Assembly (NCBI GenBank): GCA_035275405.1
Contig: DATEMU010000007.1
Span: forward strand, 372,001-436,000
Source: Phycisphaerae bacterium
GTDB taxonomy: Bacteria > Planctomycetota > Phycisphaerae > UBA1845 > UTPLA1
Direction of reading: 5' to 3'
DNA length: 64,000 bases
The notes beneath the pieces are model-generated. The model did not search any database, had not been told where the DNA came from, and saw only the letters and a list, made by a program, of their open reading frames with translations. Position 1 is the first letter of the stretch. Every line of letters begins with the position of its first letter. Position numbers and translations under genes: made by a program. Below, in pieces: positions 1 through 64,000 of this stretch.

Positions 1-466
1 GTCCCTCGCTGAGCGATTTCCGGGATCGTTCAACAAAGTACAATATGATGATCAAAAGTATCCAGAGAGGACAGTAGGCTGTTTGGTATTGACAGCCTCT
101 GCTACCAACTGACACGACTCCAGGTATAACCGCAGGATCGAAGCCAATTTCAAATTTTGCACGCATCGAACAGGTGCGTCCGGAGCAGTTGAATACTACG
201 AAGCTCCCATATACGAGACCGACGGCAACGTTCGCTTTGATCGGAACGTCGACTCTGATCGGCAGGATAATAATCCAAAGGCCTAAGAGAACAACGCTAG
301 TCTTCCGAAGAACCTTCGAGTTTCGGGTGGCCGTGCCGGTCATCACCCAAATTATTACCGTTCACCATGTGTCTGACGCGGCGCCAATGGGCGTCCGAAT
401 GGCCCAACGCTTCCTTTGACCACCGATCGCTGCTCAGAGACAATATTCGCGGAAAGGAACGATCCC
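1..466. other. Left-edge region without a supported gene
   Basis: I see no convincing gene in this stretch. A plus-strand frame ending at a TAA near 288 reads like the tail of a protein, but it opens only after a stop near 110 and has no start codon, so it could be a gene remnant. An 81-codon ORF at 174-419 has no ribosome binding site and unconvincing composition. The last 20 bases hold the AGGA-type ribosome binding site of the following aminotransferase. Confidence 0.4.
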
Positions 467-1816
467 ATGCCCAAGTCTATTTCGCTACCGGTTTGCAACC
501 ATAAGCCGCGGCCCTATACCGGCCCGAGCAAGGCCGAGGTGCTGGCGCTGCGGCAGCAGTATCTTACGCCTGCCCTCATCACTTACTACAAAGAGCCCTT
601 CATGGCCGTCGAGGGGCACATGCAGTACCTGTGGGACGAGAAGGGCACGCGCTATCTCGACGCCTTCGCGGGGATCGTGACCGTGAGCGTGGGGCATTGC
701 CATCCCAAGGTGGTCGAGCGGGTCCGCGAGCAGGTCGGACTCCTCCAACACACGACGACGATCTACATTCACCCGACCGTCGGGCAGTATGGCAAGAAGC
801 TGGCCGAGCACATGCCGGGCGATCTGAAGGTGACGTACTTCACGAACAGCGGCAGCGAGGCGAACGACCTGGCGATCCTGACGTCGCGGATGTACACGGG
901 GGCGTTCGACGTGATCGCCCTGCGCAACGCGTATCACGGCGGGTCGCAGACGACGATGGGGTTGACGGCGCATTCGACGTGGAAGTACGCGACGCCGCAT
1001 TCGTTCGGCGTGCACCACGGGATGCCGGGGTATTGCTATCGCTGCCCGCTGGGGCTGACGTACCCGTCGTGCGAGGTGAAGTGTGCGCAGGACATCGGCG
1101 AGCTGATCAAGTTCGCGACGCCGGGCAAAGTCGCGGCGTTCATCGCCGAGCCGATCATGGGCGTCGGCGGGTCGGTCACGCCGCCGAAGGAGTATTTCAA
1201 GATCGCGTACGAGGAGGTGCGCAAGGCGGGCGGCGTGTGCATCGCGGATGAGGTGCAGACGGGCTTCGGGCGGACGGGCACCCACTTCTGGGGCTTTCAG
1301 AATTGGGACGTGATGCCGGACATGGTGTGCATGGCGAAGGGGATCGGCAACGGGACGGCGCTCGGCGCGGTCACGACGACGCCAACGATCGCCAAGGCGC
1401 TGACCGGCAAGCTTCATTTCAACACGTTCGCGGGGAATCCCGTGCAGGCGACGTACGGCATGGCGACGCTCGACATGATCGACAGCGAGGGGATTCAGGC
1501 GAACGCGCTGAAGGTGGGGACGCAGCTTAAGGACGGACTGACGGCGCTGATGGACAAGCACAAGCTGATCGGCGAGGTCCGCGGACTGGGGCTGATGCTG
1601 GGCGTGGAGCTGGTGAAGGATCGCGTGACGAAGGAGCCGGCGACGGCGGAGGCGGCGCAGGTTCTGGAGGAGGCCAAGAACCGCGGTCTCCTGATCGGCA
1701 AGGGCGGGTTGTACGGGAACGTGCTTCGGATCAAGCCGCCGATGTGCCTGACGGGGGCGGATGCGGAGTTCATGGTGGGGTGTTTGGATGAGGTGTTCGG
1801 GGTGGTGGGGAAATGA
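467..1816 (+). CDS. Class III aminotransferase, AGXT2-like (PLP-dependent)
   Basis: A 449-residue fold-type I aminotransferase that moves an amino group onto a keto acid using pyridoxal phosphate in the cytoplasm. Visible family motifs are NSGSEAN near residues 127-133 (cofactor phosphate binding), DEVQTGFGRTG at 261-271, and the Schiff-base lysine K291 in MAKGIGNG. A cysteine-rich stretch at 190-206 (GYCYRCPLG then CEVKC) is typical of the alanine-glyoxylate aminotransferase 2-like group. The start at 467 is preferred over the ATG at 416 because GGAAAGGA lies 8 bases upstream and the extra 17 residues are not family-like. The exact substrate pair (alanine/glyoxylate, beta-alanine or other omega-amino acids) cannot be read from sequence. 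The stop codon runs directly into a short GAATAGC repeat. Confidence 0.9.
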   Translation: MPKSISLPVCNHKPRPYTGPSKAEVLALRQQYLTPALITYYKEPFMAVEGHMQYLWDEKGTRYLDAFAGIVTVSVGHCHPKVVERVREQVGLLQHTTTIYIHPTVGQYGKKLAEHMPGDLKVTYFTNSGSEANDLAILTSRMYTGAFDVIALRNAYHGGSQTTMGLTAHSTWKYATPHSFGVHHGMPGYCYRCPLGLTYPSCEVKCAQDIGELIKFATPGKVAAFIAEPIMGVGGSVTPPKEYFKIAYEEVRKAGGVCIADEVQTGFGRTGTHFWGFQNWDVMPDMVCMAKGIGNGTALGAVTTTPTIAKALTGKLHFNTFAGNPVQATYGMATLDMIDSEGIQANALKVGTQLKDGLTALMDKHKLIGEVRGLGLMLGVELVKDRVTKEPATAEAAQVLEEAKNRGLLIGKGGLYGNVLRIKPPMCLTGADAEFMVGCLDEVFGVVGK

Positions 1817-1845
1817 CGAATAGCGAATAGCGAATAGCGAAAAGA
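1814..1845. repeat. Heptamer-type GAATAGC repeat starting at a stop codon
   Basis: Three tandem copies of the 8-mer CGAATAGx begin at the TGA of the aminotransferase gene. The same repeat begins at the TGA of the ferredoxin gene near 21267, which suggests a dispersed intergenic element. Confidence 0.7.
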
Positions 1846-1860
1846 AGAGGGGCCGGAGTC

Positions 1861-3225
1861 ATGTTGCGACAGAGGTTGATAGGCGCTATTGGTGTGGCTG
1901 TAGTATTCGCTCTGTCCGATCGCGCGTGGTCCGGGCCGAAAGACATTCCTGATCGACCGCCGCGACTGACGTTTGACAAGCCGGTTGATTACGTTGGGTG
2001 GTACAACGATTTTGTTCGACGCGGGCGGGATGAGAAGGACAACGCCTATCACGTCTACATGAAACTGTGTCCCGGCAAGGACTGCGACGGGATCAAACCG
2101 CCGGAGGGCAAGGCGGCGGAACAATTCGATAGAGCCATAGGTCGGGTATGGACTGCGGAAGAATTTCCTGAGTTGGCCTCGTACCTGAAGGACTGCGAGC
2201 CATACGAAAATATTCTAAAGGAAGCGCTCCGCCGAAAGTACTGCTGGGTGCCGGCCCCACCAACGCTCCCAAACTTGGTTGAAATCACGATTCCGTTTCT
2301 TGCCTCCGCTCGAACGATCGCTAAAGCCATGCTGGTGAAGGGTTGGAAGGAGGGCGAGGGGCGCATGGAGAATCAAATCGAAGCTTGGCGGAGCATTCTC
2401 CGGCACGCAACGCACATGGAAAGCTGTTCGATGATCATCACGGGGTTCGTGGCCGTCTCGCTCCGAACGCTTGTTCACGAGGATATCCTGCGAGCGCTCG
2501 GCTCGGGTTCAATCCCCGCGGATCAATGCGCTCTACTGTTTGATGAGCTTGCCACGCTCGAGAAAAGCGCGCTTCGCCAGGAGAGAATCCGTTTGGTCGA
2601 GTGGGCCATGGAACTTAACTTCTTGCAGCATTTTTACCAAAAGACCGGAGGGGACGTCAAGAAATGGGAGTCCTATCGCCCTTACCTAGAGGCATTAGGT
2701 ATGAACATCGGTGATGACTTCAAGCCGGATTTTGATTTCAAAGCTAGTGCGGAGTTGTTCGACGAATTGAACTCCGACATCGCTATTTCATCGGGCAATT
2801 CGCCAACGCGCAAGGGGCTTCGTCGGCTGCGCGACGCCATCTCGGAATTGCGCCCGAAGATCGCGAAGAACTCCTTTGTTAAGCTGGTTGCCCCGAATCG
2901 AATCCGTTCTTATGAACTCGCCCTAAGAATCGAAGCTGAGCGCCGAGGTACCTTGATCGTTCTGGTGCTTCATGCCGAGTATGCGAAGAAGGGAAAGTGG
3001 CCAGAATCGCTTACGCCTATTACGAAGGAACTCAAAGTCAAGACGCGGTCCTCATTGGCCATCGACCCCTATTCGGGAAAGATGTTTGTTTACCGCTTGA
3101 ACGATGGCGAACCCCTCCTGTACTCCGTGGGTGTCGATGGCAAAGACGACGGCGGGAAGCACGATCCTAAGTTCGGTGAGGAGAACGGCGGGGACTACGT
3201 CTTCTGGCCTCGGGCGACAAAGTGA
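1861..3225 (+). CDS. Secreted protein of unknown function
   Basis: A 454-residue protein of no family I recognise. It begins with a basic residue pair and a hydrophobic stretch ending near residue 24 (about MLRQRLIGAIGVAVVFALS), consistent with an export signal. The rest is soluble and rich in helix-forming charged residues, with no clear catalytic motif. The last 80 residues (around HAEYAKKGKWPESL and DPYSGKMFVYRLNDGEPLLYSVG) resemble the C-terminal segment common in planctomycete secreted hypothetical proteins, where a YSVGxDGKDDGG-like ending is frequent. That resemblance is from memory, not from a search. It lies 44 bases after the aminotransferase, across the GAATAGC repeat, so co-transcription is uncertain. 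Confidence 0.75.
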   Translation: MLRQRLIGAIGVAVVFALSDRAWSGPKDIPDRPPRLTFDKPVDYVGWYNDFVRRGRDEKDNAYHVYMKLCPGKDCDGIKPPEGKAAEQFDRAIGRVWTAEEFPELASYLKDCEPYENILKEALRRKYCWVPAPPTLPNLVEITIPFLASARTIAKAMLVKGWKEGEGRMENQIEAWRSILRHATHMESCSMIITGFVAVSLRTLVHEDILRALGSGSIPADQCALLFDELATLEKSALRQERIRLVEWAMELNFLQHFYQKTGGDVKKWESYRPYLEALGMNIGDDFKPDFDFKASAELFDELNSDIAISSGNSPTRKGLRRLRDAISELRPKIAKNSFVKLVAPNRIRSYELALRIEAERRGTLIVLVLHAEYAKKGKWPESLTPITKELKVKTRSSLAIDPYSGKMFVYRLNDGEPLLYSVGVDGKDDGGKHDPKFGEENGGDYVFWPRATK

Positions 3226-3262
3226 GTGCGCCGAATCGCCATCGCTTCGGGAAGGCGGTACG

Positions 3263-4228
3263 ATGCCAGCCGCTCCAGAAACCACCATGAGCGCAGGGCC
3301 GACGATCGACGTCGAAGTAGGGTCCCTTAAGCCGGATGGCACGCCGGTCTGGGACGCCATTTCGTTCGACGTGTTGTGCTCGCGGTGCGGTTACAACCTG
3401 CGGACGCTGACGCGGCCGAAGTGTACGGAATGCGGGCTGGATTTTGACTGGCGGGCTGTGCTGGACAACGCGACGCGCCGGAGCGAGTTTCTTTTTGAGC
3501 ATCATTGGTTGAGGCGACCGCTGCGGTCGTGGGGGGCGACCGTGTGGCAGTCGCTATGGCCTCGGCGGTTCTGGGCCAACGTTTCGCTGCATGAGGATAT
3601 CAAGCTGATCCCCCTGTTCGCCTCGATCGTCTTATCCATGACGACCCTTTTTGTCGCCCTGCATGGATCGGCGTGGATCATGAGCCGAGCGATCTACCTG
3701 GTTGCCCCCGTTCGCAGAATGCGTCCGATGAGTATCTCTGTTGTCCGGCGACGTTTTTTGGACGTGGCCTACCGGCTTGGCGAGTTTGCGTTGCTGCCAT
3801 ACACGGAGGGCGGGAGTTACCTGCTCTGGATGGGGGTCGCGGTCGCCCTGCCGCTGGCCGGCGCGGTCGGGCTGCTCATTGCGCTGCGGCAGACGATGCG
3901 GCGGTATCGCGTCCGGTTCGTTCAAGTGCTGAGAGTTGTCGCATACACAGCGACGCCGGTGTGCCTGTGGTGCGCCGCGGCGTATCTGGCGACCTATTAC
4001 GTGTTGCCGAGCTTGTTCCGGTTCACGCACTTCAGGACGGTGCTGAAGTTCTCGTTCGCGGTCTTTGCCTGGGGCGTGTTCAGTTGGTACCTGTGGCGGG
4101 GGTTCAAGCACTACCTGCACCTTCCTCATGCGGCGATTCTGGGGATGACCGCGGCGCTCGTCGGACTTCTGATGCTGGCGACGGCAAATCTTGTCGTGGC
4201 GGCGATTGAGGAAGGGATTTTAGGCTGA
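3263..4228 (+). CDS. Zinc-ribbon polytopic membrane protein
   Basis: A 321-residue protein with an N-terminal zinc ribbon (C39-x2-C42 and C54-x2-C57, in CSRCGYN and CTECG) followed by about five hydrophobic membrane segments. The ribbon plus membrane layout is common in planctomycetes, and its function is unknown. I chose the ATG at 3263 because the longer ORF from 3104 overlaps the upstream gene by more than 120 bases and its extension is a shadow reading. A decayed second copy of the ribbon-coding segment lies just downstream at 4316-4390. Confidence 0.8.
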   Translation: MPAAPETTMSAGPTIDVEVGSLKPDGTPVWDAISFDVLCSRCGYNLRTLTRPKCTECGLDFDWRAVLDNATRRSEFLFEHHWLRRPLRSWGATVWQSLWPRRFWANVSLHEDIKLIPLFASIVLSMTTLFVALHGSAWIMSRAIYLVAPVRRMRPMSISVVRRRFLDVAYRLGEFALLPYTEGGSYLLWMGVAVALPLAGAVGLLIALRQTMRRYRVRFVQVLRVVAYTATPVCLWCAAAYLATYYVLPSLFRFTHFRTVLKFSFAVFAWGVFSWYLWRGFKHYLHLPHAAILGMTAALVGLLMLATANLVVAAIEEGILG

Positions 4229-4315
4229 TACCCAATGCCGTCCCTCCATCGGAAGGCCGGGGTCGTTTCGACACCCATAATCGTCTCTTCTGCCGACTCG
4301 GCGGACAAAGACAAG

Positions 4316-4390
4316 CTTCAACCTGACGGTACGAACTGAGATGCGGTTTCGTTCGACGTGCTTTGCTCGTGCTGCGCGTACGACCGTCCG
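4316..4390 (+). pseudogene. Decayed paralogue of the zinc-ribbon segment
   Basis: This stretch aligns base by base with 3327-3404 of the gene just upstream, with one 3-base gap. It translates as LQPDGTN, stop, DAVSFDVLCSCCAYD against LKPDGTPVWDAISFDVLCSRCGYN in the intact gene. An in-frame stop and the loss of the second CxxC show that it is a remnant of a tandem duplicate. Confidence 0.7.
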
Positions 4391-4503
4391 ACGCGGACGC
4401 CGCCGGTGAAGGCGGCGTCGTAGGCGAAGAAGGTAAGCAGTTCCGCGCCATCCGTTCCACTGAATACCTTCGTGTGCGGTGATCCGCCCGCATCCGCGCC
4501 GGT
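4387..4503 (-). pseudogene. Fragment of an FG-GAP/VCBS-type repeat protein
   Basis: On the minus strand this segment encodes a run with TGADAGGSPHTKVFSGTDG followed by AELLTFFAYDAAFTGGVRVG. This matches the well-known consensus of FG-GAP-like repeats (GAGxGGGPHVRVFDGxTG, then a FFAYDPxFxGGVRVA-type segment) in large secreted bacterial proteins. Only about one repeat is present, with no start, signal peptide or neighbouring repeats. I read it as a stranded fragment of a lost gene. The match is to my memory of the family, not to a search. Confidence 0.6.
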
Positions 4504-4710
4504 GATGCTGTTGGCGCGGCCGCCGGCTTTTCCCATAGCCCGATCACCGCCGCTTCCTCGATAAGCGCACCCGCCGCGCCGAACCAACCTCTACCGTCAC
4601 TTCAAGTCCAGGAAGGAAAGCGGCTTACGTTTTTTTTCCGCCGACTCGCCGGATTAGAGGGAGCGCTGAGCAAGGGTAGGGGCGTAGGGAAAAGAAAAAT
4701 GGAGGAGATC

Positions 4711-5166
4711 ATGCAAGTCAAGGTGAATGTCGAGCGAGGACCGATGGACGCAGCGAGCGTGGATGCAGAGGCGCAGACGGACGAGGTGGTGATGACGGCG
4801 GCGGCGATTTCCGGGGCGGAGCCGCCGGGGCGGATTCTGATCGCGCCGTGGGGCGAGGTGCGGACGGCGGCGGGGAACTTTGTCGTCGATGACGAGGCCG
4901 CGGCGGCGACGATCGCCGCATTCGCCGCGCACGGGACCGACCTGCCCGTTGATTACGAGCACCAGACGCTGGGCGGCGCGTACAGCTCGCCGACCGGCCA
5001 GGCGCCGGCGGCGGGTTGGATCAAGGCGCTGGCGATCGTCACGCCGGACGAGGCCCGCGCGGGCGGGGCGGAACGCGACGCCGGTTTGTGGGCCGACGTG
5101 CAGTGGACGCCGGAGGCGGCGGAGCGATGGCAAGTAAGAGTTGACCAATATCGAACCCGTGATTAG
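4711..5166 (+). pseudogene. Truncated Mu gpI-like phage protease/scaffold
   Basis: The open frame carries the signature of the Mu-like prophage I protein family (virion maturation protease): a GRILIAPWGEV-like N-terminus, then HGTDLPVDYEHQTL with the conserved DYEHQ motif, then GQAPAAGWI and GLWADVQWTPEAAER. Intact members continue for a further 150 or more residues, starting with a REYRYLSP-like segment. Here the homology stops at about 5127 and the frame ends 13 codons later in unrelated sequence, so the protein is cut short. GGAGGAG at 4701-4707 sits just ahead of the ATG at 4711; an ATG at 4699 is also possible. No other phage structural gene is next to it. Confidence 0.65.
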
Positions 5167-5186
5167 CTTGGATAGGCAAAAAATCC

Positions 5187-6023
5187 ATGGGCAGCGTAAC
5201 CTACAAGTTTGCTTCACTCCAAGATTACGTCTTGTCATTCCCCCTGTCAGTTGAGGGCACCGTCGACGATGGCTGGGGCGCAAATGTCGTGGTGAAAGGC
5301 GTCGAGACTGTCGCGGCAATACTTTTCGCCGATATTTCCGGTTTCACGCGGCGGACGAGCGAATTGTCCTCGACCGAGACGCTCATCTTCGTTAACAACT
5401 TCCTGTCTTGGATTACAGCCGAAGCCCTTAAGGGCGGGCCTGGTATCGTTGACAAGTACATTGGTGACGAGATCATGGTTGTGTTCTCGCAGGACTTTGG
5501 TTCCGAGGACCCTTTTCTTGATGCGCTGAACGCTGCGCGTTGGATGGCCGAGCGGGACGAATTGGAGTTCTGTCCCAGAATCGGAATTGCCTACGGACCT
5601 GTTACCTGCGGCATTGTGGGGACTCCGCTCAAATACGACTGCTCGGTCTTCGGTATACCCGTAACCATGGCGAAGCGCTGTGCATCAGAGGCGGGACCGT
5701 CTTCAATCGTATTCCCGGAAAGCGCTTGGCGAAATCGGTCGTTTGCGGACATCTTCAAACCCCGCACCTACGAGACACCCGACGGCAAGACGGCAGAGAT
5801 GTTTCTACCGTGGGAACTCTGTCCGTCGTACAAAGCTGTCCTAAAAAACTTGCCTGAGACTGAATTGCGGAAGATTCACAAAAGCATTTCCCAACGCGAA
5901 CCGGGCATGGTGCTGGTTCACTACCAACCGTTATCGGCAGAGGATCGAGCGCGCGAAAGCCTTGGATTACTTCGCGATGCGGGCCTCTACCGACCAAGGC
6001 AGATTATCTCTGCACCCCCGTAA
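5187..6023 (+). CDS. Class III adenylate cyclase
   Basis: A 278-residue stand-alone nucleotidyl cyclase that would make cAMP from ATP. The two metal-binding aspartates are D49 (LFADISGFT) and D94 (KYIGDEIM). The purine-selecting pair fits adenylate rather than guanylate specificity: K90 of KxIGD and D151 of the YD dipeptide in KYDCSVFG. The transition-state arginine is R164, but the usual asparagine four residues before it is a threonine (PVTMAKR), so activity may be reduced. No sensor domain or membrane segment is visible before the catalytic domain, and about 75 residues follow it. It begins right after the phage-protease truncation and its codon use looks less GC-biased than the flanking genes, which suggests acquisition. 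Confidence 0.85.
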   Translation: MGSVTYKFASLQDYVLSFPLSVEGTVDDGWGANVVVKGVETVAAILFADISGFTRRTSELSSTETLIFVNNFLSWITAEALKGGPGIVDKYIGDEIMVVFSQDFGSEDPFLDALNAARWMAERDELEFCPRIGIAYGPVTCGIVGTPLKYDCSVFGIPVTMAKRCASEAGPSSIVFPESAWRNRSFADIFKPRTYETPDGKTAEMFLPWELCPSYKAVLKNLPETELRKIHKSISQREPGMVLVHYQPLSAEDRARESLGLLRDAGLYRPRQIISAPP

Positions 6024-6059
6024 AGGACCGGCCGACGAGAAAATAGAAAGGAGACTTTC

Positions 6060-6920
6060 GTGACTATTGAAGAACGACTGGAGAACTTGGAGAAGGCACT
6101 GAGCCGAGCCAATCGTCGCAACCGTCGCCTGTTGGTGGGATTGGCGCTTTGCCCTGGGATTGTCCTGCTTGTCTGGATTCTCTCGCCGCAAACACTGCTC
6201 GCGCAGAATGCGACGAACGCAATCAAGGAGGTTCGCGCCAACCGGTTCGTCCTTGAGGACGAGCAGGGCAAGTCCCACGCCGAGCTAGCCGTGGACAACA
6301 ACGGGCCGCGCTTCCGGCTAGTCGATGAGAAAGGAACAACGCGCGCTGGGCTGGGCGTGAGTAAGGATGGGCCCTGGCTGGGCTTTTTCGATGAAAATGG
6401 AAAGGCCCGCGTCACATTTAGCTCTTCTAAGGACGTGACTGGCCTCTCCCTGTCCGATGAGAAAGGCATTCCCCGCACTACTCTCAGTGTCGTCAGGGAT
6501 GCGCCGAACCTCATTCTGTCCGACGAACATGGCACCAGTCGTATCACGCTGCTCGTGGGTAAAAATGGACCAGGACTGGACTTTCTCGACAAAAAAGGCA
6601 CGGCTCGTATTGGGCTGGCGATTGAGAAGGATGGGGCGAGCCTAGCTCTGTCCGACGAAAAAGGCGAAGTTCGCGCAACGGTAGGTTTGCACAAGGACGG
6701 GTCGCACCTGTTGCTCACGGACCAGAAGGGCAAGCCACGCGTCGGACTGGCCGTGCTTGAAAACCATCCATGCCTGCAACTGTTCGACGAGAATAGCACC
6801 ATGCGAGCCATGCTAGGCGCGAGCGAGATTACGACAGCAGATGGAAAGGTCACCAGCTACTCCGAATCGTCGCTGTTGCTGTTTGGCCCGGACGGCAAGG
6901 TCCGCTGGCAGACGCCGTAG
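6060..6920 (+). CDS. Membrane-anchored short-repeat protein
   Basis: A 286-residue protein starting at GTG with AAAGGAG 7 bases ahead. The N-terminus is a short predicted coiled coil (EERLENLEKALSRANRR), followed by one transmembrane segment near residues 27-45. The rest is a run of about eight repeats of roughly 24 residues on the pattern hhLxDEKGxxRhxLxVxKDGP. The regular DEKG turns and alternating hydrophobic positions suggest stacked beta-hairpins or a solenoid outside the membrane. The function is unknown. It follows the cyclase by 36 bases in the same direction, so the two may be co-transcribed. Confidence 0.8.
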   Translation: MTIEERLENLEKALSRANRRNRRLLVGLALCPGIVLLVWILSPQTLLAQNATNAIKEVRANRFVLEDEQGKSHAELAVDNNGPRFRLVDEKGTTRAGLGVSKDGPWLGFFDENGKARVTFSSSKDVTGLSLSDEKGIPRTTLSVVRDAPNLILSDEHGTSRITLLVGKNGPGLDFLDKKGTARIGLAIEKDGASLALSDEKGEVRATVGLHKDGSHLLLTDQKGKPRVGLAVLENHPCLQLFDENSTMRAMLGASEITTADGKVTSYSESSLLLFGPDGKVRWQTP

Positions 6921-7024
6921 TGTCGGGCGGGTTATTAGGCACGTCACCGTCCAGGAAATCCTCGACGAGCACCACGTGCAGAAGATGAAAGCGCCGAGAA
7001 ATTGTAGATACGGTAAACGCAGCT

Positions 7025-7990
7025 GTGCCAACCATCGACGCACTCAGCGAGCTAACGCACCTCGACCTTGCTAATCTTCAAGGCCGAACGATAGCATTGC
7101 ATCCGCTACACGAAGACAACGAATGGAAAATGTGGATCGTCCCCGGAGCCAAAGCAATTCGCCTAGCAGGCACTCCAGTCGAGTCGTGTTACTTCGCAAA
7201 ACGACCTGCTGCTCCGGACCACGTTTGTTTTGCGTTGCTCAATTTTCTACATCAACGGGCGCTTTGGCCATCGGTTGAATCCTTCGTAACCGGGATTTAC
7301 GATGATGTAAATAACATCGGGGCGAGTTTTAAAAAGCTCCGGCTTATCTTCGATCATTGTGATGACAACTCCGGCAGCGCGCGAATGGTGACGAGCGAAA
7401 TTGAGTACATTTTCGCGACTTGCCGAAGTCTGTTCGATTTACTCCAGGAGACCTTGCGCGGCCTGTGGAAAAACGTCCGACTGTTTGATAGCACTATCAA
7501 GAAGAGGGAACTTCCCAAGAGTTATGCTGACATGCTCTTTCGCGCGAACTCGCCGCAATCTACTGACCAAATTGCGGAGCGATACTCAATTCCTCAGCAG
7601 CTGGCATCCGTATATGCGCAAAGCAGTTTGTTCTTTCAATGGCTTCGTGAGTTTCGGGATTTGGTATCTCATTCCGGCCGTACGGTCGGGTACGTTTTTA
7701 CCACGGAGAAGGGGTTTGCGATAAGGACGCCAGATAAGCCGTTCTCAGGGATGCCTATTTGGTGCCCGACGAACTCATTGCCGAATGAGTTGGGATCGCT
7801 GCTCTCCGTCCTCGCCTTCATCGTACACACGACTATTGGATTATGTGAAATGTTTGCCACGGTACTTCCGCAAGTCATTCAGTTCCCGCCGGATATTGCC
7901 CCGGGTTATTCTGTGTATATGTGTGGCCCGCATGTGGGTGCATTGGCTGGCTTGAACGAATGGATCAGAATACGGCCGTGGTATTGCTAA
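7025..7990 (+). CDS. Protein of unknown function
   Basis: A 321-residue protein that I do not recognise. It reads from a GTG at 7025 with no strong ribosome binding site. It is soluble, apart from a hydrophobic patch near residues 258-282 (GSLLSVLAFIVHTTIGLCEMFA) that could be a membrane or buried helix. The central part is helical and contains WLREFRDLVSHSG, which resembles the RxxxxH-type motif context of HEPN-like or Cthe_2314-like helical bundles. That is a weak resemblance and not an assignment. Codon use is less GC-biased than the conserved genes, fitting the accessory character of this patch. Confidence 0.6.
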   Translation: MPTIDALSELTHLDLANLQGRTIALHPLHEDNEWKMWIVPGAKAIRLAGTPVESCYFAKRPAAPDHVCFALLNFLHQRALWPSVESFVTGIYDDVNNIGASFKKLRLIFDHCDDNSGSARMVTSEIEYIFATCRSLFDLLQETLRGLWKNVRLFDSTIKKRELPKSYADMLFRANSPQSTDQIAERYSIPQQLASVYAQSSLFFQWLREFRDLVSHSGRTVGYVFTTEKGFAIRTPDKPFSGMPIWCPTNSLPNELGSLLSVLAFIVHTTIGLCEMFATVLPQVIQFPPDIAPGYSVYMCGPHVGALAGLNEWIRIRPWYC

Positions 7991-8071
7991 CGATATCAAA
8001 ACAGGTGGCCAGCGACGGACCGGCACCATTTCGGCGATAGGTCGTCTATTGCGATCACCCCATTGGCCGGA

Positions 8072-8330
8072 TGCCGCCATACGGTCGAATGGGCTCGACC
8101 AACGATCGAATGCGAGCGCCAAACAGCCGAATGAGCGCCGCATTCGCGCGAATGGGCGCGCCAAACGACAGAATGAGCACCGCATTTGATCGAATGGGCG
8201 CGCCAAACGACCAAATGAACGCGCCATTCGCGCGAATGGGCGCGCCAAACGACAGAATGAGCGCCGCATTTGATCGAATGGGCGCGCCAAACGCGCGAAT
8301 GAGCACGGCATTCGCGCGAATGCGGGCAGG
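8072..8330. repeat. Alternating 21-bp tandem repeat array
   Basis: About twelve units of 21 bases alternate between two types, one like CGAATGGGCGCGCCAAACGAC and one like AGAATGAGCGCCGCATTTGAT, giving a 42-bp higher-order period. Because 21 is a multiple of three and the units lack stops, several frames on both strands are open (for example RMGAPND/RMSAAFD heptads on plus). A protein product cannot be claimed from openness alone. The flanks 7991-8071 and 8331-8454 hold nothing else I recognise. Confidence 0.85.
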
Positions 8331-8454
8331 GATGAAGGGGCATTTCCGCCCTGGCGATTGAAAAATGCACTTTGATCCCCGGCGGCGCTTGACTTCGCTG
8401 TGGGGCCTGCGTACGAATTTAATGTCCCTCTCGTCCGAGAGGAGCATCGGTCCC

Positions 8455-9120
8455 ATGGCCGGTCCTTACATCCCCACGCGGCTCGCCGACCGGCGGGCCT
8501 GGTTCGACAACTTCACCTCCCTCATCGCCGCCGACCCGCCCCGTTACGCCATGACCCCCAGCGACGGGCAGTATCTCGCCGACCTCTTCACGGAGTGGGA
8601 TGCCTCCTACACGGTGGCCACCGCCCCGGAGACCCGGACGCCGGTGACTGTGGCCCAGTTCGCGGTGGTGCGGGCGCAGGTCGAACCGACCATCCGCACC
8701 TACGCCATGTTCATCAAGGCCAATTTCGGTGTGACCCCGGAGGACAAGGTGGCTCTCGGGCTCAACCTCGACAATCCCGGCAATACGCCGATCCCCGCCC
8801 CCAGCACCAACCCCCTGCTTTCGATGGTCGGGGCCACGCAGGGCGAGCATACCATCCGCTACGCCGACCAGAACACGCCGGACAAGCGGGCCAAGCCCTT
8901 TGGGGCGGCGATGATCCTCATCTTTGCCAACATCGCCGACGAACCGGACGGCAATCCGCTGACCGCCAAGTTCATCAAGGTCGCGACGGTCAATCCGGTC
9001 GCGGTGCAATACTCGCCCGCCGACAACGGCAAGACCGCCACCCTGTTCGGCCGCTGGGTGACGCGACGCGGATTAGTCGGCCCGTGGAGCCCGTTTGTTA
9101 GCTTTACCATTGCTTCGTAA
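8455..9120 (+). CDS. Protein of unknown function (221 aa)
   Basis: I chose the ATG at 8455, with GAGAGGAGC about 12 bases upstream, over an earlier ATG at 8365 that lies before this ribosome binding site. The product begins MAGPYIPTRLADRRAWFDNF and is soluble, with a C-terminal half that looks like a beta-sandwich (TAKFIKVATVNPVAVQYS, then GKTATLFGRWVTRRGLVGPW). I do not recognise the family. Two genes in the same direction follow within 30 bases and a phage-protease fragment lies upstream, so a phage-derived cassette is possible but unproven. Confidence 0.7.
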   Translation: MAGPYIPTRLADRRAWFDNFTSLIAADPPRYAMTPSDGQYLADLFTEWDASYTVATAPETRTPVTVAQFAVVRAQVEPTIRTYAMFIKANFGVTPEDKVALGLNLDNPGNTPIPAPSTNPLLSMVGATQGEHTIRYADQNTPDKRAKPFGAAMILIFANIADEPDGNPLTAKFIKVATVNPVAVQYSPADNGKTATLFGRWVTRRGLVGPWSPFVSFTIAS

Positions 9121-9149
9121 ACGATTGTCCCTTGAAAGGGGGTCTTACC

Positions 9150-9494
9150 ATGATTCGTCAAACTCGCCGACAACGGCCCGCCCAGTCACGCAATCGCCCG
9201 CAGCCCAACCAGCGCCCGCGCGGCGCTGACCTGACCGCAACCTTTGAGGTGGTGGGCAGCACCGTCGTGGTGACCTGCGACATGATCATCACGATCAAGG
9301 CGCTGCCCAAGTACCGGCTGATGCCGCAGGATGTCGCCCCGACGGGCATCACGACCAAAACGCCGACCGGTTTCACGCTCACCTTCGCCGCCCCACCGGC
9401 GGTCGATTCGGTGCTGGTGATCCCGGCGATGGAGCCGAACATCCGCTCGCTGTCAGGAGGTTACATGACCGAGGGAAGCTTTCCCGTTAATTGA
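9150..9494 (+). CDS. Small protein with an FN3/beta-sandwich-like segment
   Basis: A 114-residue product starting at the ATG at 9150 behind GAAAGGGGG. The first 28 residues are basic and proline/glutamine-rich (RQTRRQRPAQSRNRPQPNQ). Residues from DLTATFEVVGS onward alternate hydrophobic and polar positions like a beta-sandwich. The frame stops at 9494, but a homologous-looking segment continues in the +1 frame (9490-9804), so this is probably the first half of a two-domain protein with a one-base frameshift. Function is unknown. Confidence 0.6.
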   Translation: MIRQTRRQRPAQSRNRPQPNQRPRGADLTATFEVVGSTVVVTCDMIITIKALPKYRLMPQDVAPTGITTKTPTGFTLTFAAPPAVDSVLVIPAMEPNIRSLSGGYMTEGSFPVN

Positions 9495-9804
9495 CATCCC
9501 GCCGCCGATCCCGCCCCTGCCGATTGAAGCCCATTACGAGTTTTCCACCCGCCGGGTCTTTGTGACGTTCGATCTTCCGATTCAGGCCATCGCCCCGCAG
9601 AGCCCGGCGGGCTGGCAGGTGTATGCCGGGGCGGGCTTGAAGGCGATTTCTAATGTGCAGACGACGGCCGCCGACACCCTTTTTGTGCAGACCGGCGGGG
9701 CCGCGACGGCCACCCGCGTGGTCTACCTGGCGACGGGCGTATTGGTGACGGGTGTGGATGGCGCGCCGGTCGCGCCGTTCGACCTGCTGTTGCCGTACCC
9801 GTAG
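9490..9804 (+). pseudogene. Frameshifted second domain of the preceding gene
   Basis: The frame opens after a stop at 9466 and has no ATG, only ATT at 9490 or GTG at 9562. Its product (HYEFSTRRVFVTFDLPIQAI and on to VLVTGVDGAPVAPFDLLLPYP) parallels the preceding product segment by segment. ATFEVVGSTVVVTCDMIITI lines up with HYEFSTRRVFVTFDLPIQAI, and a proline-rich linker joins them. A single-base shift near 9485-9492 would fuse the two. If translated separately, GTG 9562 would give 80 residues. Confidence 0.5.
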
Positions 9805-10079
9805 GCGGCGCGGGGCGATATGCGGAGTGGAAGCCGGAGAATGGAGTCGGCTCCGGTGGAAACGAACGCAGGGACCAACGTCGCATTCGGACGAGAGCGT
9901 TGCCCCTGATTTTTGATTCGTTGCCGGAGCCGGACTCCTGCTTCATTACGGCCTTGGCTTGCAATTCTTGTTGCTTTTCACGCCCTGCCCGGCTGCGGTA
10001 GAATGCTCGAGAACCCGGCCCCTGTAGTGAAGCGGTTTGCGTGACGGTCGGGAGATAGTACAAACGATAGGAGCGCTCG

Positions 10080-10565
10080 ATGTCTGTTTCATGGGACACA
10101 GTCGCGGGCGGCCTCATCGCCGCAATATCTGGGGCGGCTGCAATTATTATTGCTGATAGGCTGGGTCGGCGCAACAAGCAATCGGACTCGGAACGCGAGG
10201 CAATCATCGCGTGGGCGACGGCTTTTGAGGAGTGGATCGCGATCTATCAAGCCTTTTCAGTCAGCTTAAACACGATGTCAAAAGGCGCGGATGATATGCG
10301 CCAACAGATTTTTCGTGAGCGTTGGAACAAAGCTGACGAATCCGGTCGGCGGTTGGATGTTGCAAAGAATTGCGTTCGGATAGTTAGCCGAAGAGACTGG
10401 GTCCGGGATGAAGTAGTTCGAATGTCAGAGATGACATCTGAAATACGCAAACGGAGTTCAAAGGACGATCCTTCTGCGCGAGCCATTCGACAGAGCGAGA
10501 GAGAGGAACTACAAAAGGCTCTGAGCGATTTTATCAGTCGAATTGCCAACGCAACCACAACTTAG
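10080..10565 (+). CDS. Small membrane-anchored protein, unknown function
   Basis: A 161-residue product with an N-terminal hydrophobic segment (about residues 8-27, AGGLIAAISGAAAIIIADRL) followed by a charged, largely helical soluble part. This resembles small accessory proteins with one N-terminal TM helix and a cytoplasmic coiled region. No catalytic motif is seen. AGGAG lies 7 bases before the ATG. The next gene follows after 30 bases in the same direction. Confidence 0.65.
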   Translation: MSVSWDTVAGGLIAAISGAAAIIIADRLGRRNKQSDSEREAIIAWATAFEEWIAIYQAFSVSLNTMSKGADDMRQQIFRERWNKADESGRRLDVAKNCVRIVSRRDWVRDEVVRMSEMTSEIRKRSSKDDPSARAIRQSEREELQKALSDFISRIANATTT

Positions 10566-10595
10566 CAACGCGGCGTAGATTGTAAGGAGAACCAG

Positions 10596-10913
10596 ATGAG
10601 CGAGAAAAAGAACCCCAATACGGGCGGTGCAATCATTGGGTTGCTCGTCGCAATAGGAGCAATTTGGTATTTCTTCGGCGGTGGTCTTGAGAAACAGACA
10701 GCAAAAGACTTGAACAAGATTGAACAACAAGTTGCTGCCGATGCTGTCAAGCAATACGAAATTGCTAAGCGAAGTGGAACTGCCATAGATGCCTATGTTC
10801 ATGCCGGTCTCGTTGCCGCTGCTTATTTGCAGGCACAAGACGAATCCAACTATAGAAAGTGGAAGGCGATCGAAAAGCAGGAAGCGACAAGAGCGGGAGT
10901 CCCTACGGAATGA
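10596..10913 (+). CDS. Small single-pass membrane protein, unknown function
   Basis: A 105-residue product with one transmembrane helix near residues 10-29 (GGAIIGLLVAIGAIWYFFGGG) and a C-terminal helical tail rich in K, E, A and Q. AAGGAG precedes the ATG by about 8 bases. It probably forms a pair with the preceding small membrane protein. A double GC hairpin follows at 10982-11025. Confidence 0.7.
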   Translation: MSEKKNPNTGGAIIGLLVAIGAIWYFFGGGLEKQTAKDLNKIEQQVAADAVKQYEIAKRSGTAIDAYVHAGLVAAAYLQAQDESNYRKWKAIEKQEATRAGVPTE

Positions 10914-10981
10914 AATGAGGTGCCGGAGAGGGCGGCAGCGCTCAACATCCCAACGCGGATGGTCTCTTCTGCGGGCGGGGT

Positions 10982-11025
10982 CCAGGGGCAGCGGGCCCCT
11001 GGTGGGGGCTGGGGCGACGCCCCAG
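10982..11025. terminator. Two stacked GC hairpins between convergent genes
   Basis: The first hairpin pairs CCAGGGG (10982-10988) with CCCCTGG (10996-11002). The second pairs CTGGGGC (11009-11015) with GCCCCAG (11019-11025) around a GAC loop and is followed by AAAAG. It lies between the plus-strand gene ending at 10913 and the minus-strand gene ending at 11076, so a bidirectional terminator or a REP-like repeat is likely. Confidence 0.55.
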
Positions 11026-11075
11026 AAAAGCAGTTACCTTTCACCCAACTATTCTTTTTGCCCCGCGCAGCGGAG

Positions 11076-11996
11076 TCAGCGCGGCCGGCGGCGCATGAGT
11101 AAAAGCGCCGATACGATCAATCCCAGAGTCGCCGGTTCGGGGACCGTGCGGAACGTGAGGTCCACGATCTTGTCGCCGGGGCCGGGCGAGAGAAACGTCG
11201 CGTCGAGTTCGGCGAATGTGACCGGGTCAAAAATGTGCACCTGCGAGGTGACGCCGTCGATGGCGTAGATGTTGCCGTCGAACGGGCTGATCTCAATGCC
11301 GTGCGGGCGGGCCCAGCCGGTGCCGGCGAAGGAGCCGAGCAGGTTGTACGACGTGTCGTAGTGGAAGACCATGTTAAAGCCCATGGCAGTGACGAGCGGC
11401 TCGCCGCTGGGCAGGAATTCGATGTCGTTCGCCCGCGCCCCGAACGGCAGGGACCACTGGTTCACAAACGCGCCGGTAATGGCATCGACCTCCGTGACCA
11501 GATAAGTGGTGTAACCGCAGATGAAGAGGTTGCCGTTGGGGCCGATGCGCATGTCGGAGGGCCCGCCGACCGGCGTGACGACACGGATGAAGGCCCCGGT
11601 GGTGGCGTCGTATTCGCGAATATCGTTGGTGTCCCAACTGCCGATGTAGACGCCGCCGGTGGGGGCATAGATGCCGGCCCACTGCGTTCCGATGCCGCCG
11701 CCGCCGTTGTAGGTCTTGATGTAAGCGCCGGTATTGGCGTCGAACTCATCAACTCCGCCGCCGAAGTGACCGACCAACATGCGGTCCTGCGCCGCGTTGA
11801 GGTGGACGGCGAGCTGTCCCGTCCCGTTGACCGATGTCGCAAGGGAGCCGAGCAGCGCGCCGGTCGTCGAGTGGTAGTCGTTGACGATGTCCAAGGCGTC
11901 GCTAGTGACCAGGAGGCTGGCGTGTGCCCGCGCGGCCGTCAGCGTCAGGGCCAGGCCGAGGACCCAATAGCGAACCCGGGGGGTGAGCGCATTCAT
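11076..11996 (-). CDS. PEP-CTERM secreted beta-propeller-like protein
   Basis: A 306-residue exported protein. It has an N-terminal signal peptide (WVLGLALTLTAARAHA), a body of short repeats of the type GAFIxxxxPxGGPSDMRIGPNGNLF and WARPHGIEISPFDGNIYAID typical of NHL/Vgb-like beta-propellers, and a C-terminal sorting signal VPEPATLGLIVSALLLMRRRPR. PEP-CTERM tails direct processing by exosortase at the membrane and are common in planctomycetes with exopolysaccharide. No exosortase gene is in the window. On its strand GAGGAGAAAG lies just before the ATG. Confidence 0.88.
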   Translation of the reverse strand: MNALTPRVRYWVLGLALTLTAARAHASLLVTSDALDIVNDYHSTTGALLGSLATSVNGTGQLAVHLNAAQDRMLVGHFGGGVDEFDANTGAYIKTYNGGGGIGTQWAGIYAPTGGVYIGSWDTNDIREYDATTGAFIRVVTPVGGPSDMRIGPNGNLFICGYTTYLVTEVDAITGAFVNQWSLPFGARANDIEFLPSGEPLVTAMGFNMVFHYDTSYNLLGSFAGTGWARPHGIEISPFDGNIYAIDGVTSQVHIFDPVTFAELDATFLSPGPGDKIVDLTFRTVPEPATLGLIVSALLLMRRRPR

Positions 11997-12380
11997 CTTC
12001 TTTCTCCTCTGGTTGGGCGGCGGTCATAAGGAGACGGTGTTCCCCGCACGCGTCATTGTGATTCAACTTTCCCACAGAGCCTGGCACTCGGCCAGGCCCG
12101 AACACCCGGTTCTTAGTGTAATGACTTCGTGGCGACGATCCAAGCCTTTGGGAGCCGAAATGCCCGCCCGTCGATCCTTTTTTGGCCATCGCAGGGGCCG
12201 GAACGACGAGCAAAGGCGCGATTCGATCGGCCAATTTCAGCCCACTGACCTGCCGCCGTCGCGACCGCTCGAAATGTCCATTCTGAATTGCCCGTGCGCG
12301 CCGGCGATCGCCTCATGCGCGAGATTCGTGAGTTGAGCGAGGCCGGTGTGGCGCTGACCGGTGAACTTGAGTGAGGCTAT
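11997..12380. other. Intergenic region without a recognisable gene
   Basis: The region holds the upstream sequence of the minus-strand PEP-CTERM gene and the 3' flank of the minus-strand tRNA-Met. Short open frames on both strands lack start-site support. I see no promoter that I would commit to. Confidence 0.5.
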
Positions 12381-12453
12381 TAGCGGCGGCCGGACTTGAA
12401 CCGGCGACCCAGGGCTTATGAATCCCTTGCTCTGCCAACTGAGCTACGCCGCT
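12381..12453 (-). tRNA. tRNA-Met (CAU)
   Basis: On the minus strand this 73-base stretch folds as a complete cloverleaf. A perfect 7-bp acceptor stem pairs AGCGGCG with CGCCGCU, with discriminator A, a D-arm GCUC/GAGC, an anticodon loop UUCAUAA giving anticodon CAU, and a T-arm GCCGG/CCGGC with loop UUCAAGU. The anticodon stem has one A-G mismatch next to the loop. CCA is not encoded. CAU could be elongator Met or, after lysidine modification, Ile; the acceptor stem lacks the initiator-type C1-A72 mismatch, so initiator is ruled out. Confidence 0.9.
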
Positions 12454-12706
12454 GCATTCGCGATAAACCACGATAGTTATAGAACGCGGCGGGGATTTTT
12501 TCAACACCGACCGCCGGTTCTGCGGAAGGCCAGTCCGTCCGCCGGCGAGCGGCGGGCTCGGCAAGTGTCACGGGCACCGTGTCGGCTCGCGTACGCGGTT
12601 TGACTTCGCGGACGTACCGTCCACGGGTATCATCGTCGGCGGTGTTCGGGCCTACGGACGGGCGGGCGAAAGTCATTTTCCAATCTGAAGTCGGAGGAGA
12701 GAGCCG

Positions 12707-13192
12707 ATGACCAGCAAAGCCAAAACGGTGGCCGAGTACCTTGCCGGGCTGCCGGCGGATCGGCGCGCGGCGATGGAGGCGGTGCGCAAAGTCATCCTCA
12801 AGAACCTCGACAAGGATTATGAAGAGGGGATGAGCTACGGCGCGATCGGTTATTACGTGCCCCACAAGGTCTATCCGCCCGGTTATCACTGCGATCCGAA
12901 GCAGCCGCTGCCATTTGCGGGCCTCGCGTCCCAGAAGAACCATATGGCCGTCTATCTCATGTGCATCTACGGAAGCACTGACCAGGAGTCGTGGTTTCGC
13001 AAGGAATGGGCCAAGACCGGCAAGAAGCTGGACATGGGCAAGTCCTGCATCCGCTTCAAGAAGCTGGACGATCTGGCGGTGGACGTGATCGGCAAGGCGA
13101 TCGCGCGGGTCCCCGCAAAAAAGTACATCGCTGATTACGAATCCGTTATGAAGACGAGCGGCAAAAAGAAAAAGTCGCGCGCCAAGAAGTAA
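12707..13192 (+). CDS. DUF1801-family protein (YdhG-like)
   Basis: A 161-residue cytoplasmic protein. The N-terminal segment VAEYLAGLPADRRAAMEAVRKVILKNL, followed by EEGMSYGAIGYYVP and MAVYLMCIYGS, is the typical layout of the DUF1801/YdhG superfamily (iron-chaperone-like fold, true function unsettled). The C-terminus is a lysine-rich tail (SGKKKKSRAKK) that may bind nucleic acid. GGAGGAGAG precedes the ATG at a good distance. It is transcribed alone. Confidence 0.8.
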   Translation: MTSKAKTVAEYLAGLPADRRAAMEAVRKVILKNLDKDYEEGMSYGAIGYYVPHKVYPPGYHCDPKQPLPFAGLASQKNHMAVYLMCIYGSTDQESWFRKEWAKTGKKLDMGKSCIRFKKLDDLAVDVIGKAIARVPAKKYIADYESVMKTSGKKKKSRAKK

Positions 13193-13261
13193 TGAGCGAT
13201 GAGAGGTGTTTGGCGCGAGCCCCGAGCCGTCGAAACGTTCAGATTACCATCGGAATGTGAA

Positions 13262-13813
13262 TTACGGTGCGAGGTCCACGACCTCCACGGAGGCGGTGAT
13301 CGAAAACGGATCGAACGTCAGGATGAGGGCGTCGCCGCAAAGAAAGTCCTCAGGATTGAAAAAATCCGCCCCCGTCAGGTCAAACGAATCCACCAGTTCG
13401 CCGGTGAAGGGATCAATATCGTCCTCGCTGATGAGCTCGACGATTTCCAGGCACGGATATCCCAGAAGCAGCGCCTCGCCCTGGTAAACGTAGATGCCCT
13501 GCAGCTCTCCGTCCGCGAAATAGGTGATGTAGATGTCCCAATCCGTGTCATTCTCAAACCCCAGCACGGTCAGGTTGGGGAGATCCTCGGGAAAGAGGTC
13601 CTCCGACGGGTCGTCGATGATAATCACATCGGTGTCGATGAGGATGGTATCGCCCTGATCGACCAGGACCGGTGGCAATTCCTGCGGCCGTGTCTGAATG
13701 TCGCCCACCGCATTGATCAGCAGCCCTTCAATATCCGCATCGATGTCGGCGCCGCAACCCGCGAAAAGACCCGCGAATAGACATGCGACCGCAAGCTTCC
13801 TAAACCGTTGCAT
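13262..13813 (-). CDS. Acidic lipoprotein, unknown function
   Basis: A 183-residue product with a lipoprotein signal peptide ending in the lipobox LFAGC (cysteine near residue 20), so the mature protein is lipid-anchored to a membrane. The mature part is very acidic (many D and E: DADIEG, IIIDDPSEDLFPEDLP, SEDDIDPFTGE) and probably beta-rich. I recognise no enzymatic motif. It is transcribed alone, divergent from the GH1-like gene 296 bases away. Confidence 0.75.
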   Translation of the reverse strand: MQRFRKLAVACLFAGLFAGCGADIDADIEGLLINAVGDIQTRPQELPPVLVDQGDTILIDTDVIIIDDPSEDLFPEDLPNLTVLGFENDTDWDIYITYFADGELQGIYVYQGEALLLGYPCLEIVELISEDDIDPFTGELVDSFDLTGADFFNPEDFLCGDALILTFDPFSITASVEVVDLAP

Positions 13814-14109
13814 GGAAGCACTCCTTCAAAATAAGTCCAAGCTCTGAATGGCAGGGACCGGAATATGTGTGCCTGGATCACCCGTGACGCTCAACAATGC
13901 TACCCTGCGCGTATAACTAGGACATGAAATGGGGGTAAAATCCTGCGAAGCGGCGCGCGATGAGATTACGTTGCTCATTACGGCTCGTTTATGACGCAGA
14001 GCGGCAGGAAGAGAAAGGCGCGCGCGGGGAAGCAGGTCGGGCATACAATTCGGAGTTGCCGGATGAATCGGCGATGGGAGTCGGGCGGCGGAAGGCAGGG
14101 GCGCGCCGT

Positions 14110-15498
14110 ATGACTCTCCATTGCAATCGCAAAAGCCTCTGGATACTTGTCGCACTGCCCGCGTTGGCCTGTAACACGAGTACTGGTTTTGTTCTGAAGC
14201 CTGCCGACGCCGCGCTTGACGCCGTGCGACCAGCGACGCCCCCGCCGTTCTGGTGGGGCGTGGCGGTTTCGTCGTTTCAGACGGAAGAGCCGAGCGATCA
14301 TGGTGGCAACGCCGTTCTGACGGACTGGGATCTTTTTGAAAAAAAGAAGGGCAGTCCCGCCCGCGACGCGCGCGTCGCCAGCTTCAGCCAATTCGAACGC
14401 GACCTCGCCGCTTTGAAGTACCTGGGGGTCACGCACTTTCGCTACAGCGTCGAGTGGGCGCGAGTGGAGCCGTCTCCCGGCGTCACCGACGAGAACGCGC
14501 TGAACCACTACGTCACCATGGCTCGCCGGCTTCGGGAGGAGGGTATCGAACCGATCGTTTGCCTGTGGCACTTCACCTTCCCAAGCTGGCTGTGCGACTT
14601 CGACCACCCTTCGCGCCACGGATGGCTGCACCCGGATGCGCCCGCCGCCTGGGAGCGGTTCGTCCGAACGGTCGCCTCGCGTTTGGCCGCCGACGTCCAG
14701 CTCTTCGCGCCGCAGAACGAGCCCAACATGTACGCGACCGCGGTCGCGATGGGAATATTTCCGCCGGGACGCTCCAGGAGCAAATCGTATTACGATCGAC
14801 TGACCGCGCGCGAGGTCGAGATGTTCCTGCGCGCCGCAGCCATCGTGCGTGAGTCCCGCCCGGACGCGAAGATGCTCAGTATTCAGAACATCATTCACTT
14901 CGAACGCGACGCCTTCGACCTGCTGGGAACCTGGTTCGACATGGCGCAGGAACAGAAATATCTGCACCTGGACGGAATTGCCTCCGCCGTCGATTACGTC
15001 GGCATGAATTACTACCAGCGCGAGGTGGCGTCGCCTCTGGCTCCGTGGGCGCAATCGCACCGCAAGGGAGATGACGTTTCCGATCTGGGATGGATCATCG
15101 ACCCCGAGGCGCTGGAAGAAGAGATCGTGCTCCTGAGCCGGCGCTACAAGAAGCCGATCGTGATCATGGAGAACGGAATCGCCGACGCGACCGATCAAAA
15201 GCGGCCCGCCTATCTCCATGGCCACCTGAAGGCGATTCGCCGGACGTTGGACGCGGGATACGACGTGCGCGGCTATTTTCATTGGAGTCTCGTCGACAAC
15301 TATGAATGGATGCACGGTTATGACGCGAAGTTCGGGCTCTTCGCCGTCGCCGCGCCATCGAAACCGCTGGTCCCCAAGGCCTCGGCCGAACTCTATCGCT
15401 CGCTGATCGCTGGTCGTGTGATGAATCCGGACGTGGCGTTCCCTGAGTTGCCAGCAGCGACGGAAAAAGTGGTGGATTCCCAAATCAGCCCGAAATGA
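14110..15498 (+). CDS. Glycoside hydrolase family 1-like lipoprotein
   Basis: A 462-residue GH1-type (beta/alpha)8 barrel. The likely catalytic acid/base is E204 in FAPQNEPNMY, and the nucleophile is E354 in IVIMENGIAD, matching the NEP and ENG motifs of beta-glucosidases. Other family landmarks are FWWGVAVSSFQTE at the N-terminus and YFHWSLVDNYEW near the C-terminus. I chose the ATG at 14110 because it gives a lipoprotein signal (WILVALPALAC, cysteine at residue 21) followed by the barrel; the longer ORF from 13960 adds a non-family leader. The predicted role is hydrolysis of beta-linked glycosides at the cell envelope; the sugar specificity is not readable. Confidence 0.85.
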   Translation: MTLHCNRKSLWILVALPALACNTSTGFVLKPADAALDAVRPATPPPFWWGVAVSSFQTEEPSDHGGNAVLTDWDLFEKKKGSPARDARVASFSQFERDLAALKYLGVTHFRYSVEWARVEPSPGVTDENALNHYVTMARRLREEGIEPIVCLWHFTFPSWLCDFDHPSRHGWLHPDAPAAWERFVRTVASRLAADVQLFAPQNEPNMYATAVAMGIFPPGRSRSKSYYDRLTAREVEMFLRAAAIVRESRPDAKMLSIQNIIHFERDAFDLLGTWFDMAQEQKYLHLDGIASAVDYVGMNYYQREVASPLAPWAQSHRKGDDVSDLGWIIDPEALEEEIVLLSRRYKKPIVIMENGIADATDQKRPAYLHGHLKAIRRTLDAGYDVRGYFHWSLVDNYEWMHGYDAKFGLFAVAAPSKPLVPKASAELYRSLIAGRVMNPDVAFPELPAATEKVVDSQISPK

Positions 15499-15573
15499 CC
15501 CTTCGTTAAGTTACATAGATAAATACCTTTACGGGCGAGTGGCCCAAACGAACGAGGCAGGTCGGAATTGCCA

Positions 15574-15602
15574 TTGATATGGTACCGAATTGGTACTATA
15601 TT
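15574..15602 (+). promoter_or_regulatory. Probable isc operon promoter with operator dyad
   Basis: TTGATA (15574-15579) and TATATT (15597-15602) are separated by exactly 17 bases, a sigma-70-type promoter. The spacer holds GTACC-N5-GGTAC, a perfect inverted repeat that extends with one mismatch to TATGGTACC/GGTACTATA (15578-15600). Binding of a dimeric regulator there would block polymerase. The Rrf2/IscR-like product of the first gene is the obvious candidate, which is inference. Confidence 0.75.
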
Positions 15603-15646
15603 GTCCTGAACGCCGGTAAAGCCCTGTGCTGGCCGGCGCTCGGCCT

Positions 15647-16129
15647 ATGTTTGCGCTGACGAAAAAGACGGACTACGCGATCATCGCCCTGGCGCACATG
15701 GCCCAGCGCCCCGGCGTGATTTGCAACGCCCGCGAAATCGCCGAGCGGTTTCATGTGCCGCTGGCGCTCATGATCAAGGTCCTGAAGGTCCTGAGTCAGG
15801 GCGAATTGGTGCGATCGATCCGCGGCGTCAAGGGCGGGTACACGCTGGCGATGCCGGCGGATCGGATCACGCTGGCCGCGATCATCGCGACAATCGAGGG
15901 GCCGGTGCGGTTCGTGCAGTGCGCCGGCAGCCCGGAGCCGCATGAGTCGGCCTGCGAATTATTGGAAGTGTGCCCCGTGACGCGAACGGTGCGAAAGGTG
16001 CATGAGAAGTTGAAAGGGTTTTTGAATCAAGTGACCCTCGCCGACATTGCTTACGATCGGGATTACGGCAACGGACGTGTGCCGGTTTCGGTCGAAGGGC
16101 ATGAGGTGAGGAGGGAGTCGGTCTTATGA
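15647..16129 (+). CDS. iscR: Rrf2-family Fe-S regulator, IscR-like
   Basis: A 160-residue winged-helix regulator starting [15 protein letters not shown], the canonical Rrf2 N-terminus. The HTH covers about residues 25-65. Three cysteines, C92, C103 and C109 ([10 protein letters not shown]...SACELLEVC), are placed to bind an iron-sulfur cluster; the spacing differs from the C92/C98/C104 of E. coli IscR. ATG 15647 fits the family N-terminus better than the in-frame GTG at 15626. Its stop overlaps the ATG of the cysteine desulfurase (ATGA), so it is the first gene of the isc operon and probably controls the dyad promoter just upstream. Confidence 0.88.
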
Positions 16130-17340
16130 AGCTGCCCATCTATATGGACTACAACGCGACGACGCCGGTAGACCCGCGCGTGGTCGAGGCGATGTTGCCT
16201 TATTTCCGCGGCGATTTCGGGAACGCCGCCAGCCGCAACCACGAATTCGGCTGGAAGGCCGAGGAAGCGGTGGAAAAGGGGCGCGAGCAGATCGCCGCCG
16301 CGATCGGCGCCTCGTCCAAGGAGATCATCTGGACGAGTGGTGCGACGGAGTCCAACAACATCGCCCTTAAGGGCGCGGCCAACATGTACCGCGACAAGGG
16401 CAACCACATCATCAGCCAGGCGATCGAGCACAAGGCCGTGATCGACCCCTGTAAATACCTGGAGCAAAACGGCTTTAAAGTGACGTTCCTGGAAGTGGAC
16501 AACCAGGGCATGGTGAGCGCCGAGCAGGTGCGCGAGGCCATGACCGACAAGACGATCCTGGTATCGATCATGCACGGGAACAATGAGGTCGGGTCGATCA
16601 ACCCGATCGCCGAGATCGGCAAGCTGTGCAAGGAAAAGGGCGTCTTGTTTCATACCGACGCCTGTCAAACCTTTGCCAAGCTGCCGATCGACGTCGAGGC
16701 GATGGGGATCGACATGTTGTCCTGCTCCGGTCACAAGATTTACGGCCCGAAGGGTGTTGGCGCGCTCTATGTGCGGCGCAAGAGCCCGCGCGTCCGCCTG
16801 GAGCCCGTCGTTCACGGCGGCGGCCACGAGCGAGGCATGCGCAGCGGCACGCTGAATGTCCCCGGCATCGTCGGCATGGGCAAGGCGGCCGAGCTTTGCG
16901 TGCAGAGCCAGAAGGAAGAGATCGAACTCATCACGCGGCTGCGGAATCGCCTGAAAGACGGTCTGTTCAACCGCCTCGACGAGATCTTTCTGAACGGCCA
17001 CCCGACGCAGCGGATTCCGAACAACCTGAATATCAGCTTCCTCTACGTCGAGGGCGAGAGCCTGATGATGGGCTTCCACGACATCGCCGTCTCCAGCGGT
17101 TCGGCCTGCACGAGCGCCTCGCTGGAACCCAGCTACGTCCTCAAGGCCCTGGGCCGCGGCGACGACCTGGCCCACAGCTCGATCCGCTTTTCGATCGGGC
17201 GGTTCACGACGCAGGAAGAAATCGACTACGCGATCGAGCGCGTATCCGCGACGGTGGAAAAATTGCGCGAAATGAGCCCGCTTTACGAAATGGCTCAGGA
17301 AGGCATCGATTTGAGCAAGGTTCAGTGGGCAGCCCACTAA
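16126..17340 (+). CDS. iscS: Cysteine desulfurase IscS
   Basis: A 404-residue PLP enzyme that takes sulfur from cysteine as a persulfide for Fe-S cluster assembly and tRNA thiolation. The PLP-binding lysine is K204 in [11 protein letters not shown] and the catalytic cysteine is C328 in [17 protein letters not shown], at essentially the E. coli IscS positions. Motifs [22 protein letters not shown] and HTDACQ are also present. The long [14 protein letters not shown] loop marks the group I (IscS/NifS) type rather than SufS. It is translationally coupled to iscR by a 4-base overlap, and iscU follows after 65 bases. Confidence 0.96.
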
Positions 17341-17405
17341 CGAAGGTTCAAGTTAAAGGTAGTAGACCTTAGAATAGACTGGCCGAGAGGCAGGAGTAGA
17401 ACACC

Positions 17406-17813
17406 ATGGCCTATAGCGAAAAAGTTGTGGACCACTACGAGCACCCCCGAAACGTCGGATCGCTCGACAAGAACGACCCCAACGTCGGCACGGGGATCGT
17501 CGGCGCGCCGGAGTGCGGCGACGTGATGAAGCTGCAGATCAAGTGCGACGACAATGGGCGGATCGTCGACGCCAAGTTCAAGACCTTCGGCTGCGGATCG
17601 GCCATCGCCTCCAGTTCCCTCGCGACAGAGTGGATGAAGGGCAAGATGGTGGACGAGGCGCTCCAGATCAAGAACACGGAGATCGTGAAGGAGCTGTCGC
17701 TGCCGCCGGTGAAGATCCACTGCAGCGTGCTGGCCGAAGACGCCATCCGCGCGGCGATCAACGACTACAAGAAGAAGCAGGCCGAGGTGCCGGCCGAGGC
17801 GGTCGCGGGCTGA
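17406..17813 (+). CDS. iscU: Fe-S cluster scaffold IscU
   Basis: A 135-residue scaffold on which the [2Fe-2S] cluster is built. All ligands are present at standard positions: C37, D39 (ECGDV), C63 (FGCGSAIASSS), H105 and C106 (KIHCSVL). The LPPVK motif recognised by the HscA chaperone is at residues 99-103. The alanine- and valine-rich tail is slightly longer than in E. coli. GAGGCAGGAG lies a few bases before the ATG. Confidence 0.96.
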   Translation: MAYSEKVVDHYEHPRNVGSLDKNDPNVGTGIVGAPECGDVMKLQIKCDDNGRIVDAKFKTFGCGSAIASSSLATEWMKGKMVDEALQIKNTEIVKELSLPPVKIHCSVLAEDAIRAAINDYKKKQAEVPAEAVAG

Positions 17814-17878
17814 TCCAGCCGGTCGCGATAGCCGAATATTAGGATTAAGCGGATTCGCTGATAAGGAGTTGTCAAAGC

Positions 17879-18211
17879 ATGGCAGTTGAACTGACAGAAC
17901 GGGCGGCGAGCGAAGTCAAGACGATCATCGACCAGCAGAAGCTGGACAAGGATAAGACCTTCCTGCGCGTCGGCGTGAAGGGCGGCGGGTGCAGCGGCTT
18001 TTCGTACACCCTCGATCTGACCGAACATCGCAGCGAGAGCGACGAAGAGTTCGATGTCCACGGCGTCAAGGTGATCTGCGACCCCAAGAGCCACATCTAC
18101 CTCGCCGGCGTGTCGGTGGATTTCAAGGACGAGGTGATGGGCCGCGGGTTCGTCTTTAACAATCCCAACGCCACGCACACCTGCGGATGCGGCAGCAGCT
18201 TCAGCGCCTAA
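17879..18211 (+). CDS. iscA: A-type Fe-S carrier IscA
   Basis: A 110-residue A-type carrier/iron-binding protein that passes clusters to target enzymes. The three conserved cysteines are C38 (GGGCSGFSYTL) and C102 and C104 (THTCGCGSSF). AAGGAG lies about 10 bases before the ATG. Its place between iscU and hscB matches the usual isc gene order, which favours IscA over the paralogues ErpA or SufA. Confidence 0.93.
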   Translation: MAVELTERAASEVKTIIDQQKLDKDKTFLRVGVKGGGCSGFSYTLDLTEHRSESDEEFDVHGVKVICDPKSHIYLAGVSVDFKDEVMGRGFVFNNPNATHTCGCGSSFSA

Positions 18212-18254
18212 GGCCGAAGCCGGCGGCCGTGCCGCTCGTCTGGGGGACCACGCT

Positions 18255-18896
18255 ATGACCCGGATGGAAACGGTCGCAGTTCCCACGAAATGCAACACGT
18301 GCGAGGCCCTCGCGCAGACGCCTCTGGTCTGCCAGGACTGCCATCAGCTCCTGGCCCACGTTCAGGGGGCGGACTACTTCGAGCTGTTTGGCCTCCCGCG
18401 GGGGTATGACATCGACGCGCGCGACCTCGGCAGCAGGTATCTCTCGATCAGCCGCAATATCCACCCCGACAAGTTCGCGATAGGCGATCCCTCCATGCAG
18501 GCCTTCGCGCTTCGGGCGTCGGCCGCCGTGAACCGGGCGTACGAAGTACTCGGCGACCCGCGGCATCGCGCGGAGTACCTTCTGGAAACGGCCGGTGGCC
18601 AGTCGGCGGCCCAGGACAAGCGAGTGCCCACGGATTTTCTCAGCCGTGTCATGCTGCTGCGTGAGGAGATCGAGGACGCCAAAGCGGGTGGCGATACCGC
18701 GACACTGGACACGCTGCAGGGGCAGGTGTCGCGCGAGCGCGGTGAGACGGAAGCGCGGATCGCCAAATTGTGTGCCGCGCTACCGGGCGGGTCGCCGGAC
18801 ACGCGCGACGAGCTCCGGCAACAACTGAACGCCCTGAAGTACCTGGATAATTTGCTGATGCAGTTCGCGCCAACGCCGGCGGGTGAGACAAGATGA
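18255..18896 (+). CDS. hscB: J-domain co-chaperone HscB with zinc-binding N-terminus
   Basis: A 213-residue co-chaperone that brings IscU to HscA and stimulates its ATPase. The J-domain carries the HPD motif at H70-P71-D72 (NIHPDKF), and the C-terminal helical bundle (about residues 115-205) is the IscU-binding part. Unlike E. coli HscB it has an N-terminal CNTC...CQDC pair (C13, C16, C26, C29), the zinc-finger arrangement known from eukaryotic HSC20 proteins. The stop overlaps the hscA start by 4 bases (ATGA). Confidence 0.93.
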   Translation: MTRMETVAVPTKCNTCEALAQTPLVCQDCHQLLAHVQGADYFELFGLPRGYDIDARDLGSRYLSISRNIHPDKFAIGDPSMQAFALRASAAVNRAYEVLGDPRHRAEYLLETAGGQSAAQDKRVPTDFLSRVMLLREEIEDAKAGGDTATLDTLQGQVSRERGETEARIAKLCAALPGGSPDTRDELRQQLNALKYLDNLLMQFAPTPAGETR

Positions 18897-20803
18897 AGAC
18901 GGGCGACGTCATTCTGGGCATCGATCTGGGCACGACCTTCAGCCTCGTGGCCTACGCCGACGAGCGCGGTCCGCAGATCATCCGCGACGAGCGCGGCGAA
19001 GGTCGCCTGCCGTCCGTGCTCTCCTTCACGCGGGATGGGAAGGTCACGATCGGCTGGGACGCGCGGCGGCACGCCGTTGAGAACCCCACGTCGACGGTGT
19101 ATTCGATCAAGCGGCTCATGGGCCTGGGCATCGACGACCTGCAGACGGAGTTGCCGCACCTCTCCTACCACGTCGTGCAGGGACAGCGCGACGTCGTGAA
19201 AGTCGAAGTCAACGGCGAACTCCTCACGCCGCAGGAAATCTCCGCGCTAATCCTCCGCGAACTGGCCGACCGCGCCGCAAAACACTTTGGGCGGCGGATC
19301 ACCAAGGCCGTCATCACGGTCCCGGCCTACTTCGACGACGCGCAGCGCCAGGCGACCCGCGACGCCGGGCGAATCGCCGGTCTGGAAGTCGTGCGGATCA
19401 TCAACGAACCGACCGCAGCGGCCCTGGCGTACGGCATCGGCTTGCGGTCGCCGAGCGTGACGACGCCCGCGAGTTCGCTCCCGATCGGGGACAAGACCAA
19501 ATGCACGGGCGGTCCGGCGGCCGATTCGGCGCCTGCGGGCGGAACGTCGACGATCGCGGTCTATGACCTGGGCGGCGGGACGTTTGACGTCAGCATCCTG
19601 CGTCTGTCCGGCGACGTCTTCGAGGTCATTTCAACGCACGGCGATACGCACCTGGGCGGCGACGACTTCGATCGGACGATCATCCAACTCGTGCAGCGTG
19701 AAGTGGCCGACCAATTCGGGCTGAACATTGATTCGCCCGCGACGCGGCAGGCCCTGCGGCTCTTCGCCGAAGACGTCAAGATTCGATTGAGCGATCAACC
19801 GTCGGCCGAATTGGAACTGGACCTCGGCTCCGGGCGGACCTATCGCCGATCTATCAGTCGCGAGGAGTTCGAAAGAACGATCGCGCCGCTCGTGGAGCGG
19901 ACGCTGGCGGCCTGCCGACAGGCGCTCACCGATGCGAAATTGCAGCCCGGCCAGATCGACCAGATCGTCCTCGTCGGCGGATCGAGCCGTATCCCGTTTG
20001 TACGCAGCAAAGTCGAGGAGCTGTTTGGGCGTAAGCCGTATACAGCTCTCAACCCCGATGAAGTCGTCGCGCTGGGCGCGGCGGTGCAGGGACAGGTTCT
20101 CAGTGGCCGCCGCGACGACGCCCTCCTGCTCGACGTGACGCCGCTGTCGCTCGGCATCGAGACCATGGGCGGCGCCATGGGCAAGCTCATCATGCGCAAT
20201 ACGCGCATCCCCTGCCAGGCGACGGAGCGGTTCACGACCTTCATCGACGGTCAGTCGAACGTCAAGATCAACGTCCTGCAGGGCGAGCGCGAACTTGCCG
20301 CCGACTGCCGCAGCCTCGCGACCTTCGACCTCCGCGGCATCCCGCCGATGCCCGCGGGCATTCCGAAGATCGACGTGCAGTTCCTCATCGACGCCAACGG
20401 CATCCTGATCGTCAGCGCCCGCGAAGAGCGGAGCGGCACCGAGGCCGCCATCCAGGTCATCCCGACGCACGGCCTGACCAGCGACGAAGTGCGGCGGATC
20501 GAACAGGACTCCATCCGCTTCGCCCGGCAGGACATGGCGGCGCACCGCCTGATCGATCTCCGCAACCAGGTCGAGTTCGACACGCACAAGACGGAGCAGA
20601 CCCTGGCGCGGTTCGGCGACCGACTGCCGCCGGAAGAGCGAATCGCCCTGGAAGAATCGATCCGCGTCCTGCGCGACCTGGCGGTGAAGACGGACGACGC
20701 GGAAAAGCTACACCGGGCATTGGATGAATTCGGAAAGATGACGCTCCCGCTGGCCAATCTGGCGATTACCCAGTCGCTTCGCGAGCCGGTCGGGACGAAG
20801 TAA
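18893..20803 (+). CDS. hscA: Fe-S-dedicated Hsp70 chaperone HscA
   Basis: A 636-residue Hsp70 that drives cluster release from IscU. The nucleotide-binding domain carries GIDLGTTFSLVA at the N-terminus, NEPTAAALAYG and YDLGGGTFDVSIL, and the substrate-binding domain starts after DVTPLSLGIETMGG. An insert of about 37 residues after AYGIGLRSP (through IGDKTKC and APAGGTSTI) sits just before the phosphate-2 loop and is longer than the corresponding linker in E. coli HscA/DnaK. The C-terminal lid is short, as expected for HscA. It is coupled to hscB and followed by fdx after 22 bases. Confidence 0.94.
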   Translation: MKTGDVILGIDLGTTFSLVAYADERGPQIIRDERGEGRLPSVLSFTRDGKVTIGWDARRHAVENPTSTVYSIKRLMGLGIDDLQTELPHLSYHVVQGQRDVVKVEVNGELLTPQEISALILRELADRAAKHFGRRITKAVITVPAYFDDAQRQATRDAGRIAGLEVVRIINEPTAAALAYGIGLRSPSVTTPASSLPIGDKTKCTGGPAADSAPAGGTSTIAVYDLGGGTFDVSILRLSGDVFEVISTHGDTHLGGDDFDRTIIQLVQREVADQFGLNIDSPATRQALRLFAEDVKIRLSDQPSAELELDLGSGRTYRRSISREEFERTIAPLVERTLAACRQALTDAKLQPGQIDQIVLVGGSSRIPFVRSKVEELFGRKPYTALNPDEVVALGAAVQGQVLSGRRDDALLLDVTPLSLGIETMGGAMGKLIMRNTRIPCQATERFTTFIDGQSNVKINVLQGERELAADCRSLATFDLRGIPPMPAGIPKIDVQFLIDANGILIVSAREERSGTEAAIQVIPTHGLTSDEVRRIEQDSIRFARQDMAAHRLIDLRNQVEFDTHKTEQTLARFGDRLPPEERIALEESIRVLRDLAVKTDDAEKLHRALDEFGKMTLPLANLAITQSLREPVGTK

Positions 20804-20825
20804 AATAACGAAAGAGGATGACATC

Positions 20826-21269
20826 ATGGGCGGTCAAAACCCCTATATCAAAGACACCGATCACCGCGTGGAACAGAAATACACGCTCACGGTCATCGAC
20901 GAAAAGGGCACGGAGCACGTGTTGGAGATCGACCCGGCGAAGATCCCCTATGAGGATCACGGCCTGCCCGGCTCGATCCTGGACATCTGCATGGGCCATC
21001 ACATTGAACTGGATCACGCCTGCGGCGGCGTCTGCGCGTGCAGCACGTGCCACGTGCACGTCCTCGAAGGCCTGGACTCGTGCAGCGAGGCGACCGAGGA
21101 GGAGGAGGACGAGTTGGAGGAGGCCTACGACCTCAAGGCCAACAGCCGCCTGGGCTGCCAGTGCGTCCCGAGCGGCAAGAAGTCGGTAAAGATCCGCATC
21201 CCCAACTGGAACCGCAACCTCGCCCGCGAACCGCACGGTGCGGAAGGAATGACGACGAAAGAAAAATGA
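20826..21269 (+). CDS. fdx: ISC-type [2Fe-2S] ferredoxin
   Basis: A 147-residue adrenodoxin-type ferredoxin that supplies electrons for cluster assembly. Cluster ligands are C66, C72, C75 and C111 in the spacing C-x5-C-x2-C-x35-C (ACGGVCACSTC and LGCQC), the same spacing as E. coli Fdx. Extra cysteines C70 and C113 lie nearby. Both termini are longer than in E. coli Fdx. The stop codon coincides with the start of a GAATRGC repeat. Confidence 0.92.
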   Translation: MGGQNPYIKDTDHRVEQKYTLTVIDEKGTEHVLEIDPAKIPYEDHGLPGSILDICMGHHIELDHACGGVCACSTCHVHVLEGLDSCSEATEEEEDELEEAYDLKANSRLGCQCVPSGKKSVKIRIPNWNRNLAREPHGAEGMTTKEK

Positions 21270-21362
21270 CGAATGGCGAATGGCGAATAGCGAATAGCGA
21301 AACACAAAGGCGGCGATCCCGCTTCTCTTCTTTCGCTATTCGCTATTAGTAATTTGCTATTC
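21267..21362. repeat. GAATRGC repeat with inverted copy between fdx and iscX
   Basis: Four CGAATRG units (21270-21300) begin at the fdx stop codon. About 30 bases later an inverted copy reads TTTCGCTATTCGCTATTAG and ends in TTGCTATTCGTC (21331-21362). The two arms can pair into a long hairpin in the mRNA between fdx and iscX. The same repeat unit sits at the stop codon of the aminotransferase at 1814. Confidence 0.7.
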
Positions 21363-21382
21363 GTCCCGTAAGGGACGCACCC

Positions 21383-21598
21383 ATGCCCAAGAAACTCACC
21401 TGGCTCGACTCTGAAGACATCGGCATCCTCCTGCACGAGCAGAGGCCGGAGACCGACCCGCTGACGGTACGGTTCACCGACCTGCACGATTGGGTCATCG
21501 CTCTGGACGAATTCGGCGACGACCCCAAGGCGTCAAACGAGGCCAAGCTCGAAGCGATCCAAATGGCGTGGCTGGAAGAATTTCAGTCTGCGGACTAA
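21383..21598 (+). CDS. iscX: IscX
   Basis: A 71-residue acidic protein of the IscX/YfhJ family, an iron-binding regulator of the IscS-IscU complex. Typical features are LTWLDSEDIGILL at the start, DPLTVRFTDLHDWVIALDEF in the middle and the EAIQMAWLEEF ending. It closes the isc operon as in E. coli, although a repeat-derived hairpin separates it from fdx and may lower its expression. A hairpin terminator follows at 21607. Confidence 0.93.
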   Translation: MPKKLTWLDSEDIGILLHEQRPETDPLTVRFTDLHDWVIALDEFGDDPKASNEAKLEAIQMAWLEEFQSAD

Positions 21599-21606
21599 TC
21601 GTGTGG

Positions 21607-21625
21607 CACCGGCTAATAGCCGGTG
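21607..21625. terminator. Hairpin terminator between iscX and the SDR gene
   Basis: CACCGGCT (21607-21614) pairs perfectly with AGCCGGTG (21618-21625) around an AAT loop. It lies 9 bases after the iscX stop and between convergent genes. The downstream T-tract is weak, so it may act bidirectionally. Confidence 0.65.
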
Positions 21626-21643
21626 TGATTCTTGATTCAGCCC

Positions 21644-22333
21644 TTAGCTCGCGGCGCTGGCGAAATCCGCCGCCCGAATCCGCTCGCCGTTCTTTGCCGC
21701 CGACTCATCGCTGGCCAACCACAAGAACGCCTGGAGCCACTCGCTTTCGTCGCTCCGACCGGTCCCGGCGGGCGCGGCAACTTCCACGGAATTGACCCGG
21801 ACGCCCGACCCCTTCAACTCCGTGGCCAAGAGCCGCGTCAGCCCCTCGATGCTGTGCGTGGAAACCAGATACGCCCCCCACTCCGGCCGCGCCGACGTCG
21901 TCAGGCTGCTGGTCACATTGATGATCGAGCCGCACCCCTGCCGCGTCATCCACGGCAGGACCTCGCGGCAGAGCAGGTATGTACCCGTCAGGTTCGTCGC
22001 GATGACGTTGCGCCAGGGGTCGATCGGATAATCCACGACCGGCGTCTTGGGCCCGGTGATCGCCGCGGCGTTGATGAGTACGTCAATCCGGCCAAACCGC
22101 CGGATAACACGATGGACCGTGCGGACCACGTCGCCCTCATCGCGCACATCGCAGGGCACGATGAAGAGCCGCTCTTCCTCGGCCGCCAGACTCTGGCGCA
22201 GCGGCGTCAACTCGGACACGCGCCGGACCCCGATGGCCAGCGAAGCCCCCTGGTTAAGAAAAAGCCCCACGAGCTGGCGGCCCATGGCCGTCGTGGCCCC
22301 GGTGATCAGAACGACCTTACCGTGAACCGACAC
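21644..22333 (-). CDS. Short-chain dehydrogenase-like protein lacking the catalytic lysine
   Basis: A 229-residue Rossmann-fold protein of the SDR superfamily. The nucleotide-binding motif TGATTAMG (residues 11-18) and the NAAA motif (INAAA near 88-91) are present, as are the catalytic-type serine (TSS at 141-143) and Y155. The YxxxK motif reads YLVST, so the lysine is T159. Most SDRs need that lysine, so the protein may be inactive as an oxidoreductase or may have a binding or regulatory role. It is convergent with the isc operon. Confidence 0.8.
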   Translation of the reverse strand: MSVHGKVVLITGATTAMGRQLVGLFLNQGASLAIGVRRVSELTPLRQSLAAEEERLFIVPCDVRDEGDVVRTVHRVIRRFGRIDVLINAAAITGPKTPVVDYPIDPWRNVIATNLTGTYLLCREVLPWMTRQGCGSIINVTSSLTTSARPEWGAYLVSTHSIEGLTRLLATELKGSGVRVNSVEVAAPAGTGRSDESEWLQAFLWLASDESAAKNGERIRAADFASAAS

Positions 22334-22505
22334 ACGCCCACCTCCCTCACGACGAGAATAGGCGAGGAATTCCCGACGCCTACCATCTTACCGGCTTGGT
22401 CAGGCAATTCCAAGCGCAAATGCACCCGGTTTGAGGGGTTATATGGCGCGGGTTATACTCGCCTTTTGTAGATCAGCCGCTCCTGGCTGCTTCGAGGACC
22501 GACCA

Positions 22506-23069
22506 ATGCCGCACGTATCAGTACTGGAATCGTCACTGGCGGCCCTGGTCGTCGTGGACGTGCAGGAGCGGATGCTCGGGGCGGTCACCACTACCCGCAC
22601 CGACGAACTCGTCGGGGGGATCGTCAAGCTGATCAGCGCGGCCAAGATGCTGGATATTCCCATTCTTTATACCGAGCAGAATCCGGCCGGGCTGGGCCGC
22701 ACCGACCATGAGTTGAAGGATGTTCTGTCTGGCGCGCAGGGCCCCCTGGTCAAGTCGACCTGCAGCGCCTGGCGCGACGAGAATTTCCGGGAGGCCCTGC
22801 AACAGACCCGCCGCGAGCACGTCATCCTCGCCGGTTTGGAGGCCCACGTCTGCATCCAGCAGACGGCCCTCGACCTGCTGCGCGTCGATTACACGCCGTT
22901 CGTCGCTGTCGACGCTGTCGGCTCGCGGCGGACGCACGACATGCGCACCTCGCTCGCGCGGATGCGCCAGGCAGGCGTCACGATCTCCACGGTCGAGGCG
23001 CTGATCTTCGAAATGGTCGAGCGCTGCGATCACCCGCGCTTCAAAGACATCCTCAGGCTTGTCAAGTAA
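22506..23069 (+). CDS. Isochorismatase-like cysteine hydrolase (YcaC type)
   Basis: A 187-residue hydrolase of the isochorismatase-like superfamily. The catalytic triad is visible as D18 (VVVDVQERM), K83 (PLVKSTCSA) and C116 (LEAHVCIQQT), which fits the stand-alone YcaC/nicotinamidase-like type rather than true isochorismatases. The substrate is unknown. I chose the ATG at 22506 because the earlier ATG at 22431 adds a non-family leader. The next gene begins inside its stop codon (TAATG), so the two are translationally coupled. Confidence 0.88.
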   Translation: MPHVSVLESSLAALVVVDVQERMLGAVTTTRTDELVGGIVKLISAAKMLDIPILYTEQNPAGLGRTDHELKDVLSGAQGPLVKSTCSAWRDENFREALQQTRREHVILAGLEAHVCIQQTALDLLRVDYTPFVAVDAVGSRRTHDMRTSLARMRQAGVTISTVEALIFEMVERCDHPRFKDILRLVK

Positions 23070-23341
23070 TGCCGAAAGGCGACGATTCGTGGGACGACGC
23101 GGGGAGCGACCCCGACGCGCCGTTGTCTTCGGATCTTGACAACGATGACGACGATGTAGACGACGCGTTGCCGGAAATGGCCTGCCCCGAGTGCGGCGCC
23201 CGCGTGACCGAAGATACGCAGAAGTGCCCGCGCTGCGGCAACTGGATCACGCCGACCGCTCCCGGCGGCGGCTGGAAAAAATGGTGGCTCGCCGTCGCGG
23301 TCATGCTCATGCTGCTGGCGATGCTGCGATTTATCTTTTGA
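23069..23341 (+). CDS. Zinc-ribbon single-pass membrane protein
   Basis: A 90-residue protein with an acidic N-terminus (many D), a zinc ribbon CPECG...CPRCG (residues 39-57) and one C-terminal transmembrane helix (LAVAVMLMLLAMLRFIF). It is translationally coupled to the hydrolase gene. The last 80 bases of the gene are repeated at 23905, 641 bases downstream. Function is unknown; such ribbon-TM proteins are frequent in planctomycetes. Confidence 0.8.
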   Translation: MPKGDDSWDDAGSDPDAPLSSDLDNDDDDVDDALPEMACPECGARVTEDTQKCPRCGNWITPTAPGGGWKKWWLAVAVMLMLLAMLRFIF

Positions 23342-23343
23342 AC
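23264..23343 (+). repeat. 80-bp direct repeat, copy 1
   Basis: This copy covers the tail of the zinc-ribbon gene, encoding GGGWKKWWLAVAVMLMLLAML. Copy 2 at 23905-23984 differs at only a few bases. Confidence 0.85.
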
Positions 23344-23373
23344 TATGAAGAATCCGCCAATCCGGTAGGTTAC

Positions 23374-23787
23374 GTGAGCAAACTGAAATCAACAAGCGTG
23401 ACCAAGCGCACGGCGTCGTTCTTTGCGCCTCTTTGGGGTATTGATGATCCGGAAATCGAACGCGCGATTAGGCGGGAGGCCCTTCGGCGATACAGTGGCC
23501 TGGGCCATGCTTTGTTGCTCATGTTGGGCGGCGGTGTTTTCGGTGTCGTTTTCCACTTCGCATTACTTCGTCGTTGGGGCCCAAACGGTATCTGGATTTC
23601 CGGGTTATTTGCATTTCCCGTCTGGGATTGGCTACTTAACAAGTGGATGCTCTTTCGAGCACGGAAGCTCCTTCCCAGCATCCTCCAATCAATGGGCCGT
23701 TGCTCTACCTGTGGGTATATGCTCGAACGCAAGCCGAATTCTGTTTGCCCTGAATGCGGTTCGGCGAATTCGCTGCCTCAAGCATGA
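23374..23787 (+). CDS. Membrane protein with C-terminal zinc ribbon
   Basis: A 137-residue product from a GTG at 23374, with two hydrophobic segments (about residues 40-60, LLLMLGGGVFGVVFHFALL, and WISGLFAFPVWDWLL) and a C-terminal ribbon CSTCGYMLERKPNSVCPECG. Its AT content is higher than that of its neighbours. It sits exactly between the two copies of the 80-bp repeat, so it appears to have entered with the duplication. The start is uncertain, since no good ribosome binding site is seen. Function is unknown. Confidence 0.65.
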   Translation: MSKLKSTSVTKRTASFFAPLWGIDDPEIERAIRREALRRYSGLGHALLLMLGGGVFGVVFHFALLRRWGPNGIWISGLFAFPVWDWLLNKWMLFRARKLLPSILQSMGRCSTCGYMLERKPNSVCPECGSANSLPQA

Positions 23788-23904
23788 AACTTGTATGTCA
23801 GCTCGAGTCTTCGAGACCCGCCGCTCCAAGTGCTGGGCCGGAAATCCGTTCTACCCATTCGCAGCGAGGGAGGGCGCGTCTGCCGGCGCGCCGTCTTAGC
23901 AGCG

Positions 23905-23984
23905 GGCGGCGGCTGGAAAAAATGGTGGCTCGCCGTCGCGGTCATGCTCCTGCTGCTGGCGATGCTGCGATTCGTGTCTTGAAC
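23905..23984 (+). repeat. 80-bp direct repeat, copy 2
   Basis: This second copy of 23264-23343 again encodes a GGGWKKWWLAVAVMLLLLAML tail and TGA. It has no zinc-ribbon part and no credible start, so it is a 3'-end remnant rather than a gene. Confidence 0.85.
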
Positions 23985-24223
23985 GGTGGTTCAGATGGGT
24001 GCGCCAGAAAACGGCCGCTCCGTTTTCGCGAGTCCCGCTGCAAATGCCGGCCTCGGATTCTCGGTAACCCGATCAAACCTGCCCGCTACGCCTCGGATCG
24101 GCTTCAAGCTGGTCCTGCTATTGCCTTGACGATTTCAACACCCCGCAGGATAATCAAGTAGTGGCCATGTAGGCTCCGCGTCCGCGCGGGCGTAAGCCTC
24201 GATAATTAAAGCCACAACGCTAC

Positions 24224-24295
<72 letters not shown>

Positions 24296-24303
24296 TTGAG
24301 ATA

Positions 24304-24370
24304 TAATTCAGTGGCTGATCGCAAGTTAGCGAGCCTTTCCGCGTCGGAAAGTGCAGCCCGAAGGTTCGAG
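24304..24370 (+). other. tRNA-like remnant next to the integrase
   Basis: TAATTCAGTGG (24304-24314) is identical to the D-arm region of tRNA-Gly at 24231-24241, and GGTTCGAG (24363-24370) resembles its T-arm. Between them lies a perfect hairpin CTTTCCG-CGT-CGGAAAG (24335-24351). There is no matching acceptor stem, so it is not a functional tRNA. A degenerate tRNA copy made by element integration is the simplest reading. Confidence 0.45.
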
Positions 24371-24372
24371 CG

Positions 24373-24394
24373 CAAAACGGTACATACCGTTTTG
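24373..24394. promoter_or_regulatory. Perfect 10-bp dyad upstream of the integrase
   Basis: CAAAACGGTA and TACCGTTTTG form perfect arms around a 2-base centre. It lies 24 bases before the integrase ATG. It could be an operator, an integrase/excisionase arm site, or a hairpin in the leader. Confidence 0.55.
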
Positions 24395-24417
24395 GCTCCG
24401 CCAGAAGGAGCTGCACG

Positions 24418-25590
24418 ATGCCGAAACTCACCAAGAAACTGCCGTCGTATCGTCTTCACAAAGTGTCCGGCCATGCCGTCGTCACGCTCGCCGGAAAGGA
24501 CCATTATCTCGGCACACACGGCTCGCCCGAGAGCATCGACGCCTACAAGCGTTTGATTTCCGAATGGAGCGCCGCCGGTCCGGCGGCGACCGCAGCGACT
24601 GTCGCCGCGACGAAAGCCGGCGCCGATTTCCGAATCTGCGAACTGCTGGCCGCGTACTATGAGCACGCCGACCGCTACTACGTCAAGGACGGCGAGCCAA
24701 CCGGCGAGGCCAAGAACATCAAGGACGCGACGCGCCTTCTGCAGGCGTTCTACGGCATGACGCCCGTCGTCGAGTTCGGCCCGATGGCGCTCAAGGCCGT
24801 GCGGCAGAAGTTCATCGAGGCCAAGCTCTCGCGGCGCGTCATCAACTACCGCGTCAACCGCATCCGCCGCGTGTTCAAATGGGGCGTCGAGAATCAGCTT
24901 GTCGCTCCCGGCGTGCTTCATGCCCTCCAGGCCGTCGCGGCGCTTCGCGCCGGCCGCACCGAGGCCCGCGAGCCCGGGCCGGTCCGTCCCGTCTCTGAGG
25001 AGAGCGTGAGTGCGATCCTGCCGTTCGTGACGCCGCAAGTGCGAGCGATGATCGAGCTTCAGCAGTTGACCGGCATGCGACCCAACGAAGTGACGGCCAT
25101 GCGGCCGGTGGACATCGACCGTAGCCAAGCGACATGGATCTATCGGCCGGCCCGCCACAAGACCGAACATCACGGCATCGAGCGGTTGATTTATCTCGGC
25201 CCCAGGGCACAGGCGATCATCACGCCCTATCTGCTGCGGCCGGCCGATTCGTACCTATTCAGCCCGAAGGACGCCGTGAAGCAGTCCCGCGACCGATTGC
25301 GTAGGGGCAACAACCCGCCGAAAAAGCGCCGGCTGTCGCCGAAACGCATTCCCGGCAACCGCTACACGCGGCGGAGCTACTACAGCGCCATCAAGCGTGG
25401 CTGCGAGAAGGCCGGCATCGAGGTGTGGGGACCCAACCGTCTGCGGCATTCCGCAGCGACGTACCTGCGGAAGCGCTTCGGCATCGAAGCGGCCCGCGTC
25501 GTGCTGGGGCATCGCTCAAGCGCCGTTACCGAGGTGTACGCGGAACTGGACCGCACGAAGGCCGCTGACATCATGGCGGAGGTCGGGTAG
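24418..25590 (+). CDS. Tyrosine recombinase (tRNA-associated integrase)
   Basis: A 390-residue site-specific recombinase. The N-terminal part (to about residue 180) contains the arm- and core-binding regions, and the catalytic domain follows. Active-site residues are R221 (TGMRPNE), K248, R343 in RLRHSAAT, H365 (GHRSS) and the nucleophile Y374 (TEVYAELD). The first histidine of the HxxR box is replaced by N340, a substitution tolerated in some phage-type integrases. AGAAGGAG precedes the ATG. Its position right after tRNA-Gly marks it as the integrase of the mobile region to its right. Confidence 0.92.
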   Translation: MPKLTKKLPSYRLHKVSGHAVVTLAGKDHYLGTHGSPESIDAYKRLISEWSAAGPAATAATVAATKAGADFRICELLAAYYEHADRYYVKDGEPTGEAKNIKDATRLLQAFYGMTPVVEFGPMALKAVRQKFIEAKLSRRVINYRVNRIRRVFKWGVENQLVAPGVLHALQAVAALRAGRTEAREPGPVRPVSEESVSAILPFVTPQVRAMIELQQLTGMRPNEVTAMRPVDIDRSQATWIYRPARHKTEHHGIERLIYLGPRAQAIITPYLLRPADSYLFSPKDAVKQSRDRLRRGNNPPKKRRLSPKRIPGNRYTRRSYYSAIKRGCEKAGIEVWGPNRLRHSAATYLRKRFGIEAARVVLGHRSSAVTEVYAELDRTKAADIMAEVG

Positions 25591-25625
25591 GCTGACCAGC
25601 ACGATACCGGCAGGCAACTGCCGAG

Positions 25626-25662
25626 CAGGCTCCGGCTGTCCCATGCGGGCAGCCGGAGCCTG
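25626..25662 (+). terminator. Strong hairpin after the integrase gene
   Basis: CAGGCTCCGGCTG (25626-25638) pairs perfectly over 13 bases with CAGCCGGAGCCTG (25650-25662). There is no T-run, but it lies between convergent genes and probably ends both transcripts. Confidence 0.65.
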
Positions 25663-25686
25663 AATCGTTTATCTAAAGGCGCCGCC

Positions 25687-26322
25687 CTATTGCCCGGCCG
25701 CGTTGTCTATTCTTGTTTTCCTTGATGCTCGTGGCAAGCTGTGGCAGGTCTCAGCAACTTCGGCACCGATCAAATCTACAACCCGACTGACGAGTTGAGG
25801 AGGAATTCGCATCCGAGCGAAACGAAGCGCATTCACAATCGAAGCAATTTGACCTTGAGCGCCGAGGGCCACACGAATCGTGTCATCGATTAGAATGTCG
25901 ATTGTGGATGCCACTCGAAGACTTGGGAATTCACGATTACAAATCCTTTGAGCTTTGCGTTCGTCGATGAGTGCAATACCGCTTATTGCATGCGCGTGTG
26001 CTATCGTCGCAGCCTCGCCGTCGTCGAGTGTGCGTAGGGCGGAGCCTTCAACCAAGGAGGTATACACTCCTATCGCCCCTTCTACCAAGCGCGCCGAACG
26101 AATTGCTCCGATTTCAATGAACTTTCCGACTTCATCGGCGTCAGTATGCCCTCGGTAATTGCCTCGCGCCAACTCCGCAATCGCGTTCTCAGTCACGATG
26201 AGCGAGTTGGGCATCGCGCGAAGGATATCCAATCCATGTTTGGTGGCGTTAATGTTGATCACTACACTTGCATCGGCCACAAAGATGGAGGACGAATCAA
26301 TGAGTGAGTTTGAAGAGCTCAT
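25687..26322 (-). CDS. PIN-domain nuclease-like protein
   Basis: A 211-residue product with a PIN fold. Acidic positions expected for the metal site are D17 (VADASVVININAT), E46 or E50 (TENAIAELARG), D101/E103 (LDDGEAATIAHAHA) and D120 (ALIDERKAQ). PIN proteins are often toxins or RNases. I took M52 of the longer ORF as the start: it gives the normal PIN N-terminus and overlaps the end of the upstream gene by 26 bases, so the two are coupled. It is the last gene of a four-gene minus-strand operon with an ImmA/IrrE-type regulator and a QueC-like protein, so it may be the effector. That role is inference. Confidence 0.8.
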   Translation of the reverse strand: MSSSNSLIDSSSIFVADASVVININATKHGLDILRAMPNSLIVTENAIAELARGNYRGHTDADEVGKFIEIGAIRSARLVEGAIGVYTSLVEGSALRTLDDGEAATIAHAHAISGIALIDERKAQRICNREFPSLRVASTIDILIDDTIRVALGAQGQIASIVNALRFARMRIPPQLVSRVVDLIGAEVAETCHSLPRASRKTRIDNAAGQ

Positions 26323-27502
26323 TGGCTTCCGTTTCCTCCCCTTCGGCCCCGTCCAAAAGTTCACGTAACTCGTGGCGGTCAAGGTGCAAAAGGCTCGCAA
26401 GCTGCCCCTCGCTGTAAAGCTCTCGCTTCCACGACTCTCGCACGAGCAAAGCCAGTCGCTGCGGTACCGGCCCACGGCTGCCTACCGCATGGCCCCACTT
26501 ATCCGGCAGTTCGCCCAGGACTTGCGTCGCTTGTTCATCGCTAATGCCGCCATTGGCAACGAACCAGTCCCAGGTGCCCTCACGTGCAAGGGAAAGTTCC
26601 TCAAGCCGTCGGCCTATCGCCTCACGGGACACGCCAAAGGCATGTGCAAGGAGGATGATGTGGCGCCTCGTCAGATGGGTCTGTCCGGCTGTGATCTCCG
26701 CGAATCGCTGCCTAAGGGCGCGTGCGGGCGTCAAAAAGCACCGCGCGAAGCAATTGGCATACTTTTCTTCGCGAGAGGCGAATTGTTCGTCCTCAGTAAG
26801 AACTTCAGGTTGAAACCGCGTGGACAAGAAGTGAGCAGTTTCATGTATGCCAGATTGTCGGAGTCGCTCCGCCGGATGATTCGCATTCAGAAGTATGCAA
26901 GCACCAACAGTTTCATCATACGCAAACAAGCCCGAGATCTTGCCGCTCATTGGGCGAAGATAAACGCGCACCCCGAGTTGAAGCTCAAGCATTGAGACAA
27001 CGTCCACAATAGAGCCGGCTCCGAATCCAAGCCAGTCGCGGAGTTCCTGTGCGTTTTGTTCGGCCTGCGATTGTACATCACCTGGAAGGAGCGGCCTTTC
27101 AGGTGGATAATTCAATCGCCGCCGGATGCCAAGTACGTTCTCGAGTTCCACTTCGGCGCGTACGAGGTCGTTTAGCAGTTGGACCGCATCGTCGATCGAA
27201 CGACTCGAACTCTGCGGGAGTTTTCGAAATCGTGGGACCATATCGATATGCACGGCCTCACGCCGAAGAATCGCGTTTGCGGAAGTACCATAAAGGACTG
27301 CCAACTGCTGAAGTTCGTCCATCCTAACGCGTCGTTGACCTTGCTCAATTGCCACTATTGTAGTCCGAACCGCACCAATGGCATCGGCTGCCGCTGCTTG
27401 GGTGAGCTTCGCCGTCTCTCTGGCAAGGCGCAACCGTTCTCCGATCACGGCGTTAGGAAGTTGTTCTTCTAGCATCCTCATCATGATTGACCCCGCGCCC
27501 AC
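26297..27502 (-). CDS. XRE regulator fused to ImmA/IrrE metallopeptidase
   Basis: A 401-residue two-domain protein. The N-terminal HTH (about residues 18-80, IGERLRLARETAKLTQAAAADAIG) is of the XRE type. The second domain has the zinc-peptidase motif HETAH at 220-224 with a nearby EEKYANCFA helix, as in ImmA/IrrE (COG2856). Such proteins cleave repressors or act as antitoxin-like regulators of neighbouring toxins. The start overlaps the end of the QueC-like gene by 22 bases, and the PIN gene overlaps its own end. An inner start at the MMRM residues is possible. It could regulate the operon through the dyad at 29449. Confidence 0.9.
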   Translation of the reverse strand: MGAGSIMMRMLEEQLPNAVIGERLRLARETAKLTQAAAADAIGAVRTTIVAIEQGQRRVRMDELQQLAVLYGTSANAILRREAVHIDMVPRFRKLPQSSSRSIDDAVQLLNDLVRAEVELENVLGIRRRLNYPPERPLLPGDVQSQAEQNAQELRDWLGFGAGSIVDVVSMLELQLGVRVYLRPMSGKISGLFAYDETVGACILLNANHPAERLRQSGIHETAHFLSTRFQPEVLTEDEQFASREEKYANCFARCFLTPARALRQRFAEITAGQTHLTRRHIILLAHAFGVSREAIGRRLEELSLAREGTWDWFVANGGISDEQATQVLGELPDKWGHAVGSRGPVPQRLALLVRESWKRELYSEGQLASLLHLDRHELRELLDGAEGEETEANELFKLTH

Positions 27503-28857
27503 TTCATCAGGAAAGAATTAGGTCCAAGCGACTCTAGGTATTTCTTCCATTCGTTAGCGTGCCGCGATAACATGGCCCGCAGTCGCCGACACGCGTCTTC
27601 TACCGACAAACCCAGCGCCGGCGCCAAAAGCGTCCCGTGCGTGTTGGTGGATGGCAGTGACCAGTCATCTGCCATTTCAGCTAAATGGTCCATGTGCAAA
27701 AATCCTGCGATTGCATATTCGCGAAACGCCTTTGTCAGCTTGGTGAACTTAGAGACAACAGCCTTATCAAGGCTGGCTGCATTCATCGCACAAGCAATAT
27801 AGGTGTCGGCTGGTTCGCTAAGATGCGCCTCGTGAACAGCTACACGTCGAAGCATGCACGCAGCGCAAACACCGCATTGGCGCCGTACACCGTTGATGGA
27901 ACTCCATCTGTTGTCCCGCCAGCAGGATCTTGTATCGCCGATGTTGCGGTCATTCGAGATTGACACCGCTGCGCGAAGCGTTTCAGCTTTCGTATGCCAA
28001 ATGCGCGGATGAAGGAACTTTATCTGTCTCCCGAGCAGCGCCTGGATGAAACGCTGCATTCGAACAGTGAATAGAGGATGATTGCGGTAATCAGGATATC
28101 CATGGCCGACGCTGACCAATGCCGGTCCAATTGTGCCTTGTCCGCTTTCAGGTATCACGACTTCGTTCGCATGCGTTAGGTAGGCCGCGATGCCGCTGAT
28201 TAGGGCGAATTTGAAGCCACGAGCGCGAGCAGTGGATTCTCGTTTGCACACAGTGCTGGACGTCTCATATGGCACCGTTGCGAACGGGATACGCTTAGAG
28301 CTATGTACCGAGCAATCCCATTTCGTTGGACCGACCCGAACTCGTACTAGGCCATCCCCGAGTGACTGACCTAGGATGCATGCAACGGCGCGAGAGTCCA
28401 TACCGTCGCTGTATGCAATGACGGCCTTGGTATCAGTTGAGAGCTTGAGATACTCTTGCGATGGAGATTGAGCCTTGGAAAATCGCCGAGAAAAACAAAT
28501 AGACCAGTTGTCTCCGGTCAGGAATTCGAGCGCATCGCGAAGCGGTTTAACCACTGAATCGGCCTGCCATCGGTCTGGATCGTGGACCGGGATGCGAAGC
28601 GATAACTTTCGCGGCCAACCCTGTTGAGGACGTTTAAGCATCCTGTCACCACATTCAACGGTTGCGGCCACCACCATTGCGTCGTAGATCAGGGGCTCCC
28701 ATCGTGCAAAGGCGTAGGATTCAAGCCCTGCCGTCGAGAACGTGATGTCGCGATTAAGTTCGAGCTTCGCGCGACCGTTTCTTGCGCGGCGTCCAGGCTC
28801 AACCACATCGATCCCTAATTCGGGAATGCCGTTTGATTCGGTGTCGCTGAAAGTCAT
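27481..28857 (-). CDS. QueC-like PP-loop protein (QatC/Cap9-like architecture)
   Basis: A 458-residue protein, about twice the size of housekeeping QueC. A PP-loop ATP pyrophosphatase motif reads SDGMDS at 150-155 (SGGxDS in QueC), and a zinc site of four cysteines reads C312, C328, C331 and C334 (SCW, then CGVCAACMLR), the QueC pattern CGxCxxCxxR. About 140 residues precede the PP-loop and 120 follow the zinc site. QueC makes 7-cyano-7-deazaguanine; long QueC-like proteins occur in the Qat and type IV CBASS defence systems, where they act on a partner protein. No other queuosine gene is nearby. It overlaps the gene before it by 4 bases (ATGA) and the gene after it by 22, so it belongs to one operon. 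Confidence 0.82.
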   Translation of the reverse strand: MTFSDTESNGIPELGIDVVEPGRRARNGRAKLELNRDITFSTAGLESYAFARWEPLIYDAMVVAATVECGDRMLKRPQQGWPRKLSLRIPVHDPDRWQADSVVKPLRDALEFLTGDNWSICFSRRFSKAQSPSQEYLKLSTDTKAVIAYSDGMDSRAVACILGQSLGDGLVRVRVGPTKWDCSVHSSKRIPFATVPYETSSTVCKRESTARARGFKFALISGIAAYLTHANEVVIPESGQGTIGPALVSVGHGYPDYRNHPLFTVRMQRFIQALLGRQIKFLHPRIWHTKAETLRAAVSISNDRNIGDTRSCWRDNRWSSINGVRRQCGVCAACMLRRVAVHEAHLSEPADTYIACAMNAASLDKAVVSKFTKLTKAFREYAIAGFLHMDHLAEMADDWSLPSTNTHGTLLAPALGLSVEDACRRLRAMLSRHANEWKKYLESLGPNSFLMKWARGQS

Positions 28858-29411
28858 AGAGAGGGTCCCTCGTCGATTCCCGACCGCTTCGACAAGTGCG
28901 CGTTTACAGTCGAAGAACGGCTGGACATGAGCTCCGCAGAAAGTTCATCGCGGCGAAGCTGAATTCGGGCCTGATTCAGTCGAGCGCGGACTTGAGGACC
29001 CCCGCGTGGCTCCTTTCGGCAATGATGCTCCTCAATCTGCCGGCAGCAGCTTTGGGCGTGGGTGCCAAGTGCAATTTGAAGAGCGTGTTCACACGCCGTG
29101 TCGCCCGTCATGCCGTTCGCGACTGCTTCAATCGCGCAGTCGATGAACGTGTTGCCGGCTGCGGATCCGCGGCACGATTCTCGCGCTGCGTCGAGATTGG
29201 ATATTCGTTCATCGAGCCAAAGCATCGGTTGGTCGCCGCCCCCAAGAATCGCTCGGACTTCCTCGATTTGTGCTTCCTTGAACTCTTGCTTCAGGGATAC
29301 AACGAGTGCCTCCTGTACTTCGGCGGGGCAAAAAGACGGGGTCCCAGCGCGTTCTGCAAGGCATTTCCAGTGCTTTCGCATAGGGAGACTTTTGTGTGGC
29401 CCATCGCTCAT
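28854..29411 (-). CDS. First gene of the QueC-like operon, unknown function
   Basis: A 185-residue product that I do not recognise. It starts MSDGPHKSLPMRKHWKCLAER and is mostly helical, with scattered cysteines and the segments GNTFIDCAIEAVANGMTGDTAC and SCCRQIEEHHC. The C-terminal 60 residues are basic and polar. It has no membrane segment or catalytic motif that I can name. GGAGA lies 7 bases before the ATG and a good promoter lies 20-50 bases upstream. The 4-base overlap with the QueC-like gene suggests that the two products act together; it could be the protein the QueC-like enzyme modifies, which is inference. Confidence 0.75.
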   Translation of the reverse strand: MSDGPHKSLPMRKHWKCLAERAGTPSFCPAEVQEALVVSLKQEFKEAQIEEVRAILGGGDQPMLWLDERISNLDAARESCRGSAAGNTFIDCAIEAVANGMTGDTACEHALQIALGTHAQSCCRQIEEHHCRKEPRGGPQVRARLNQARIQLRRDELSAELMSSRSSTVNAHLSKRSGIDEGPSL

Positions 29412-29430
29412 GCGGTTCTCCGATGTCAGA

Positions 29431-29460
29431 ATTGTATCGCATGAGGCGTGACAATGTCAA
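29431..29460 (-). promoter_or_regulatory. Promoter and operator of the QueC-like operon
   Basis: On the minus strand TTGACA (29460-29455) and TACAAT (29436-29431) are 18 bases apart. A perfect inverted repeat TGACA-T-TGTCA (29459-29449) overlaps the -35 box, placed so that a bound repressor would block polymerase. The XRE-ImmA/IrrE protein of the operon is the natural candidate, which is inference. Confidence 0.7.
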
Positions 29461-29581
29461 CTCGATTCGGGAACGGGAAAGCAGCAAGAAATTGTGGATT
29501 CGTAAGTGTAGAGAGCACAATATATTACGTTTGCGTTTGGCGACGCCGATGGACTTGGTGACACCGAGTACGATGCGCTGT

Positions 29582-29929
29582 TTAGTGCTTAATTGCACCG
29601 AAACGCTGTAAGGGCGGTCCATGCGCGAGCGCCTTCGCAACCGCTGCATTCGCCTCTTCAAGTTGGCGCTGCCGCGAGCGGCTGACAGGATTGACGAGTT
29701 GTGGCGACTGTTCAGAACCGGATAGGCGTTCAGAGAATCGCTGAATCGCTTCTCGGCTCGTGTACGTCGTGCCGCCGATCCTCACGGTTTCCAGTCGGAT
29801 ACCTTTCACGCCACGCAGCGTCCAGCGATAGACGGCACTGATGTGCAACCGCTTGCCGTTCGGCCGCGACGGAAGCAGTTGCGGCACGGCGCGGAGGGGA
29901 ATCAGGTTTTCAACGCCCGTATCAATCAT
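29582..29929 (-). CDS. DUF1580-like small DNA-binding protein (excisionase-like)
   Basis: A 115-residue protein starting MIDTGVENLIPLRAVPQLLPSR. The stretch RLHISAVYRWTLRGVKGIRLETVRIGGTTYTSREAIQRF is the winged-HTH pattern of DUF1580/excisionase-like proteins common on planctomycete mobile elements. I chose the ATG at 29929, inside a longer ORF, because the family N-terminus begins there. It overlaps the end of the small membrane-protein gene to its right by 8 bases. The role could be excisionase or repressor. Confidence 0.75.
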   Translation of the reverse strand: MIDTGVENLIPLRAVPQLLPSRPNGKRLHISAVYRWTLRGVKGIRLETVRIGGTTYTSREAIQRFSERLSGSEQSPQLVNPVSRSRQRQLEEANAAVAKALAHGPPLQRFGAIKH

Positions 29930-30161
29930 GGTCTTGCCGTTGCGAGCCTGGTGCCACGATGAGTGATGAGGCGCACACCTCAGCGACGTGCTCGGCAGTC
30001 GCATCGCAATGCTCTCGCTGTAGATAACTTGTGACGAAGCGCACAACGGCGCCGATCATGCGAAGAACGAGCCGAATCGCCGGATAGATGCCATGACGGA
30101 TGAAGCAGTAGAGCATCCACAACGTCATCACGAGTGCGAGGCAATCAATGATCGTGTCCAT
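29922..30161 (-). CDS. Small membrane protein, unknown function
   Basis: A 79-residue product with an N-terminal hydrophobic stretch (CLALVMTLWMLYCFIRHGIYPAIRLVLRMIGAVVRFV, about residues 7-43) that may span the membrane once or twice, followed by a polar tail. The stop overlaps the start of the DUF1580-like gene, which supports translation. No function can be given. Confidence 0.55.
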   Translation of the reverse strand: MDTIIDCLALVMTLWMLYCFIRHGIYPAIRLVLRMIGAVVRFVTSYLQREHCDATAEHVAEVCASSLIVAPGSQRQDHD

Positions 30162-30223
30162 TAGCCTGTCTTCCTCTTATTAGACTCTCTGGGAATTCCG
30201 GGCAGTTCGACCGCCGGCAGTAT

Positions 30224-31252
30224 TCAGGATGCTTCGCAGCGGCTCTTGAGCCGTTCGTATGCGGATTGCAGAGTGACCGTCAGCTGCGTTGCAAGTGCCT
30301 GAAATTCCTTCGGCACCTGCCCGAATCGATCGGGGTGACACTCGGATATCTTGCGGCGATAGGCGGTCTTGATGTCGTCCAACGAAGCGCCGCGCGGTAC
30401 GCCCAGCGTCTCCCAGGGATCATCGAGCGCGAGGCCCAACTCCTCCGCGATCGACGGCCACTCAGATTCCTTCACGCCGAGGGCCAGCGCCGTATCGCGG
30501 ATGATCGTCAATTCCGCGGCTGTTAGATCACCATCGCTCTTGGCGATGAGCGTCAGCAGTTCGAGCAGGACAGCACCCTTCAGTTTGAAGCAGCGTAACC
30601 AGGTTTGCTCGACCAGCGACCGTACATTGGTCGCCGACGCGCCTTTCACCGCATCGCGCAACGCGGGAAGTTCAGCGGGAGTGATGTCAAACAACTTGGT
30701 GAGCGAAACTCTCATCTGCCGGACCTTCTCGGGAACGGCGCTCCCGTTGGCGCGGACGACGATCATGCAGAGTTCAATCAGGGGACGCAGGTACGCACAC
30801 TTGTTCCACTTCTTGCGCGCCGGCAGTCGAAACTTGTACACCCAGCGCCCCAGGTAATCGGCGATGTCGCCGTCGTTGTCGAGACAGACAATCGCGACGC
30901 GCAGCTCGTATTCGCCGGCCCTTGGATAGATGAGCGCGGAGAACGGGATGTACATCGCGGCTACATCGTCATCGAATCTATCCAACTGGAAAAAATCGCC
31001 GTCGCTGTCGGCATACTCGTTGACCGCCTTCACATAATCTCCGTCCGTCGTCATCATCATGACCGAGGCGTAGAGTCCGTCACCGGTCCCGGGCGGCAGT
31101 GTGATCCGAACCCGGCGACCGAGGTCATCATTTAGAAACCCGACTTCAGGCTCCGGTCCCGACGGTTCGTCCGGCTTGCCGTTGGCTGAAGCGAGCCATT
31201 CGCCTGCCTTGCGGAACAACCAATCGATTGCCAATTCTGGAATGGTCACCAT
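30224..31252 (-). CDS. TerB-like domain plus C-terminal J-domain protein
   Basis: A 342-residue protein with three parts. The N-terminal beta-rich segment (about residues 35-145) reads GFLNDDLGRRVRITLPPG and PFSALIYPRAGEYELRVAIVCLDNDG. A central helical TerB/DjlA-like domain follows (about 150-265, ELLTLIAKSDGDLTAAELTIIRDTALALGV). The J-domain is C-terminal (about 280-335), with the HPD motif in SECHPDRFGQV. The layout recalls DjlA-type co-chaperones without a membrane anchor, so it should stimulate an Hsp70. Its job on the mobile element is unknown. It is upstream of other minus-strand element genes but not overlapping them. Confidence 0.85.
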   Translation of the reverse strand: MVTIPELAIDWLFRKAGEWLASANGKPDEPSGPEPEVGFLNDDLGRRVRITLPPGTGDGLYASVMMMTTDGDYVKAVNEYADSDGDFFQLDRFDDDVAAMYIPFSALIYPRAGEYELRVAIVCLDNDGDIADYLGRWVYKFRLPARKKWNKCAYLRPLIELCMIVVRANGSAVPEKVRQMRVSLTKLFDITPAELPALRDAVKGASATNVRSLVEQTWLRCFKLKGAVLLELLTLIAKSDGDLTAAELTIIRDTALALGVKESEWPSIAEELGLALDDPWETLGVPRGASLDDIKTAYRRKISECHPDRFGQVPKEFQALATQLTVTLQSAYERLKSRCEAS

Positions 31253-31307
31253 TGTTCACACCTCCAGCGTCGGCGCAAGCAGCGCCGAAGCCTGCAAAGC
31301 AAGACAC

Positions 31308-31604
31308 TCAATCCCTTTCCGGTTCCCGCGGCTCCGGCTCGCGAACGTTTGATTCACGGTCGGTCTCTGGCTGTTTGAAGTACTTGTCGAGAATCGCCGG
31401 CCGTTCGTCCGGATCACGCAGTTCCAGTTTCTTGTCCAACATCACCTCTCCAGGGGTGCGCGTGCCCGCAATCCCATGTACCGTTGGCTGTGGCACATTT
31501 GCTTCGGGCAACGTGACGGCAGCGCGAAGCTCGGCAAGGCCCTGGCGGAACATCGCTCCAGCGTGGCCGGCGCCGATCTTTGGTTGCGGTTTCTTGTCAG
31601 CCAT
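31308..31604 (-). CDS. Small hydrophilic protein, unknown function
   Basis: A 98-residue soluble product with a charged C-terminus (REPEPREPERD). I recognise no domain. A minus-strand neighbour lies on each side (next starts 55 and 22 bases away), so it is probably part of the same transcript as the coupling ATPase genes. Confidence 0.6.
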   Translation of the reverse strand: MADKKPQPKIGAGHAGAMFRQGLAELRAAVTLPEANVPQPTVHGIAGTRTPGEVMLDKKLELRDPDERPAILDKYFKQPETDRESNVREPEPREPERD

Positions 31605-31626
31605 GATTCATCCTCACATTCGTCGA

Positions 31627-32217
31627 TTACTCTCCGCGCATGTCGCGAAACCGTTCCGCGACGCCGCATTGTTCCAGGTAGGCGTCGTGCATGTCGGAAA
31701 CGCGACGCCGTTCGTATTCCGCAGCCAGCCCGTTCGAGATGAGCAAGCCGGCGCTGGCGATCATCAGATACCCGCCGAGCGGCGGGCTGAAATTGAGCAT
31801 GACGGCCCCGACCGCGAACGTCAGAAACGGCTCGACGGTCTGCTTGACCTTCACTTCATCCAGGCGCTTGAAGCGATGCACCAGATCGGGAGTGCCGCTG
31901 TATCTCGTGTGAGGCTGCGGACCGCCGCGCCGCCGGCGAATGAAGGTCCGCACGCGAACGAGCATGCACGACAGGACGAACAGCCCGGCGAAGCAGAGCA
32001 TCGGTGTCGGGTCGTGGTGCGACTCGCAGAAGACAGGCCAGAAGAAAATCAGCAGCAGCGCCGCGCCGGCTTGCAGGCCGAGGTATCGCTCGCCGAATGA
32101 ATCCGCTCGATGCAGGAAGACCTCGACCGAGACCGCGAATGTCCTCGCAACGAACGCGATGCCGCCGAGGAATCGGCGATAGCCTTCCAACGTTCCGCCG
32201 GACTGGTTGTCGTGCAT
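31627..32217 (-). CDS. Polytopic membrane protein of the transfer region
   Basis: A 196-residue product from the ATG at 32217 (MHDNQSGGTLEGYRRF) with about four hydrophobic segments: FLGGIAFVARTFAVSVEVFL, YLGLQAGAALLLIFFWPVF, MLCFAGLFVLSCMLV and FLTFAVGAVMLNFSPPLGGYLMIASAGLLI. A basic loop VRTFIRRRRGG lies between them. It begins 15 bases after the coupling-protein stop, so a role in DNA transfer is plausible. The longer ORF to 32361 overlaps that gene out of frame and is rejected. Confidence 0.75.
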   Translation of the reverse strand: MHDNQSGGTLEGYRRFLGGIAFVARTFAVSVEVFLHRADSFGERYLGLQAGAALLLIFFWPVFCESHHDPTPMLCFAGLFVLSCMLVRVRTFIRRRRGGPQPHTRYSGTPDLVHRFKRLDEVKVKQTVEPFLTFAVGAVMLNFSPPLGGYLMIASAGLLISNGLAAEYERRRVSDMHDAYLEQCGVAERFRDMRGE

Positions 32218-32231
32218 GGCAATGCCCTCCG

Positions 32232-33740
32232 TTACGGTCGCTGCCTGAATGAAGTCCTGATCCAGTTTCGTCCGCTCGCTTTGAAACGTCGGCCATGCTG
32301 AAAAACGATGGCATCGACCATCCAACCGTGAGCAGGGCCGCCCGTGCGCAACGTGGTCCACTCGCGCGGCTGAATCTCGTACTCAAATGTTTCGCTGAAT
32401 CCGGCCGACGTGGAACCGCCGCCGTCCAGCCAGTCCAGCCCGACGGCCGCCGCCCATCGATGATCTTTGTCGTAGGAACTGTTGCCGCTGGCGAGAAACT
32501 GCCGCGAGCGGCCGATGAGATTGGCCGACCAGCTATTTGTGACGGCATCGCCGTTTGCCAGGAGCACTTTGGTGTTCAAGTTTCCGAACAGCGAGTCCGC
32601 TTCGTTTTGAGCCTTCGCAGCGCCGCCCAGCGCGGCGTAGATGTTGCTCACATTCTGGGAAAGCAGACACAAGGCGACATTCGCGCTGCGACACGTCGAT
32701 GCGAACATCGCATCGTGGCCCATCAGAAAATATTGACACTCGTCGATCCAGATGAACGCCGGCGTCGGATGAGAAGAGAACGTTCGGCGCTTGAGGCTCT
32801 TCTGGAAGCAGTACTTGACGACACCCTGTCCGTAGAGACCGACGGCGCCGTACTCAAAAATCGGCAGATCCACGACAATGATCTTTCCATGATCCAGGAA
32901 TTCCGGAGTGAAGTTTGTTTCCGTGCAGAACAGGCGTCGCAGAATTCCGCGATTCAGGAGATCGACCATCGACATCAGGACGGATTCGATGATGCTTCTC
33001 GTTTTTGGCGCGAGCCGCGGAAAGCGCTGGAGAAAAAAGTCGCAGTCCGTCAGGAAATCCCGTTCCTCGTCGGCTGACTTCTCGCGTCGCGCCGCTTCCG
33101 TGAAGCACTCGTAGCAGAATGAAGTTTCCTGCCACTGCCGGGAACATTTCTCAGCTTCATTTGACGGGGCCGAAACGATCAACTGATACAGATCGGGCAC
33201 GCTGACGCGACCCTTGGCCAGCATCAGCACGTGAATCGCTGCGCGAGCAAGTTCTTTCATTGCATCTCGCCAGTAGCGGTCGCCTTCCATACCGCCGCTC
33301 TGCGATTGGCCGCGGTCGCCGAGTTCAGCAACGGTGCAGAGAAGATTCTCCACGTTGTGCACCAGACCGGCGCCGACGCCTTTTCGCTCACATTCGTATT
33401 GCAAAAAGTTGAATTTCCAGGGCTGGGATGGATTCACCAGAATCAAATCGTCCAACCTGCCGGCAGCGCGAGCGTAGGACTCCCACAATGCCGCTTCGTC
33501 GGATTTCGCGGTCATCACGAGCCCGGAAAATCCCGCCTTGAGCATGGCGAGCGCCATCGCCCGGCCAGGGCCGGTTGTCTTGCCGGCACCGGTCGCGCCG
33601 AGGATCAGTGTTCCCTCAACCGCGTCGCGGACGGTCCAGGAGTCGTTGCGCGACCAGCGCAACAGCTCTGTGGACAGCCCGTTTGTATCCTGCGTCTTGC
33701 GGCGAAAAAGCGACGGCCGCAGAAATCGTCCGAACATCAT
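32232..33740 (-). CDS. VirD4/TraG-type coupling ATPase
   Basis: A 502-residue ATPase of the type IV coupling-protein class, which brings the relaxase-DNA complex to the transfer channel. The Walker A motif is GATGAGKT at 48-55 and the Walker B motif is in AFIWIDECQYF. The segment after Walker A (MALAMLKAGFSGLVMTAKSDE) and the late CLLSQNVSNIYAALG match the TraD/VirD4/TraG pattern. No N-terminal transmembrane helices are visible, so it may rely on the next membrane protein or act as a soluble variant. It is encoded with ParB and a SprT-like gene on the minus strand. Confidence 0.85.
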   Translation of the reverse strand: MMFGRFLRPSLFRRKTQDTNGLSTELLRWSRNDSWTVRDAVEGTLILGATGAGKTTGPGRAMALAMLKAGFSGLVMTAKSDEAALWESYARAAGRLDDLILVNPSQPWKFNFLQYECERKGVGAGLVHNVENLLCTVAELGDRGQSQSGGMEGDRYWRDAMKELARAAIHVLMLAKGRVSVPDLYQLIVSAPSNEAEKCSRQWQETSFCYECFTEAARREKSADEERDFLTDCDFFLQRFPRLAPKTRSIIESVLMSMVDLLNRGILRRLFCTETNFTPEFLDHGKIIVVDLPIFEYGAVGLYGQGVVKYCFQKSLKRRTFSSHPTPAFIWIDECQYFLMGHDAMFASTCRSANVALCLLSQNVSNIYAALGGAAKAQNEADSLFGNLNTKVLLANGDAVTNSWSANLIGRSRQFLASGNSSYDKDHRWAAAVGLDWLDGGGSTSAGFSETFEYEIQPREWTTLRTGGPAHGWMVDAIVFQHGRRFKASGRNWIRTSFRQRP

Positions 33741-33836
33741 GCCACCTCCCGTCTGTCGTCTTTGCCGTCCATGTCGTTTGCTCCATCAGCAATGCGGCGC
33801 TTCGTCGGCGAACGAAGCGCCGCATTCCCAGGCTCG

Positions 33837-33920
33837 TCAGCTATTGCTGCTTGACGAACCTCCGCTCGAACCGCTGAGAATTGCGAGCAGAACGGCCAGT
33901 GCGATCTTGAACAACTTCAT
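33837..33920 (-). CDS. 27-residue peptide with a signal-like helix
   Basis: The product is MKLFKIALAVLLAIL followed by a Gly/Ser tail (SGSSGGSSSSNS). AAAGGAG lies 8 bases before the ATG on the minus strand, and the ATG overlaps the ParB stop (ATGA), so translation is credible. It could be a tiny membrane peptide or an entry-exclusion-type lipoprotein remnant; no lipobox cysteine is present. Confidence 0.55.
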   Translation of the reverse strand: MKLFKIALAVLLAILSGSSGGSSSSNS

Positions 33921-34756
33921 GACACAACTCCTTTGCTTGGGGCGTCGGCGGAAAGCGCCTTGGCGGCGTCCGCAAGCGCCATGTCCTGTGGCTCCAGCGT
34001 GCCAATACGTTTCAGCAGCGCTTGCAGCCACTCAATCAACGAAGTGAGCGTGAGATTCGGTCCGGAGACAGTCAGCGAGCGACCGGGGCCAACCCGAATC
34101 GTGAACCGTTCGCGCGCCGGTCGCTTCGCCCGTCGCGGCTGCTGGTGATTGCGCTTGAGCGACTTGACTCGCGTGACGAGTCCGTCGCGTTTCAGGCTGC
34201 CATCCAGTACTCCCGCGACAAGCTGCTCGCGTTCGTCGGCGCTCTCGACGGTCGCAATGGCGTACGCGCTGCTCATGGGAACGCGGGCCGCATCGATCAA
34301 GTCCTGCACTTCCCGCGGCAGAACCAGCAGCGCCAGCAACTTTGAGATCGTCGCTTCCGACGGCCCGCCGAGCCGGAGGGACACTTCCGATGCAGACCAA
34401 CCCGATTCTGTCATCAACTTGGCAATGGCACGGACGCGCTCCATCGTCTTGAGGCTCGATCGCTGGCAGTTTGCCACAAGCTGGAGCGTCAGGAGTTCGG
34501 ACGCCGTGGGCGCTCGCTCGGTCAGGATCATCGGCACGACTTCCAGCCCGGCGCGAGTTGCCGCGTCAAGCCGGCGATGCCCGTCATCGACGATGACCGC
34601 ATCACCTTCGCGGTGGCCGAGCAGCGGCACGAGGATTCCGTTGGCACGAATGCTCTGGGCAAGCGCGATTTGCTCTTCCTCGACGACTCGGTCGCGGACG
34701 TTTGAGCGGACTTCGATTCGACTGATCGCTATGTGTTGATCGAGATTGGATACCAC
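33917..34756 (-). CDS. ParB-like partition/nuclease-domain protein
   Basis: A 279-residue ParB-family protein. The N-terminal ParB/Srx domain contains NGILVPLLGHREGDAVIVDDGHRRLDAATRAGLEVVPM with the DGxRR-type GHRRLDAA box. An HTH-like central region follows (ESGWSASEVSLRLGGPSEATISKLLALL), with a basic C-terminal part (RRAKRPARERFTIRV). It probably binds a centromere-like site or regulates the transfer genes. The partner ParA lies 11 kb away at 45845 on the other strand, so a split partition system is possible. It overlaps the small peptide gene after it by 4 bases. Confidence 0.85.
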   Translation of the reverse strand: MVSNLDQHIAISRIEVRSNVRDRVVEEEQIALAQSIRANGILVPLLGHREGDAVIVDDGHRRLDAATRAGLEVVPMILTERAPTASELLTLQLVANCQRSSLKTMERVRAIAKLMTESGWSASEVSLRLGGPSEATISKLLALLVLPREVQDLIDAARVPMSSAYAIATVESADEREQLVAGVLDGSLKRDGLVTRVKSLKRNHQQPRRAKRPARERFTIRVGPGRSLTVSGPNLTLTSLIEWLQALLKRIGTLEPQDMALADAAKALSADAPSKGVVS

Positions 34757-34769
34757 GTCTCACCGCTCC

Positions 34770-35426
34770 CTATTCGCAAAGCCGGTACACTTGCACACAC
34801 TGAAGGCACTGAGCGTGCAGCGTCACAGCACACCGCACGTTGGTGCATCCGCAGCTCCACTTTTTCATCTTTGAATTGCCGCGATGGCGGCGCGTCACCG
34901 CCGGAGTCTCGACGGTCGGAACTTCGACGTGGTAACGGCGAAGGATTTCCTTGAACAGGCTGTCTGCCGCGTACCCCGTCGCCCCTCGCGTATCAATGAT
35001 GAGGCCCAGGCTGGCAGCCTTTCGCCGGAATTCGCGATTGTGATAGTTGCCCTTGCCGGGCGTGCCGTGGGCCTGCTGCCAGCCGTGCAGGAGCTCGTGA
35101 AGGAGCGTCCCCAGCACCTGCCATTGTTCCCGTTGGCCTTGCAGGTATCGCGTGTTGAACGCGATTTCCCCCTTCAGGCCGAATCCGTTGTGTCCGTAAC
35201 GAAAATGCGCGTAGCGGGAGAATGGAAGCTCTTCGATGCAGAGGCTTACTTCAGGAACTTCCAGTTTAAACTCACCAATGAATCGCTCCGCCCACGATTG
35301 GAGCACTCCCGAAAGTTCACGGCCGAACCAGTTTTCGGTTTCTTGATGTTGCGCAATACTCCGATAGACATCGCTACCGCTGGCTCCGCCGACCTGTCGA
35401 ATCTCCTGATTACCACTCTGCGCCAT
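34770..35426 (-). CDS. SprT-like zinc metallopeptidase
   Basis: A 218-residue protein. A SprT-like domain with the HExxH motif HELLHGWQQAHG (near residue 113) is followed by a downstream histidine in KGNYHNREF. The C-terminus adds a zinc ribbon (CGCTNVRC...CLQC) as in SprT/Spartan proteins that cut DNA-protein crosslinks. Such proteins are frequent on integrative and conjugative elements. The gene begins 18 bases downstream of a dyad-containing promoter and is followed after 13 bases by ParB. Confidence 0.88.
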   Translation of the reverse strand: MAQSGNQEIRQVGGASGSDVYRSIAQHQETENWFGRELSGVLQSWAERFIGEFKLEVPEVSLCIEELPFSRYAHFRYGHNGFGLKGEIAFNTRYLQGQREQWQVLGTLLHELLHGWQQAHGTPGKGNYHNREFRRKAASLGLIIDTRGATGYAADSLFKEILRRYHVEVPTVETPAVTRRHRGNSKMKKWSCGCTNVRCAVTLHAQCLQCVQVYRLCE

Positions 35427-35443
35427 GATCCCATCCCTCGTAC

Positions 35444-35478
35444 GTACACATTATGTGTACCGTCGGGGTGGAAGTCAA
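35444..35478 (-). promoter_or_regulatory. Promoter with dyad operator of the SprT-ParB-VirD4 genes
   Basis: On the minus strand TTGACT (35478-35473) and CATAAT (35455-35450) are 17 bases apart. A perfect inverted repeat GTACACA-TTA-TGTGTAC (35444-35460) covers the -10 box. A bound dimer would shut off the transfer-gene transcript. Confidence 0.7.
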
Positions 35479-35509
35479 GCGCGCGAAGCCGATTTTTTTT
35501 TACCATTCT

Positions 35510-36421
35510 TCAGCGAGTACGTTCCCCGTACGGGGCGCGCGTCAATTCGTCAGGCATGAGCTTCAATTCAGGCAAGGCCACCGAGGTAACGGATCGATGC
35601 CGGCGGCCCTCCGCGTCTGTGTGCTCAAGATGAAACCGCCCGATACCTGGCTGCCCGCCGGCATTGGCGAGAAGCAAACTCGGACGGCCGGTACGGGGAC
35701 AGCGAATCGCTAGGCCGATTCGACGCAACTCCGCGTTGACCCACTTTGCAAGAGTCTTTTTTTCGTCATAAGTTCTCTGCGGCTGTCGCGAAGCTTCAGC
35801 GGCCAGAGCTGGCTCAAGAAGCCGGGCGGCATCAATCCTCACCTTGTCGCACATGGCCACGGCACGGTTTCGCGCTTGTTCGTATTCCTTACGACTCTCT
35901 TCCTTCACATTGTCCGGTAGCTGTAGTCTTATTTCATAAGGCCCGAAGCTGAAGACTTCCTGTTCCCTTAGCTTCTTCGTCGCTCGGAATATGGCGTCAC
36001 TGAATTGACTTTCTGTATTTGCCGCGCGACGTTCCGCTGACAAGTAGTCTGATTGGAGAGAAACGTCAATCCAAAGATCTCGCCAACTGATACTCGATTG
36101 AGTCGAGCCTTGCGTATCCCGTAGCGCGTCCCACAAACGGTTCCGGAGCGATGTTCGCACCTGATAAAACCGCGATTCCAATACGCCGGAAAGCCCTTGC
36201 TTGGACGCCAGCGCGATAGCGACAAAACCTGAACGATCAACCGGCAGGTCGCTCATTGCTTCAGAGACAAGCTGCTCAACCACTACCGGCGTCGGCGAGG
36301 AATACGCCACGTCGCCGAAGTGATTCGGGGCGACTTCCACAATGGCGCTAACGCGCTTTGCCGACGATTGTCGGCCTGGCCAATTGCGCCGACTGTGGGT
36401 GCGGTCACCTTTCTCGTTCAT
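35510..36421 (-). CDS. Protein of unknown function
   Basis: A 303-residue soluble protein that I do not recognise. It is rich in charged residues and helices (RAVAMCDKVRIDAARLLEPALAAEASRQPQ, TLAKWVNAELRRIGLAIRCPRTGRPSLLLANAG). The segment CPRTGRPSLL and the terminal PDELTRAPYGERTR hint at a nucleic-acid-binding role, but that is speculation. Its stop lies 32 bases before the -35 box of the SprT promoter, so it is a separate unit or reads through into the transfer genes. A second tyrosine recombinase is divergent, 200 bases to the right. Confidence 0.65.
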   Translation of the reverse strand: MNEKGDRTHSRRNWPGRQSSAKRVSAIVEVAPNHFGDVAYSSPTPVVVEQLVSEAMSDLPVDRSGFVAIALASKQGLSGVLESRFYQVRTSLRNRLWDALRDTQGSTQSSISWRDLWIDVSLQSDYLSAERRAANTESQFSDAIFRATKKLREQEVFSFGPYEIRLQLPDNVKEESRKEYEQARNRAVAMCDKVRIDAARLLEPALAAEASRQPQRTYDEKKTLAKWVNAELRRIGLAIRCPRTGRPSLLLANAGGQPGIGRFHLEHTDAEGRRHRSVTSVALPELKLMPDELTRAPYGERTR

Positions 36422-36622
36422 TTGCTCTTCGCCGTCCTATCCATGACCGATTGGTCACCTACGCCTGAAACTGACGATCCTCACGGGTCAATGTCTGTTG
36501 TCTGCAAACTTTCTAATTGCCCATGCCGTGTTCATATGGTACACAAAAGTAGTTATATCCCACGAGTTAATGCCCACGTCGCCTGTTAACGCTTCGTCAA
36601 CGATTCGAGTCTCGGAGGTCGC

Positions 36623-37612
36623 TTGAGTGAAACTTCCATACTTCTTCAACCAGCTCGCGAGTTGACGCCCCTTGATCGCGTCGAGGTTCCCGTCATCGTC
36701 ACCGAAGCTGGCGGCAACGCCCGCTTCGCCTACGCCGAATTCTTCGGCGACCAGATCGCCAGCGATTATACCCGCAGGGCCTATCGCCACGCCGTCCACC
36801 GTTTCCTGCTGTGGTGCGAGGGCGAAGGGCTTGAGCTTGCCCGTATCCCGCCGGGCGGCGTCGGCCACTACATCAGGACGCTGACGACCTGTGACGGCAG
36901 GCCGGCGTCGAAACCGACGCGCAAGCTCCACTTGGCCGCCATCCGCAAATTCTTCGACACCCTTGTGCAGCGACACGCCGTCGCGATAAATCCAGCATCA
37001 ACGGTTCGCGGCCCGGTCGTGCGAAACGTCACTGGTAAGACGCCGGCGACCGACCCCGCCCAGGCCCGCACCTTGCTGCATTCCATCGACACGTCCGACG
37101 TGATCGGTCTGCGCGATCGTACAATTCTCGCCATCTTAATGTACACGGCCTGCCGGGCCGGCGCGGTCTCGAAGCTGCGGCTTCGCGACTTCTACTCCGA
37201 CGGCCGTCAGTACTACCTGCGATTCGACGAGAAGGGTGGCGCGGATCGGCAGATTCCGTGCCGGCATGACTTGCAGGGCTACATCGAGGAGTTCATCGCG
37301 GCCGCGCCCTGCGGCTCTGACGCGCCGCTCTTTCGCGCCGCGCTCGGCCGGACGCTCAAAATCGGCCAGCGTCCGCTTCAGGCTAAGGACATCCATCGCA
37401 TGGTCAAACGCCGGCTAAAAGGCGCCGGGCTTCCTTCAATCCTCACTTGTCATAGTTTCCGTGCGACGACAGCGACAGATTTGCTTGAACAGGGCGTCCC
37501 GCTGGAGGACGTGCAGGAACTGCTCGGTCACGCCGATCCCCGCACGACGCGGCTCTACGATCGTCGGGATCGCACCGTAACACGGAACGTCGTCGAAAGG
37601 ATTTCCATTTGA
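36623..37612 (+). CDS. Tyrosine recombinase (XerC/D-like)
   Basis: A 329-residue recombinase from a TTG start with CGGAGG 5 bases ahead. The N-terminal SAM-like core-binding domain (about residues 40-130) is followed by the catalytic domain with a complete set of residues: R178 (TACRAG), K204 (DEKGG), H277-x2-R280 (CHSFRATT), H303 (LGHADPRTT) and Y312 (RLYDRRD). It lacks an arm-binding extension, which fits XerC/D-like resolvases or dimer-resolution systems of plasmid-type elements. It is the second recombinase of the mobile region, divergent from the minus-strand transfer genes. Confidence 0.92.
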   Translation: MSETSILLQPARELTPLDRVEVPVIVTEAGGNARFAYAEFFGDQIASDYTRRAYRHAVHRFLLWCEGEGLELARIPPGGVGHYIRTLTTCDGRPASKPTRKLHLAAIRKFFDTLVQRHAVAINPASTVRGPVVRNVTGKTPATDPAQARTLLHSIDTSDVIGLRDRTILAILMYTACRAGAVSKLRLRDFYSDGRQYYLRFDEKGGADRQIPCRHDLQGYIEEFIAAAPCGSDAPLFRAALGRTLKIGQRPLQAKDIHRMVKRRLKGAGLPSILTCHSFRATTATDLLEQGVPLEDVQELLGHADPRTTRLYDRRDRTVTRNVVERISI

Positions 37613-37734
37613 TTCACAACAGGTTGCTACGGTACGGCTGCCGAAGGCCCACTTAAAACACATGTTTGTCATCAAACTGTCACACTCTTGTGGTACGATC
37701 AGATCCAGTGCTTGACGAACCATTTGGAGGCTTC

Positions 37735-37947
37735 ATGACCAACCCGAACCCGCTTCACCTTGCCAACTCGGCGCAGAATATGGCGCGCAACGCGCCGGCC
37801 GGCGATGCCACTGCTTTCCACAAGATCGCGATGGTCTGTATGGGCGTCATGGCCGCATCATCGGTCGTGCAGATGCTGCACCCGCTTCTGCGCGACCTGC
37901 TGAAGAAAGACACGGAGCGCGATTCCCACCACGGCCGGCACCGCTAG
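37735..37947 (+). CDS. Small single-pass membrane protein
   Basis: A 70-residue product with one hydrophobic segment near residues 29-46 (KIAMVCMGVMAASSVVQML) and a basic, histidine-rich tail (HHGRHR). TTGGAGG lies 6 bases before the ATG. Function is unknown. Confidence 0.65.
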   Translation: MTNPNPLHLANSAQNMARNAPAGDATAFHKIAMVCMGVMAASSVVQMLHPLLRDLLKKDTERDSHHGRHR

Positions 37948-38117
37948 CACAACCGCACCCATCGCTCACAGATTGGCTTCCCTTTCGAGCTGGCCTGGCG
38001 TCGCGAGGACCATTCTCACGACGTGCAGATTGACGGAGTGCCCTTCCCACAATACTTCTTGCGCCGCGCGATTGTCACAATTAATGTACACCTCACACGC
38101 TAACATCTGAGGACGCC

Positions 38118-38213
38118 GTGCGCTTTCTATATCTTGTAATTGGACTTGCTGTATTCGTTATGGCGGAAATGCTCCTCCTCTATTTTCACCTCGGCATCTT
38201 CTATCTCCATTGA
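38118..38213 (+). CDS. 31-residue hydrophobic peptide
   Basis: GTG at 38118 with GAGGA 5 bases ahead gives MRFLYLVIGLAVFVMAEML then LLYFHLGIFYLH, a single transmembrane helix. The stop TGA overlaps the ATG of the next membrane-protein gene by one base (TGATG), so the two are translationally coupled. Such tiny leader-type peptides often assist a following membrane protein. The function is unknown. Confidence 0.55.
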   Translation: MRFLYLVIGLAVFVMAEMLLLYFHLGIFYLH

Positions 38214-39727
38214 TGCGGCTCACCGTGGTTCACAGAATTGCGCACTTGACAACCATTCTGGTGTTCCTGGGCTATTGCCTTTCAGTGCTTTCGTTGAAGC
38301 AATACGAATACGCGCCTTATTACCCCGAAACGGACTGCATCGCGGCTGGCATTTCCTTCGCCCATTACGGCACGCGTTTGGGGAGGGTCAATGTCACGCC
38401 TTATGCCATGATCCGCACGCCCGGCGCCAAGCCGCAGGATGTGATAAAGCAGATTCTGAAAGAACACCTGCCGCCTGGCGACATGTTGCGGACCACAACG
38501 GACGGCAACGGAATCGGTTGCCCAATCTTTGCCAGCCTTTCCTTCGCCTTGTTTGGAACCGACCTCAAATCGCTGCATTACGGAATGCTGTTGTTGATGG
38601 GGATTTCCACGCTGGCGTTTGCGCTGCGATTCCCTGACCGGCGGCTGATTGGAATCCAGCTTACCCTGATCGCGCTTACCATCATGTTGCTGACGCCGCT
38701 TACCTCTACGGAGAGTGTTGTAGGTCAGGTGTCGATCGGCGGGCTTCGCTATTTCTTCATACTGGGCATCATACCGGGTATCCATCTCTTTTATGAGCTG
38801 CTCTCCTTCTCGAAACGGCGAACTATCGACCGCCGTGCCATCGCGTTGTCAGGTTTTCAAATGCTGCTGCTGGTGCTAGCCATTTACGTGCGCGGCACGC
38901 CGGCGTATCTGCTCTGGCCCGTATGGTTCGGCCTCGCGCTCCTGTGGTGGACCAATCGCAGGGACTCGGTCCAAAAGCGCCTGATACTCCGGTTCGGCGC
39001 CATGATCGTCGGACTCTATGTCGCTTCCAATCTGATCTGGGTGGCTTCCATGCCCTTCAGCTACATTTGGACCGGGCAGCTCAACGGCGGGTTCTGGCAT
39101 CGCGTGTTCATCAGTCAGAGCGCGCATCCCAAATGGGTCTATCCCGGCCTTGCCGAGAAGTACGACTGTACGCACATCTTCAAGGAGGGCCTGCACCAGC
39201 ACGGCGGCGACCGTAACGGCCATTGCGTCTGGGTCAGCCTGCCCGAAAACAGAAACCGCCCCGAACATGAGGTGGGAAGGGAGCTGTTCCACACCGAGTA
39301 TGAGCGGCAGTTGCGCAATGCGTTCTTATATATCGCCAGCGAATACCCGAAGGAAACATTTGAGGCGTTCTTCTACTACAAGCCGCAACATATCATTCCC
39401 ACCCTGAAAGACGCATTGAACATCAATATCGAATCCCCGCGCGACCGGATTCCTTACTATATTCTGTTGCAGGCCATTGCATGCATGGCGCTTGTCCTGT
39501 GTCAGTTGAGCCGCGATGTTTGGCGCAATGCGCTGCTCTTTCCGTTGCTGCATGCGGGCTATTTCCTGTGTGCGCTCGTCCCGCACATCATTGCCTGGAC
39601 ACGCATCCACACGGCCATTGACCTCATCTATTTCATGTACGTCATCTTCGCCTCGGCGGTCCCATTGCTGCTCGCCTTATTGTGTCAGCTATGGGGTGCA
39701 AAGGCGCAGCCGGAGCATTCGTTGTGA
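38213..39727 (+). CDS. Large polytopic membrane protein, unknown function
   Basis: A 504-residue protein with about nine hydrophobic segments: one near the N-terminus (ILVFLGYCLSVLSL), several in the middle and three near the C-terminus. A long hydrophilic loop of about 120 residues lies before the last segments (GFWHRVFISQSAHPKW to LNINIESPRDRIPYY). The periplasmic-type first loop YYPETDCIAAGISFAHYG follows TM1, a layout like membrane glycosyltransferases of the GT-C type, but I see no firm motif. It is coupled to the 31-residue peptide and is probably cargo. Confidence 0.7.
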   Translation: MRLTVVHRIAHLTTILVFLGYCLSVLSLKQYEYAPYYPETDCIAAGISFAHYGTRLGRVNVTPYAMIRTPGAKPQDVIKQILKEHLPPGDMLRTTTDGNGIGCPIFASLSFALFGTDLKSLHYGMLLLMGISTLAFALRFPDRRLIGIQLTLIALTIMLLTPLTSTESVVGQVSIGGLRYFFILGIIPGIHLFYELLSFSKRRTIDRRAIALSGFQMLLLVLAIYVRGTPAYLLWPVWFGLALLWWTNRRDSVQKRLILRFGAMIVGLYVASNLIWVASMPFSYIWTGQLNGGFWHRVFISQSAHPKWVYPGLAEKYDCTHIFKEGLHQHGGDRNGHCVWVSLPENRNRPEHEVGRELFHTEYERQLRNAFLYIASEYPKETFEAFFYYKPQHIIPTLKDALNINIESPRDRIPYYILLQAIACMALVLCQLSRDVWRNALLFPLLHAGYFLCALVPHIIAWTRIHTAIDLIYFMYVIFASAVPLLLALLCQLWGAKAQPEHSL

Positions 39728-39764
39728 ATGGGCGAAGACCGCGACCGGCATCGCTGACCGAGAC

Positions 39765-40181
39765 TTACCACTGAATTGAATCGACGACCGTCGCATTTCC
39801 CGCCGCCGTAAGGCTCTCGCTATCCGGCACTTCCCGAATCCACGGCACGCGGTGACGGGCGAGGCCCTCAAAGAGGCGAATTGTCGGCTGCACTTCGGCG
39901 TTGAGGTTCCGGCCCTTGACTTGCACTTTACCGCCTGACACCGTGAGCACGATGCCTTCCGACGGATCGAACGCAAATCGCTCGATGCCGTGATACGGAA
40001 TGGCGACGATGTTGCCGTTCGCCTGCCGCAGCTCGACAGCAAGCGCGCGGTCGCGGATGCCGCGAAGCCAGCCGAAGCAGCCCAGGTCGTCGATTCCGGG
40101 TTCGTCGGGCGAGATCGCCGCATCGACGTTGCCGTTGGCGCGGCCGACGTATTTTTCGAGAAGCCTACCGTTACCGCTCAT
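39765..40181 (-). CDS. Small protein downstream of the relaxase
   Basis: A 138-residue soluble product (MSGNGRLLEKYVGRANGNVDAA) with an SH3- or Sm-like beta-rich middle (RALAVELRQANGNIVAIPYHGIERFAFDPSEGIVLTVSGG). Its start overlaps the relaxase stop by about 10 bases, so they form one transcript and it may be a relaxase accessory or regulator. It is not a family I can name. Confidence 0.7.
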   Translation of the reverse strand: MSGNGRLLEKYVGRANGNVDAAISPDEPGIDDLGCFGWLRGIRDRALAVELRQANGNIVAIPYHGIERFAFDPSEGIVLTVSGGKVQVKGRNLNAEVQPTIRLFEGLARHRVPWIREVPDSESLTAAGNATVVDSIQW

Positions 40182-42813
40182 AATCCTGCCTTTCCTGTTG
40201 CCGCTGTGCTTCGCTTGTGGCGACGGCCGGATGCAGTTGCTCCAGCCGCTCCATCGTCATCGCACGCTGCCTCGTTGAGCGGTCGTTCACCAGTTCCGTG
40301 GCCGACAGCCGCGCGTCCGAGCGGCTGACCGCCGCCTTGAGCGCCGCCTTATCGTCGGTGTAGATCGTCGCCCGCTCGCGGCCGCGGGAGACGGAGACGT
40401 AGAATTGCTCGCGGGACGCCGCCGGGAGACTGGTCGCCGATTCGCCGATCAGGACGCGCTGGACCGTGCGCGACTGTGCAGCATGGCTCGTCACAACATA
40501 CCCATGCTTCAGATGCCCGTAGTCCTTCGCAACCCTCCATCCGTTCGCGAGGATGATATTTCCGTTTCCGTCGAAGCCCTTCACCGTGTAGGTCGCGCCG
40601 TTGTTGAGCCTGTGCAGACCGTCGGCAGTCTTTCCGTTCCGCGTAATGCGGATCAGCTCGCCCGGTGCGATCGGCATCAGCCCGGGTTTGTAAAGCGTGT
40701 ATTTTGCGGCTTCGTCCATCGGCGGCGGTTCATCGCCGATTATGACGCGCTCGCCCTTGCCATAACCCTTCGCGTTCTGGTGGAACTCCAGCACGTCGCC
40801 GGCTTCGAGATTGATCGGGTCGCCACGCTCGGCTTCGGTGTAGTGGGTGTTGTGGAGCGTCAGCACCTGCCGCTCGCGGCCGGACAGACGCTTGGTCTGC
40901 TTGAGCTTCGAGCGGATTTCATCGGTGATCCAGTCGCCCTCGCGGTGCGTCGGGCTTACGACGAGCGCTGTCTTGCCCTTCTTCAGCGTCGCGACGTAAT
41001 CCTCTGCCATCATCTTGTATCGATCGGTATCCGTGACTTCGCGCACCCAACCCAGCCGGTCGAGCGCATGAAGCCCCTCTTCCGTCCGGCCCTGCGACAG
41101 CGACTTGACCGCTTCCTTGTAGGCGCCGCTCTGCCGCTGAATCTCGCGGATTTCCGCCGGCACCAAGCCGGCCTGTTCTTCGAGCAGCCGGAGTGCCGCG
41201 CCGCGCTCGACCGACCCGTGCTGCCTTCGGTCCCCGGATAGAATCACGCGGGCGTCGATTTGCTTCGCAAGTTCAAACACATGGCCCATTGTCTTTGTAC
41301 CGAGAAGTCCCGCCTCGTCGATCCACAGCACCTGCCCCCTGGCCCGCGCCTGCAACTCGCCATCGACGAGCAGCCGCGCCACGGTTTCCGCGTCGGCGAA
41401 GCCCTGATCCCTGAGCACGCCGCGGCTGGCGTCGGCCGAAGGCGCAAACGTGAAGACGTGTTTGCCGCTTTTCTCAATCGCTTCAACGGCTTCCGACATC
41501 ATCGAAGTCTTGCCGGTGCCCGCGCCGCCGCGAATGAGCATGACGCGGTCGGGCGAGTTGAGGACGTGCAGCACGGCGCTTCGCTGGTCGGCGTTGAGCC
41601 ATTCGCGCGTGAAGACGTGCTCGCCCTTGCCGAGCTTGCGGCAAGTGCCCCTGCCCTGACGCGCGAAGTCGATAATGCGCCGCTCTTCGGCGACCACGTC
41701 GCCGGTCGTGACGAGCTGCTCCCCGTCACGTTCGCCGCGCACCAGGTTCGCGCCGCCGAGCTTCTGCAGGACGGTCCTGGCCGAGGCCGCGCCGTACGAG
41801 CGTTTGAGCGCCGCCGTCACGAGTTTGCGTTCAGACAGCACCGAGCTGCGCTCGAAGGAATGCTCGATTGCTTTGGCGACGGCGTCGCCCGCGGCGCGGT
41901 CATCCTCCGCGATGCTGTCCATCCCAACGCGTGCCTTGATCCCTTCAAGCGCCGCCAGTTCCTCCGGCGTGAGCCGCGACTTCCATTCGCGGCCGAGTTC
42001 ATCGAAGGTCAGATCCTTGCGCTTGCGCTCGCGAGTCTTCGCCCCAAGCTCGCCTTTGGTTTCGGCATCGGTGATGCCCCTCTCCCGCGCCTGTTCTTCG
42101 ATGAGCGCCGTTCGCCGCGAGAACTTGGAAAGCGCCGCCTTCGGCACGCCGGCCAGCTCCCAGCCGTGCCGAGTCCGTTGCACGGGAAGGCCCAGTTCCT
42201 CCATGCGCCGCGCCAGCCGCGAATGAAACACCGCCTCGAAGAACGGCGCATCCCGCTTGAGGCCCGCGAACTGGCCCGCCTTCCACCGCTCTTCGATGCC
42301 GTCCCAGGTCGTGTTGAACACGAAGCAGTGCGCGTGCAGGTGCGGGTCCGGCACGCCGTCCACCGGCCGCGCCGTCGTGTGGATGAACTCTCCCCACACC
42401 ATGTTGCCGGTCGTGCGGTCCTCGTTCCTGCCGGCAAGCCGCACGCGGGTTTTCATTTCCGTTTCGATGTCGTGCATGGTCGCATCGACCGACTCGCGGA
42501 ACGCTTCGAGGATTCGCTCGTCTTTCGTGAGACCGTAGAGCACCGACACGCTTTTCGGCACGTGGAAGTTGAAGTCGTACCCGACGCGCCGCCCGTAATT
42601 CTGCCGCGGCGTCAGTGCGTTGCCGGTATTCGGGTCGATGTTGTCGCAGAGCGCATCCCAGTCTTTTTGCTCGACTGCGCCGGACAGCCCAAGGCGCTTC
42701 GCCCCTTCTCCGCGCCAGTGCCCGGTAAGCTCCTGACCTTCCGAGTAATAGTCGGCGGTCGAATAGTAGCTCTTCGCGCCATCGGGCGCGGTGTTCTGAT
42801 TGATGCGAAGCAT
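40171..42813 (-). CDS. MobF-type relaxase-helicase (TrwC/TraI-like)
   Basis: An 880-residue conjugative relaxase. The N-terminal domain carries the catalytic tyrosines (Y16-Y17 and Y22-Y23 in SYYSTADYYSE) and the metal-binding histidines H158, H160 and H162 (DPHLHAHCF). The C-terminal part is a RecD-like helicase with Walker A GGAGTGKT, Walker B (LWIDEAGLL) and the late VTSHAAQSRTVQRVLIG and YVSVSRGRERATI motifs. It should nick the element at oriT, stay bound to the 5' end and unwind the strand for transfer. It is shorter than F TraI but about the size of TrwC. Its promoter should lie in the gene-free stretch at 42814-43344. Confidence 0.95.
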   Translation of the reverse strand: MLRINQNTAPDGAKSYYSTADYYSEGQELTGHWRGEGAKRLGLSGAVEQKDWDALCDNIDPNTGNALTPRQNYGRRVGYDFNFHVPKSVSVLYGLTKDERILEAFRESVDATMHDIETEMKTRVRLAGRNEDRTTGNMVWGEFIHTTARPVDGVPDPHLHAHCFVFNTTWDGIEERWKAGQFAGLKRDAPFFEAVFHSRLARRMEELGLPVQRTRHGWELAGVPKAALSKFSRRTALIEEQARERGITDAETKGELGAKTRERKRKDLTFDELGREWKSRLTPEELAALEGIKARVGMDSIAEDDRAAGDAVAKAIEHSFERSSVLSERKLVTAALKRSYGAASARTVLQKLGGANLVRGERDGEQLVTTGDVVAEERRIIDFARQGRGTCRKLGKGEHVFTREWLNADQRSAVLHVLNSPDRVMLIRGGAGTGKTSMMSEAVEAIEKSGKHVFTFAPSADASRGVLRDQGFADAETVARLLVDGELQARARGQVLWIDEAGLLGTKTMGHVFELAKQIDARVILSGDRRQHGSVERGAALRLLEEQAGLVPAEIREIQRQSGAYKEAVKSLSQGRTEEGLHALDRLGWVREVTDTDRYKMMAEDYVATLKKGKTALVVSPTHREGDWITDEIRSKLKQTKRLSGRERQVLTLHNTHYTEAERGDPINLEAGDVLEFHQNAKGYGKGERVIIGDEPPPMDEAAKYTLYKPGLMPIAPGELIRITRNGKTADGLHRLNNGATYTVKGFDGNGNIILANGWRVAKDYGHLKHGYVVTSHAAQSRTVQRVLIGESATSLPAASREQFYVSVSRGRERATIYTDDKAALKAAVSRSDARLSATELVNDRSTRQRAMTMERLEQLHPAVATSEAQRQQERQDYER

Positions 42814-43344
42814 GCCTCAATTCTACTTCGCAATGGTTGAGAATTAGTTACTTCCTGCACGAGTCGCGCGTTTCTTTCACGGCTTTCACGCGAGAGGTGT
42901 CAAGCCGCGGCCGCCCACGGTGAACAGCACTCGTTTCCCGTTAACAGGCAGGCGCGTCCGTCCCGCATTGATGCACGGCATGCGCCGGTTGCAACCCCTG
43001 CCTGCGCGGGACGCATGGCTCACCGCGAGCGAGTCCAGACGCCTGTCATTCGCTTTGCACCTGTAGCGTGCATCGGGCTTCGCTTGGAACTGCCGTCGTG
43101 CCTTGTCATCAGGGCTTCGTCTTTTCCTTTTCGTGCCAGCCCCGCCGCGCGGCCTTGCTGATGGGCACTTAAAGCCGCCGCCGGGCCGGTCAAGCAGAAA
43201 ATCGTTTCCCCTGAAGGGTCCCACCATTTTCCGCTGTGACCGGTGCGCTGCGCTTGGCCGAGGCCCCCGGACTGTCGCGGCTTTCTTTGCAGTGCCATCA
43301 GGCCGCGATGGGCGCGGCCGGACACTTTGAAAAGGAGACGAATC
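42814..43344. other. Gene-free region next to the relaxase; candidate oriT
   Basis: No supported gene lies in these 530 bases. Inverted arms AATTCT/AGAATT lie just upstream of the relaxase start (about 42819-42846), and AGGCAGG pairs at a distance with CCTGCCT (about 42940-43005). oriT of MobF systems usually lies beside the relaxase gene, so this is the first place to look. A specific nic site is not visible to me. Confidence 0.35.
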
Positions 43345-43557
43345 ATGACTGACGCCAAGAACACTTCCGGACAACCGTCCAAGACCCCGACGCACGTTGC
43401 GTACCAGGTGCGCGACCGCGAAGGCGCAAAGGCCATCTGGACCCGCATCGGCGCCGCCTGGGCGCACGCCGACGGCAAGGGCTTCAACCTTCAGATCGAG
43501 GCCGTGCCGCTCGACGGACGCATCACCCTGCGTGTCGTTTCGGAAAACAAGGAATAA
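43345..43557 (+). CDS. Small protein of unknown function
   Basis: A 70-residue product from the ATG at 43345 behind AAAGGAGA. It reads like a compact alpha/beta protein (THVAYQVRDREGAKAIWTRIGAAWAHADGKGFNLQIEAVPLDGRITLRVVS). It resembles small conserved proteins of mobile elements that are often annotated only as hypothetical. A strong intrinsic terminator follows immediately. Confidence 0.7.
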   Translation: MTDAKNTSGQPSKTPTHVAYQVRDREGAKAIWTRIGAAWAHADGKGFNLQIEAVPLDGRITLRVVSENKE

Positions 43558-43570
43558 CCGCTGTTCAACC

Positions 43571-43600
43571 GGGGCGGGCTTCGCGGCCCGCCCCCTTTTT
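43571..43600 (+). terminator. Intrinsic terminator after the 70-residue gene
   Basis: GGGGCGGGC (43571-43579) pairs perfectly with GCCCGCCCC (43586-43594) and is followed by C and five T, the textbook layout of a rho-independent terminator. Confidence 0.9.
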
Positions 43601-43617
43601 CGAGAAAGGATTCTCAC

Positions 43618-44238
43618 ATGACCCATTACACCGTAGCGATACTCGTGCCGCAGTTCGTGGCCGACATTCCCGCTTTCATCGAACGCCAGATGCACCGCTT
43701 CTGCGAGCACATCGAAGTCCCCCCGTACGTCTGCTACTCGCCGCAGGAAGCCGCGACCGAGATTGCCGACACCATCCGCCGGCTGGAACTGATCGTCAGC
43801 CGAAAGGAGCCGCACTACGACCTCGACAAGTGCCGCCAGGAAATCGAAGACCTGCGTCGCACGACGCCCGAGGAGCGCTACCGCGAGCGGCTGAAGGTCC
43901 ACGAGCGTTTCAACGCCCAGGGCGAGCCGCTATCGACGTACAACCCGGACAGCAAATGGGACTGGTACGTCATCGGCGGCCGATGGGACGGCTGGATCAA
44001 CGACATCGAGACCGGCGGCGAGCGCGTCGAGGACAACACGGCCACGACGCAGCAGGCCATCGAGCGCGGCAAGATACCGCACGCCATCATCACACCCGAA
44101 GGAACGTGGCACGAGCGCGGCCGCATGGGCTGGTGGGCCATCCTGTTGACCGAAAACGAGAACTGGGACGACCAGGCCCGCGCCATCTTCGAGTGCCATT
44201 CCGACTGCCGCGTCGTCATCGTCGATGCACACATTTAG
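43618..44238 (+). CDS. Conserved mobile-element protein, unknown function
   Basis: A 206-residue soluble protein starting MTHYTVAILVPQFVAD. The middle (residues 80-125) is charged, and then SKWDWYVIGGRWDGWI and MGWWAILLTENENWDDQARAIF follow. The VIGGRWDG segment recurs in hypothetical proteins of phages and plasmids as far as I recall. I cannot give a function. AAAGGA lies 8 bases before the ATG, right after the terminator, so it begins a new transcript. Confidence 0.75.
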   Translation: MTHYTVAILVPQFVADIPAFIERQMHRFCEHIEVPPYVCYSPQEAATEIADTIRRLELIVSRKEPHYDLDKCRQEIEDLRRTTPEERYRERLKVHERFNAQGEPLSTYNPDSKWDWYVIGGRWDGWINDIETGGERVEDNTATTQQAIERGKIPHAIITPEGTWHERGRMGWWAILLTENENWDDQARAIFECHSDCRVVIVDAHI

Positions 44239-44248
44239 GGAGGCCGAC

Positions 44249-44971
44249 ATGACGATCAACCCCTTCTACTCCCGTCGAATTCCGGCATCCGTGCCGCGAG
44301 TCGCCCCGCCTCGCTATGCGAAACTCCCGCTCGCTCCGGTCAACCGCAGTCCGGTGCCCAGGCTCACAAGCCTGTATCACTTCGACCGCGCCGGCGAATA
44401 CGGCGACCGCGGCTATCCCGGCAACTGCGGCGGCAACTTGATTCGCGACCTGCTGCTCTACTTCCGGCCGCGAACCGTCTTCGACCCGATGAGCGGCAGC
44501 GGCACCTGCCGCGACGTGTGTCGAGAACTGGAAATCCCGTGCGATTCCAGGGACATCCACGGCGGATTCGATGCCGCCGACCCGACACAGCTATCGGCCG
44601 AGCGCTTCGACTTCGTGTGGATTCATCCGCCGTACTGGCGGCAGAAGCTCTACGCGGCGGATTCGCGCGACCTGTCGCGCACGCCGACGCTCGATGCGTT
44701 CCTCGAACGCTACGCGGCGGTGATCGCCAACTGCGCCAACGCATTGACGCCCAACGGAAAACTCGCCGTCTTGATGGGCGACTACTGCGACCGCCAGGCC
44801 GGGTTCGTGTCCCTCGTCTATCACACGAAACGACTTGCCTTCGACGCGGGCTTGCGGCAGTGTTGCACCGACATCATCCGTTTCAGCCACGGGGCGTCGA
44901 GCAGCCGGAAGGTGTACCGATCATCCTTCATTCCCGGCCTGCACGACGTGTGCATGGTGTTTCAGAGGTAA
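44249..44971 (+). CDS. DNA methyltransferase, amino-type
   Basis: A 240-residue S-adenosylmethionine-dependent enzyme. The cofactor motif is FDPMSGSGTCRDV (residues ~83-95) and the catalytic motif is WIHPPYW (~125-131), the HPPY variant of the (D/N/S)PPY box of N6-adenine and N4-cytosine methyltransferases. The order, cofactor before catalytic motif, fits the alpha/gamma-type arrangement. There is no restriction endonuclease beside it, so it probably protects the element rather than forming a restriction-modification pair. GGGAGG precedes the ATG. Confidence 0.8.
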   Translation: MTINPFYSRRIPASVPRVAPPRYAKLPLAPVNRSPVPRLTSLYHFDRAGEYGDRGYPGNCGGNLIRDLLLYFRPRTVFDPMSGSGTCRDVCRELEIPCDSRDIHGGFDAADPTQLSAERFDFVWIHPPYWRQKLYAADSRDLSRTPTLDAFLERYAAVIANCANALTPNGKLAVLMGDYCDRQAGFVSLVYHTKRLAFDAGLRQCCTDIIRFSHGASSSRKVYRSSFIPGLHDVCMVFQR

Positions 44972-44975
44972 GCCT

Positions 44976-45200
44976 ATGACCGACAACAAAGAACGGATTT
45001 CCTACTGTACGCAGGTGCGTGCCCGCGAGCTGACACCCGCCGCGAGGTTTGTCTTCAACGAAGTGCTCGCCGCAATGCAGGACGCCGAAGAACTCGGCGG
45101 CCCGGAGGGTGAGGCATATCTCGACCTGATGCAGGCCATTATCGATGAGGCTGCCATGCGACAGCAGAATTGCGCCGAAAGACTCGCCGACAAATCCTGA
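44976..45200 (+). CDS. Small helical protein, unknown function
   Basis: A 74-residue acidic helical product (LTPAARFVFNEVLAAMQDAEELGGPEGEAYLDLMQAIIDEAAMRQQNCAERLADKS) that starts 4 bases after the methyltransferase stop, so it is co-translated with it. No known domain is visible. Confidence 0.65.
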   Translation: MTDNKERISYCTQVRARELTPAARFVFNEVLAAMQDAEELGGPEGEAYLDLMQAIIDEAAMRQQNCAERLADKS

Positions 45201-45599
45201 TCGGACCATCCGTGCGGATCGCAACGGTCGCGCCAGGCGTGACCGCGCCTGTCACGCCGCTTGCCCTTGAAATACAAAGAGAATCCCTCCGGCTCGGAGC
45301 CTGACCGGCAGATGGGTGCGGCGAAGGCGTGACCAAGCGCCTCGCCTCCCGGCCGGTCGCGTCGGGTCCCAGCCGCCGGTGAGAACCCGACGGCGACGGC
45401 CTTATACGGCAGTCAATCCGGCCCTTCCCCATGTTCCGAAACGGAACGACCACCCGGCAATCCCTGCCTACGAACCGCCTGAAATCACGCTCGAATCGAA
45501 TCCGTTTTCAAGCGCTAAAGAACGTGGTACACCGAATAAGACCGCACGAAAAAATGTTGTCAGACGTCTCCCCGTAGCACTGCTACGGCAATCTTTCAC

Positions 45600-45840
45600 C
45601 GTGAAAGCCTGCATGAAAGCATGTCAGCTTGCCATCATGCTGGCATGACAGCAGGAAGGACGGCAGGCGTGCAAGCCGCATGGAAAGCAACCTGTCTTGA
45701 TTGCTTGAATGTAAGCAGACAGGCATGTCAGGTTGCCTGATTGCAGGCAGGTAATCCTGACAGGTTGCTTGCAGGACGGCGAGCTTGCATGCCGGCAGCA
45801 AATAGTGCTTGCCAGCCTGCATGAAATCATGCTATCCGTC
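45600..45840. repeat. Short-repeat region upstream of parA (candidate centromere)
   Basis: The stretch carries many short direct and inverted repeats: GCCTGCATGAAA near 45607 and again near 45815, each followed by a CATG, CAGGTTGC near 45730 and 45762, and at least eight TTGC-type motifs. It has no gene. ParA-type systems are often bordered by the site that their partner binds and that controls their promoter. The region 45201-45599 holds nothing I recognise. Confidence 0.5.
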
Positions 45841-45844
45841 TTAC

Positions 45845-46507
45845 ATGATTATCGTCGTGGCGAATTCCAAAGGCGGTGTCGGGAAATCGACGCTCGCCGT
45901 TCACCTTGCCGCGTGGCTCCATGAGCAGGGCCATCGAGTGACGCTTGCCGACTGCGACACGCAGCAGTCATCTTCCGAATGGATACGCGAGGCGATACCG
46001 GACATCAAAGCCGTCCGCCTCGACAACCCCGACATCATCTTGAATGAACTGCCGATTCTTGCCCAGGATGCCGACTACGTCGTGGCCGATGGACCGGGCA
46101 GCCAGACCGAGACGAGCCGCGCGTTGTTGCTGCGCGGCGATCTTGCGATTGTTCCCTGCAAAGCCAGCATGTTAGAGGTCCGGGCGCTTGCTAAAGCGAC
46201 CGAAGTCTTGCGCCAGGCCCAGGACATTCGCGGCGGAATCCCGAAGGCCGTGATCGTCCTCAGCATGGTCGGAAAGAACTACCGGCTGACGCAGGACATG
46301 AAGGATGCCGCCGCCGCACTGTCGCTGCCGATGGCAACGACGGCGATGACACTCCGCCAGATTTACGCCGACGCGCCGGGGCAGGGGTCCGTCGTATGGA
46401 ATCTCGGCTCCCGCGCCCGCGAGGCGGCGCACGAGGCCGAAGCGCTCTTCCGCGAGATTCTGCCGGACGCCGTCGCGCCGGCAGCACGCCAGGCCGTGAA
46501 GGCATAG
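45845..46507 (+). CDS. parA: ParA-family partition ATPase
   Basis: A 220-residue deviant Walker A ATPase. The nucleotide site is NSKGGVGKSTLAVHLA at the N-terminus with LADCDTQQSSSEW after it. The small size is that of the ParA type Ib (plasmid) class, without an N-terminal HTH. It should move or position element DNA before cell division. A small basic protein gene follows immediately (13 bases) and may be its partner, and a repeat-rich region precedes it. Confidence 0.93.
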   Translation: MIIVVANSKGGVGKSTLAVHLAAWLHEQGHRVTLADCDTQQSSSEWIREAIPDIKAVRLDNPDIILNELPILAQDADYVVADGPGSQTETSRALLLRGDLAIVPCKASMLEVRALAKATEVLRQAQDIRGGIPKAVIVLSMVGKNYRLTQDMKDAAAALSLPMATTAMTLRQIYADAPGQGSVVWNLGSRAREAAHEAEALFREILPDAVAPAARQAVKA

Positions 46508-46519
46508 GACGTGATCGCC

Positions 46520-46819
46520 ATGGCCGAACGACGCACGCTCACGCAAGGACTCAAGGAAACGCCGCCGCCGATCGACACGGCCAAGGAGAAGGCATTCGTC
46601 TTCGGCGAGAAGGAACAACCCAAGCCGGCCGCGCCCGTCGTTGCCGCGGCGACACTCAATCGCGTGCCGATCAGCACGCGCATCCGCGACGACTTCGCGC
46701 GGGCGCTGAAGCGCGCATCGCTGGAGCGGCAGCTTGAGGGCAGGGAGCCGAACACGCTTCAGGATATTCTCGAAGAAGCCATCGAGCCGTGGCTCAAGGC
46801 GAACGGCTACCTGTCTTGA
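46520..46819 (+). CDS. Small partner of ParA, probably DNA-binding
   Basis: A 99-residue product starting at ATG 46520 (GTG 46511 also possible), 13 bases after parA. The basic N-terminal half is disordered, and the end (RVPISTRIRDDFARALKRASLERQLEGREPNTLQDILEEAIEPWLKANG) looks like a ribbon-helix-helix or coiled ParB-like segment. In type Ib systems such a small downstream gene encodes the centromere-binding protein, so a ParB-type role is likely. Its end overlaps the convergent RepL-like gene by 13 bases. Confidence 0.7.
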   Translation: MAERRTLTQGLKETPPPIDTAKEKAFVFGEKEQPKPAAPVVAAATLNRVPISTRIRDDFARALKRASLERQLEGREPNTLQDILEEAIEPWLKANGYLS

Positions 46820-47466
46820 TCGCCGTCGATCACAGGACCCACGATGACAGGCGCATCCGCAGCTTCCGTAACAGGCGAGGGCAGGGCGGCCGTATCCCCG
46901 AGTTGAAGCTCCTGTTGCCGACTCGCACCCTTCAGATGATATGTCCGCACGAATGCGAGCCGGTCCCCATTGAACATGAAGCGGATGTTGACGAAGAACA
47001 CGCCGTCGGAAGGGCTGCGGTACAGGAATTCCTTTTCAAGAAGTTCCCGCACACCCCGCTGATAGGTGCGATCGCTGATCCCGTGATCCTTGGCGACGTA
47101 CTGATTCAGCTTGATTTCATCAGATCCCGGATTGGCGCGCATTTCGTGATAGACGAGTTCGAACACCTGCAAACCAGTCTTCGACAGGTCCGCCGCTTGC
47201 TTGATGCCATCGAGGAACATCTTTACGAATCGGCTGCTGTCCACTTCCTCTTCCCACCAGAAGCCCATGCCGCCGATGCCTTTGATCTCGCCGCTACTGT
47301 TATCAACGATGACCGAACCCCTGCCACCCGGCACCTGAAACCGTTTGGTCCGAGTCGTGATGCCATTGGTCGTCGGCACACTTGGATTCGTCCGGTAGAC
47401 CGGGAATCCACGCTTGGTGCTCACCTGGTTATCCGGCAGGGCCGCAATCTGTCGCACTTCCGTCAT
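46807..47466 (-). CDS. RepL-like replication initiator/winged-helix protein
   Basis: A 219-residue protein. The central winged helix (about residues 115-160) reads ISDRTYQRGVRELLEKEFLYRSPSDGVFFVNIRFMFNGDRLAFV, recalling RepL-like plasmid initiators, whose typical C-terminal part has a NPxxFxNGDR-type segment. I chose the ATG at 47466 rather than 47502; a dyad TGTCTGT-AA-ACAGACA lies 17 bases ahead of it. Iterons and a DnaA box are directly upstream (47538-47747), which favours an initiator over a plain regulator. The family match is by eye only. Confidence 0.65.
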   Translation of the reverse strand: MTEVRQIAALPDNQVSTKRGFPVYRTNPSVPTTNGITTRTKRFQVPGGRGSVIVDNSSGEIKGIGGMGFWWEEEVDSSRFVKMFLDGIKQAADLSKTGLQVFELVYHEMRANPGSDEIKLNQYVAKDHGISDRTYQRGVRELLEKEFLYRSPSDGVFFVNIRFMFNGDRLAFVRTYHLKGASRQQELQLGDTAALPSPVTEAADAPVIVGPVIDGDQDR

Positions 47467-47482
47467 TTTCAGCCTCCATATT

Positions 47483-47498
47483 TGTCTGTAAACAGACA
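47483..47498. promoter_or_regulatory. Dyad operator in front of the RepL-like gene
   Basis: TGTCTGT and ACAGACA form a perfect 7-bp inverted repeat around AA. It lies 17 bases upstream of the minus-strand ATG, so it is placed to be bound by the protein itself for autoregulation. Confidence 0.65.
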
Positions 47499-47537
47499 GC
47501 ACACTGGCAGATTAGCGACAGAAGCGCAAGTGCTTTT

Positions 47538-47590
47538 TGACGGTTCACCGTCCGATCGTGACGGTCGCCCGTCAATTCGTGACGTTTCCG
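47538..47590. repeat. Three 21-bp iterons; candidate replication origin
   Basis: TGACG(G) begins at 47538, 47559 and 47580, exactly 21 bases apart (two helical turns). The first two units read TGACGGTTCACCGTC and TGACGGTCGCCCGTC, each with inner dyad symmetry (GACGG/CCGTC), and the third is partial. Iterons beside an initiator gene are the hallmark of plasmid origins. Confidence 0.7.
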
Positions 47591-47738
47591 ATTCAGGAAA
47601 ATCAACGACTTGCGCCCTTGCTCTTTCTTACTACTAAATAGGGCACATGAGCCGCCGACGGCGCGCGCCCCCAAAGCGCTGGCGACGGCGGCGGCCCGCT
47701 GCAACCATGACAAGAACCGCCCCGAAACAGGACGAACC

Positions 47739-47747
47739 TGTGGATAA
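47739..47747 (-). promoter_or_regulatory. Perfect DnaA box
   Basis: TGTGGATAA is the exact complement of the consensus DnaA box TTATCCACA. It lies 150 bases from the 21-bp iterons and within the gene-free stretch 47503-48093, as expected in a plasmid origin. Confidence 0.65.
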
Positions 47748-47890
47748 CTCAGTGAATAAGAGGCCAGATCGCAACGAGAAGGCGACACCGATATGACAGG
47801 TGTTGCGCGATTGACACAGGAGCCGTGACTTCGAGCTTGCGGAAAGGCCGTTTGGGCATTCAGGAGAAGGTTCGAGCCAGCCGAACCACC

Positions 47891-47914
47891 TTCATTCGCA
47901 ATAGGAAGCCCGTA
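47891..47914 (+). repeat. 24-bp direct repeat, copy 1
   Basis: This perfect 24-base repeat, starting TTCATTCGCAAT and ending GCCCGTA, recurs at 53651-53674. Similarity continues for a few bases on both sides (ACCA before it, AGxCG after it). The two copies flank the whole methyltransferase-helicase gene. Confidence 0.9.
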
Positions 47915-48093
47915 CAGACGCGAAAGACCCAATCAGCGATATCTGCGGTGACGAATACCGTTGTCGCTTTTCAATTGCGCTGATTCGCGGAGCGTGTTAT
48001 CCGACAGTTGAGTATTCACGATTCGGGAACACGCATGACGCGAGCCTGCCAGAGCATGGCAAATCAACCCCGCTGCCAGGAACGGCCGTAGGC

Positions 48094-51000
48094 ATGGCCC
48101 GCCGGCCGCGTCCCCCACAAGGTCCGCTCCTGCCGTTCCCGTCGTCCGACGACCCGCCCGCTGCCCTCGAAGAACCCCCAAAATCCAAAGGAGATCACGA
48201 TGCAGTACAAAACGATCGTCCTCGAACTCATCCGCCAGCGACCCAGGCTTCACGCCCGGCTCCGCCGCAAACACCAGTTGCTGGCCGAGGTGAATCGCCT
48301 CGCCGGCGACCTGAAGGCTCGCCACGAGGAACTGACGACGACGCTGACGATGGGCCGGGTCGGCATCGATCCGGTGCAGGCGCCGGGCGCGGCGCTGGAG
48401 ATCGGCTTGAAGGAAGTCGAGCATCGTTTACGGCTCATGTCGCAGGCGCGCAGACCGCGCGTCCGCAAACGCACGCGGCGCGGCTGAAGTGGGTTCGAGA
48501 GGCGACGCTTTTCGACCTGTCTCCAACTTCGACTGAAACGCCGCATCCGACGCCAAAGGCCGATCCGCAAACCCCGGCAACAGAACCGGCCGAACGTCTG
48601 GCGCCGGTGCAGATAGCAAGCGGCGAGAAGGAGAAGGCCCGCGACCTGATCGCGGCAATCCGAACGCTTCAGACCGTCGAGCGGGAAGCGCGGCCCGCCA
48701 CGCCCGACGAAAAAAACGGGATGGCGCGGTTCGCCGGCTTCGGTCCCGTGGCGCTGTCGATATTCCCCGACCCTCTGAAGGGCCGCTACAAGGATGCCGG
48801 CTGGGAAAAACTCGGCAATGAACTGAAAACGCTGCTGACGCCTTCTGAGTACGACAGTGCAAAGCGGACGACATTCAACGCCTTCTACACATCCCCGATC
48901 GTCATCGGCGCTATTCATGACGCCATCACGCGGCTCGGAGCGCCGCAGGACGGGCTGATCCTCGAACCCGGCTGCGGCATCGGCAACTTCATTGGCCAGG
49001 GGAGCAGCCGCCATCGCTTCATCGGCGTCGAGCTGGACTCGATCTCCGGGCGCATCGCCAGGGCGCTGCATCCCGATCAGGACATCCGCATCGAGAGCTT
49101 CCGCGACACGAAGCTGCCGGACGGAATCGACGCCGTCGTCGGCAACGTGCCGTTCGCCGACCTGCGTCTCGATTACCAGGGACAGAAGCTCGCGCTGCAC
49201 GATTACTTCCTCGCCAAATCCGTCGATGCGCTGAAGCCAGGCGGCGTCATGGCGATGGTCACGTCGCACTTCACCCTCGACAAGCAGAACGCTGCCGTCC
49301 GCGAGTATCTCGCCTCCAAGGCCGACTTCGTCGGGGCGATACGCCTGCCGTCCGACGCCTTCAAGCGTGAAGGTACGGCGGTCGTTACCGACATCATCTT
49401 TCTGCGCAAACGCGCTCCCGGCGAGCCGGAACATCACGCGGATACCGACTGGCTTCGCGTCGCCCCGCTTGCAATCGAAGGCGTCGAAGTTCCGGTCAAT
49501 CGCTACTTCCTCAATCACCCGGAAATGGTGCTCGGTCGGTGGAGCCGCAAGGACACGCTCTACGGTGGAGAAGGCTACAGCCTCCAGGGCGACGGAGATC
49601 TGTCCGCGAAACTGAAGGATGCAATCGGCCGACTGCCGGAGTTCTCGCCGGCACAGTCAACCAGGGCAGCCGGGACGGACGCGCCGGCATTCACGCCGCC
49701 GCCGCTCGAAAAGCACGTCGGCGAGGGGAGCTTCTTCGTCGGAAAGAACCAGGGCATCCATCAGCTGATAAGCGGTAAGCCGGTGCCGGTGGTGTACGGC
49801 GGCACCGCGCTCAAGGCCGACGGGACGATGACCGGCAGACGGATGGCCGGGCTGATCGGACTGCGCGACTGTGCCCGCCGCGTGCTGCAATCGCAGAATG
49901 AAGACTGGCCGTGCGAACACCGCGACGAGGCGCGGCGCGACTTGAACCGCGTGTATGACCGGTTCGTCCGAGCCTACGGCCCGATCAACAAGACCAGCTT
50001 CAGTGAAACCAAAGACGGCAGCGTCGTCCGCCGCCGGCCCAACCTGGTCAAGTTTATCGAAGACCCCGATGCCATGCTGGTGATGTCCCTCGAAGACTAC
50101 GACGAGGTGACGGAGAAAGCGGCGAAGGCCGCGATCATGAGCCGGGACGTGGTCGGCCGGACGCCGCCCGTCACCGTGGTCCGAAGCGCCGAGGAAGGAC
50201 TGCTCGTGGCCTTGAATCAGAAGGGCAGGGTGGACCTGCCGGTTATCGCCGAACTGTACGGCAAGCCCGAGAAGTCGGTCATCGCCGAACTGGGCGACCT
50301 GATCTACCAAGACCCCGAATCGAAGGAGTGGAAGACGGCGGACGATTACCTCTCCGGCAACGTCCGCGCCAGGCTCGCCCGCGCCGAGAAGGCCGGCCCG
50401 AAATACGCCCGCAACGCCGAGGCCCTGCGCCGGGTGCAACCCGAGGACGTGCTGCCCGGCGATATCGACGCCAATCTCGGCGCGCCGTGGATTCCCGCAT
50501 CCGACGTGCAACGCTTTGCCGCCGAGCTGTTCCAGGTTCCGCCCGAGGCCGTACCGGTTTCCCATCTGGAAAAGGACGCAGTGTGGAGCCTCGACGCCGG
50601 CTACGCAGCCAGGCAATCGGTCGCCGCGACTTCCGATTACGGCACCGCCCGCGCCAACGGCACGACGCTGCTCGAACTGGCGCTCAACATGAAGTCGCCG
50701 GTCATTTACGACGTGATCGACCGCGGCGACAAGGAAGAGCGTGTCGTCAACCAGGAGGAGACGCTCGCCGCCAAGGAAAAGCAGAAGCTCATCAAGGAGC
50801 GGTTCCGCGCATGGGTCTTCACCGACCCTGAGCGCACGGAGCGCCTCGTCCGCATCTACAACGACACCTACAACAACCTCCGTCCCCGCATATTCGATGG
50901 ATCGCACCTCGACTTCCCCGGCATGAACCAAACCGTGAAGCTCCGGCCGCATCAGACGGCCGCCGTGTGGCGCGGCATGAGCGCCGGCAACACGCTGCTG

Positions 51001-53595
51001 GCGCACTGCGTCGGCGCCGGCAAGACGTTTACGATGGCGGCGACCGGCATGAAGATGAAGCAGGCCGGACTCATCAAGAAGCCGATGTACGTGGTGCCCA
51101 ATCACCTGCTGGAGCAATTCGCTCGTGAATTCATGCAGTTGTATCCCAACGCGAAACTGTTGGTCGCCAGCAAGGAGGACCTCTCGCGCGACCGCCGCAA
51201 ACTGCTGACCGCCAAGATCGCCAGCGGCAACTGGGACGGCATCCTCGTCACGCATTCCTCGTTCGAGCGGATCGGCATGTCCCGCAAATACCAGGAGAGA
51301 TTCCTGACCGAGCAGATCGCCGAGTATGACGACCTGCTGCTGGAGCACGCCGGCGCGAAAGGATCGAACCGGAACATCATCAAGCAGATCGAGAAACAGA
51401 AGGCCGCGAGGGCGGAACGGCTCAAGAACCTGCTCGCCGAGGAGAAGAAAGACGACGGTCTCGTATTCGACGAGCTCGGCGTCGATCACGTGTTCATTGA
51501 CGAAGCGCACTATTTCAAGAATCTGGAGACGCCGACCAAGATGGACCGCGTCGCCGGCATTCAGACCGGCGGCAGCGAACGCGCCTTCGACGTGTTCATG
51601 AAAGCCAACTACCTGGGCGAGCAGCACGCCGGCCACGGCGTCACGTTCGCCACCGGCACGCCCGTGTCAAACACGATGGTCGAGATGTACACGATGCAGC
51701 GGTTCCTCGATCCGGCCGGACTCAGGAGCCGCGGCCTCGAACACTTCGACGCCTGGGCGGCGACCTTCGGCGAAGTCATCGACACGATGGAGATTTCGCC
51801 CGACGGGGCATCGCTCCGCCCGCGCAGCCGCTTTGCGAAATTCACCAACCTCCCGGAATTGCAGCAGATGTTCCGGGCATTCTCCGACGTGCAGACGGCC
51901 GAAATGCTCAAACTCCCGACGCCGAGGCTGGAGACGGGAAAGGCGATCATCGTCGCATGTCCGATGTCCGCCGAGCAGCACGCGCTGCAGGACGAGTTGG
52001 TCAAACGCTACGAACGCCTGCGAAAGGAAAAGGTGGACCCGCGCGAGGACAACGCGCTCAACATCACGACCGACGGCCGCAAGCTCGCCACCGACGCACG
52101 ATTGCTTTCCGCTGCCGTGGCCGATTTCCCCGGCTCGAAGGTGAACCGCCTGGTCGAGAACGTCCATACCATCTGGGAGCGCACCGCCGCAAAGCGCGGC
52201 ACACAGATGATCTTCTGCGACATGGGCGTCCATAAGACCCCGTGGGGCTATTCCGCCTACAACGACGTGACCGAGAAACTCGTCAAGGCCGGCATACCCC
52301 GTTCACAGATTGCCGCCATCGGCGAAGCCGATTCCGATGCCAAGAAACAGGCGCTCTTCGAAAAGGTCCGCAACGGCTCGGTGCGCGTCCTGATCGGCAG
52401 CACGCAGAAGATGGGCACGGGCACGAACGTGCAGCAGCGATTGACTGCCCTGCATCACCTCGACGCCCCATGGAAGCCGGCGGAAGTTGAGCAGAGAGAA
52501 GGCCGCATACTTCGCCAGGGCAACACGAACGAGGAAGTCGCCGTCTATCGCTACGTCACCGAAGGATCGTTCGACGCCTACATGTGGCAGGCCCTTGAAA
52601 CCAAGGCACGATTCATCGGCCAGGTCATCACTGGCGACAACGCCGCCCGCCGCGCCGAGGATGTCGGCGGCCAGGAACTGTCCTACGCCGAGGTCAAGGC
52701 CATTGCCTCCGGCAACCCGGCGGTGCTGACGCTCGCCGAGGCCGACGCTGAATTGCAGCGGCTGGCATTGCTCAAGAAAAACCACGTCGATGAGCAGTAC
52801 GTTGCCCGCCGCAGCGTGAAGGACCTGCCCGAGAAAATCACCCGGCTGAATAACCGGTTGTCCAGTTTGACGGCCGATCAAACGAGAGTGACTGCGCACG
52901 CGCGCGACCCGGTCACGATCTACAGGCGAGAATATGCGAAGGACGAGGCCGTCGCCGCGCTCGGCGCTCAACTGGACAGGCTGCCGCGCGACGTGCGAGA
53001 AGAGCAGCGATTCCCGATCGGCACGTATCGCGGCATGCGCTTCGGACTCGTGCTGCATCGGGACTTCCCGCCCGATGCGTACATTGAAGGGGAGACAACG
53101 CGCTACGACCGACTCATTCGCGGCAGCCACGGCCCGCGCGCTGTACTTAACGCGCTGGAGCGGCTGTGCAACGCCTACGGCAACGAGATTGCCGGTGTGA
53201 AGCAGGACCATTCAATCGCCGAGTCGCAGCTCCGCGACTATCAGGCACGCATCGGAAAGCCGTTTGCACACGAGAAATACCAGGCCGAACTGACCGCGCT
53301 CCGCGACCAGCTCAAGGCGTCCCTCGCAGGGATCGCCGCGGAACCGGGGACAGCCGCGCCCCCGTCCGCCGCCGAGATTGCCGAGAAAATCCAGATGCTT
53401 ACCGATTCGAACAACGTTGAAGCCGCGCCGGAGCGCACCGGCCTTCGCCGGTTCGATGCCGAGGAACCCGTCACCGCCCGCATCCGCCGCCGCCATGCAG
53501 CGGACGCGACCGCGATTGCGGATGAGAAGTCGCACAGCACGTTCCAGGGCAGACTCCACACGCCGAAGGCGAATGCCCCTTCAATCGGGTTTTGA
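48094..53595 (+). CDS. Giant methyltransferase-SNF2 helicase protein (DarB-like type)
   Basis: An 1833-codon frame, with a real product from about residue 130. An amino-methyltransferase-like domain carries LEPGCGIGNFIG (about residue 290, cofactor) and GNVPFADLRL (about 350, in place of NPPY). An SNF2/SF2 helicase has Walker A CVGAGKTFTMAAT (about 975), DEAH box VFIDEAHYFKNL (about 1135) and motif VI QREGRILRQGNTNEEVAVYRYVTEGSFDAYMWQ (about 1465-1500). Such proteins occur on phages and plasmids (P1 DarB-like) as antirestriction or DNA-handling factors. The first 130 codons are unusual in composition and overlap a ribosome-binding-site-led gene in another frame (48200-48487), so the real start is uncertain and may be non-ATG near 48480. 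It lies between two 24-bp direct repeats. Confidence 0.85.
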   Translation: MARRPRPPQGPLLPFPSSDDPPAALEEPPKSKGDHDAVQNDRPRTHPPATQASRPAPPQTPVAGRGESPRRRPEGSPRGTDDDADDGPGRHRSGAGAGRGAGDRLEGSRASFTAHVAGAQTARPQTHAARLKWVREATLFDLSPTSTETPHPTPKADPQTPATEPAERLAPVQIASGEKEKARDLIAAIRTLQTVEREARPATPDEKNGMARFAGFGPVALSIFPDPLKGRYKDAGWEKLGNELKTLLTPSEYDSAKRTTFNAFYTSPIVIGAIHDAITRLGAPQDGLILEPGCGIGNFIGQGSSRHRFIGVELDSISGRIARALHPDQDIRIESFRDTKLPDGIDAVVGNVPFADLRLDYQGQKLALHDYFLAKSVDALKPGGVMAMVTSHFTLDKQNAAVREYLASKADFVGAIRLPSDAFKREGTAVVTDIIFLRKRAPGEPEHHADTDWLRVAPLAIEGVEVPVNRYFLNHPEMVLGRWSRKDTLYGGEGYSLQGDGDLSAKLKDAIGRLPEFSPAQSTRAAGTDAPAFTPPPLEKHVGEGSFFVGKNQGIHQLISGKPVPVVYGGTALKADGTMTGRRMAGLIGLRDCARRVLQSQNEDWPCEHRDEARRDLNRVYDRFVRAYGPINKTSFSETKDGSVVRRRPNLVKFIEDPDAMLVMSLEDYDEVTEKAAKAAIMSRDVVGRTPPVTVVRSAEEGLLVALNQKGRVDLPVIAELYGKPEKSVIAELGDLIYQDPESKEWKTADDYLSGNVRARLARAEKAGPKYARNAEALRRVQPEDVLPGDIDANLGAPWIPASDVQRFAAELFQVPPEAVPVSHLEKDAVWSLDAGYAARQSVAATSDYGTARANGTTLLELALNMKSPVIYDVIDRGDKEERVVNQEETLAAKEKQKLIKERFRAWVFTDPERTERLVRIYNDTYNNLRPRIFDGSHLDFPGMNQTVKLRPHQTAAVWRGMSAGNTLLAHCVGAGKTFTMAATGMKMKQAGLIKKPMYVVPNHLLEQFAREFMQLYPNAKLLVASKEDLSRDRRKLLTAKIASGNWDGILVTHSSFERIGMSRKYQERFLTEQIAEYDDLLLEHAGAKGSNRNIIKQIEKQKAARAERLKNLLAEEKKDDGLVFDELGVDHVFIDEAHYFKNLETPTKMDRVAGIQTGGSERAFDVFMKANYLGEQHAGHGVTFATGTPVSNTMVEMYTMQRFLDPAGLRSRGLEHFDAWAATFGEVIDTMEISPDGASLRPRSRFAKFTNLPELQQMFRAFSDVQTAEMLKLPTPRLETGKAIIVACPMSAEQHALQDELVKRYERLRKEKVDPREDNALNITTDGRKLATDARLLSAAVADFPGSKVNRLVENVHTIWERTAAKRGTQMIFCDMGVHKTPWGYSAYNDVTEKLVKAGIPRSQIAAIGEADSDAKKQALFEKVRNGSVRVLIGSTQKMGTGTNVQQRLTALHHLDAPWKPAEVEQREGRILRQGNTNEEVAVYRYVTEGSFDAYMWQALETKARFIGQVITGDNAARRAEDVGGQELSYAEVKAIASGNPAVLTLAEADAELQRLALLKKNHVDEQYVARRSVKDLPEKITRLNNRLSSLTADQTRVTAHARDPVTIYRREYAKDEAVAALGAQLDRLPRDVREEQRFPIGTYRGMRFGLVLHRDFPPDAYIEGETTRYDRLIRGSHGPRAVLNALERLCNAYGNEIAGVKQDHSIAESQLRDYQARIGKPFAHEKYQAELTALRDQLKASLAGIAAEPGTAAPPSAAEIAEKIQMLTDSNNVEAAPERTGLRRFDAEEPVTARIRRRHAADATAIADEKSHSTFQGRLHTPKANAPSIGF
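48200..48487 (+). CDS. 95-residue basic helical protein before the helicase
   Basis: This ORF is in a different frame from the helicase reading and has AAAGGAG 8 bases before its ATG. Its product (MQYKTIVLELIRQRPRLHARL...LLAEVNRLAGDLKARHEELTTTL) is a natural-looking amphipathic, basic helix pair, while the overlapping leader of the helicase is P/R/G-rich as in shadow frames. It is probably the true gene here, perhaps coupled with the helicase. The stop at 48485 falls just where the conserved helicase sequence begins. Confidence 0.6.
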   Translation: MQYKTIVLELIRQRPRLHARLRRKHQLLAEVNRLAGDLKARHEELTTTLTMGRVGIDPVQAPGAALEIGLKEVEHRLRLMSQARRPRVRKRTRRG

Positions 53596-53650
53596 GGCCT
53601 CAAGGAAGCGTGAAACACCGGTTGATGGGGAGAGAACCCACCAGACCATT

Positions 53651-53674
53651 TTCATTCGCAATAGGAAGCCCGTA
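53651..53674 (+). repeat. 24-bp direct repeat, copy 2
   Basis: This copy is identical to 47891-47914. It lies 55 bases after the helicase stop and just before the kelch gene. It could be the end of a transposed or recombined segment. Confidence 0.9.
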
Positions 53675-53752
53675 TAGGCGGAGAAGCTATGTTCAGCGTG
53701 CCAAGGAGCATGAATCCATTTTCGATGCCTTCCTGAGCCATCCTATTCAAAA

Positions 53753-55807
53753 TCAGGGATTCAATAGCCCCTGCACGAAGCCCTCGATGTCGCCAACGTC
53801 AATGATTCCGTTTGAAGAAAAGTCGGCGTAGTAGAGGTCACTTGGCGTGCTCGAGCCCGCGAACAGTGCGGCTACAAAGGGCGAAATATCAAGACCATCG
53901 ACTTCACCGTTGCCATCCATGTCCCCGTCCGGGAGGTGCAACGGAAACGTCCATGTGTCGCTGGAATTCCCGCCTGTCCACCCGCCGAAGGCGATTGTAT
54001 TCAGCCGAGTACTGTCGTAAGCCATAACGTGCCCATTGCGAGCGCGAGGCGCTTCGCTGGACGAGACATTTGTCCAGATGATGCCGTCCCACTCCCACGT
54101 GTCGGACAGCAGACCGGAAGCTCCGACTCCTCCGAATAGCCTTGTGCCTTCTCGAAAAGCGTCATAAACCATCGCTTGGCGAGAGCGAGCGGAGGGGCTA
54201 ATCGCGGGGCCGCGCAGTATCCAATTGGTTCCGTCCCACTCCCAGGTATCGCCAAAGTATGTTGCAGCCTCGCCTCCAAACAGCACTGTGACGCCGCGAG
54301 CACTATCGAAGGCAAGGCTGTGCCCCCCTCTGGAAGGAGGCTTGTTCGCAGGGCTTCGCTGTGTCCACGTCGTGCCGTTCCATTCCCAGGTGTCGTCAAG
54401 TACTGGGCTCCCATTCCCGCCGCCACCAAAAAGCACGGTAACGTTTCTTGCTGAATCGAATGCCATCGCATGAAGCCATCTCGCGGACGGCTTCACCGCG
54501 GGAGTTCGCAGCGTCCAGTTTGTTCCGTTCCACTCCCATGTTTCGTTATTCCCGCCTCCAATCCCTCCACCTCCGAAGAGCACAACGACATTCCGGGCGC
54601 TGTCAAAGGCCATCGCTGACCATCGGCGCGCGGATGGACTCGCAGCGGGAACGCGAAGAGTCCATATGCGCCCATCCCATTCCCATGTATCCGAGAATAT
54701 GACACCGGTATTGATGTTGTAGCCGCCGAAAAGCACACCGCGCCCGCGGGCGTCATCGTAGGCCATCGAGTGCTGCGACCGTGCCGGGGGTGCATCCGGC
54801 ACTCTGAGCGCCCAATCGCTGCCGTTCCATTCCCAGGTGTCGGACAGCATGATGTGCACGGTGAACTGAATGTCTTTGTACCCGCCGAAAAGAACCCCGG
54901 CGCCGCGCGACGAGTCAAACGCCATCGCGCCATAGCCTCTTGCGACCGGAAGCGTGGACGGATTGCGCATCGTCCATGTCGAGCCGTTCCACTCCCAGGC
55001 TTCATTCAGATATCCCGCGCTGTTCCTGCCCGCGACAACCGTCGTGACGTTGCGGACGCTATCGAAGATCATCGCATGGAACGCTCTTCCCGGAGGACTG
55101 TTCGGCGGGAAGCGCTGCGTCCATGTGCTTCCGTTCCACTCCCACGTATCCCCGAAATACGACGATGTGCCGGGATCAAGCCCGCCATACATGACGGAGA
55201 CGTTTCGCGTCGGATCAAAGACCAGTGCGTGATTTGTCCGAGCCGGCGGATTCGTCGCAGGAGCGCGCTGCGACCATGCGGTTCCGTCCCACTCCCATGT
55301 GTCGTTCAGCGCGGAGGAGAATGTCCCGCCGCCATGCAGGACCGTCACGCCGCGGGCGAGATCGAAACTCATCGCATGGTTGGCGCGTGCCGACGGATTG
55401 CTCGCGGAATTTCGCTGCGTCCACGTCGAGCCATTCCATTCCCAGGTGTCGCCGAAGTAGCCGGCGCCGCCCTGACGCCCGCCACACAGCACGACAACGC
55501 CCCGCGCGGAGTCGTAAGCCATCGCGTGATATGCGCGTTCGGGAGGACTCGAAGCCGGATGAAGCTCGGTCCACCGGCTGCCGTTCCATTCCCAGGTGTC
55601 GTGCAAATATCCGATGGTCCCAAGCCCGTCGGTTGTGAACCCGCCAAACAGGATCGTGACGCCGCGAGCGCTGTCATAGGCCAGCGCGCAGCCTTCGCGG
55701 CGGACGGGCATTCTCTGGACCCAGTCCCCTTGCTGAGCGAGCGAGAGAGACGGAGCGATGGTTGAAGCGATCAGGACGCCAAGGAGGCTCAAGCCGGGTT
55801 TATTCAT
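53753..55807 (-). CDS. Secreted kelch-repeat protein with dockerin-like tail
   Basis: A 684-residue exported protein. The signal peptide is at residues 1-24 (MNKPGLSLLGVLIASTIAPSLSLA). About eleven kelch-like repeats follow with the core DTWEWNGSxWTxRxPAxxPPARxxHAMAYDSARGVTVLFGG, which fold into beta-propellers. The last 60 residues (DGDMDGNGEVDGLDISPFV...DFSSNGIIDVGDIEGFVQGL) have two EF-hand-like calcium loops, as in dockerins. I used the ATG at 55807 (the longer ORF to 56074 starts in a non-signal leader). Similar proteins are planctomycete surface proteins; the tail suggests docking or surface attachment. Confidence 0.88.
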   Translation of the reverse strand: MNKPGLSLLGVLIASTIAPSLSLAQQGDWVQRMPVRREGCALAYDSARGVTILFGGFTTDGLGTIGYLHDTWEWNGSRWTELHPASSPPERAYHAMAYDSARGVVVLCGGRQGGAGYFGDTWEWNGSTWTQRNSASNPSARANHAMSFDLARGVTVLHGGGTFSSALNDTWEWDGTAWSQRAPATNPPARTNHALVFDPTRNVSVMYGGLDPGTSSYFGDTWEWNGSTWTQRFPPNSPPGRAFHAMIFDSVRNVTTVVAGRNSAGYLNEAWEWNGSTWTMRNPSTLPVARGYGAMAFDSSRGAGVLFGGYKDIQFTVHIMLSDTWEWNGSDWALRVPDAPPARSQHSMAYDDARGRGVLFGGYNINTGVIFSDTWEWDGRIWTLRVPAASPSARRWSAMAFDSARNVVVLFGGGGIGGGNNETWEWNGTNWTLRTPAVKPSARWLHAMAFDSARNVTVLFGGGGNGSPVLDDTWEWNGTTWTQRSPANKPPSRGGHSLAFDSARGVTVLFGGEAATYFGDTWEWDGTNWILRGPAISPSARSRQAMVYDAFREGTRLFGGVGASGLLSDTWEWDGIIWTNVSSSEAPRARNGHVMAYDSTRLNTIAFGGWTGGNSSDTWTFPLHLPDGDMDGNGEVDGLDISPFVAALFAGSSTPSDLYYADFSSNGIIDVGDIEGFVQGLLNP

Positions 55808-55900
55808 GGGGAGACCCTTCGTCAGCGTGCCGCGGGGCCGAAGGAGGCCGTTTCCCATCACCGGAATCATCGACCGGACCCGAAAGCACAGGCCTGTATT

Positions 55901-55914
55901 CCAACTATAGTTGG
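55901..55914. promoter_or_regulatory. 14-bp palindrome between kelch gene and XRE regulator
   Basis: CCAACTATAGTTGG is a perfect palindrome. It lies between the divergent kelch and XRE genes, 37 bases before the XRE start, so it is a plausible operator for the small regulator. Confidence 0.6.
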
Positions 55915-55950
55915 CAGACCGCCCCGGATGCAAGTCGTAGCCTTTACAAT

Positions 55951-56163
55951 GTGCTAGGCGATGAATTACGCAAGGAACGGCTGAAGGCGAAACTGACGCA
56001 GGAAGAGCTTGCCGCCAGGGCCAAGGTCTCGCGCAACTACGTGAGCCTGCTGGAGTTGAACGAGAAGTCGCCAACGGTCCAGATGCTCTTCCGGCTCTGC
56101 CGCGTCCTCAGCGTCCGGCCGTCCGCCCTGATCGCCCGCGTCGAGCCGCGCGACGGGTTGTAG
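55951..56163 (+). CDS. XRE-family transcriptional regulator
   Basis: A 70-residue HTH protein from the GTG at 55951 (LGDELRKERLKAKLTQEELAARAKVSRNYVSLLELNEKSPTVQMLFRLCRVLSVRPSALIARVE). The XRE fold covers the whole product. Upstream codons of the longer ORF belong to the kelch gene's leader. A perfect palindrome 37 bases ahead may be its binding site. It is divergent from the kelch gene and could regulate it. Confidence 0.85.
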   Translation: MLGDELRKERLKAKLTQEELAARAKVSRNYVSLLELNEKSPTVQMLFRLCRVLSVRPSALIARVEPRDGL

Positions 56164-56828
56164 CGGCCCCGTTTCCGCGCTTGCCGGAACCCGCCACCTA
56201 TTTCCAGCAGGCAATTTTTTAGAAGTGATCGCCGATTCGACCCAGTCGGATTTTTGGACTGACGCCGCGCAAATGGGGCCGACTCCGGCGAAATGGTCGG
56301 TCGGGGTGATGCCCTGATGTGGCGCCTGCTTCGTCTTTTCACTAAGCGGTGCGGGCAGAATTCAACAGCCCCCGCGCTTTGCTGACGGGGCATTTCGCAA
56401 AACAATCTCCCGTGATAATCTTGGGTTTCCAGCATCCTTGCCTCCGGGTCAGGGATCGGCACCTGCCGCATCGACCCGGCAGAGCTCGCAGTTTGGTGCG
56501 GGGTGGCGGTGGCCACCCAAGGGAGGAAACCCGCAATCTGGCTTAACGCTGACGAAGCAGGGCAAAGGATCGCAATGGACCGTCCGCTCGCATCATCATC
56601 ACCATCAGAACAATAGCGATTGGAACGCCCGCATCGCACTACATGCAGGGAATCAACATCGTTCTAAGGGCAGTCATGACTTGCGGTTAGGGCATCAGCA
56701 ACGTACGCTGCACGGGGAGCAGCGAACGCCTTTGGGCGGCAGCAGAAGGGCTCGCTTGGGACGCTGCTATGATGATCAAGGCCGGTCTTGGGACATTGCA
56801 GGGACTCATCGTCGGAGATCGTAATTCC
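56164..56828. other. Gap without a supported gene
   Basis: The frame leading into the TMK-like gene is open from a TAG near 56687, but no start or ribosome binding site supports an extension. No repeat or hairpin stands out, and short frames on both strands look like shadows. Confidence 0.45.
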
Positions 56829-57569
56829 ATGGAAAGCGATAGTGAAAACTGCCTTCGGCGCGGCAAGCTAGTGGTATTCGAAGGCATTGACGCTTCGGGC
56901 AAGTCAACGCAGGTCAAGATGCTGTTGCGCGCACTGAACTCCCGAACCACTCCGCATGACTTCTTCAGCTTTCCTCGGACCGACGAACGCGGCTACGGCG
57001 AGGCGATAGCAATGTTCCTGCGCGGCGAATTCGGTACCGTCGAATCCGTGCATCCATATTTGATCGCCGCGCTTTTTGCCGGCGACCGGCTTGAAGCCAA
57101 ACGACACATTGATCGCTCGTTGGCTTTTGGAAAGCTCGTCGTTATCGATAGGTACGTGTACTCGAATCTTGCGTTCCAAGCCGCGAAGCTCCGCGACCCG
57201 ACTGCAAGGGATCGATTTCGGGAGTGGATTTCGTACATTGAGTGGGAGTGTAACAAGCTTCCAGTTCCCGACCTAACAGTCTTCTTCGACGTTCCATTCG
57301 AGTTTGTGCGTCGAAATCTCGATGCTCGGCGAGGCGAAGATCGTTCGTACTTAAACGGCATGACAGATATACACGAATCTGCCACTGATCTGCAAGCCAT
57401 GGTGGCAGCGGAGTACCACACTCTTAGCGTTCGCGAAAAGGCATTTTGTACCATAACTTGCATGGGGGCAAACGGCGCAATGCGCAGCCCAGCAGAGATT
57501 CACCAAGATGTGCTTACGTTACTGATCGATTCACAGATTCTCAAAACACAGGCCGAATCATGCCTCTGA
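56829..57569 (+). CDS. Thymidylate kinase-like nucleotide kinase
   Basis: A 246-residue P-loop kinase like dTMP kinase. The Walker A motif is FEGIDASGKSTQ, the DRY-type motif is VIDRYVYSNLAFQ and a lid-like segment reads RRNLDARRGED. It is longer than housekeeping Tmk, and its codon use is less GC-biased than the flanking genes. I chose the ATG at 56829 because GGAGA lies about 11 bases before it and the family N-terminus (GKLVVFEGID) begins soon after. Its end overlaps the start of the two-TM protein by 10 bases, so they are coupled. A link to the thymidine phosphorylase-like gene 1 kb away is likely. Confidence 0.85.
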   Translation: MESDSENCLRRGKLVVFEGIDASGKSTQVKMLLRALNSRTTPHDFFSFPRTDERGYGEAIAMFLRGEFGTVESVHPYLIAALFAGDRLEAKRHIDRSLAFGKLVVIDRYVYSNLAFQAAKLRDPTARDRFREWISYIEWECNKLPVPDLTVFFDVPFEFVRRNLDARRGEDRSYLNGMTDIHESATDLQAMVAAEYHTLSVREKAFCTITCMGANGAMRSPAEIHQDVLTLLIDSQILKTQAESCL

Positions 57570-58270
57570 GCAGACATTTAGTGTTTGGCTTAATCGTGAT
57601 CGTAATTCTTGCAGCGGGAACCATTTTCGTTCTGCTTGGCGGTCAGGTTAAGCCCGCGATCGGAACATCGTTGCTTGCCAGCGGATTTGTTGGGTTCCTC
57701 GAGCTAGTTTATCGATATGTCGTGCGCGAGGACACTCGCCGAACCGACGCTATGACCGCGGCTGGTCTTTTTTCTATCTTCGATCACCGCGACCTTGATC
57801 GTTACCACACGCTCATGCACGAGCGATGGCAAAGGCTTGACATCTTGGGATACTCCTTGAGAAACTTCTATGAGAGTTTTGGACAGACGCTCCTTGATCG
57901 CGCGCAGGCAGATAGCAAAATCTGCGTACGAATTCTAGTTGTAAACCCAGCCACCGCACAATCGAAAGCCAAGGAAGCAGCGGAAGGCCACGCAGCTGGT
58001 ACCTTTGCGACGGCAATCGAAGCGATGAAAGTGAAATACAATAAGGTCGCCAACATTGAAATCCGCCTACTGGAAGAGGATTTTACAACCATGGTCTTCC
58101 GCATTGACGATGTGATGTTTGTCGGGCCGCAGTTTCAATCCCTTCCAAGTAAAGCCACACCGACGTTTGAGATGCAAAAGGGAAAGAATGCATGGCTTTT
58201 TCACGCGTATGAGCGAGAATTCGATGCACTGTGGAACCCGCGCGTCTTGCATGAGAAGAGAGGAGCCTGA
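57560..58270 (+). CDS. Two-TM protein with a PLD-like soluble domain
   Basis: A 236-residue protein. Two hydrophobic helices (about residues 7-27 and 33-50, LVFGLIVIVILAAGTIFVLLG and IGTSLLASGFVGFLELVY) are followed by a cytoplasmic domain with RLDILGYSLRNFY, ICVRILVVNPATAQ, IEIRLLEEDFTTMVFRIDDVMFVGPQF and KNAWLFHAYEREFDALW. That order (ILG(Y/F)S ... ILxxxP ... DxxxFVGxQ) resembles non-catalytic phospholipase D-like domains of bacterial conflict-system proteins, but no HKD motif is present. It overlaps the TMK-like gene and is followed after 1 base by a small gene, so it is the middle gene of a trio and a possible membrane effector. That role is inference. Confidence 0.75.
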   Translation: MPLSRHLVFGLIVIVILAAGTIFVLLGGQVKPAIGTSLLASGFVGFLELVYRYVVREDTRRTDAMTAAGLFSIFDHRDLDRYHTLMHERWQRLDILGYSLRNFYESFGQTLLDRAQADSKICVRILVVNPATAQSKAKEAAEGHAAGTFATAIEAMKVKYNKVANIEIRLLEEDFTTMVFRIDDVMFVGPQFQSLPSKATPTFEMQKGKNAWLFHAYEREFDALWNPRVLHEKRGA

Positions 58271-58271
58271 A

Positions 58272-58637
58272 ATGAGCGATGTACTTGACCAACTCCGCCG
58301 ATTAGTGAATGCTGATCCCGCGCAAATTATTGTCACGATCAAATCAATCGAGGCTCAGATTCGAGAGCGAATAAGCGACCTTCGGAATATTGTCAATTGC
58401 GACACCCTCAGTCAAATCCAAAGCGGCCCAGCCGCTGACATTAGGTTGCTGCGTACAGCATTGATGGCAATCGTCGCAACGAACGTTTCTTTACACGACC
58501 CCAGTCAGAAGCCAATACAGTTGAAGAATCTCCGGGCCGCATGTCATGAGCTTGGAATTCGTTATGAAGAGGCCACAAGACTGACAGTATATGAAGATCG
58601 CTTAACGCATGTGCTTTTCGAAGTCGGGAGCATATGA
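58272..58637 (+). CDS. Small helical protein of the TMK-like operon
   Basis: A 121-residue soluble, helical product (MSDVLDQLRRLVNADPAQIIVTIKSIEAQIRERISDLRNIVN at the start). AGGAG lies 6 bases before the ATG and the previous stop is 1 base away. It ends 16 bases from the convergent phosphorylase-like gene. I do not recognise a family. Confidence 0.7.
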   Translation: MSDVLDQLRRLVNADPAQIIVTIKSIEAQIRERISDLRNIVNCDTLSQIQSGPAADIRLLRTALMAIVATNVSLHDPSQKPIQLKNLRAACHELGIRYEEATRLTVYEDRLTHVLFEVGSI

Positions 58638-58653
58638 GTTTGGACCTCTGCGA

Positions 58654-60273
58654 CTACTTCACCACAAAGCAATCAGCCAGAGCCTCTTGGGCTTGCTCGG
58701 GCGAGCTCTGACCGAGTGTTGAGGGCGGAACCAGCGCCAAACAAATCGTTTCGCCTTTGGTGACCGTGCTCCCTACCCTCTTTCTCAAGACAGCGCCTCC
58801 CCGATTGGAGCCTGCCTCGCCCGCTATGGGAGTTTCGCGAAAGCCAAAATTCACGACATTCCCTAATTTGACTTGATCGATGACGCCGATCGTTCCACTT
58901 AGTCGCGCCGATACTTCACGAAATTCGAGGCCTTCCAAAAGCGATCGCGGGTTGGCACAAATCCTATCAGCATTCGAGCAACTAACTCCGTGAGCCATCA
59001 TAAGCCGATGAAACGCCCGAAGTGGGGCTCCATCGCGTATGAGCGAATTGAGATAATCCCTTGTGTCGGGTGCGCTGACACTAGGCCACTCCGCATGTAG
59101 CAGCAATGTCGCCTGGTCCAGCACTCTTTGTCGTTGCACTTCGAGCAACTCGCCGTCGAATAAATCGTCCCCTTGACTACCCATTAGTACAAGTGCTTCA
59201 CAAAGTTCAACGGAATTCCCAACCCCCGAACCTGTCAGCTGGTCATTAGAGTAGCACTTGATGTCAATGGCCATTCCCGAATTCGAGCAGACTTGCGCCA
59301 AACTATCCCCGATCGACACTGCTTCCCGTTCTGGACCAACAAATGCCCCCGCGCCGAACCTTACGTCAAACAATATTCGATGAACGGGTAACGCAAGATG
59401 TTTACTTGCTATGCTTGAGACAATAAGCGGCTTTGAGGCCACCGTTCCCGTTTCGCCGCGCAGCAGGTAAAGCTCGCGATCTGCCGGGCACACCCTAGGT
59501 CCAGTAGTGCACATTGCTACCCCGCACTCTTGGAGTAGCCGTTCCATATCGTCACCGGGGCTCGCAAACGAAAAGCCGGGAATCACGCTCAGTTTGTCCC
59601 ATGTCCCCCCTGTGTGGCCTAATGATCGCCCCACAAGCGTTGAAGTCATTACGGGGAATCTCTCCTGTGATGCGGCAAGCAGGCTCGGCAGTATCAATGA
59701 CACCTTTTCAGAGATCCCTCCCGTGGGATATCTACGTATTATTCGAGTGCGAGCGCGCTCCGCAAATGGTCGCGCGTCGAAAACAAGACCTGTACCCGTC
59801 ATCGCCAGCGTTAGAGCAGCCGTGTCGCTATCAGAAAGTCCTTCAACGCAAATCAACGCAAGAACCAGAGAAACGACAGACGGTGGAGTATTGCCGTTCA
59901 GAAACCCATGCAAGAACGTAGAAAAGCAGGTGTGGCCGATTTCCAAATGAAGTACAAGACGTTTGAGGAGATCAAGTTCATTCGGGCGGACCAAAGCGCT
60001 CAACACGGGAAGTGTGGGAGCATCATGTGATGGCGATAGTAGTTCTGGATAAGCGAAGCAAAGGCAATGTCTAACAAAATCGTACTGCGCCATCAGACGC
60101 TGGAACAGCCGATCCTCGTTAACTGTGCGATTCTTGCGGAGAAGCTTCACGCAAAGAGTCATGCACTGTGCGTCGGAAATCCACGTATCCGTAAATGCAT
60201 CGGTTGTTTGTGGCGATAGCTCGCCTAGGGAATCTAATTCCTGATAGGCATCCATGATCCATTGGGAGTTCAT
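58654..60273 (-). CDS. Thymidine phosphorylase-like protein
   Basis: A 539-residue protein of the nucleoside phosphorylase-II/trpD fold family. Family landmarks are TAALTLAMTGTGLVFD, then RYPTGGISEKVSLILPSLLAA (compare KHSTGGVGDKVSL in DeoA) and STLVGRSLGHTGGTWDKLSVIPGF (compare [21 protein letters not shown]). The last part has a barrel-sandwich-like segment. It would split thymidine to thymine and deoxyribose-1-phosphate; AMP phosphorylase is an alternative since the size is close to both. The first 100 residues are longer than in DeoA. It overlaps the kinase-like gene upstream by 4 bases (ATGA). Confidence 0.88.
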   Translation of the reverse strand: MNSQWIMDAYQELDSLGELSPQTTDAFTDTWISDAQCMTLCVKLLRKNRTVNEDRLFQRLMAQYDFVRHCLCFAYPELLSPSHDAPTLPVLSALVRPNELDLLKRLVLHLEIGHTCFSTFLHGFLNGNTPPSVVSLVLALICVEGLSDSDTAALTLAMTGTGLVFDARPFAERARTRIIRRYPTGGISEKVSLILPSLLAASQERFPVMTSTLVGRSLGHTGGTWDKLSVIPGFSFASPGDDMERLLQECGVAMCTTGPRVCPADRELYLLRGETGTVASKPLIVSSIASKHLALPVHRILFDVRFGAGAFVGPEREAVSIGDSLAQVCSNSGMAIDIKCYSNDQLTGSGVGNSVELCEALVLMGSQGDDLFDGELLEVQRQRVLDQATLLLHAEWPSVSAPDTRDYLNSLIRDGAPLRAFHRLMMAHGVSCSNADRICANPRSLLEGLEFREVSARLSGTIGVIDQVKLGNVVNFGFRETPIAGEAGSNRGGAVLRKRVGSTVTKGETICLALVPPSTLGQSSPEQAQEALADCFVVK

Positions 60274-60938
60274 GAACCCGCGTCCTCCACAAGCTTGAGG
60301 CGACGCAGTTGCGAAATAATATGGATGGCCGTGGTCTCTGGTGAATCCAGCCCCTCGTCAACTAGCACTAGCGATGCCCCAGAGTTCACCGAAAAGGTCC
60401 TTGATGCCGCGAGAAACGCCTCTTGAGTGGGAAAGCTCGAGAGGAACAACGCATCGGAATCCATCTCTCTCCCGCGTTGTCGTAGTCGCGCCTTCCATTG
60501 ATCGAGTGTCACTTGCAAGAATATAATACAGTCCGCATCCGGCAGAAGTTGGGAGTCGATGGCGCTCATCTCTTTCAGTACACGCAAGTAGGGCTCCGTA
60601 GGAGGAATAAGCCACTTCAGATGGGGGTGTTCAATGTAATAGGAGATCAGCTTATCGTAGTAGGAATCTACAATCGCAAACTTACCATCTCGTCTATCAG
60701 TGGCGGCAGTATACAATTGGGGAACCCGCATGGCCCGAAACCACGTTATGGCCGAGAAGCAGCCGAGTACATCGCGTCGCATGACCGCCGTGGGCCAGGA
60801 AGGCTCCTCCGGCTCAAGGTACAGTGTTGATCCACGAATCAGTCGCGCCAGCGCCGCGGCGGTAGTTGATTTCCCAGATCCGGGCAGACCCATGAAGGCA
60901 AGAAGGCGTCCACCGCTACGGGAGTCAGGCGCTATCAT
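60270..60938 (-). CDS. Deoxynucleoside/nucleotide kinase-like P-loop protein
   Basis: A 222-residue P-loop kinase with Walker A GLPGSGKSTTAA near the N-terminus. A segment AIVDSYYDKLISYYIEHPHLKWLIPP (equivalent to the DRY region), a middle DADCIIFLQVTLDQWKARLRQRGREMD and a C-terminal VLVDEGLDSP fit the deoxynucleoside/thymidylate kinase group, though the exact substrate is unclear. It is co-transcribed with the thymidine phosphorylase-like gene (4-base overlap). Together with the TMK-like gene on the other strand it points to a thymidine-centred pathway. Confidence 0.8.
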   Translation of the reverse strand: MIAPDSRSGGRLLAFMGLPGSGKSTTAAALARLIRGSTLYLEPEEPSWPTAVMRRDVLGCFSAITWFRAMRVPQLYTAATDRRDGKFAIVDSYYDKLISYYIEHPHLKWLIPPTEPYLRVLKEMSAIDSQLLPDADCIIFLQVTLDQWKARLRQRGREMDSDALFLSSFPTQEAFLAASRTFSVNSGASLVLVDEGLDSPETTAIHIISQLRRLKLVEDAGS

Positions 60939-61110
60939 GATTCCGTTGTCCCAGATGGCCTCAACCCACGATCGCCAGTTGCGAAACGTCTTGACGGACC
61001 GCGCGGATTGCGCTGCATTGTGGTTCTAGCCAAAACATTTCTCAAGGGCGATTCGACCGCGATTCTTACCAACTGGTCTTACCGGTTAGCTCACAAGCTC
61101 ACTAGCGACG

Positions 61111-61251
61111 TTCAACTCGGTAGAGGCACTCATCCAGGTCTGGGACGGCAATACAGACACGCTGGCCGCATCGATCGACCGCATACAGCGCACCGCCACC
61201 GACATTATCGCGGCGCTGCACGCGCCCGAACAGCAGGCGCACGCCGCTTGA
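61111..61251 (+). pseudogene. Orphan 3' end of a lost gene
   Basis: The frame encodes a natural-looking helical tail (FNSVEALIQVWDGNTDTLAASIDRIQRTATDIIAALHAPEQQAHAA) ending at TGA 61249, then a strong terminator. Upstream it runs into a stop at 61087 and has no start codon. I read it as the tail of a gene cut by insertion of the sequence to its left. Confidence 0.6.
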
Positions 61252-61263
61252 TTCTTTACCGCA

Positions 61264-61294
61264 CCCCGGCGGCTCGCACCCGCCGGGGTTTCTT
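61264..61294 (+). terminator. Intrinsic terminator of the lost gene
   Basis: CCCCGGCGG (61264-61272) pairs with CCGCCGGGG (61280-61288) and is followed by TTTCTTC. It lies 12 bases after the stop of the orphan gene tail. Confidence 0.85.
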
Positions 61295-61346
61295 CGTGCT
61301 GGGGCAGCGCTACGAACATCGCGTGAATCCCGATTCAAGGCGGCGG

Positions 61347-61375
61347 TTGACATGTCTATCATGCTCCGATAGATA
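61347..61375 (+). promoter_or_regulatory. Promoter with operator of the HTH-helicase operon
   Basis: TTGACA (61347-61352) and TAGATA (61370-61375) are 17 bases apart. A perfect inverted repeat TCTATC-N7-GATAGA (61355-61373) lies within, and another TCTATC occurs at 61405 in the gene itself. The next gene encodes an HTH protein that could bind it. Confidence 0.75.
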
Positions 61376-61400
61376 GATTCTGGAGCAGGAGGCCGGCAGG

Positions 61401-61688
61401 GTGTTCTATCAGCGATCCTATGAAATCGAACGACGACTTGAGGCTGTGCTTCGCCTGATCCGCAAAGGCAAGTTCTCGACGCCAAAGATTGCCAAGGAGA
61501 TCGGCGTCTCGATACCCACGATTTCCCGTGACGTGACGGCACTCCGCCAGCGTGGGCACGAAATTCGCTCCGAGCGTGGTGGTGACGGCTGGCGGTATTG
61601 GCTTGAGGAATCAGCGACCAGCGAACGGAAGAAGGCGCGGAAGCAGCGCGGCACTGGCCACACGGCCGCGGAGGCGCACCGCGCATGA
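61401..61688 (+). CDS. Small HTH transcriptional regulator
   Basis: A 95-residue protein from a GTG start. The winged-HTH of HTH_11/DeoR type covers residues 8-65 (EIERRLEAVLRLIRKGKFSTPKIAKEIGVSIPTISRDVTALRQRGHEI), with a basic C-terminal tail. GGAGCAGGAGG precedes it. Its stop overlaps the helicase ATG (ATGA). It probably autoregulates the operon at the TCTATC dyad, which is inference. Confidence 0.85.
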   Translation: MFYQRSYEIERRLEAVLRLIRKGKFSTPKIAKEIGVSIPTISRDVTALRQRGHEIRSERGGDGWRYWLEESATSERKKARKQRGTGHTAAEAHRA

Positions 61689-64000
61689 CCAACTTCCACG
61701 CCAAGTACATCGCCCACGAGTTGACCCGCCGCTGCGCTTCCGACAGCGTGGAGAAGCTCACGGCCGTGCTTTCCGACGCCCAGGTGGACCTGAATCCCCA
61801 CCAGATCGAGGCGGCGCTATTCGCCTTTCGCAATCCGCTCTCGCGCGGAGCGATACTCGCCGACGAAGTTGGACTCGGCAAAACCATTGAAGCCGGCCTG
61901 CTAATCGCACAGAAGTGGGCCGAGCTGCGCCGCCGCTTGCTCGTCATCGCGCCGGCCAATCTCCGCAAGCAGTGGAGCCAGGAGCTTGCCGACAAGTTCT
62001 TCCTGCCTTCCATGATCCTCGAGGCCCGCACGTTCAACGAGTGCATCCGCGCCGGAAATCTCAATCCGTTTCAACAGGATGCCGTCGTAATCTGTTCTTA
62101 TCAATTCGCCCGCAAGATGGAGCCGTATGTTCGGCAGACGCAATGGGACCTTGTCGTGATCGACGAGGCCCATCGGCTCCGCAACGTTTACAAGCCGACA
62201 AATAAGATCGCAAACGCCATCAAGCAATCCCTGTTACCGTTCCGCAAGGTGCTGTTGACCGCGACGCCGCTGCAAAACTCCCTGCTGGAGCTTTACGGCC
62301 TGGTCAGCATCATCGACGAGTATTCCTTCGGCGATATCAAGACGTACCGCACGCGCTTCACGCGGCTCGGCAATGATGAGGATTTCGCCAACCTGAAGGA
62401 ACGCCTAAAGCCAATCTGCAAGCGCACGCTCCGCAAGCAGGTTCTCGAATACGTCAAGTACACGAACCGGCACGCGCTCGTGCAGGAATTCGTGCCCACG
62501 CCCGAGGAGCAACGGCTCTACGATCTTGTCACGCAATACCTCCAGCAGCCTGCGCTCTACGCGCTGCCGGCCAGCCAGCGAACGCTCATGACGCTGATCC
62601 TACGGAAGCTGCTGGCCTCTTCGACCTACGCCATTTCCGACACGCTGAGCGGCCTAGCGTTCAAGCTGGAAACGGCGGCGCGAGATGCCGAAGCCGTCGA
62701 AGCGCCGCCGGAGCAACTGGTTGACGATTGGGAGGAAATCGACGAACTGGCCGACGAATGGGAGCCGGACGAAGACGAAGAACCGCAGCCCGACAAGCCG
62801 AAATACACGTCGGCCCAATTGGACGAAATGCGCAAAGAAACCGCGAAACTCCGAGAGTTTCACGCGCTAGCCAAGTCGATTGCCAAGAATTCCAAGGGCG
62901 AAGTGCTGCTCACGGCGCTGCGCCGAGGTTTCGCTGCCGCCGCCAAAGCGCAAGAGGGCGACGCCGCGATCCAGCAAAAGGCCCTTATCTTCACCGAATC
63001 GCGGCGCACGCAGGAATACTTGTTCCGAATCCTGGAAGAAACGGAATTCGCCGGCAAGGTGATGGTCTTCAACGGCACGAACAGCGACCCCGGCTCCAAG
63101 GAGATTTACCGTCGTTGGCTTGATCGCCACACAGGGACCGACCGCGTATCCGGTTCCCCTGCGTCCGACTTGCGGGCCGCACTCGTGGACCACTTCCGCG
63201 ACGAAGCATCGATCATGATCGCCACCGAGGCCGCGGCCGAGGGCATAAACCTCCAGTTCTGCAATCTCGTCGTCAATTATGACCTGCCCTGGAACCCGCA
63301 GCGCATCGAGCAACGCATCGGCCGCTGCCACCGATATGGCCAGAAATTCGACGTGGTGGTCGTCAACTTCCTGAATAAGAACAACGCCGCCGATCAACGC
63401 GTGTACGAGTTGCTCGACACGAAATTCCGCCTGTTCAGCGGCGTGTTCGGCGCCAGCGACGAAGTGCTCGGCGCCGTCGAATCCGGCGTGGACTTCGAGA
63501 AACGCATCGCTGGCATCTATCAGAAATGCCGCACGCCGATGCAGATTCAATTCGAGTTTGACCAGCTACAACAGGAGCTTGATACCGAAATCGCCGCCGG
63601 CCAGCAGGATGCCCGCGAGAAACTGCTCGACAACTTCGACCAGGAAGTCGTCGAAAAGGTCCGCATCCAAAGCAGCGGCTTGCTGAACCGCTTCAACGAA
63701 CGACTTTGGATTCTGACGCAGCACTTGCTGGACGGCTTCGCCCGCTTCGACGGAAACGAGTACAGCTTTTTTTTGACGAAGAACCCGTTCCCCGGTGAAA
63801 CCATCCACCCCGGTCCCTATCGACTCGGCAAGCATGTCGAAGATGCCAACACCTACCGCATAGGCCATCCGCTCGCACAGCGCATCCTTGCCCAGGCGAA
63901 GGCCCTTGCCGTCGCGCCGGCCGAGGTGACGTTCGACCTGACGAATGGCGGAAAAAACATCGCCGTCCTCACCCCGTTAGTCGGTACGACAGGTTGGCTC
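61685..64000 (+). CDS. RapA/SNF2-type DEAH helicase, cut by the window end
   Basis: The ATG at 61685 opens a frame of 772 codons without a stop to the window end. Walker A is DEVGLGKTIEAG (about residue 60-70), the DEAH box is VVIDEAHRLRN (about 158-168) and motif III is LLTATPLQN. Helicase C carries ALIFTESRRTQEYL, IATEAAAEGINLQFCNLVVNYDLPWNPQRIEQRIGRCHRYGQ. It is closest in order to HepA/RapA-like SNF2 helicases of phage-defence type operons (for example DISARM-like loci), but the defence role is inference since the neighbours to the right are missing. An acidic insert DDWEEIDELADEWEPDEDEE lies between the helicase lobes. Confidence 0.9.
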   Translation, partial: MTNFHAKYIAHELTRRCASDSVEKLTAVLSDAQVDLNPHQIEAALFAFRNPLSRGAILADEVGLGKTIEAGLLIAQKWAELRRRLLVIAPANLRKQWSQELADKFFLPSMILEARTFNECIRAGNLNPFQQDAVVICSYQFARKMEPYVRQTQWDLVVIDEAHRLRNVYKPTNKIANAIKQSLLPFRKVLLTATPLQNSLLELYGLVSIIDEYSFGDIKTYRTRFTRLGNDEDFANLKERLKPICKRTLRKQVLEYVKYTNRHALVQEFVPTPEEQRLYDLVTQYLQQPALYALPASQRTLMTLILRKLLASSTYAISDTLSGLAFKLETAARDAEAVEAPPEQLVDDWEEIDELADEWEPDEDEEPQPDKPKYTSAQLDEMRKETAKLREFHALAKSIAKNSKGEVLLTALRRGFAAAAKAQEGDAAIQQKALIFTESRRTQEYLFRILEETEFAGKVMVFNGTNSDPGSKEIYRRWLDRHTGTDRVSGSPASDLRAALVDHFRDEASIMIATEAAAEGINLQFCNLVVNYDLPWNPQRIEQRIGRCHRYGQKFDVVVVNFLNKNNAADQRVYELLDTKFRLFSGVFGASDEVLGAVESGVDFEKRIAGIYQKCRTPMQIQFEFDQLQQELDTEIAAGQQDAREKLLDNFDQEVVEKVRIQSSGLLNRFNERLWILTQHLLDGFARFDGNEYSFFLTKNPFPGETIHPGPYRLGKHVEDANTYRIGHPLAQRILAQAKALAVAPAEVTFDLTNGGKNIAVLTPLVGTTGWL

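Follow-up and report, generated by a model that had tools for sequence, protein, structure and literature searches.

Whether an element inserted in a planctomycete chromosome carries its own means of replication is the question raised by the locus around repL in the 64,000-nucleotide stretch of DNA analysed here (the window), which is part of contig C7 in a 5.29-Mb genome. The original prediction of a plasmid-type origin within an integrated element proved largely right, with corrections, and we infer replication itself. Membership of the RepL family, an intact and selected coding sequence, a conserved origin layout and integration with att repeats are established. We consider it quite likely that this locus provides for the replication of a mobilizable Planctomycetota element integrated at a tRNA gene, and that the element replicates as a low-copy plasmid once excised; as judged from its sequence, the element would probably be able to copy itself after leaving the chromosome.

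Table 1. Features of the probable replication module and of the element that carries it (window positions)
Feature	Position	Strand	Basis or remark
attL, 3' 42 bp of tRNA-Gly(CCC)	24254-24295	+	Exact repeat
Tyrosine integrase beside tRNA	24418-25590	+	PF00589
TraD/TraG-type coupling protein	32232-33740	-	TraG-D_C above cut-off
parB-like gene	33917-34756	-	HTH_ParB and ParB_N above cut-off
MobF (TrwC-type) relaxase-helicase	40171-42813	-	Relaxase
parA, partition ATPase	45809-46507	+	NF041546, E 9e-47, below its equivalog cut-off
Small ribbon-helix-helix (RHH)-like protein, probable ParG-type ParA partner	46511-46819	+	56B_RHH match weak, below cut-off
repL, predicted winged-helix replication initiator, 219 aa	46807-47466	-	Pfam, plasmid homologues, dN/dS, wHTH core in model
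Dyad of 7 bp, TGTCTGT-AA-ACAGACA; lies between -10 and RBS, probable operator of repL	47483-47498		Read directly
Probable repL promoter	47501-47529	-	-35 TTGCGC 47524-47529, 17-nt spacer, -10 CAGTGT 47501-47506
Iteron 1, 21 bp	47538-47558		TGACGGTTCACCGTCCGATCG; dyad TGACGG...CCGTC
Iteron 2, 21 bp	47559-47579		TGACGGTCGCCCGTCAATTCG; dyad TGACGG...CCGTCA
Iteron 3, degenerate	47580-47600		TGACGTTTCC...; TGACG half-site alone kept
AT-rich conserved region	47621-47643	-	Core TAAGAAAG at 47623-47630, 164 bp upstream of start codon
GC-rich hairpin, possible single-strand initiation (ssi) site	47651-47697		Compensatory changes
Exact DnaA box TTATCCACA	47739-47747	-	Sole exact match in the 64-kb window
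attR, exact 42-bp copy	window-equivalent 74415-74456 (C7:446415-446456)		10.4 kb beyond the window

The RepL protein and its distribution

The claim of a RepL-like winged-helix gene was borne out by a match to Pfam RepL PF05732 (E 1.3e-5; 25.2 bits against a curated gathering cut-off of 20.3 bits). An unrelatedness of the protein to initiators, named beforehand as a ground for refutation, was not what the family search showed, since the RepL family includes experimentally shown initiators; the DNA upstream of the gene is laid out like origins of this family that were defined by experiment. Neither a HUH or Rep_trans nickase, nor a Rep_3/TrfA-type initiator, nor a primase domain was matched in RepL by Pfam or NCBIfam models. 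The protein thus lacks the nickase domain of the HUH rolling-circle plasmids and is a wHTH Rep of the kind found in RepL/RepY/pHW126-type replicons. The ORF was first called at 46807-47502 on the minus strand with a GTG start at 47502; the true start is most likely the ATG at 47466, because it is preceded by a Shine-Dalgarno sequence (GGAGG) and the same start is used in 17 close relatives. The reading frame is intact and its dN/dS values of 0.06-0.11 point to strong purifying selection.

An AlphaFold model built from 28 diverse sequences had a moderate mean pLDDT of 61 and can be relied on only for the wHTH core, which was modelled with confidence at about residues 77-160; an earlier model from 17 close sequences was too weak (mean pLDDT 51). 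Foldseek returned MarR and CodY-type DNA-binding domains for the model, with E-values without significance, and a PDB sequence search with the RepL profile gave no significant match.

RepL was found in 11 of the 101 genomes searched, as 17 copies of 83-94% identity with at most three per genome, several of them inside chromosome-size contigs. The named relatives belong mostly to Planctomycetota and, further off, to Verrucomicrobiota, Proteobacteria, Bacteroidota and one cyanobacterium; viral contigs and phage records contained no relative. Homologues were located by tblastn on 190 plasmid records. The closest (52% identity) is carried by the complete circular 13.3-kb plasmid unnamed4 of Acidisoma sp. 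PAMC 29798, and others lie on circles of 2.3-2.9 kb with one to four further genes. The small metagenome contigs with RepL loci had no end overlaps signalling circularity.

Conserved layout upstream of repL

About 235 bp of non-coding DNA upstream of repL are conserved in all 17 copies, which come from several families, and similarity drops beyond this block. Nearest to the gene, upstream of ATG 47466, lies the dyad; its perfect 7-bp symmetry was read directly in the window as predicted. It is most likely a promoter operator rather than a part of the origin core. Most relatives keep only TGTC...ACAGACA of the dyad, and the promoter columns are conserved in 37 gapless upstream sequences.

Three 21-bp iterons had been predicted. 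The first two are clear (71% identical), while the third is degenerate. In the window, lag 21 scored 18/24. None of 100 Markov shuffles and 1 of 200 came up to this value, and chance does not account for the 21-bp period. The inner symmetry of the iterons is kept at a second RepL copy of the same genome, as evidenced by the joint change of both arms of iteron 1 (GACGG...CCGTC to GTCGG...CCGAC). Replicons of this type have 3-4 direct repeats of 20-22 bp ahead of rep, and the window conforms, with the third copy degenerate. Repeats with a period of 20-22 occur at about -120 in most RepL origins across phyla, their letters varying by lineage. Across the family, the operator shares a mean of 7.9 6-mers with its own iterons versus 2.9 with the iterons of other loci (0 of 2000 permutations) and 1.8 with an upstream control region, values to which base composition may contribute. 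The half-sites of the dyad and of the promoter spacer are conserved, and they change in concert with the iterons family-wide, which is the pattern predicted for a single protein recognizing both; the copy in the window does not show this at the level of exact 6-mers, of which operator and iterons have none in common.

The AT-rich segment that was to be looked for is present, and it contains the motif with the highest information content of the whole upstream region. When the DNA upstream of repL was clustered at 60% identity of the iteron region into 38 independent groups, the motif YRAGAARR was found on the repL strand in 28 of them, representing several phyla, and on the other strand in only 2; shuffled sequences gave a mean of 4.0 and a maximum of 10. 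In most groups that have it, the motif starts some 164 bp ahead of the start codon. With TAAGAAAG at -164, the window has the conserved region of about 20 bp that lies upstream of the repeats in this replicon type, and it may be the counterpart of the conserved region (CR) of pHW126/pIGRK, to which we liken it by layout rather than by letters.

Directly upstream, the GC-rich hairpin adjoins the AT-rich motif. Among 27 distinct sequences of the close group, 22 cells of the stem were changed on both sides and 91% of cells were paired; covariation was 0.237 compared with 0.076 in shuffled alignments (0 of 500) and at most 0.091 when the stem was slid. The hairpin occupies the place of the ssi-like palindrome found upstream of the conserved region in this replicon type, and its role as a single-strand initiation or primosome site is putative, being suggested because it is placed like the ssi of pIGRK. 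The AT-rich motif and the hairpin are the two best-conserved parts of the origin, and both had been overlooked in the original prediction. In several distant lineages the hairpin arms contain TTACCCAC and GTGGATAA, which resemble DnaA boxes, in inverted order. Arms of the form GTTACCCAC / (G/A)TGGATAAC with the same C-A mismatch were seen at loci L068, L070, L073, L076, L080 and L084 and in the Acidisoma plasmid (L025).

A motif scan confirmed the predicted exact DnaA box as the single TTATCCACA of the window. Of 17 close relatives, 10 carry the box exactly and at an almost constant distance, and the other 7 do not have it; it is therefore not essential for this origin class and appears to be optional. 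An Rfam search of 44-54.5 kb gave no match. The right end of the gene-free stretch predicted at 47503-48093 stands if the 1833-aa ORF starts at 48094, and a 95-aa ORF at 48200 casts doubt on it. These two frames, the start of the former and the latter with a good RBS, overlap in 48094-48487, and both are conserved there.

The integrated element

The claim that the element is integrated was substantiated by exact 42-bp att repeats of the tRNA-Gly 3' end, which delimit an element of 50.2 kb. A tyrosine recombinase, starting 123 bp from attL, is present as predicted; it belongs to the phage-type integrases and scores far short of the XerD equivalog cut-off. Domain matches likewise upheld parA (45809) and the parB-like gene (33917). 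An integrase next to a tRNA gene with att direct repeats and a relaxase are features of integrative and mobilizable elements, and no match to PF03135, a model for the VirB4-type mating-pair ATPase that an integrative and conjugative element would possess, was found in the whole genome; the element is therefore best called integrative and mobilizable. The coupling protein, ParB, MobF relaxase, ParA, RHH protein and RepL form a backbone common to most relatives, and the RHH-like gene is kept beside parA in all relatives examined. The same tRNA gene is also occupied by a related element in a genome of another genus (G012), where the 42-bp repeat recurs at a distance of 60.7 kb; for the copies in G013 and G047, att repeats were not found within 60 kb.

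We infer excision, RepL binding, autoregulation, opening, priming and replication as follows. The integrase would excise the element at the 42-bp repeats, and RepL would bind the three iterons upstream of its own gene while repressing its own synthesis through the related half-sites at the promoter. Binding would open or activate the adjacent AT-rich region; the hairpin upstream would probably prime the second strand or load a primosome, a step that the DnaA box may assist in some lineages. The excised circle would then replicate as a low-copy plasmid, be segregated by ParA, the small RHH protein and ParB, and be mobilized by the MobF relaxase with the secretion system of a helper, followed by re-integration. 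Between theta and rolling-circle replication, sequence alone does not discriminate.

A second related element lies in the same genome at G000:C14:215000-245000 (L003, L004), with 76-85% nucleotide identity, an intact RepL and identical gene order from the coupling protein through the large helicase gene. A reading of its repL as a pseudogene was rejected, as the stops fall outside the ATG-started frame. A 30-bp direct repeat (93%) at 47885-47914 and 53645-53674 flanks a 5.7-kb module, which some related elements are without. The module contains the 95-aa ORF and the 1833-aa protein (48094-53595), which has Eco57I-like methylase and SNF2/DrmD-like helicase regions and resembles defence-system proteins. 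The right end of the element was at one point placed at the repeat at 53645-53674, and this was rejected in view of the att repeat at 74415. Possible defence cargo at 26297-31252 consists of an IrrE/RmrA-like protein, a QatC-like protein with an unknown partner and a TerB-DnaJ protein. Just past attR, a second tyrosine integrase (46% identical; L005:10587-11750, i.e. C7:446587-447750) suggests a tandem insertion of another element at this tRNA site.

Known replicons and competing readings

Several homologous or similarly built replicons have been studied in small plasmids. The homologue on Sulfitobacter pDSM110277_f (35% identical to the window RepL) was demonstrated to be functional and named RepY (PMC9025767), and in Paracoccus pMOS6 Rep alone was enough for replication; in pMOS6, two iteron-like repeats of 18 bp are separated by 3 bp, which gives a 21-bp period (PMC3832669). 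These RepY-type plasmids share with the window a homologous wHTH Rep and iterons of 21-bp period, and pDSM110277_f also has the conserved motif, as TGAGAAGG at -161. Unlike the element, they are small and free, lack an integrase, a tRNA site and a MobF relaxase, and differ in iteron sequence. The pIGRK origin requires in cis a CR of ~20 bp and four 20-bp repeats with 2-bp spacers, and in trans the wHTH protein RepR; its promoter also has operator repeats, and the origin contains an ssi-like palindrome (PMC6854812). The group pHW126/pIGRK/pIGMS31, with 20-bp direct repeats and 2-bp spacers, resembles the window in its ssi-like palindrome, ~20-bp conserved region, direct repeats, operator repeats and HUH-less wHTH Rep (PMC6854812), but consists of small plasmids for which rolling-circle replication is presumed. 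In the pIGMS31-typed pEA1, the forward conserved motif is absent from its usual place, and a similar sequence may be on the other strand. Upstream of repL in pIGMS31-type plasmids (L026, L034), a TATAAGAAATATAAGA-like sequence is found on the strand opposite to that of other RepL origins.

The Acidisoma plasmid unnamed4 is like the window in its three 21-bp repeats, TAAGAAGG at -164, adjoining ParA and ParG, and a coupling protein; it differs in being free, in its MobQ relaxase and in its divergent parA and repL, which are convergent in the window. SGI1, ICEBs1 and TnGBS are, like the element described here, integrated mobile elements with replication functions of their own, and their replicons are by description different from this one.

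The main rival to a working replication module, which we regard as unlikely, is that the wHTH protein is now purely a DNA-binding regulator, for example of excision or transfer, and that the iterons are an operator array which no longer starts replication. Its precedent is SEN1990 of the Salmonella island ROD21. ROD21 resembles the element studied here in being integrated and in encoding a relaxase as well as a wHTH protein annotated as RepL; the excised island replicates and is maintained without this protein, SEN1990 (PMC10655114). SEN1990 is, however, <19% identical to RepL proteins (PMC10655114), whereas the window RepL passes the cut-off and has clear homology to functionally tested replicases. 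The MarR/CodY-type regulators returned by Foldseek and the position of the iterons immediately upstream of the promoter would suit an operator role, but the hairpin and the AT-rich motif 164 bp upstream, the latter common to true plasmids, would be needless for a mere regulator. It is the SEN1990 precedent that holds our confidence below certainty.

We hold a classical theta origin with DnaA and iterons, of the Rep_3/TrfA kind, to be highly improbable. The locus does contain iterons, an exact DnaA box and AT-rich DNA, but no Rep_3 or other theta initiator domain accompanies them, the single DnaA box is lacking from 7 of the 17 close relatives although these retain all else, and the iterons fit the RepL layout. 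We give equally little credence to a dead remnant, that is, a former plasmid whose module is decaying. The degenerate third iteron could be read in this way, as could the fact that no free plasmid with a close (>55% identical) RepL was found among the plasmid records; against this, the ORF is intact and under constraint, and the 235-bp non-coding block is conserved in the 17 copies from several families.

The kind of replicon that we favour for this locus is already known, and for its setting in integrated planctomycete elements our literature search returned no description. A poorly understood replicon type, investigated until now in small plasmids of Proteobacteria, would then be widespread in chromosomally integrated planctomycete elements. 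Rather tentatively, we raise the possibility that the hairpin, the TATAAGAARRG motif, three 21-bp iterons, the operator and a wHTH Rep constitute one origin class across Planctomycetota, Verrucomicrobiota, Proteobacteria, Bacteroidota and Cyanobacteria, in which a starter without nickase or helicase might serve free plasmids and integrated elements alike. The cross-phylum alignment pinpoints the origin bases that matter. Few replicating vectors exist for planctomycetes, and the fragment with repL and its origin is therefore a candidate vector origin. The many copies make the use of an own origin after excision testable across integrated elements.
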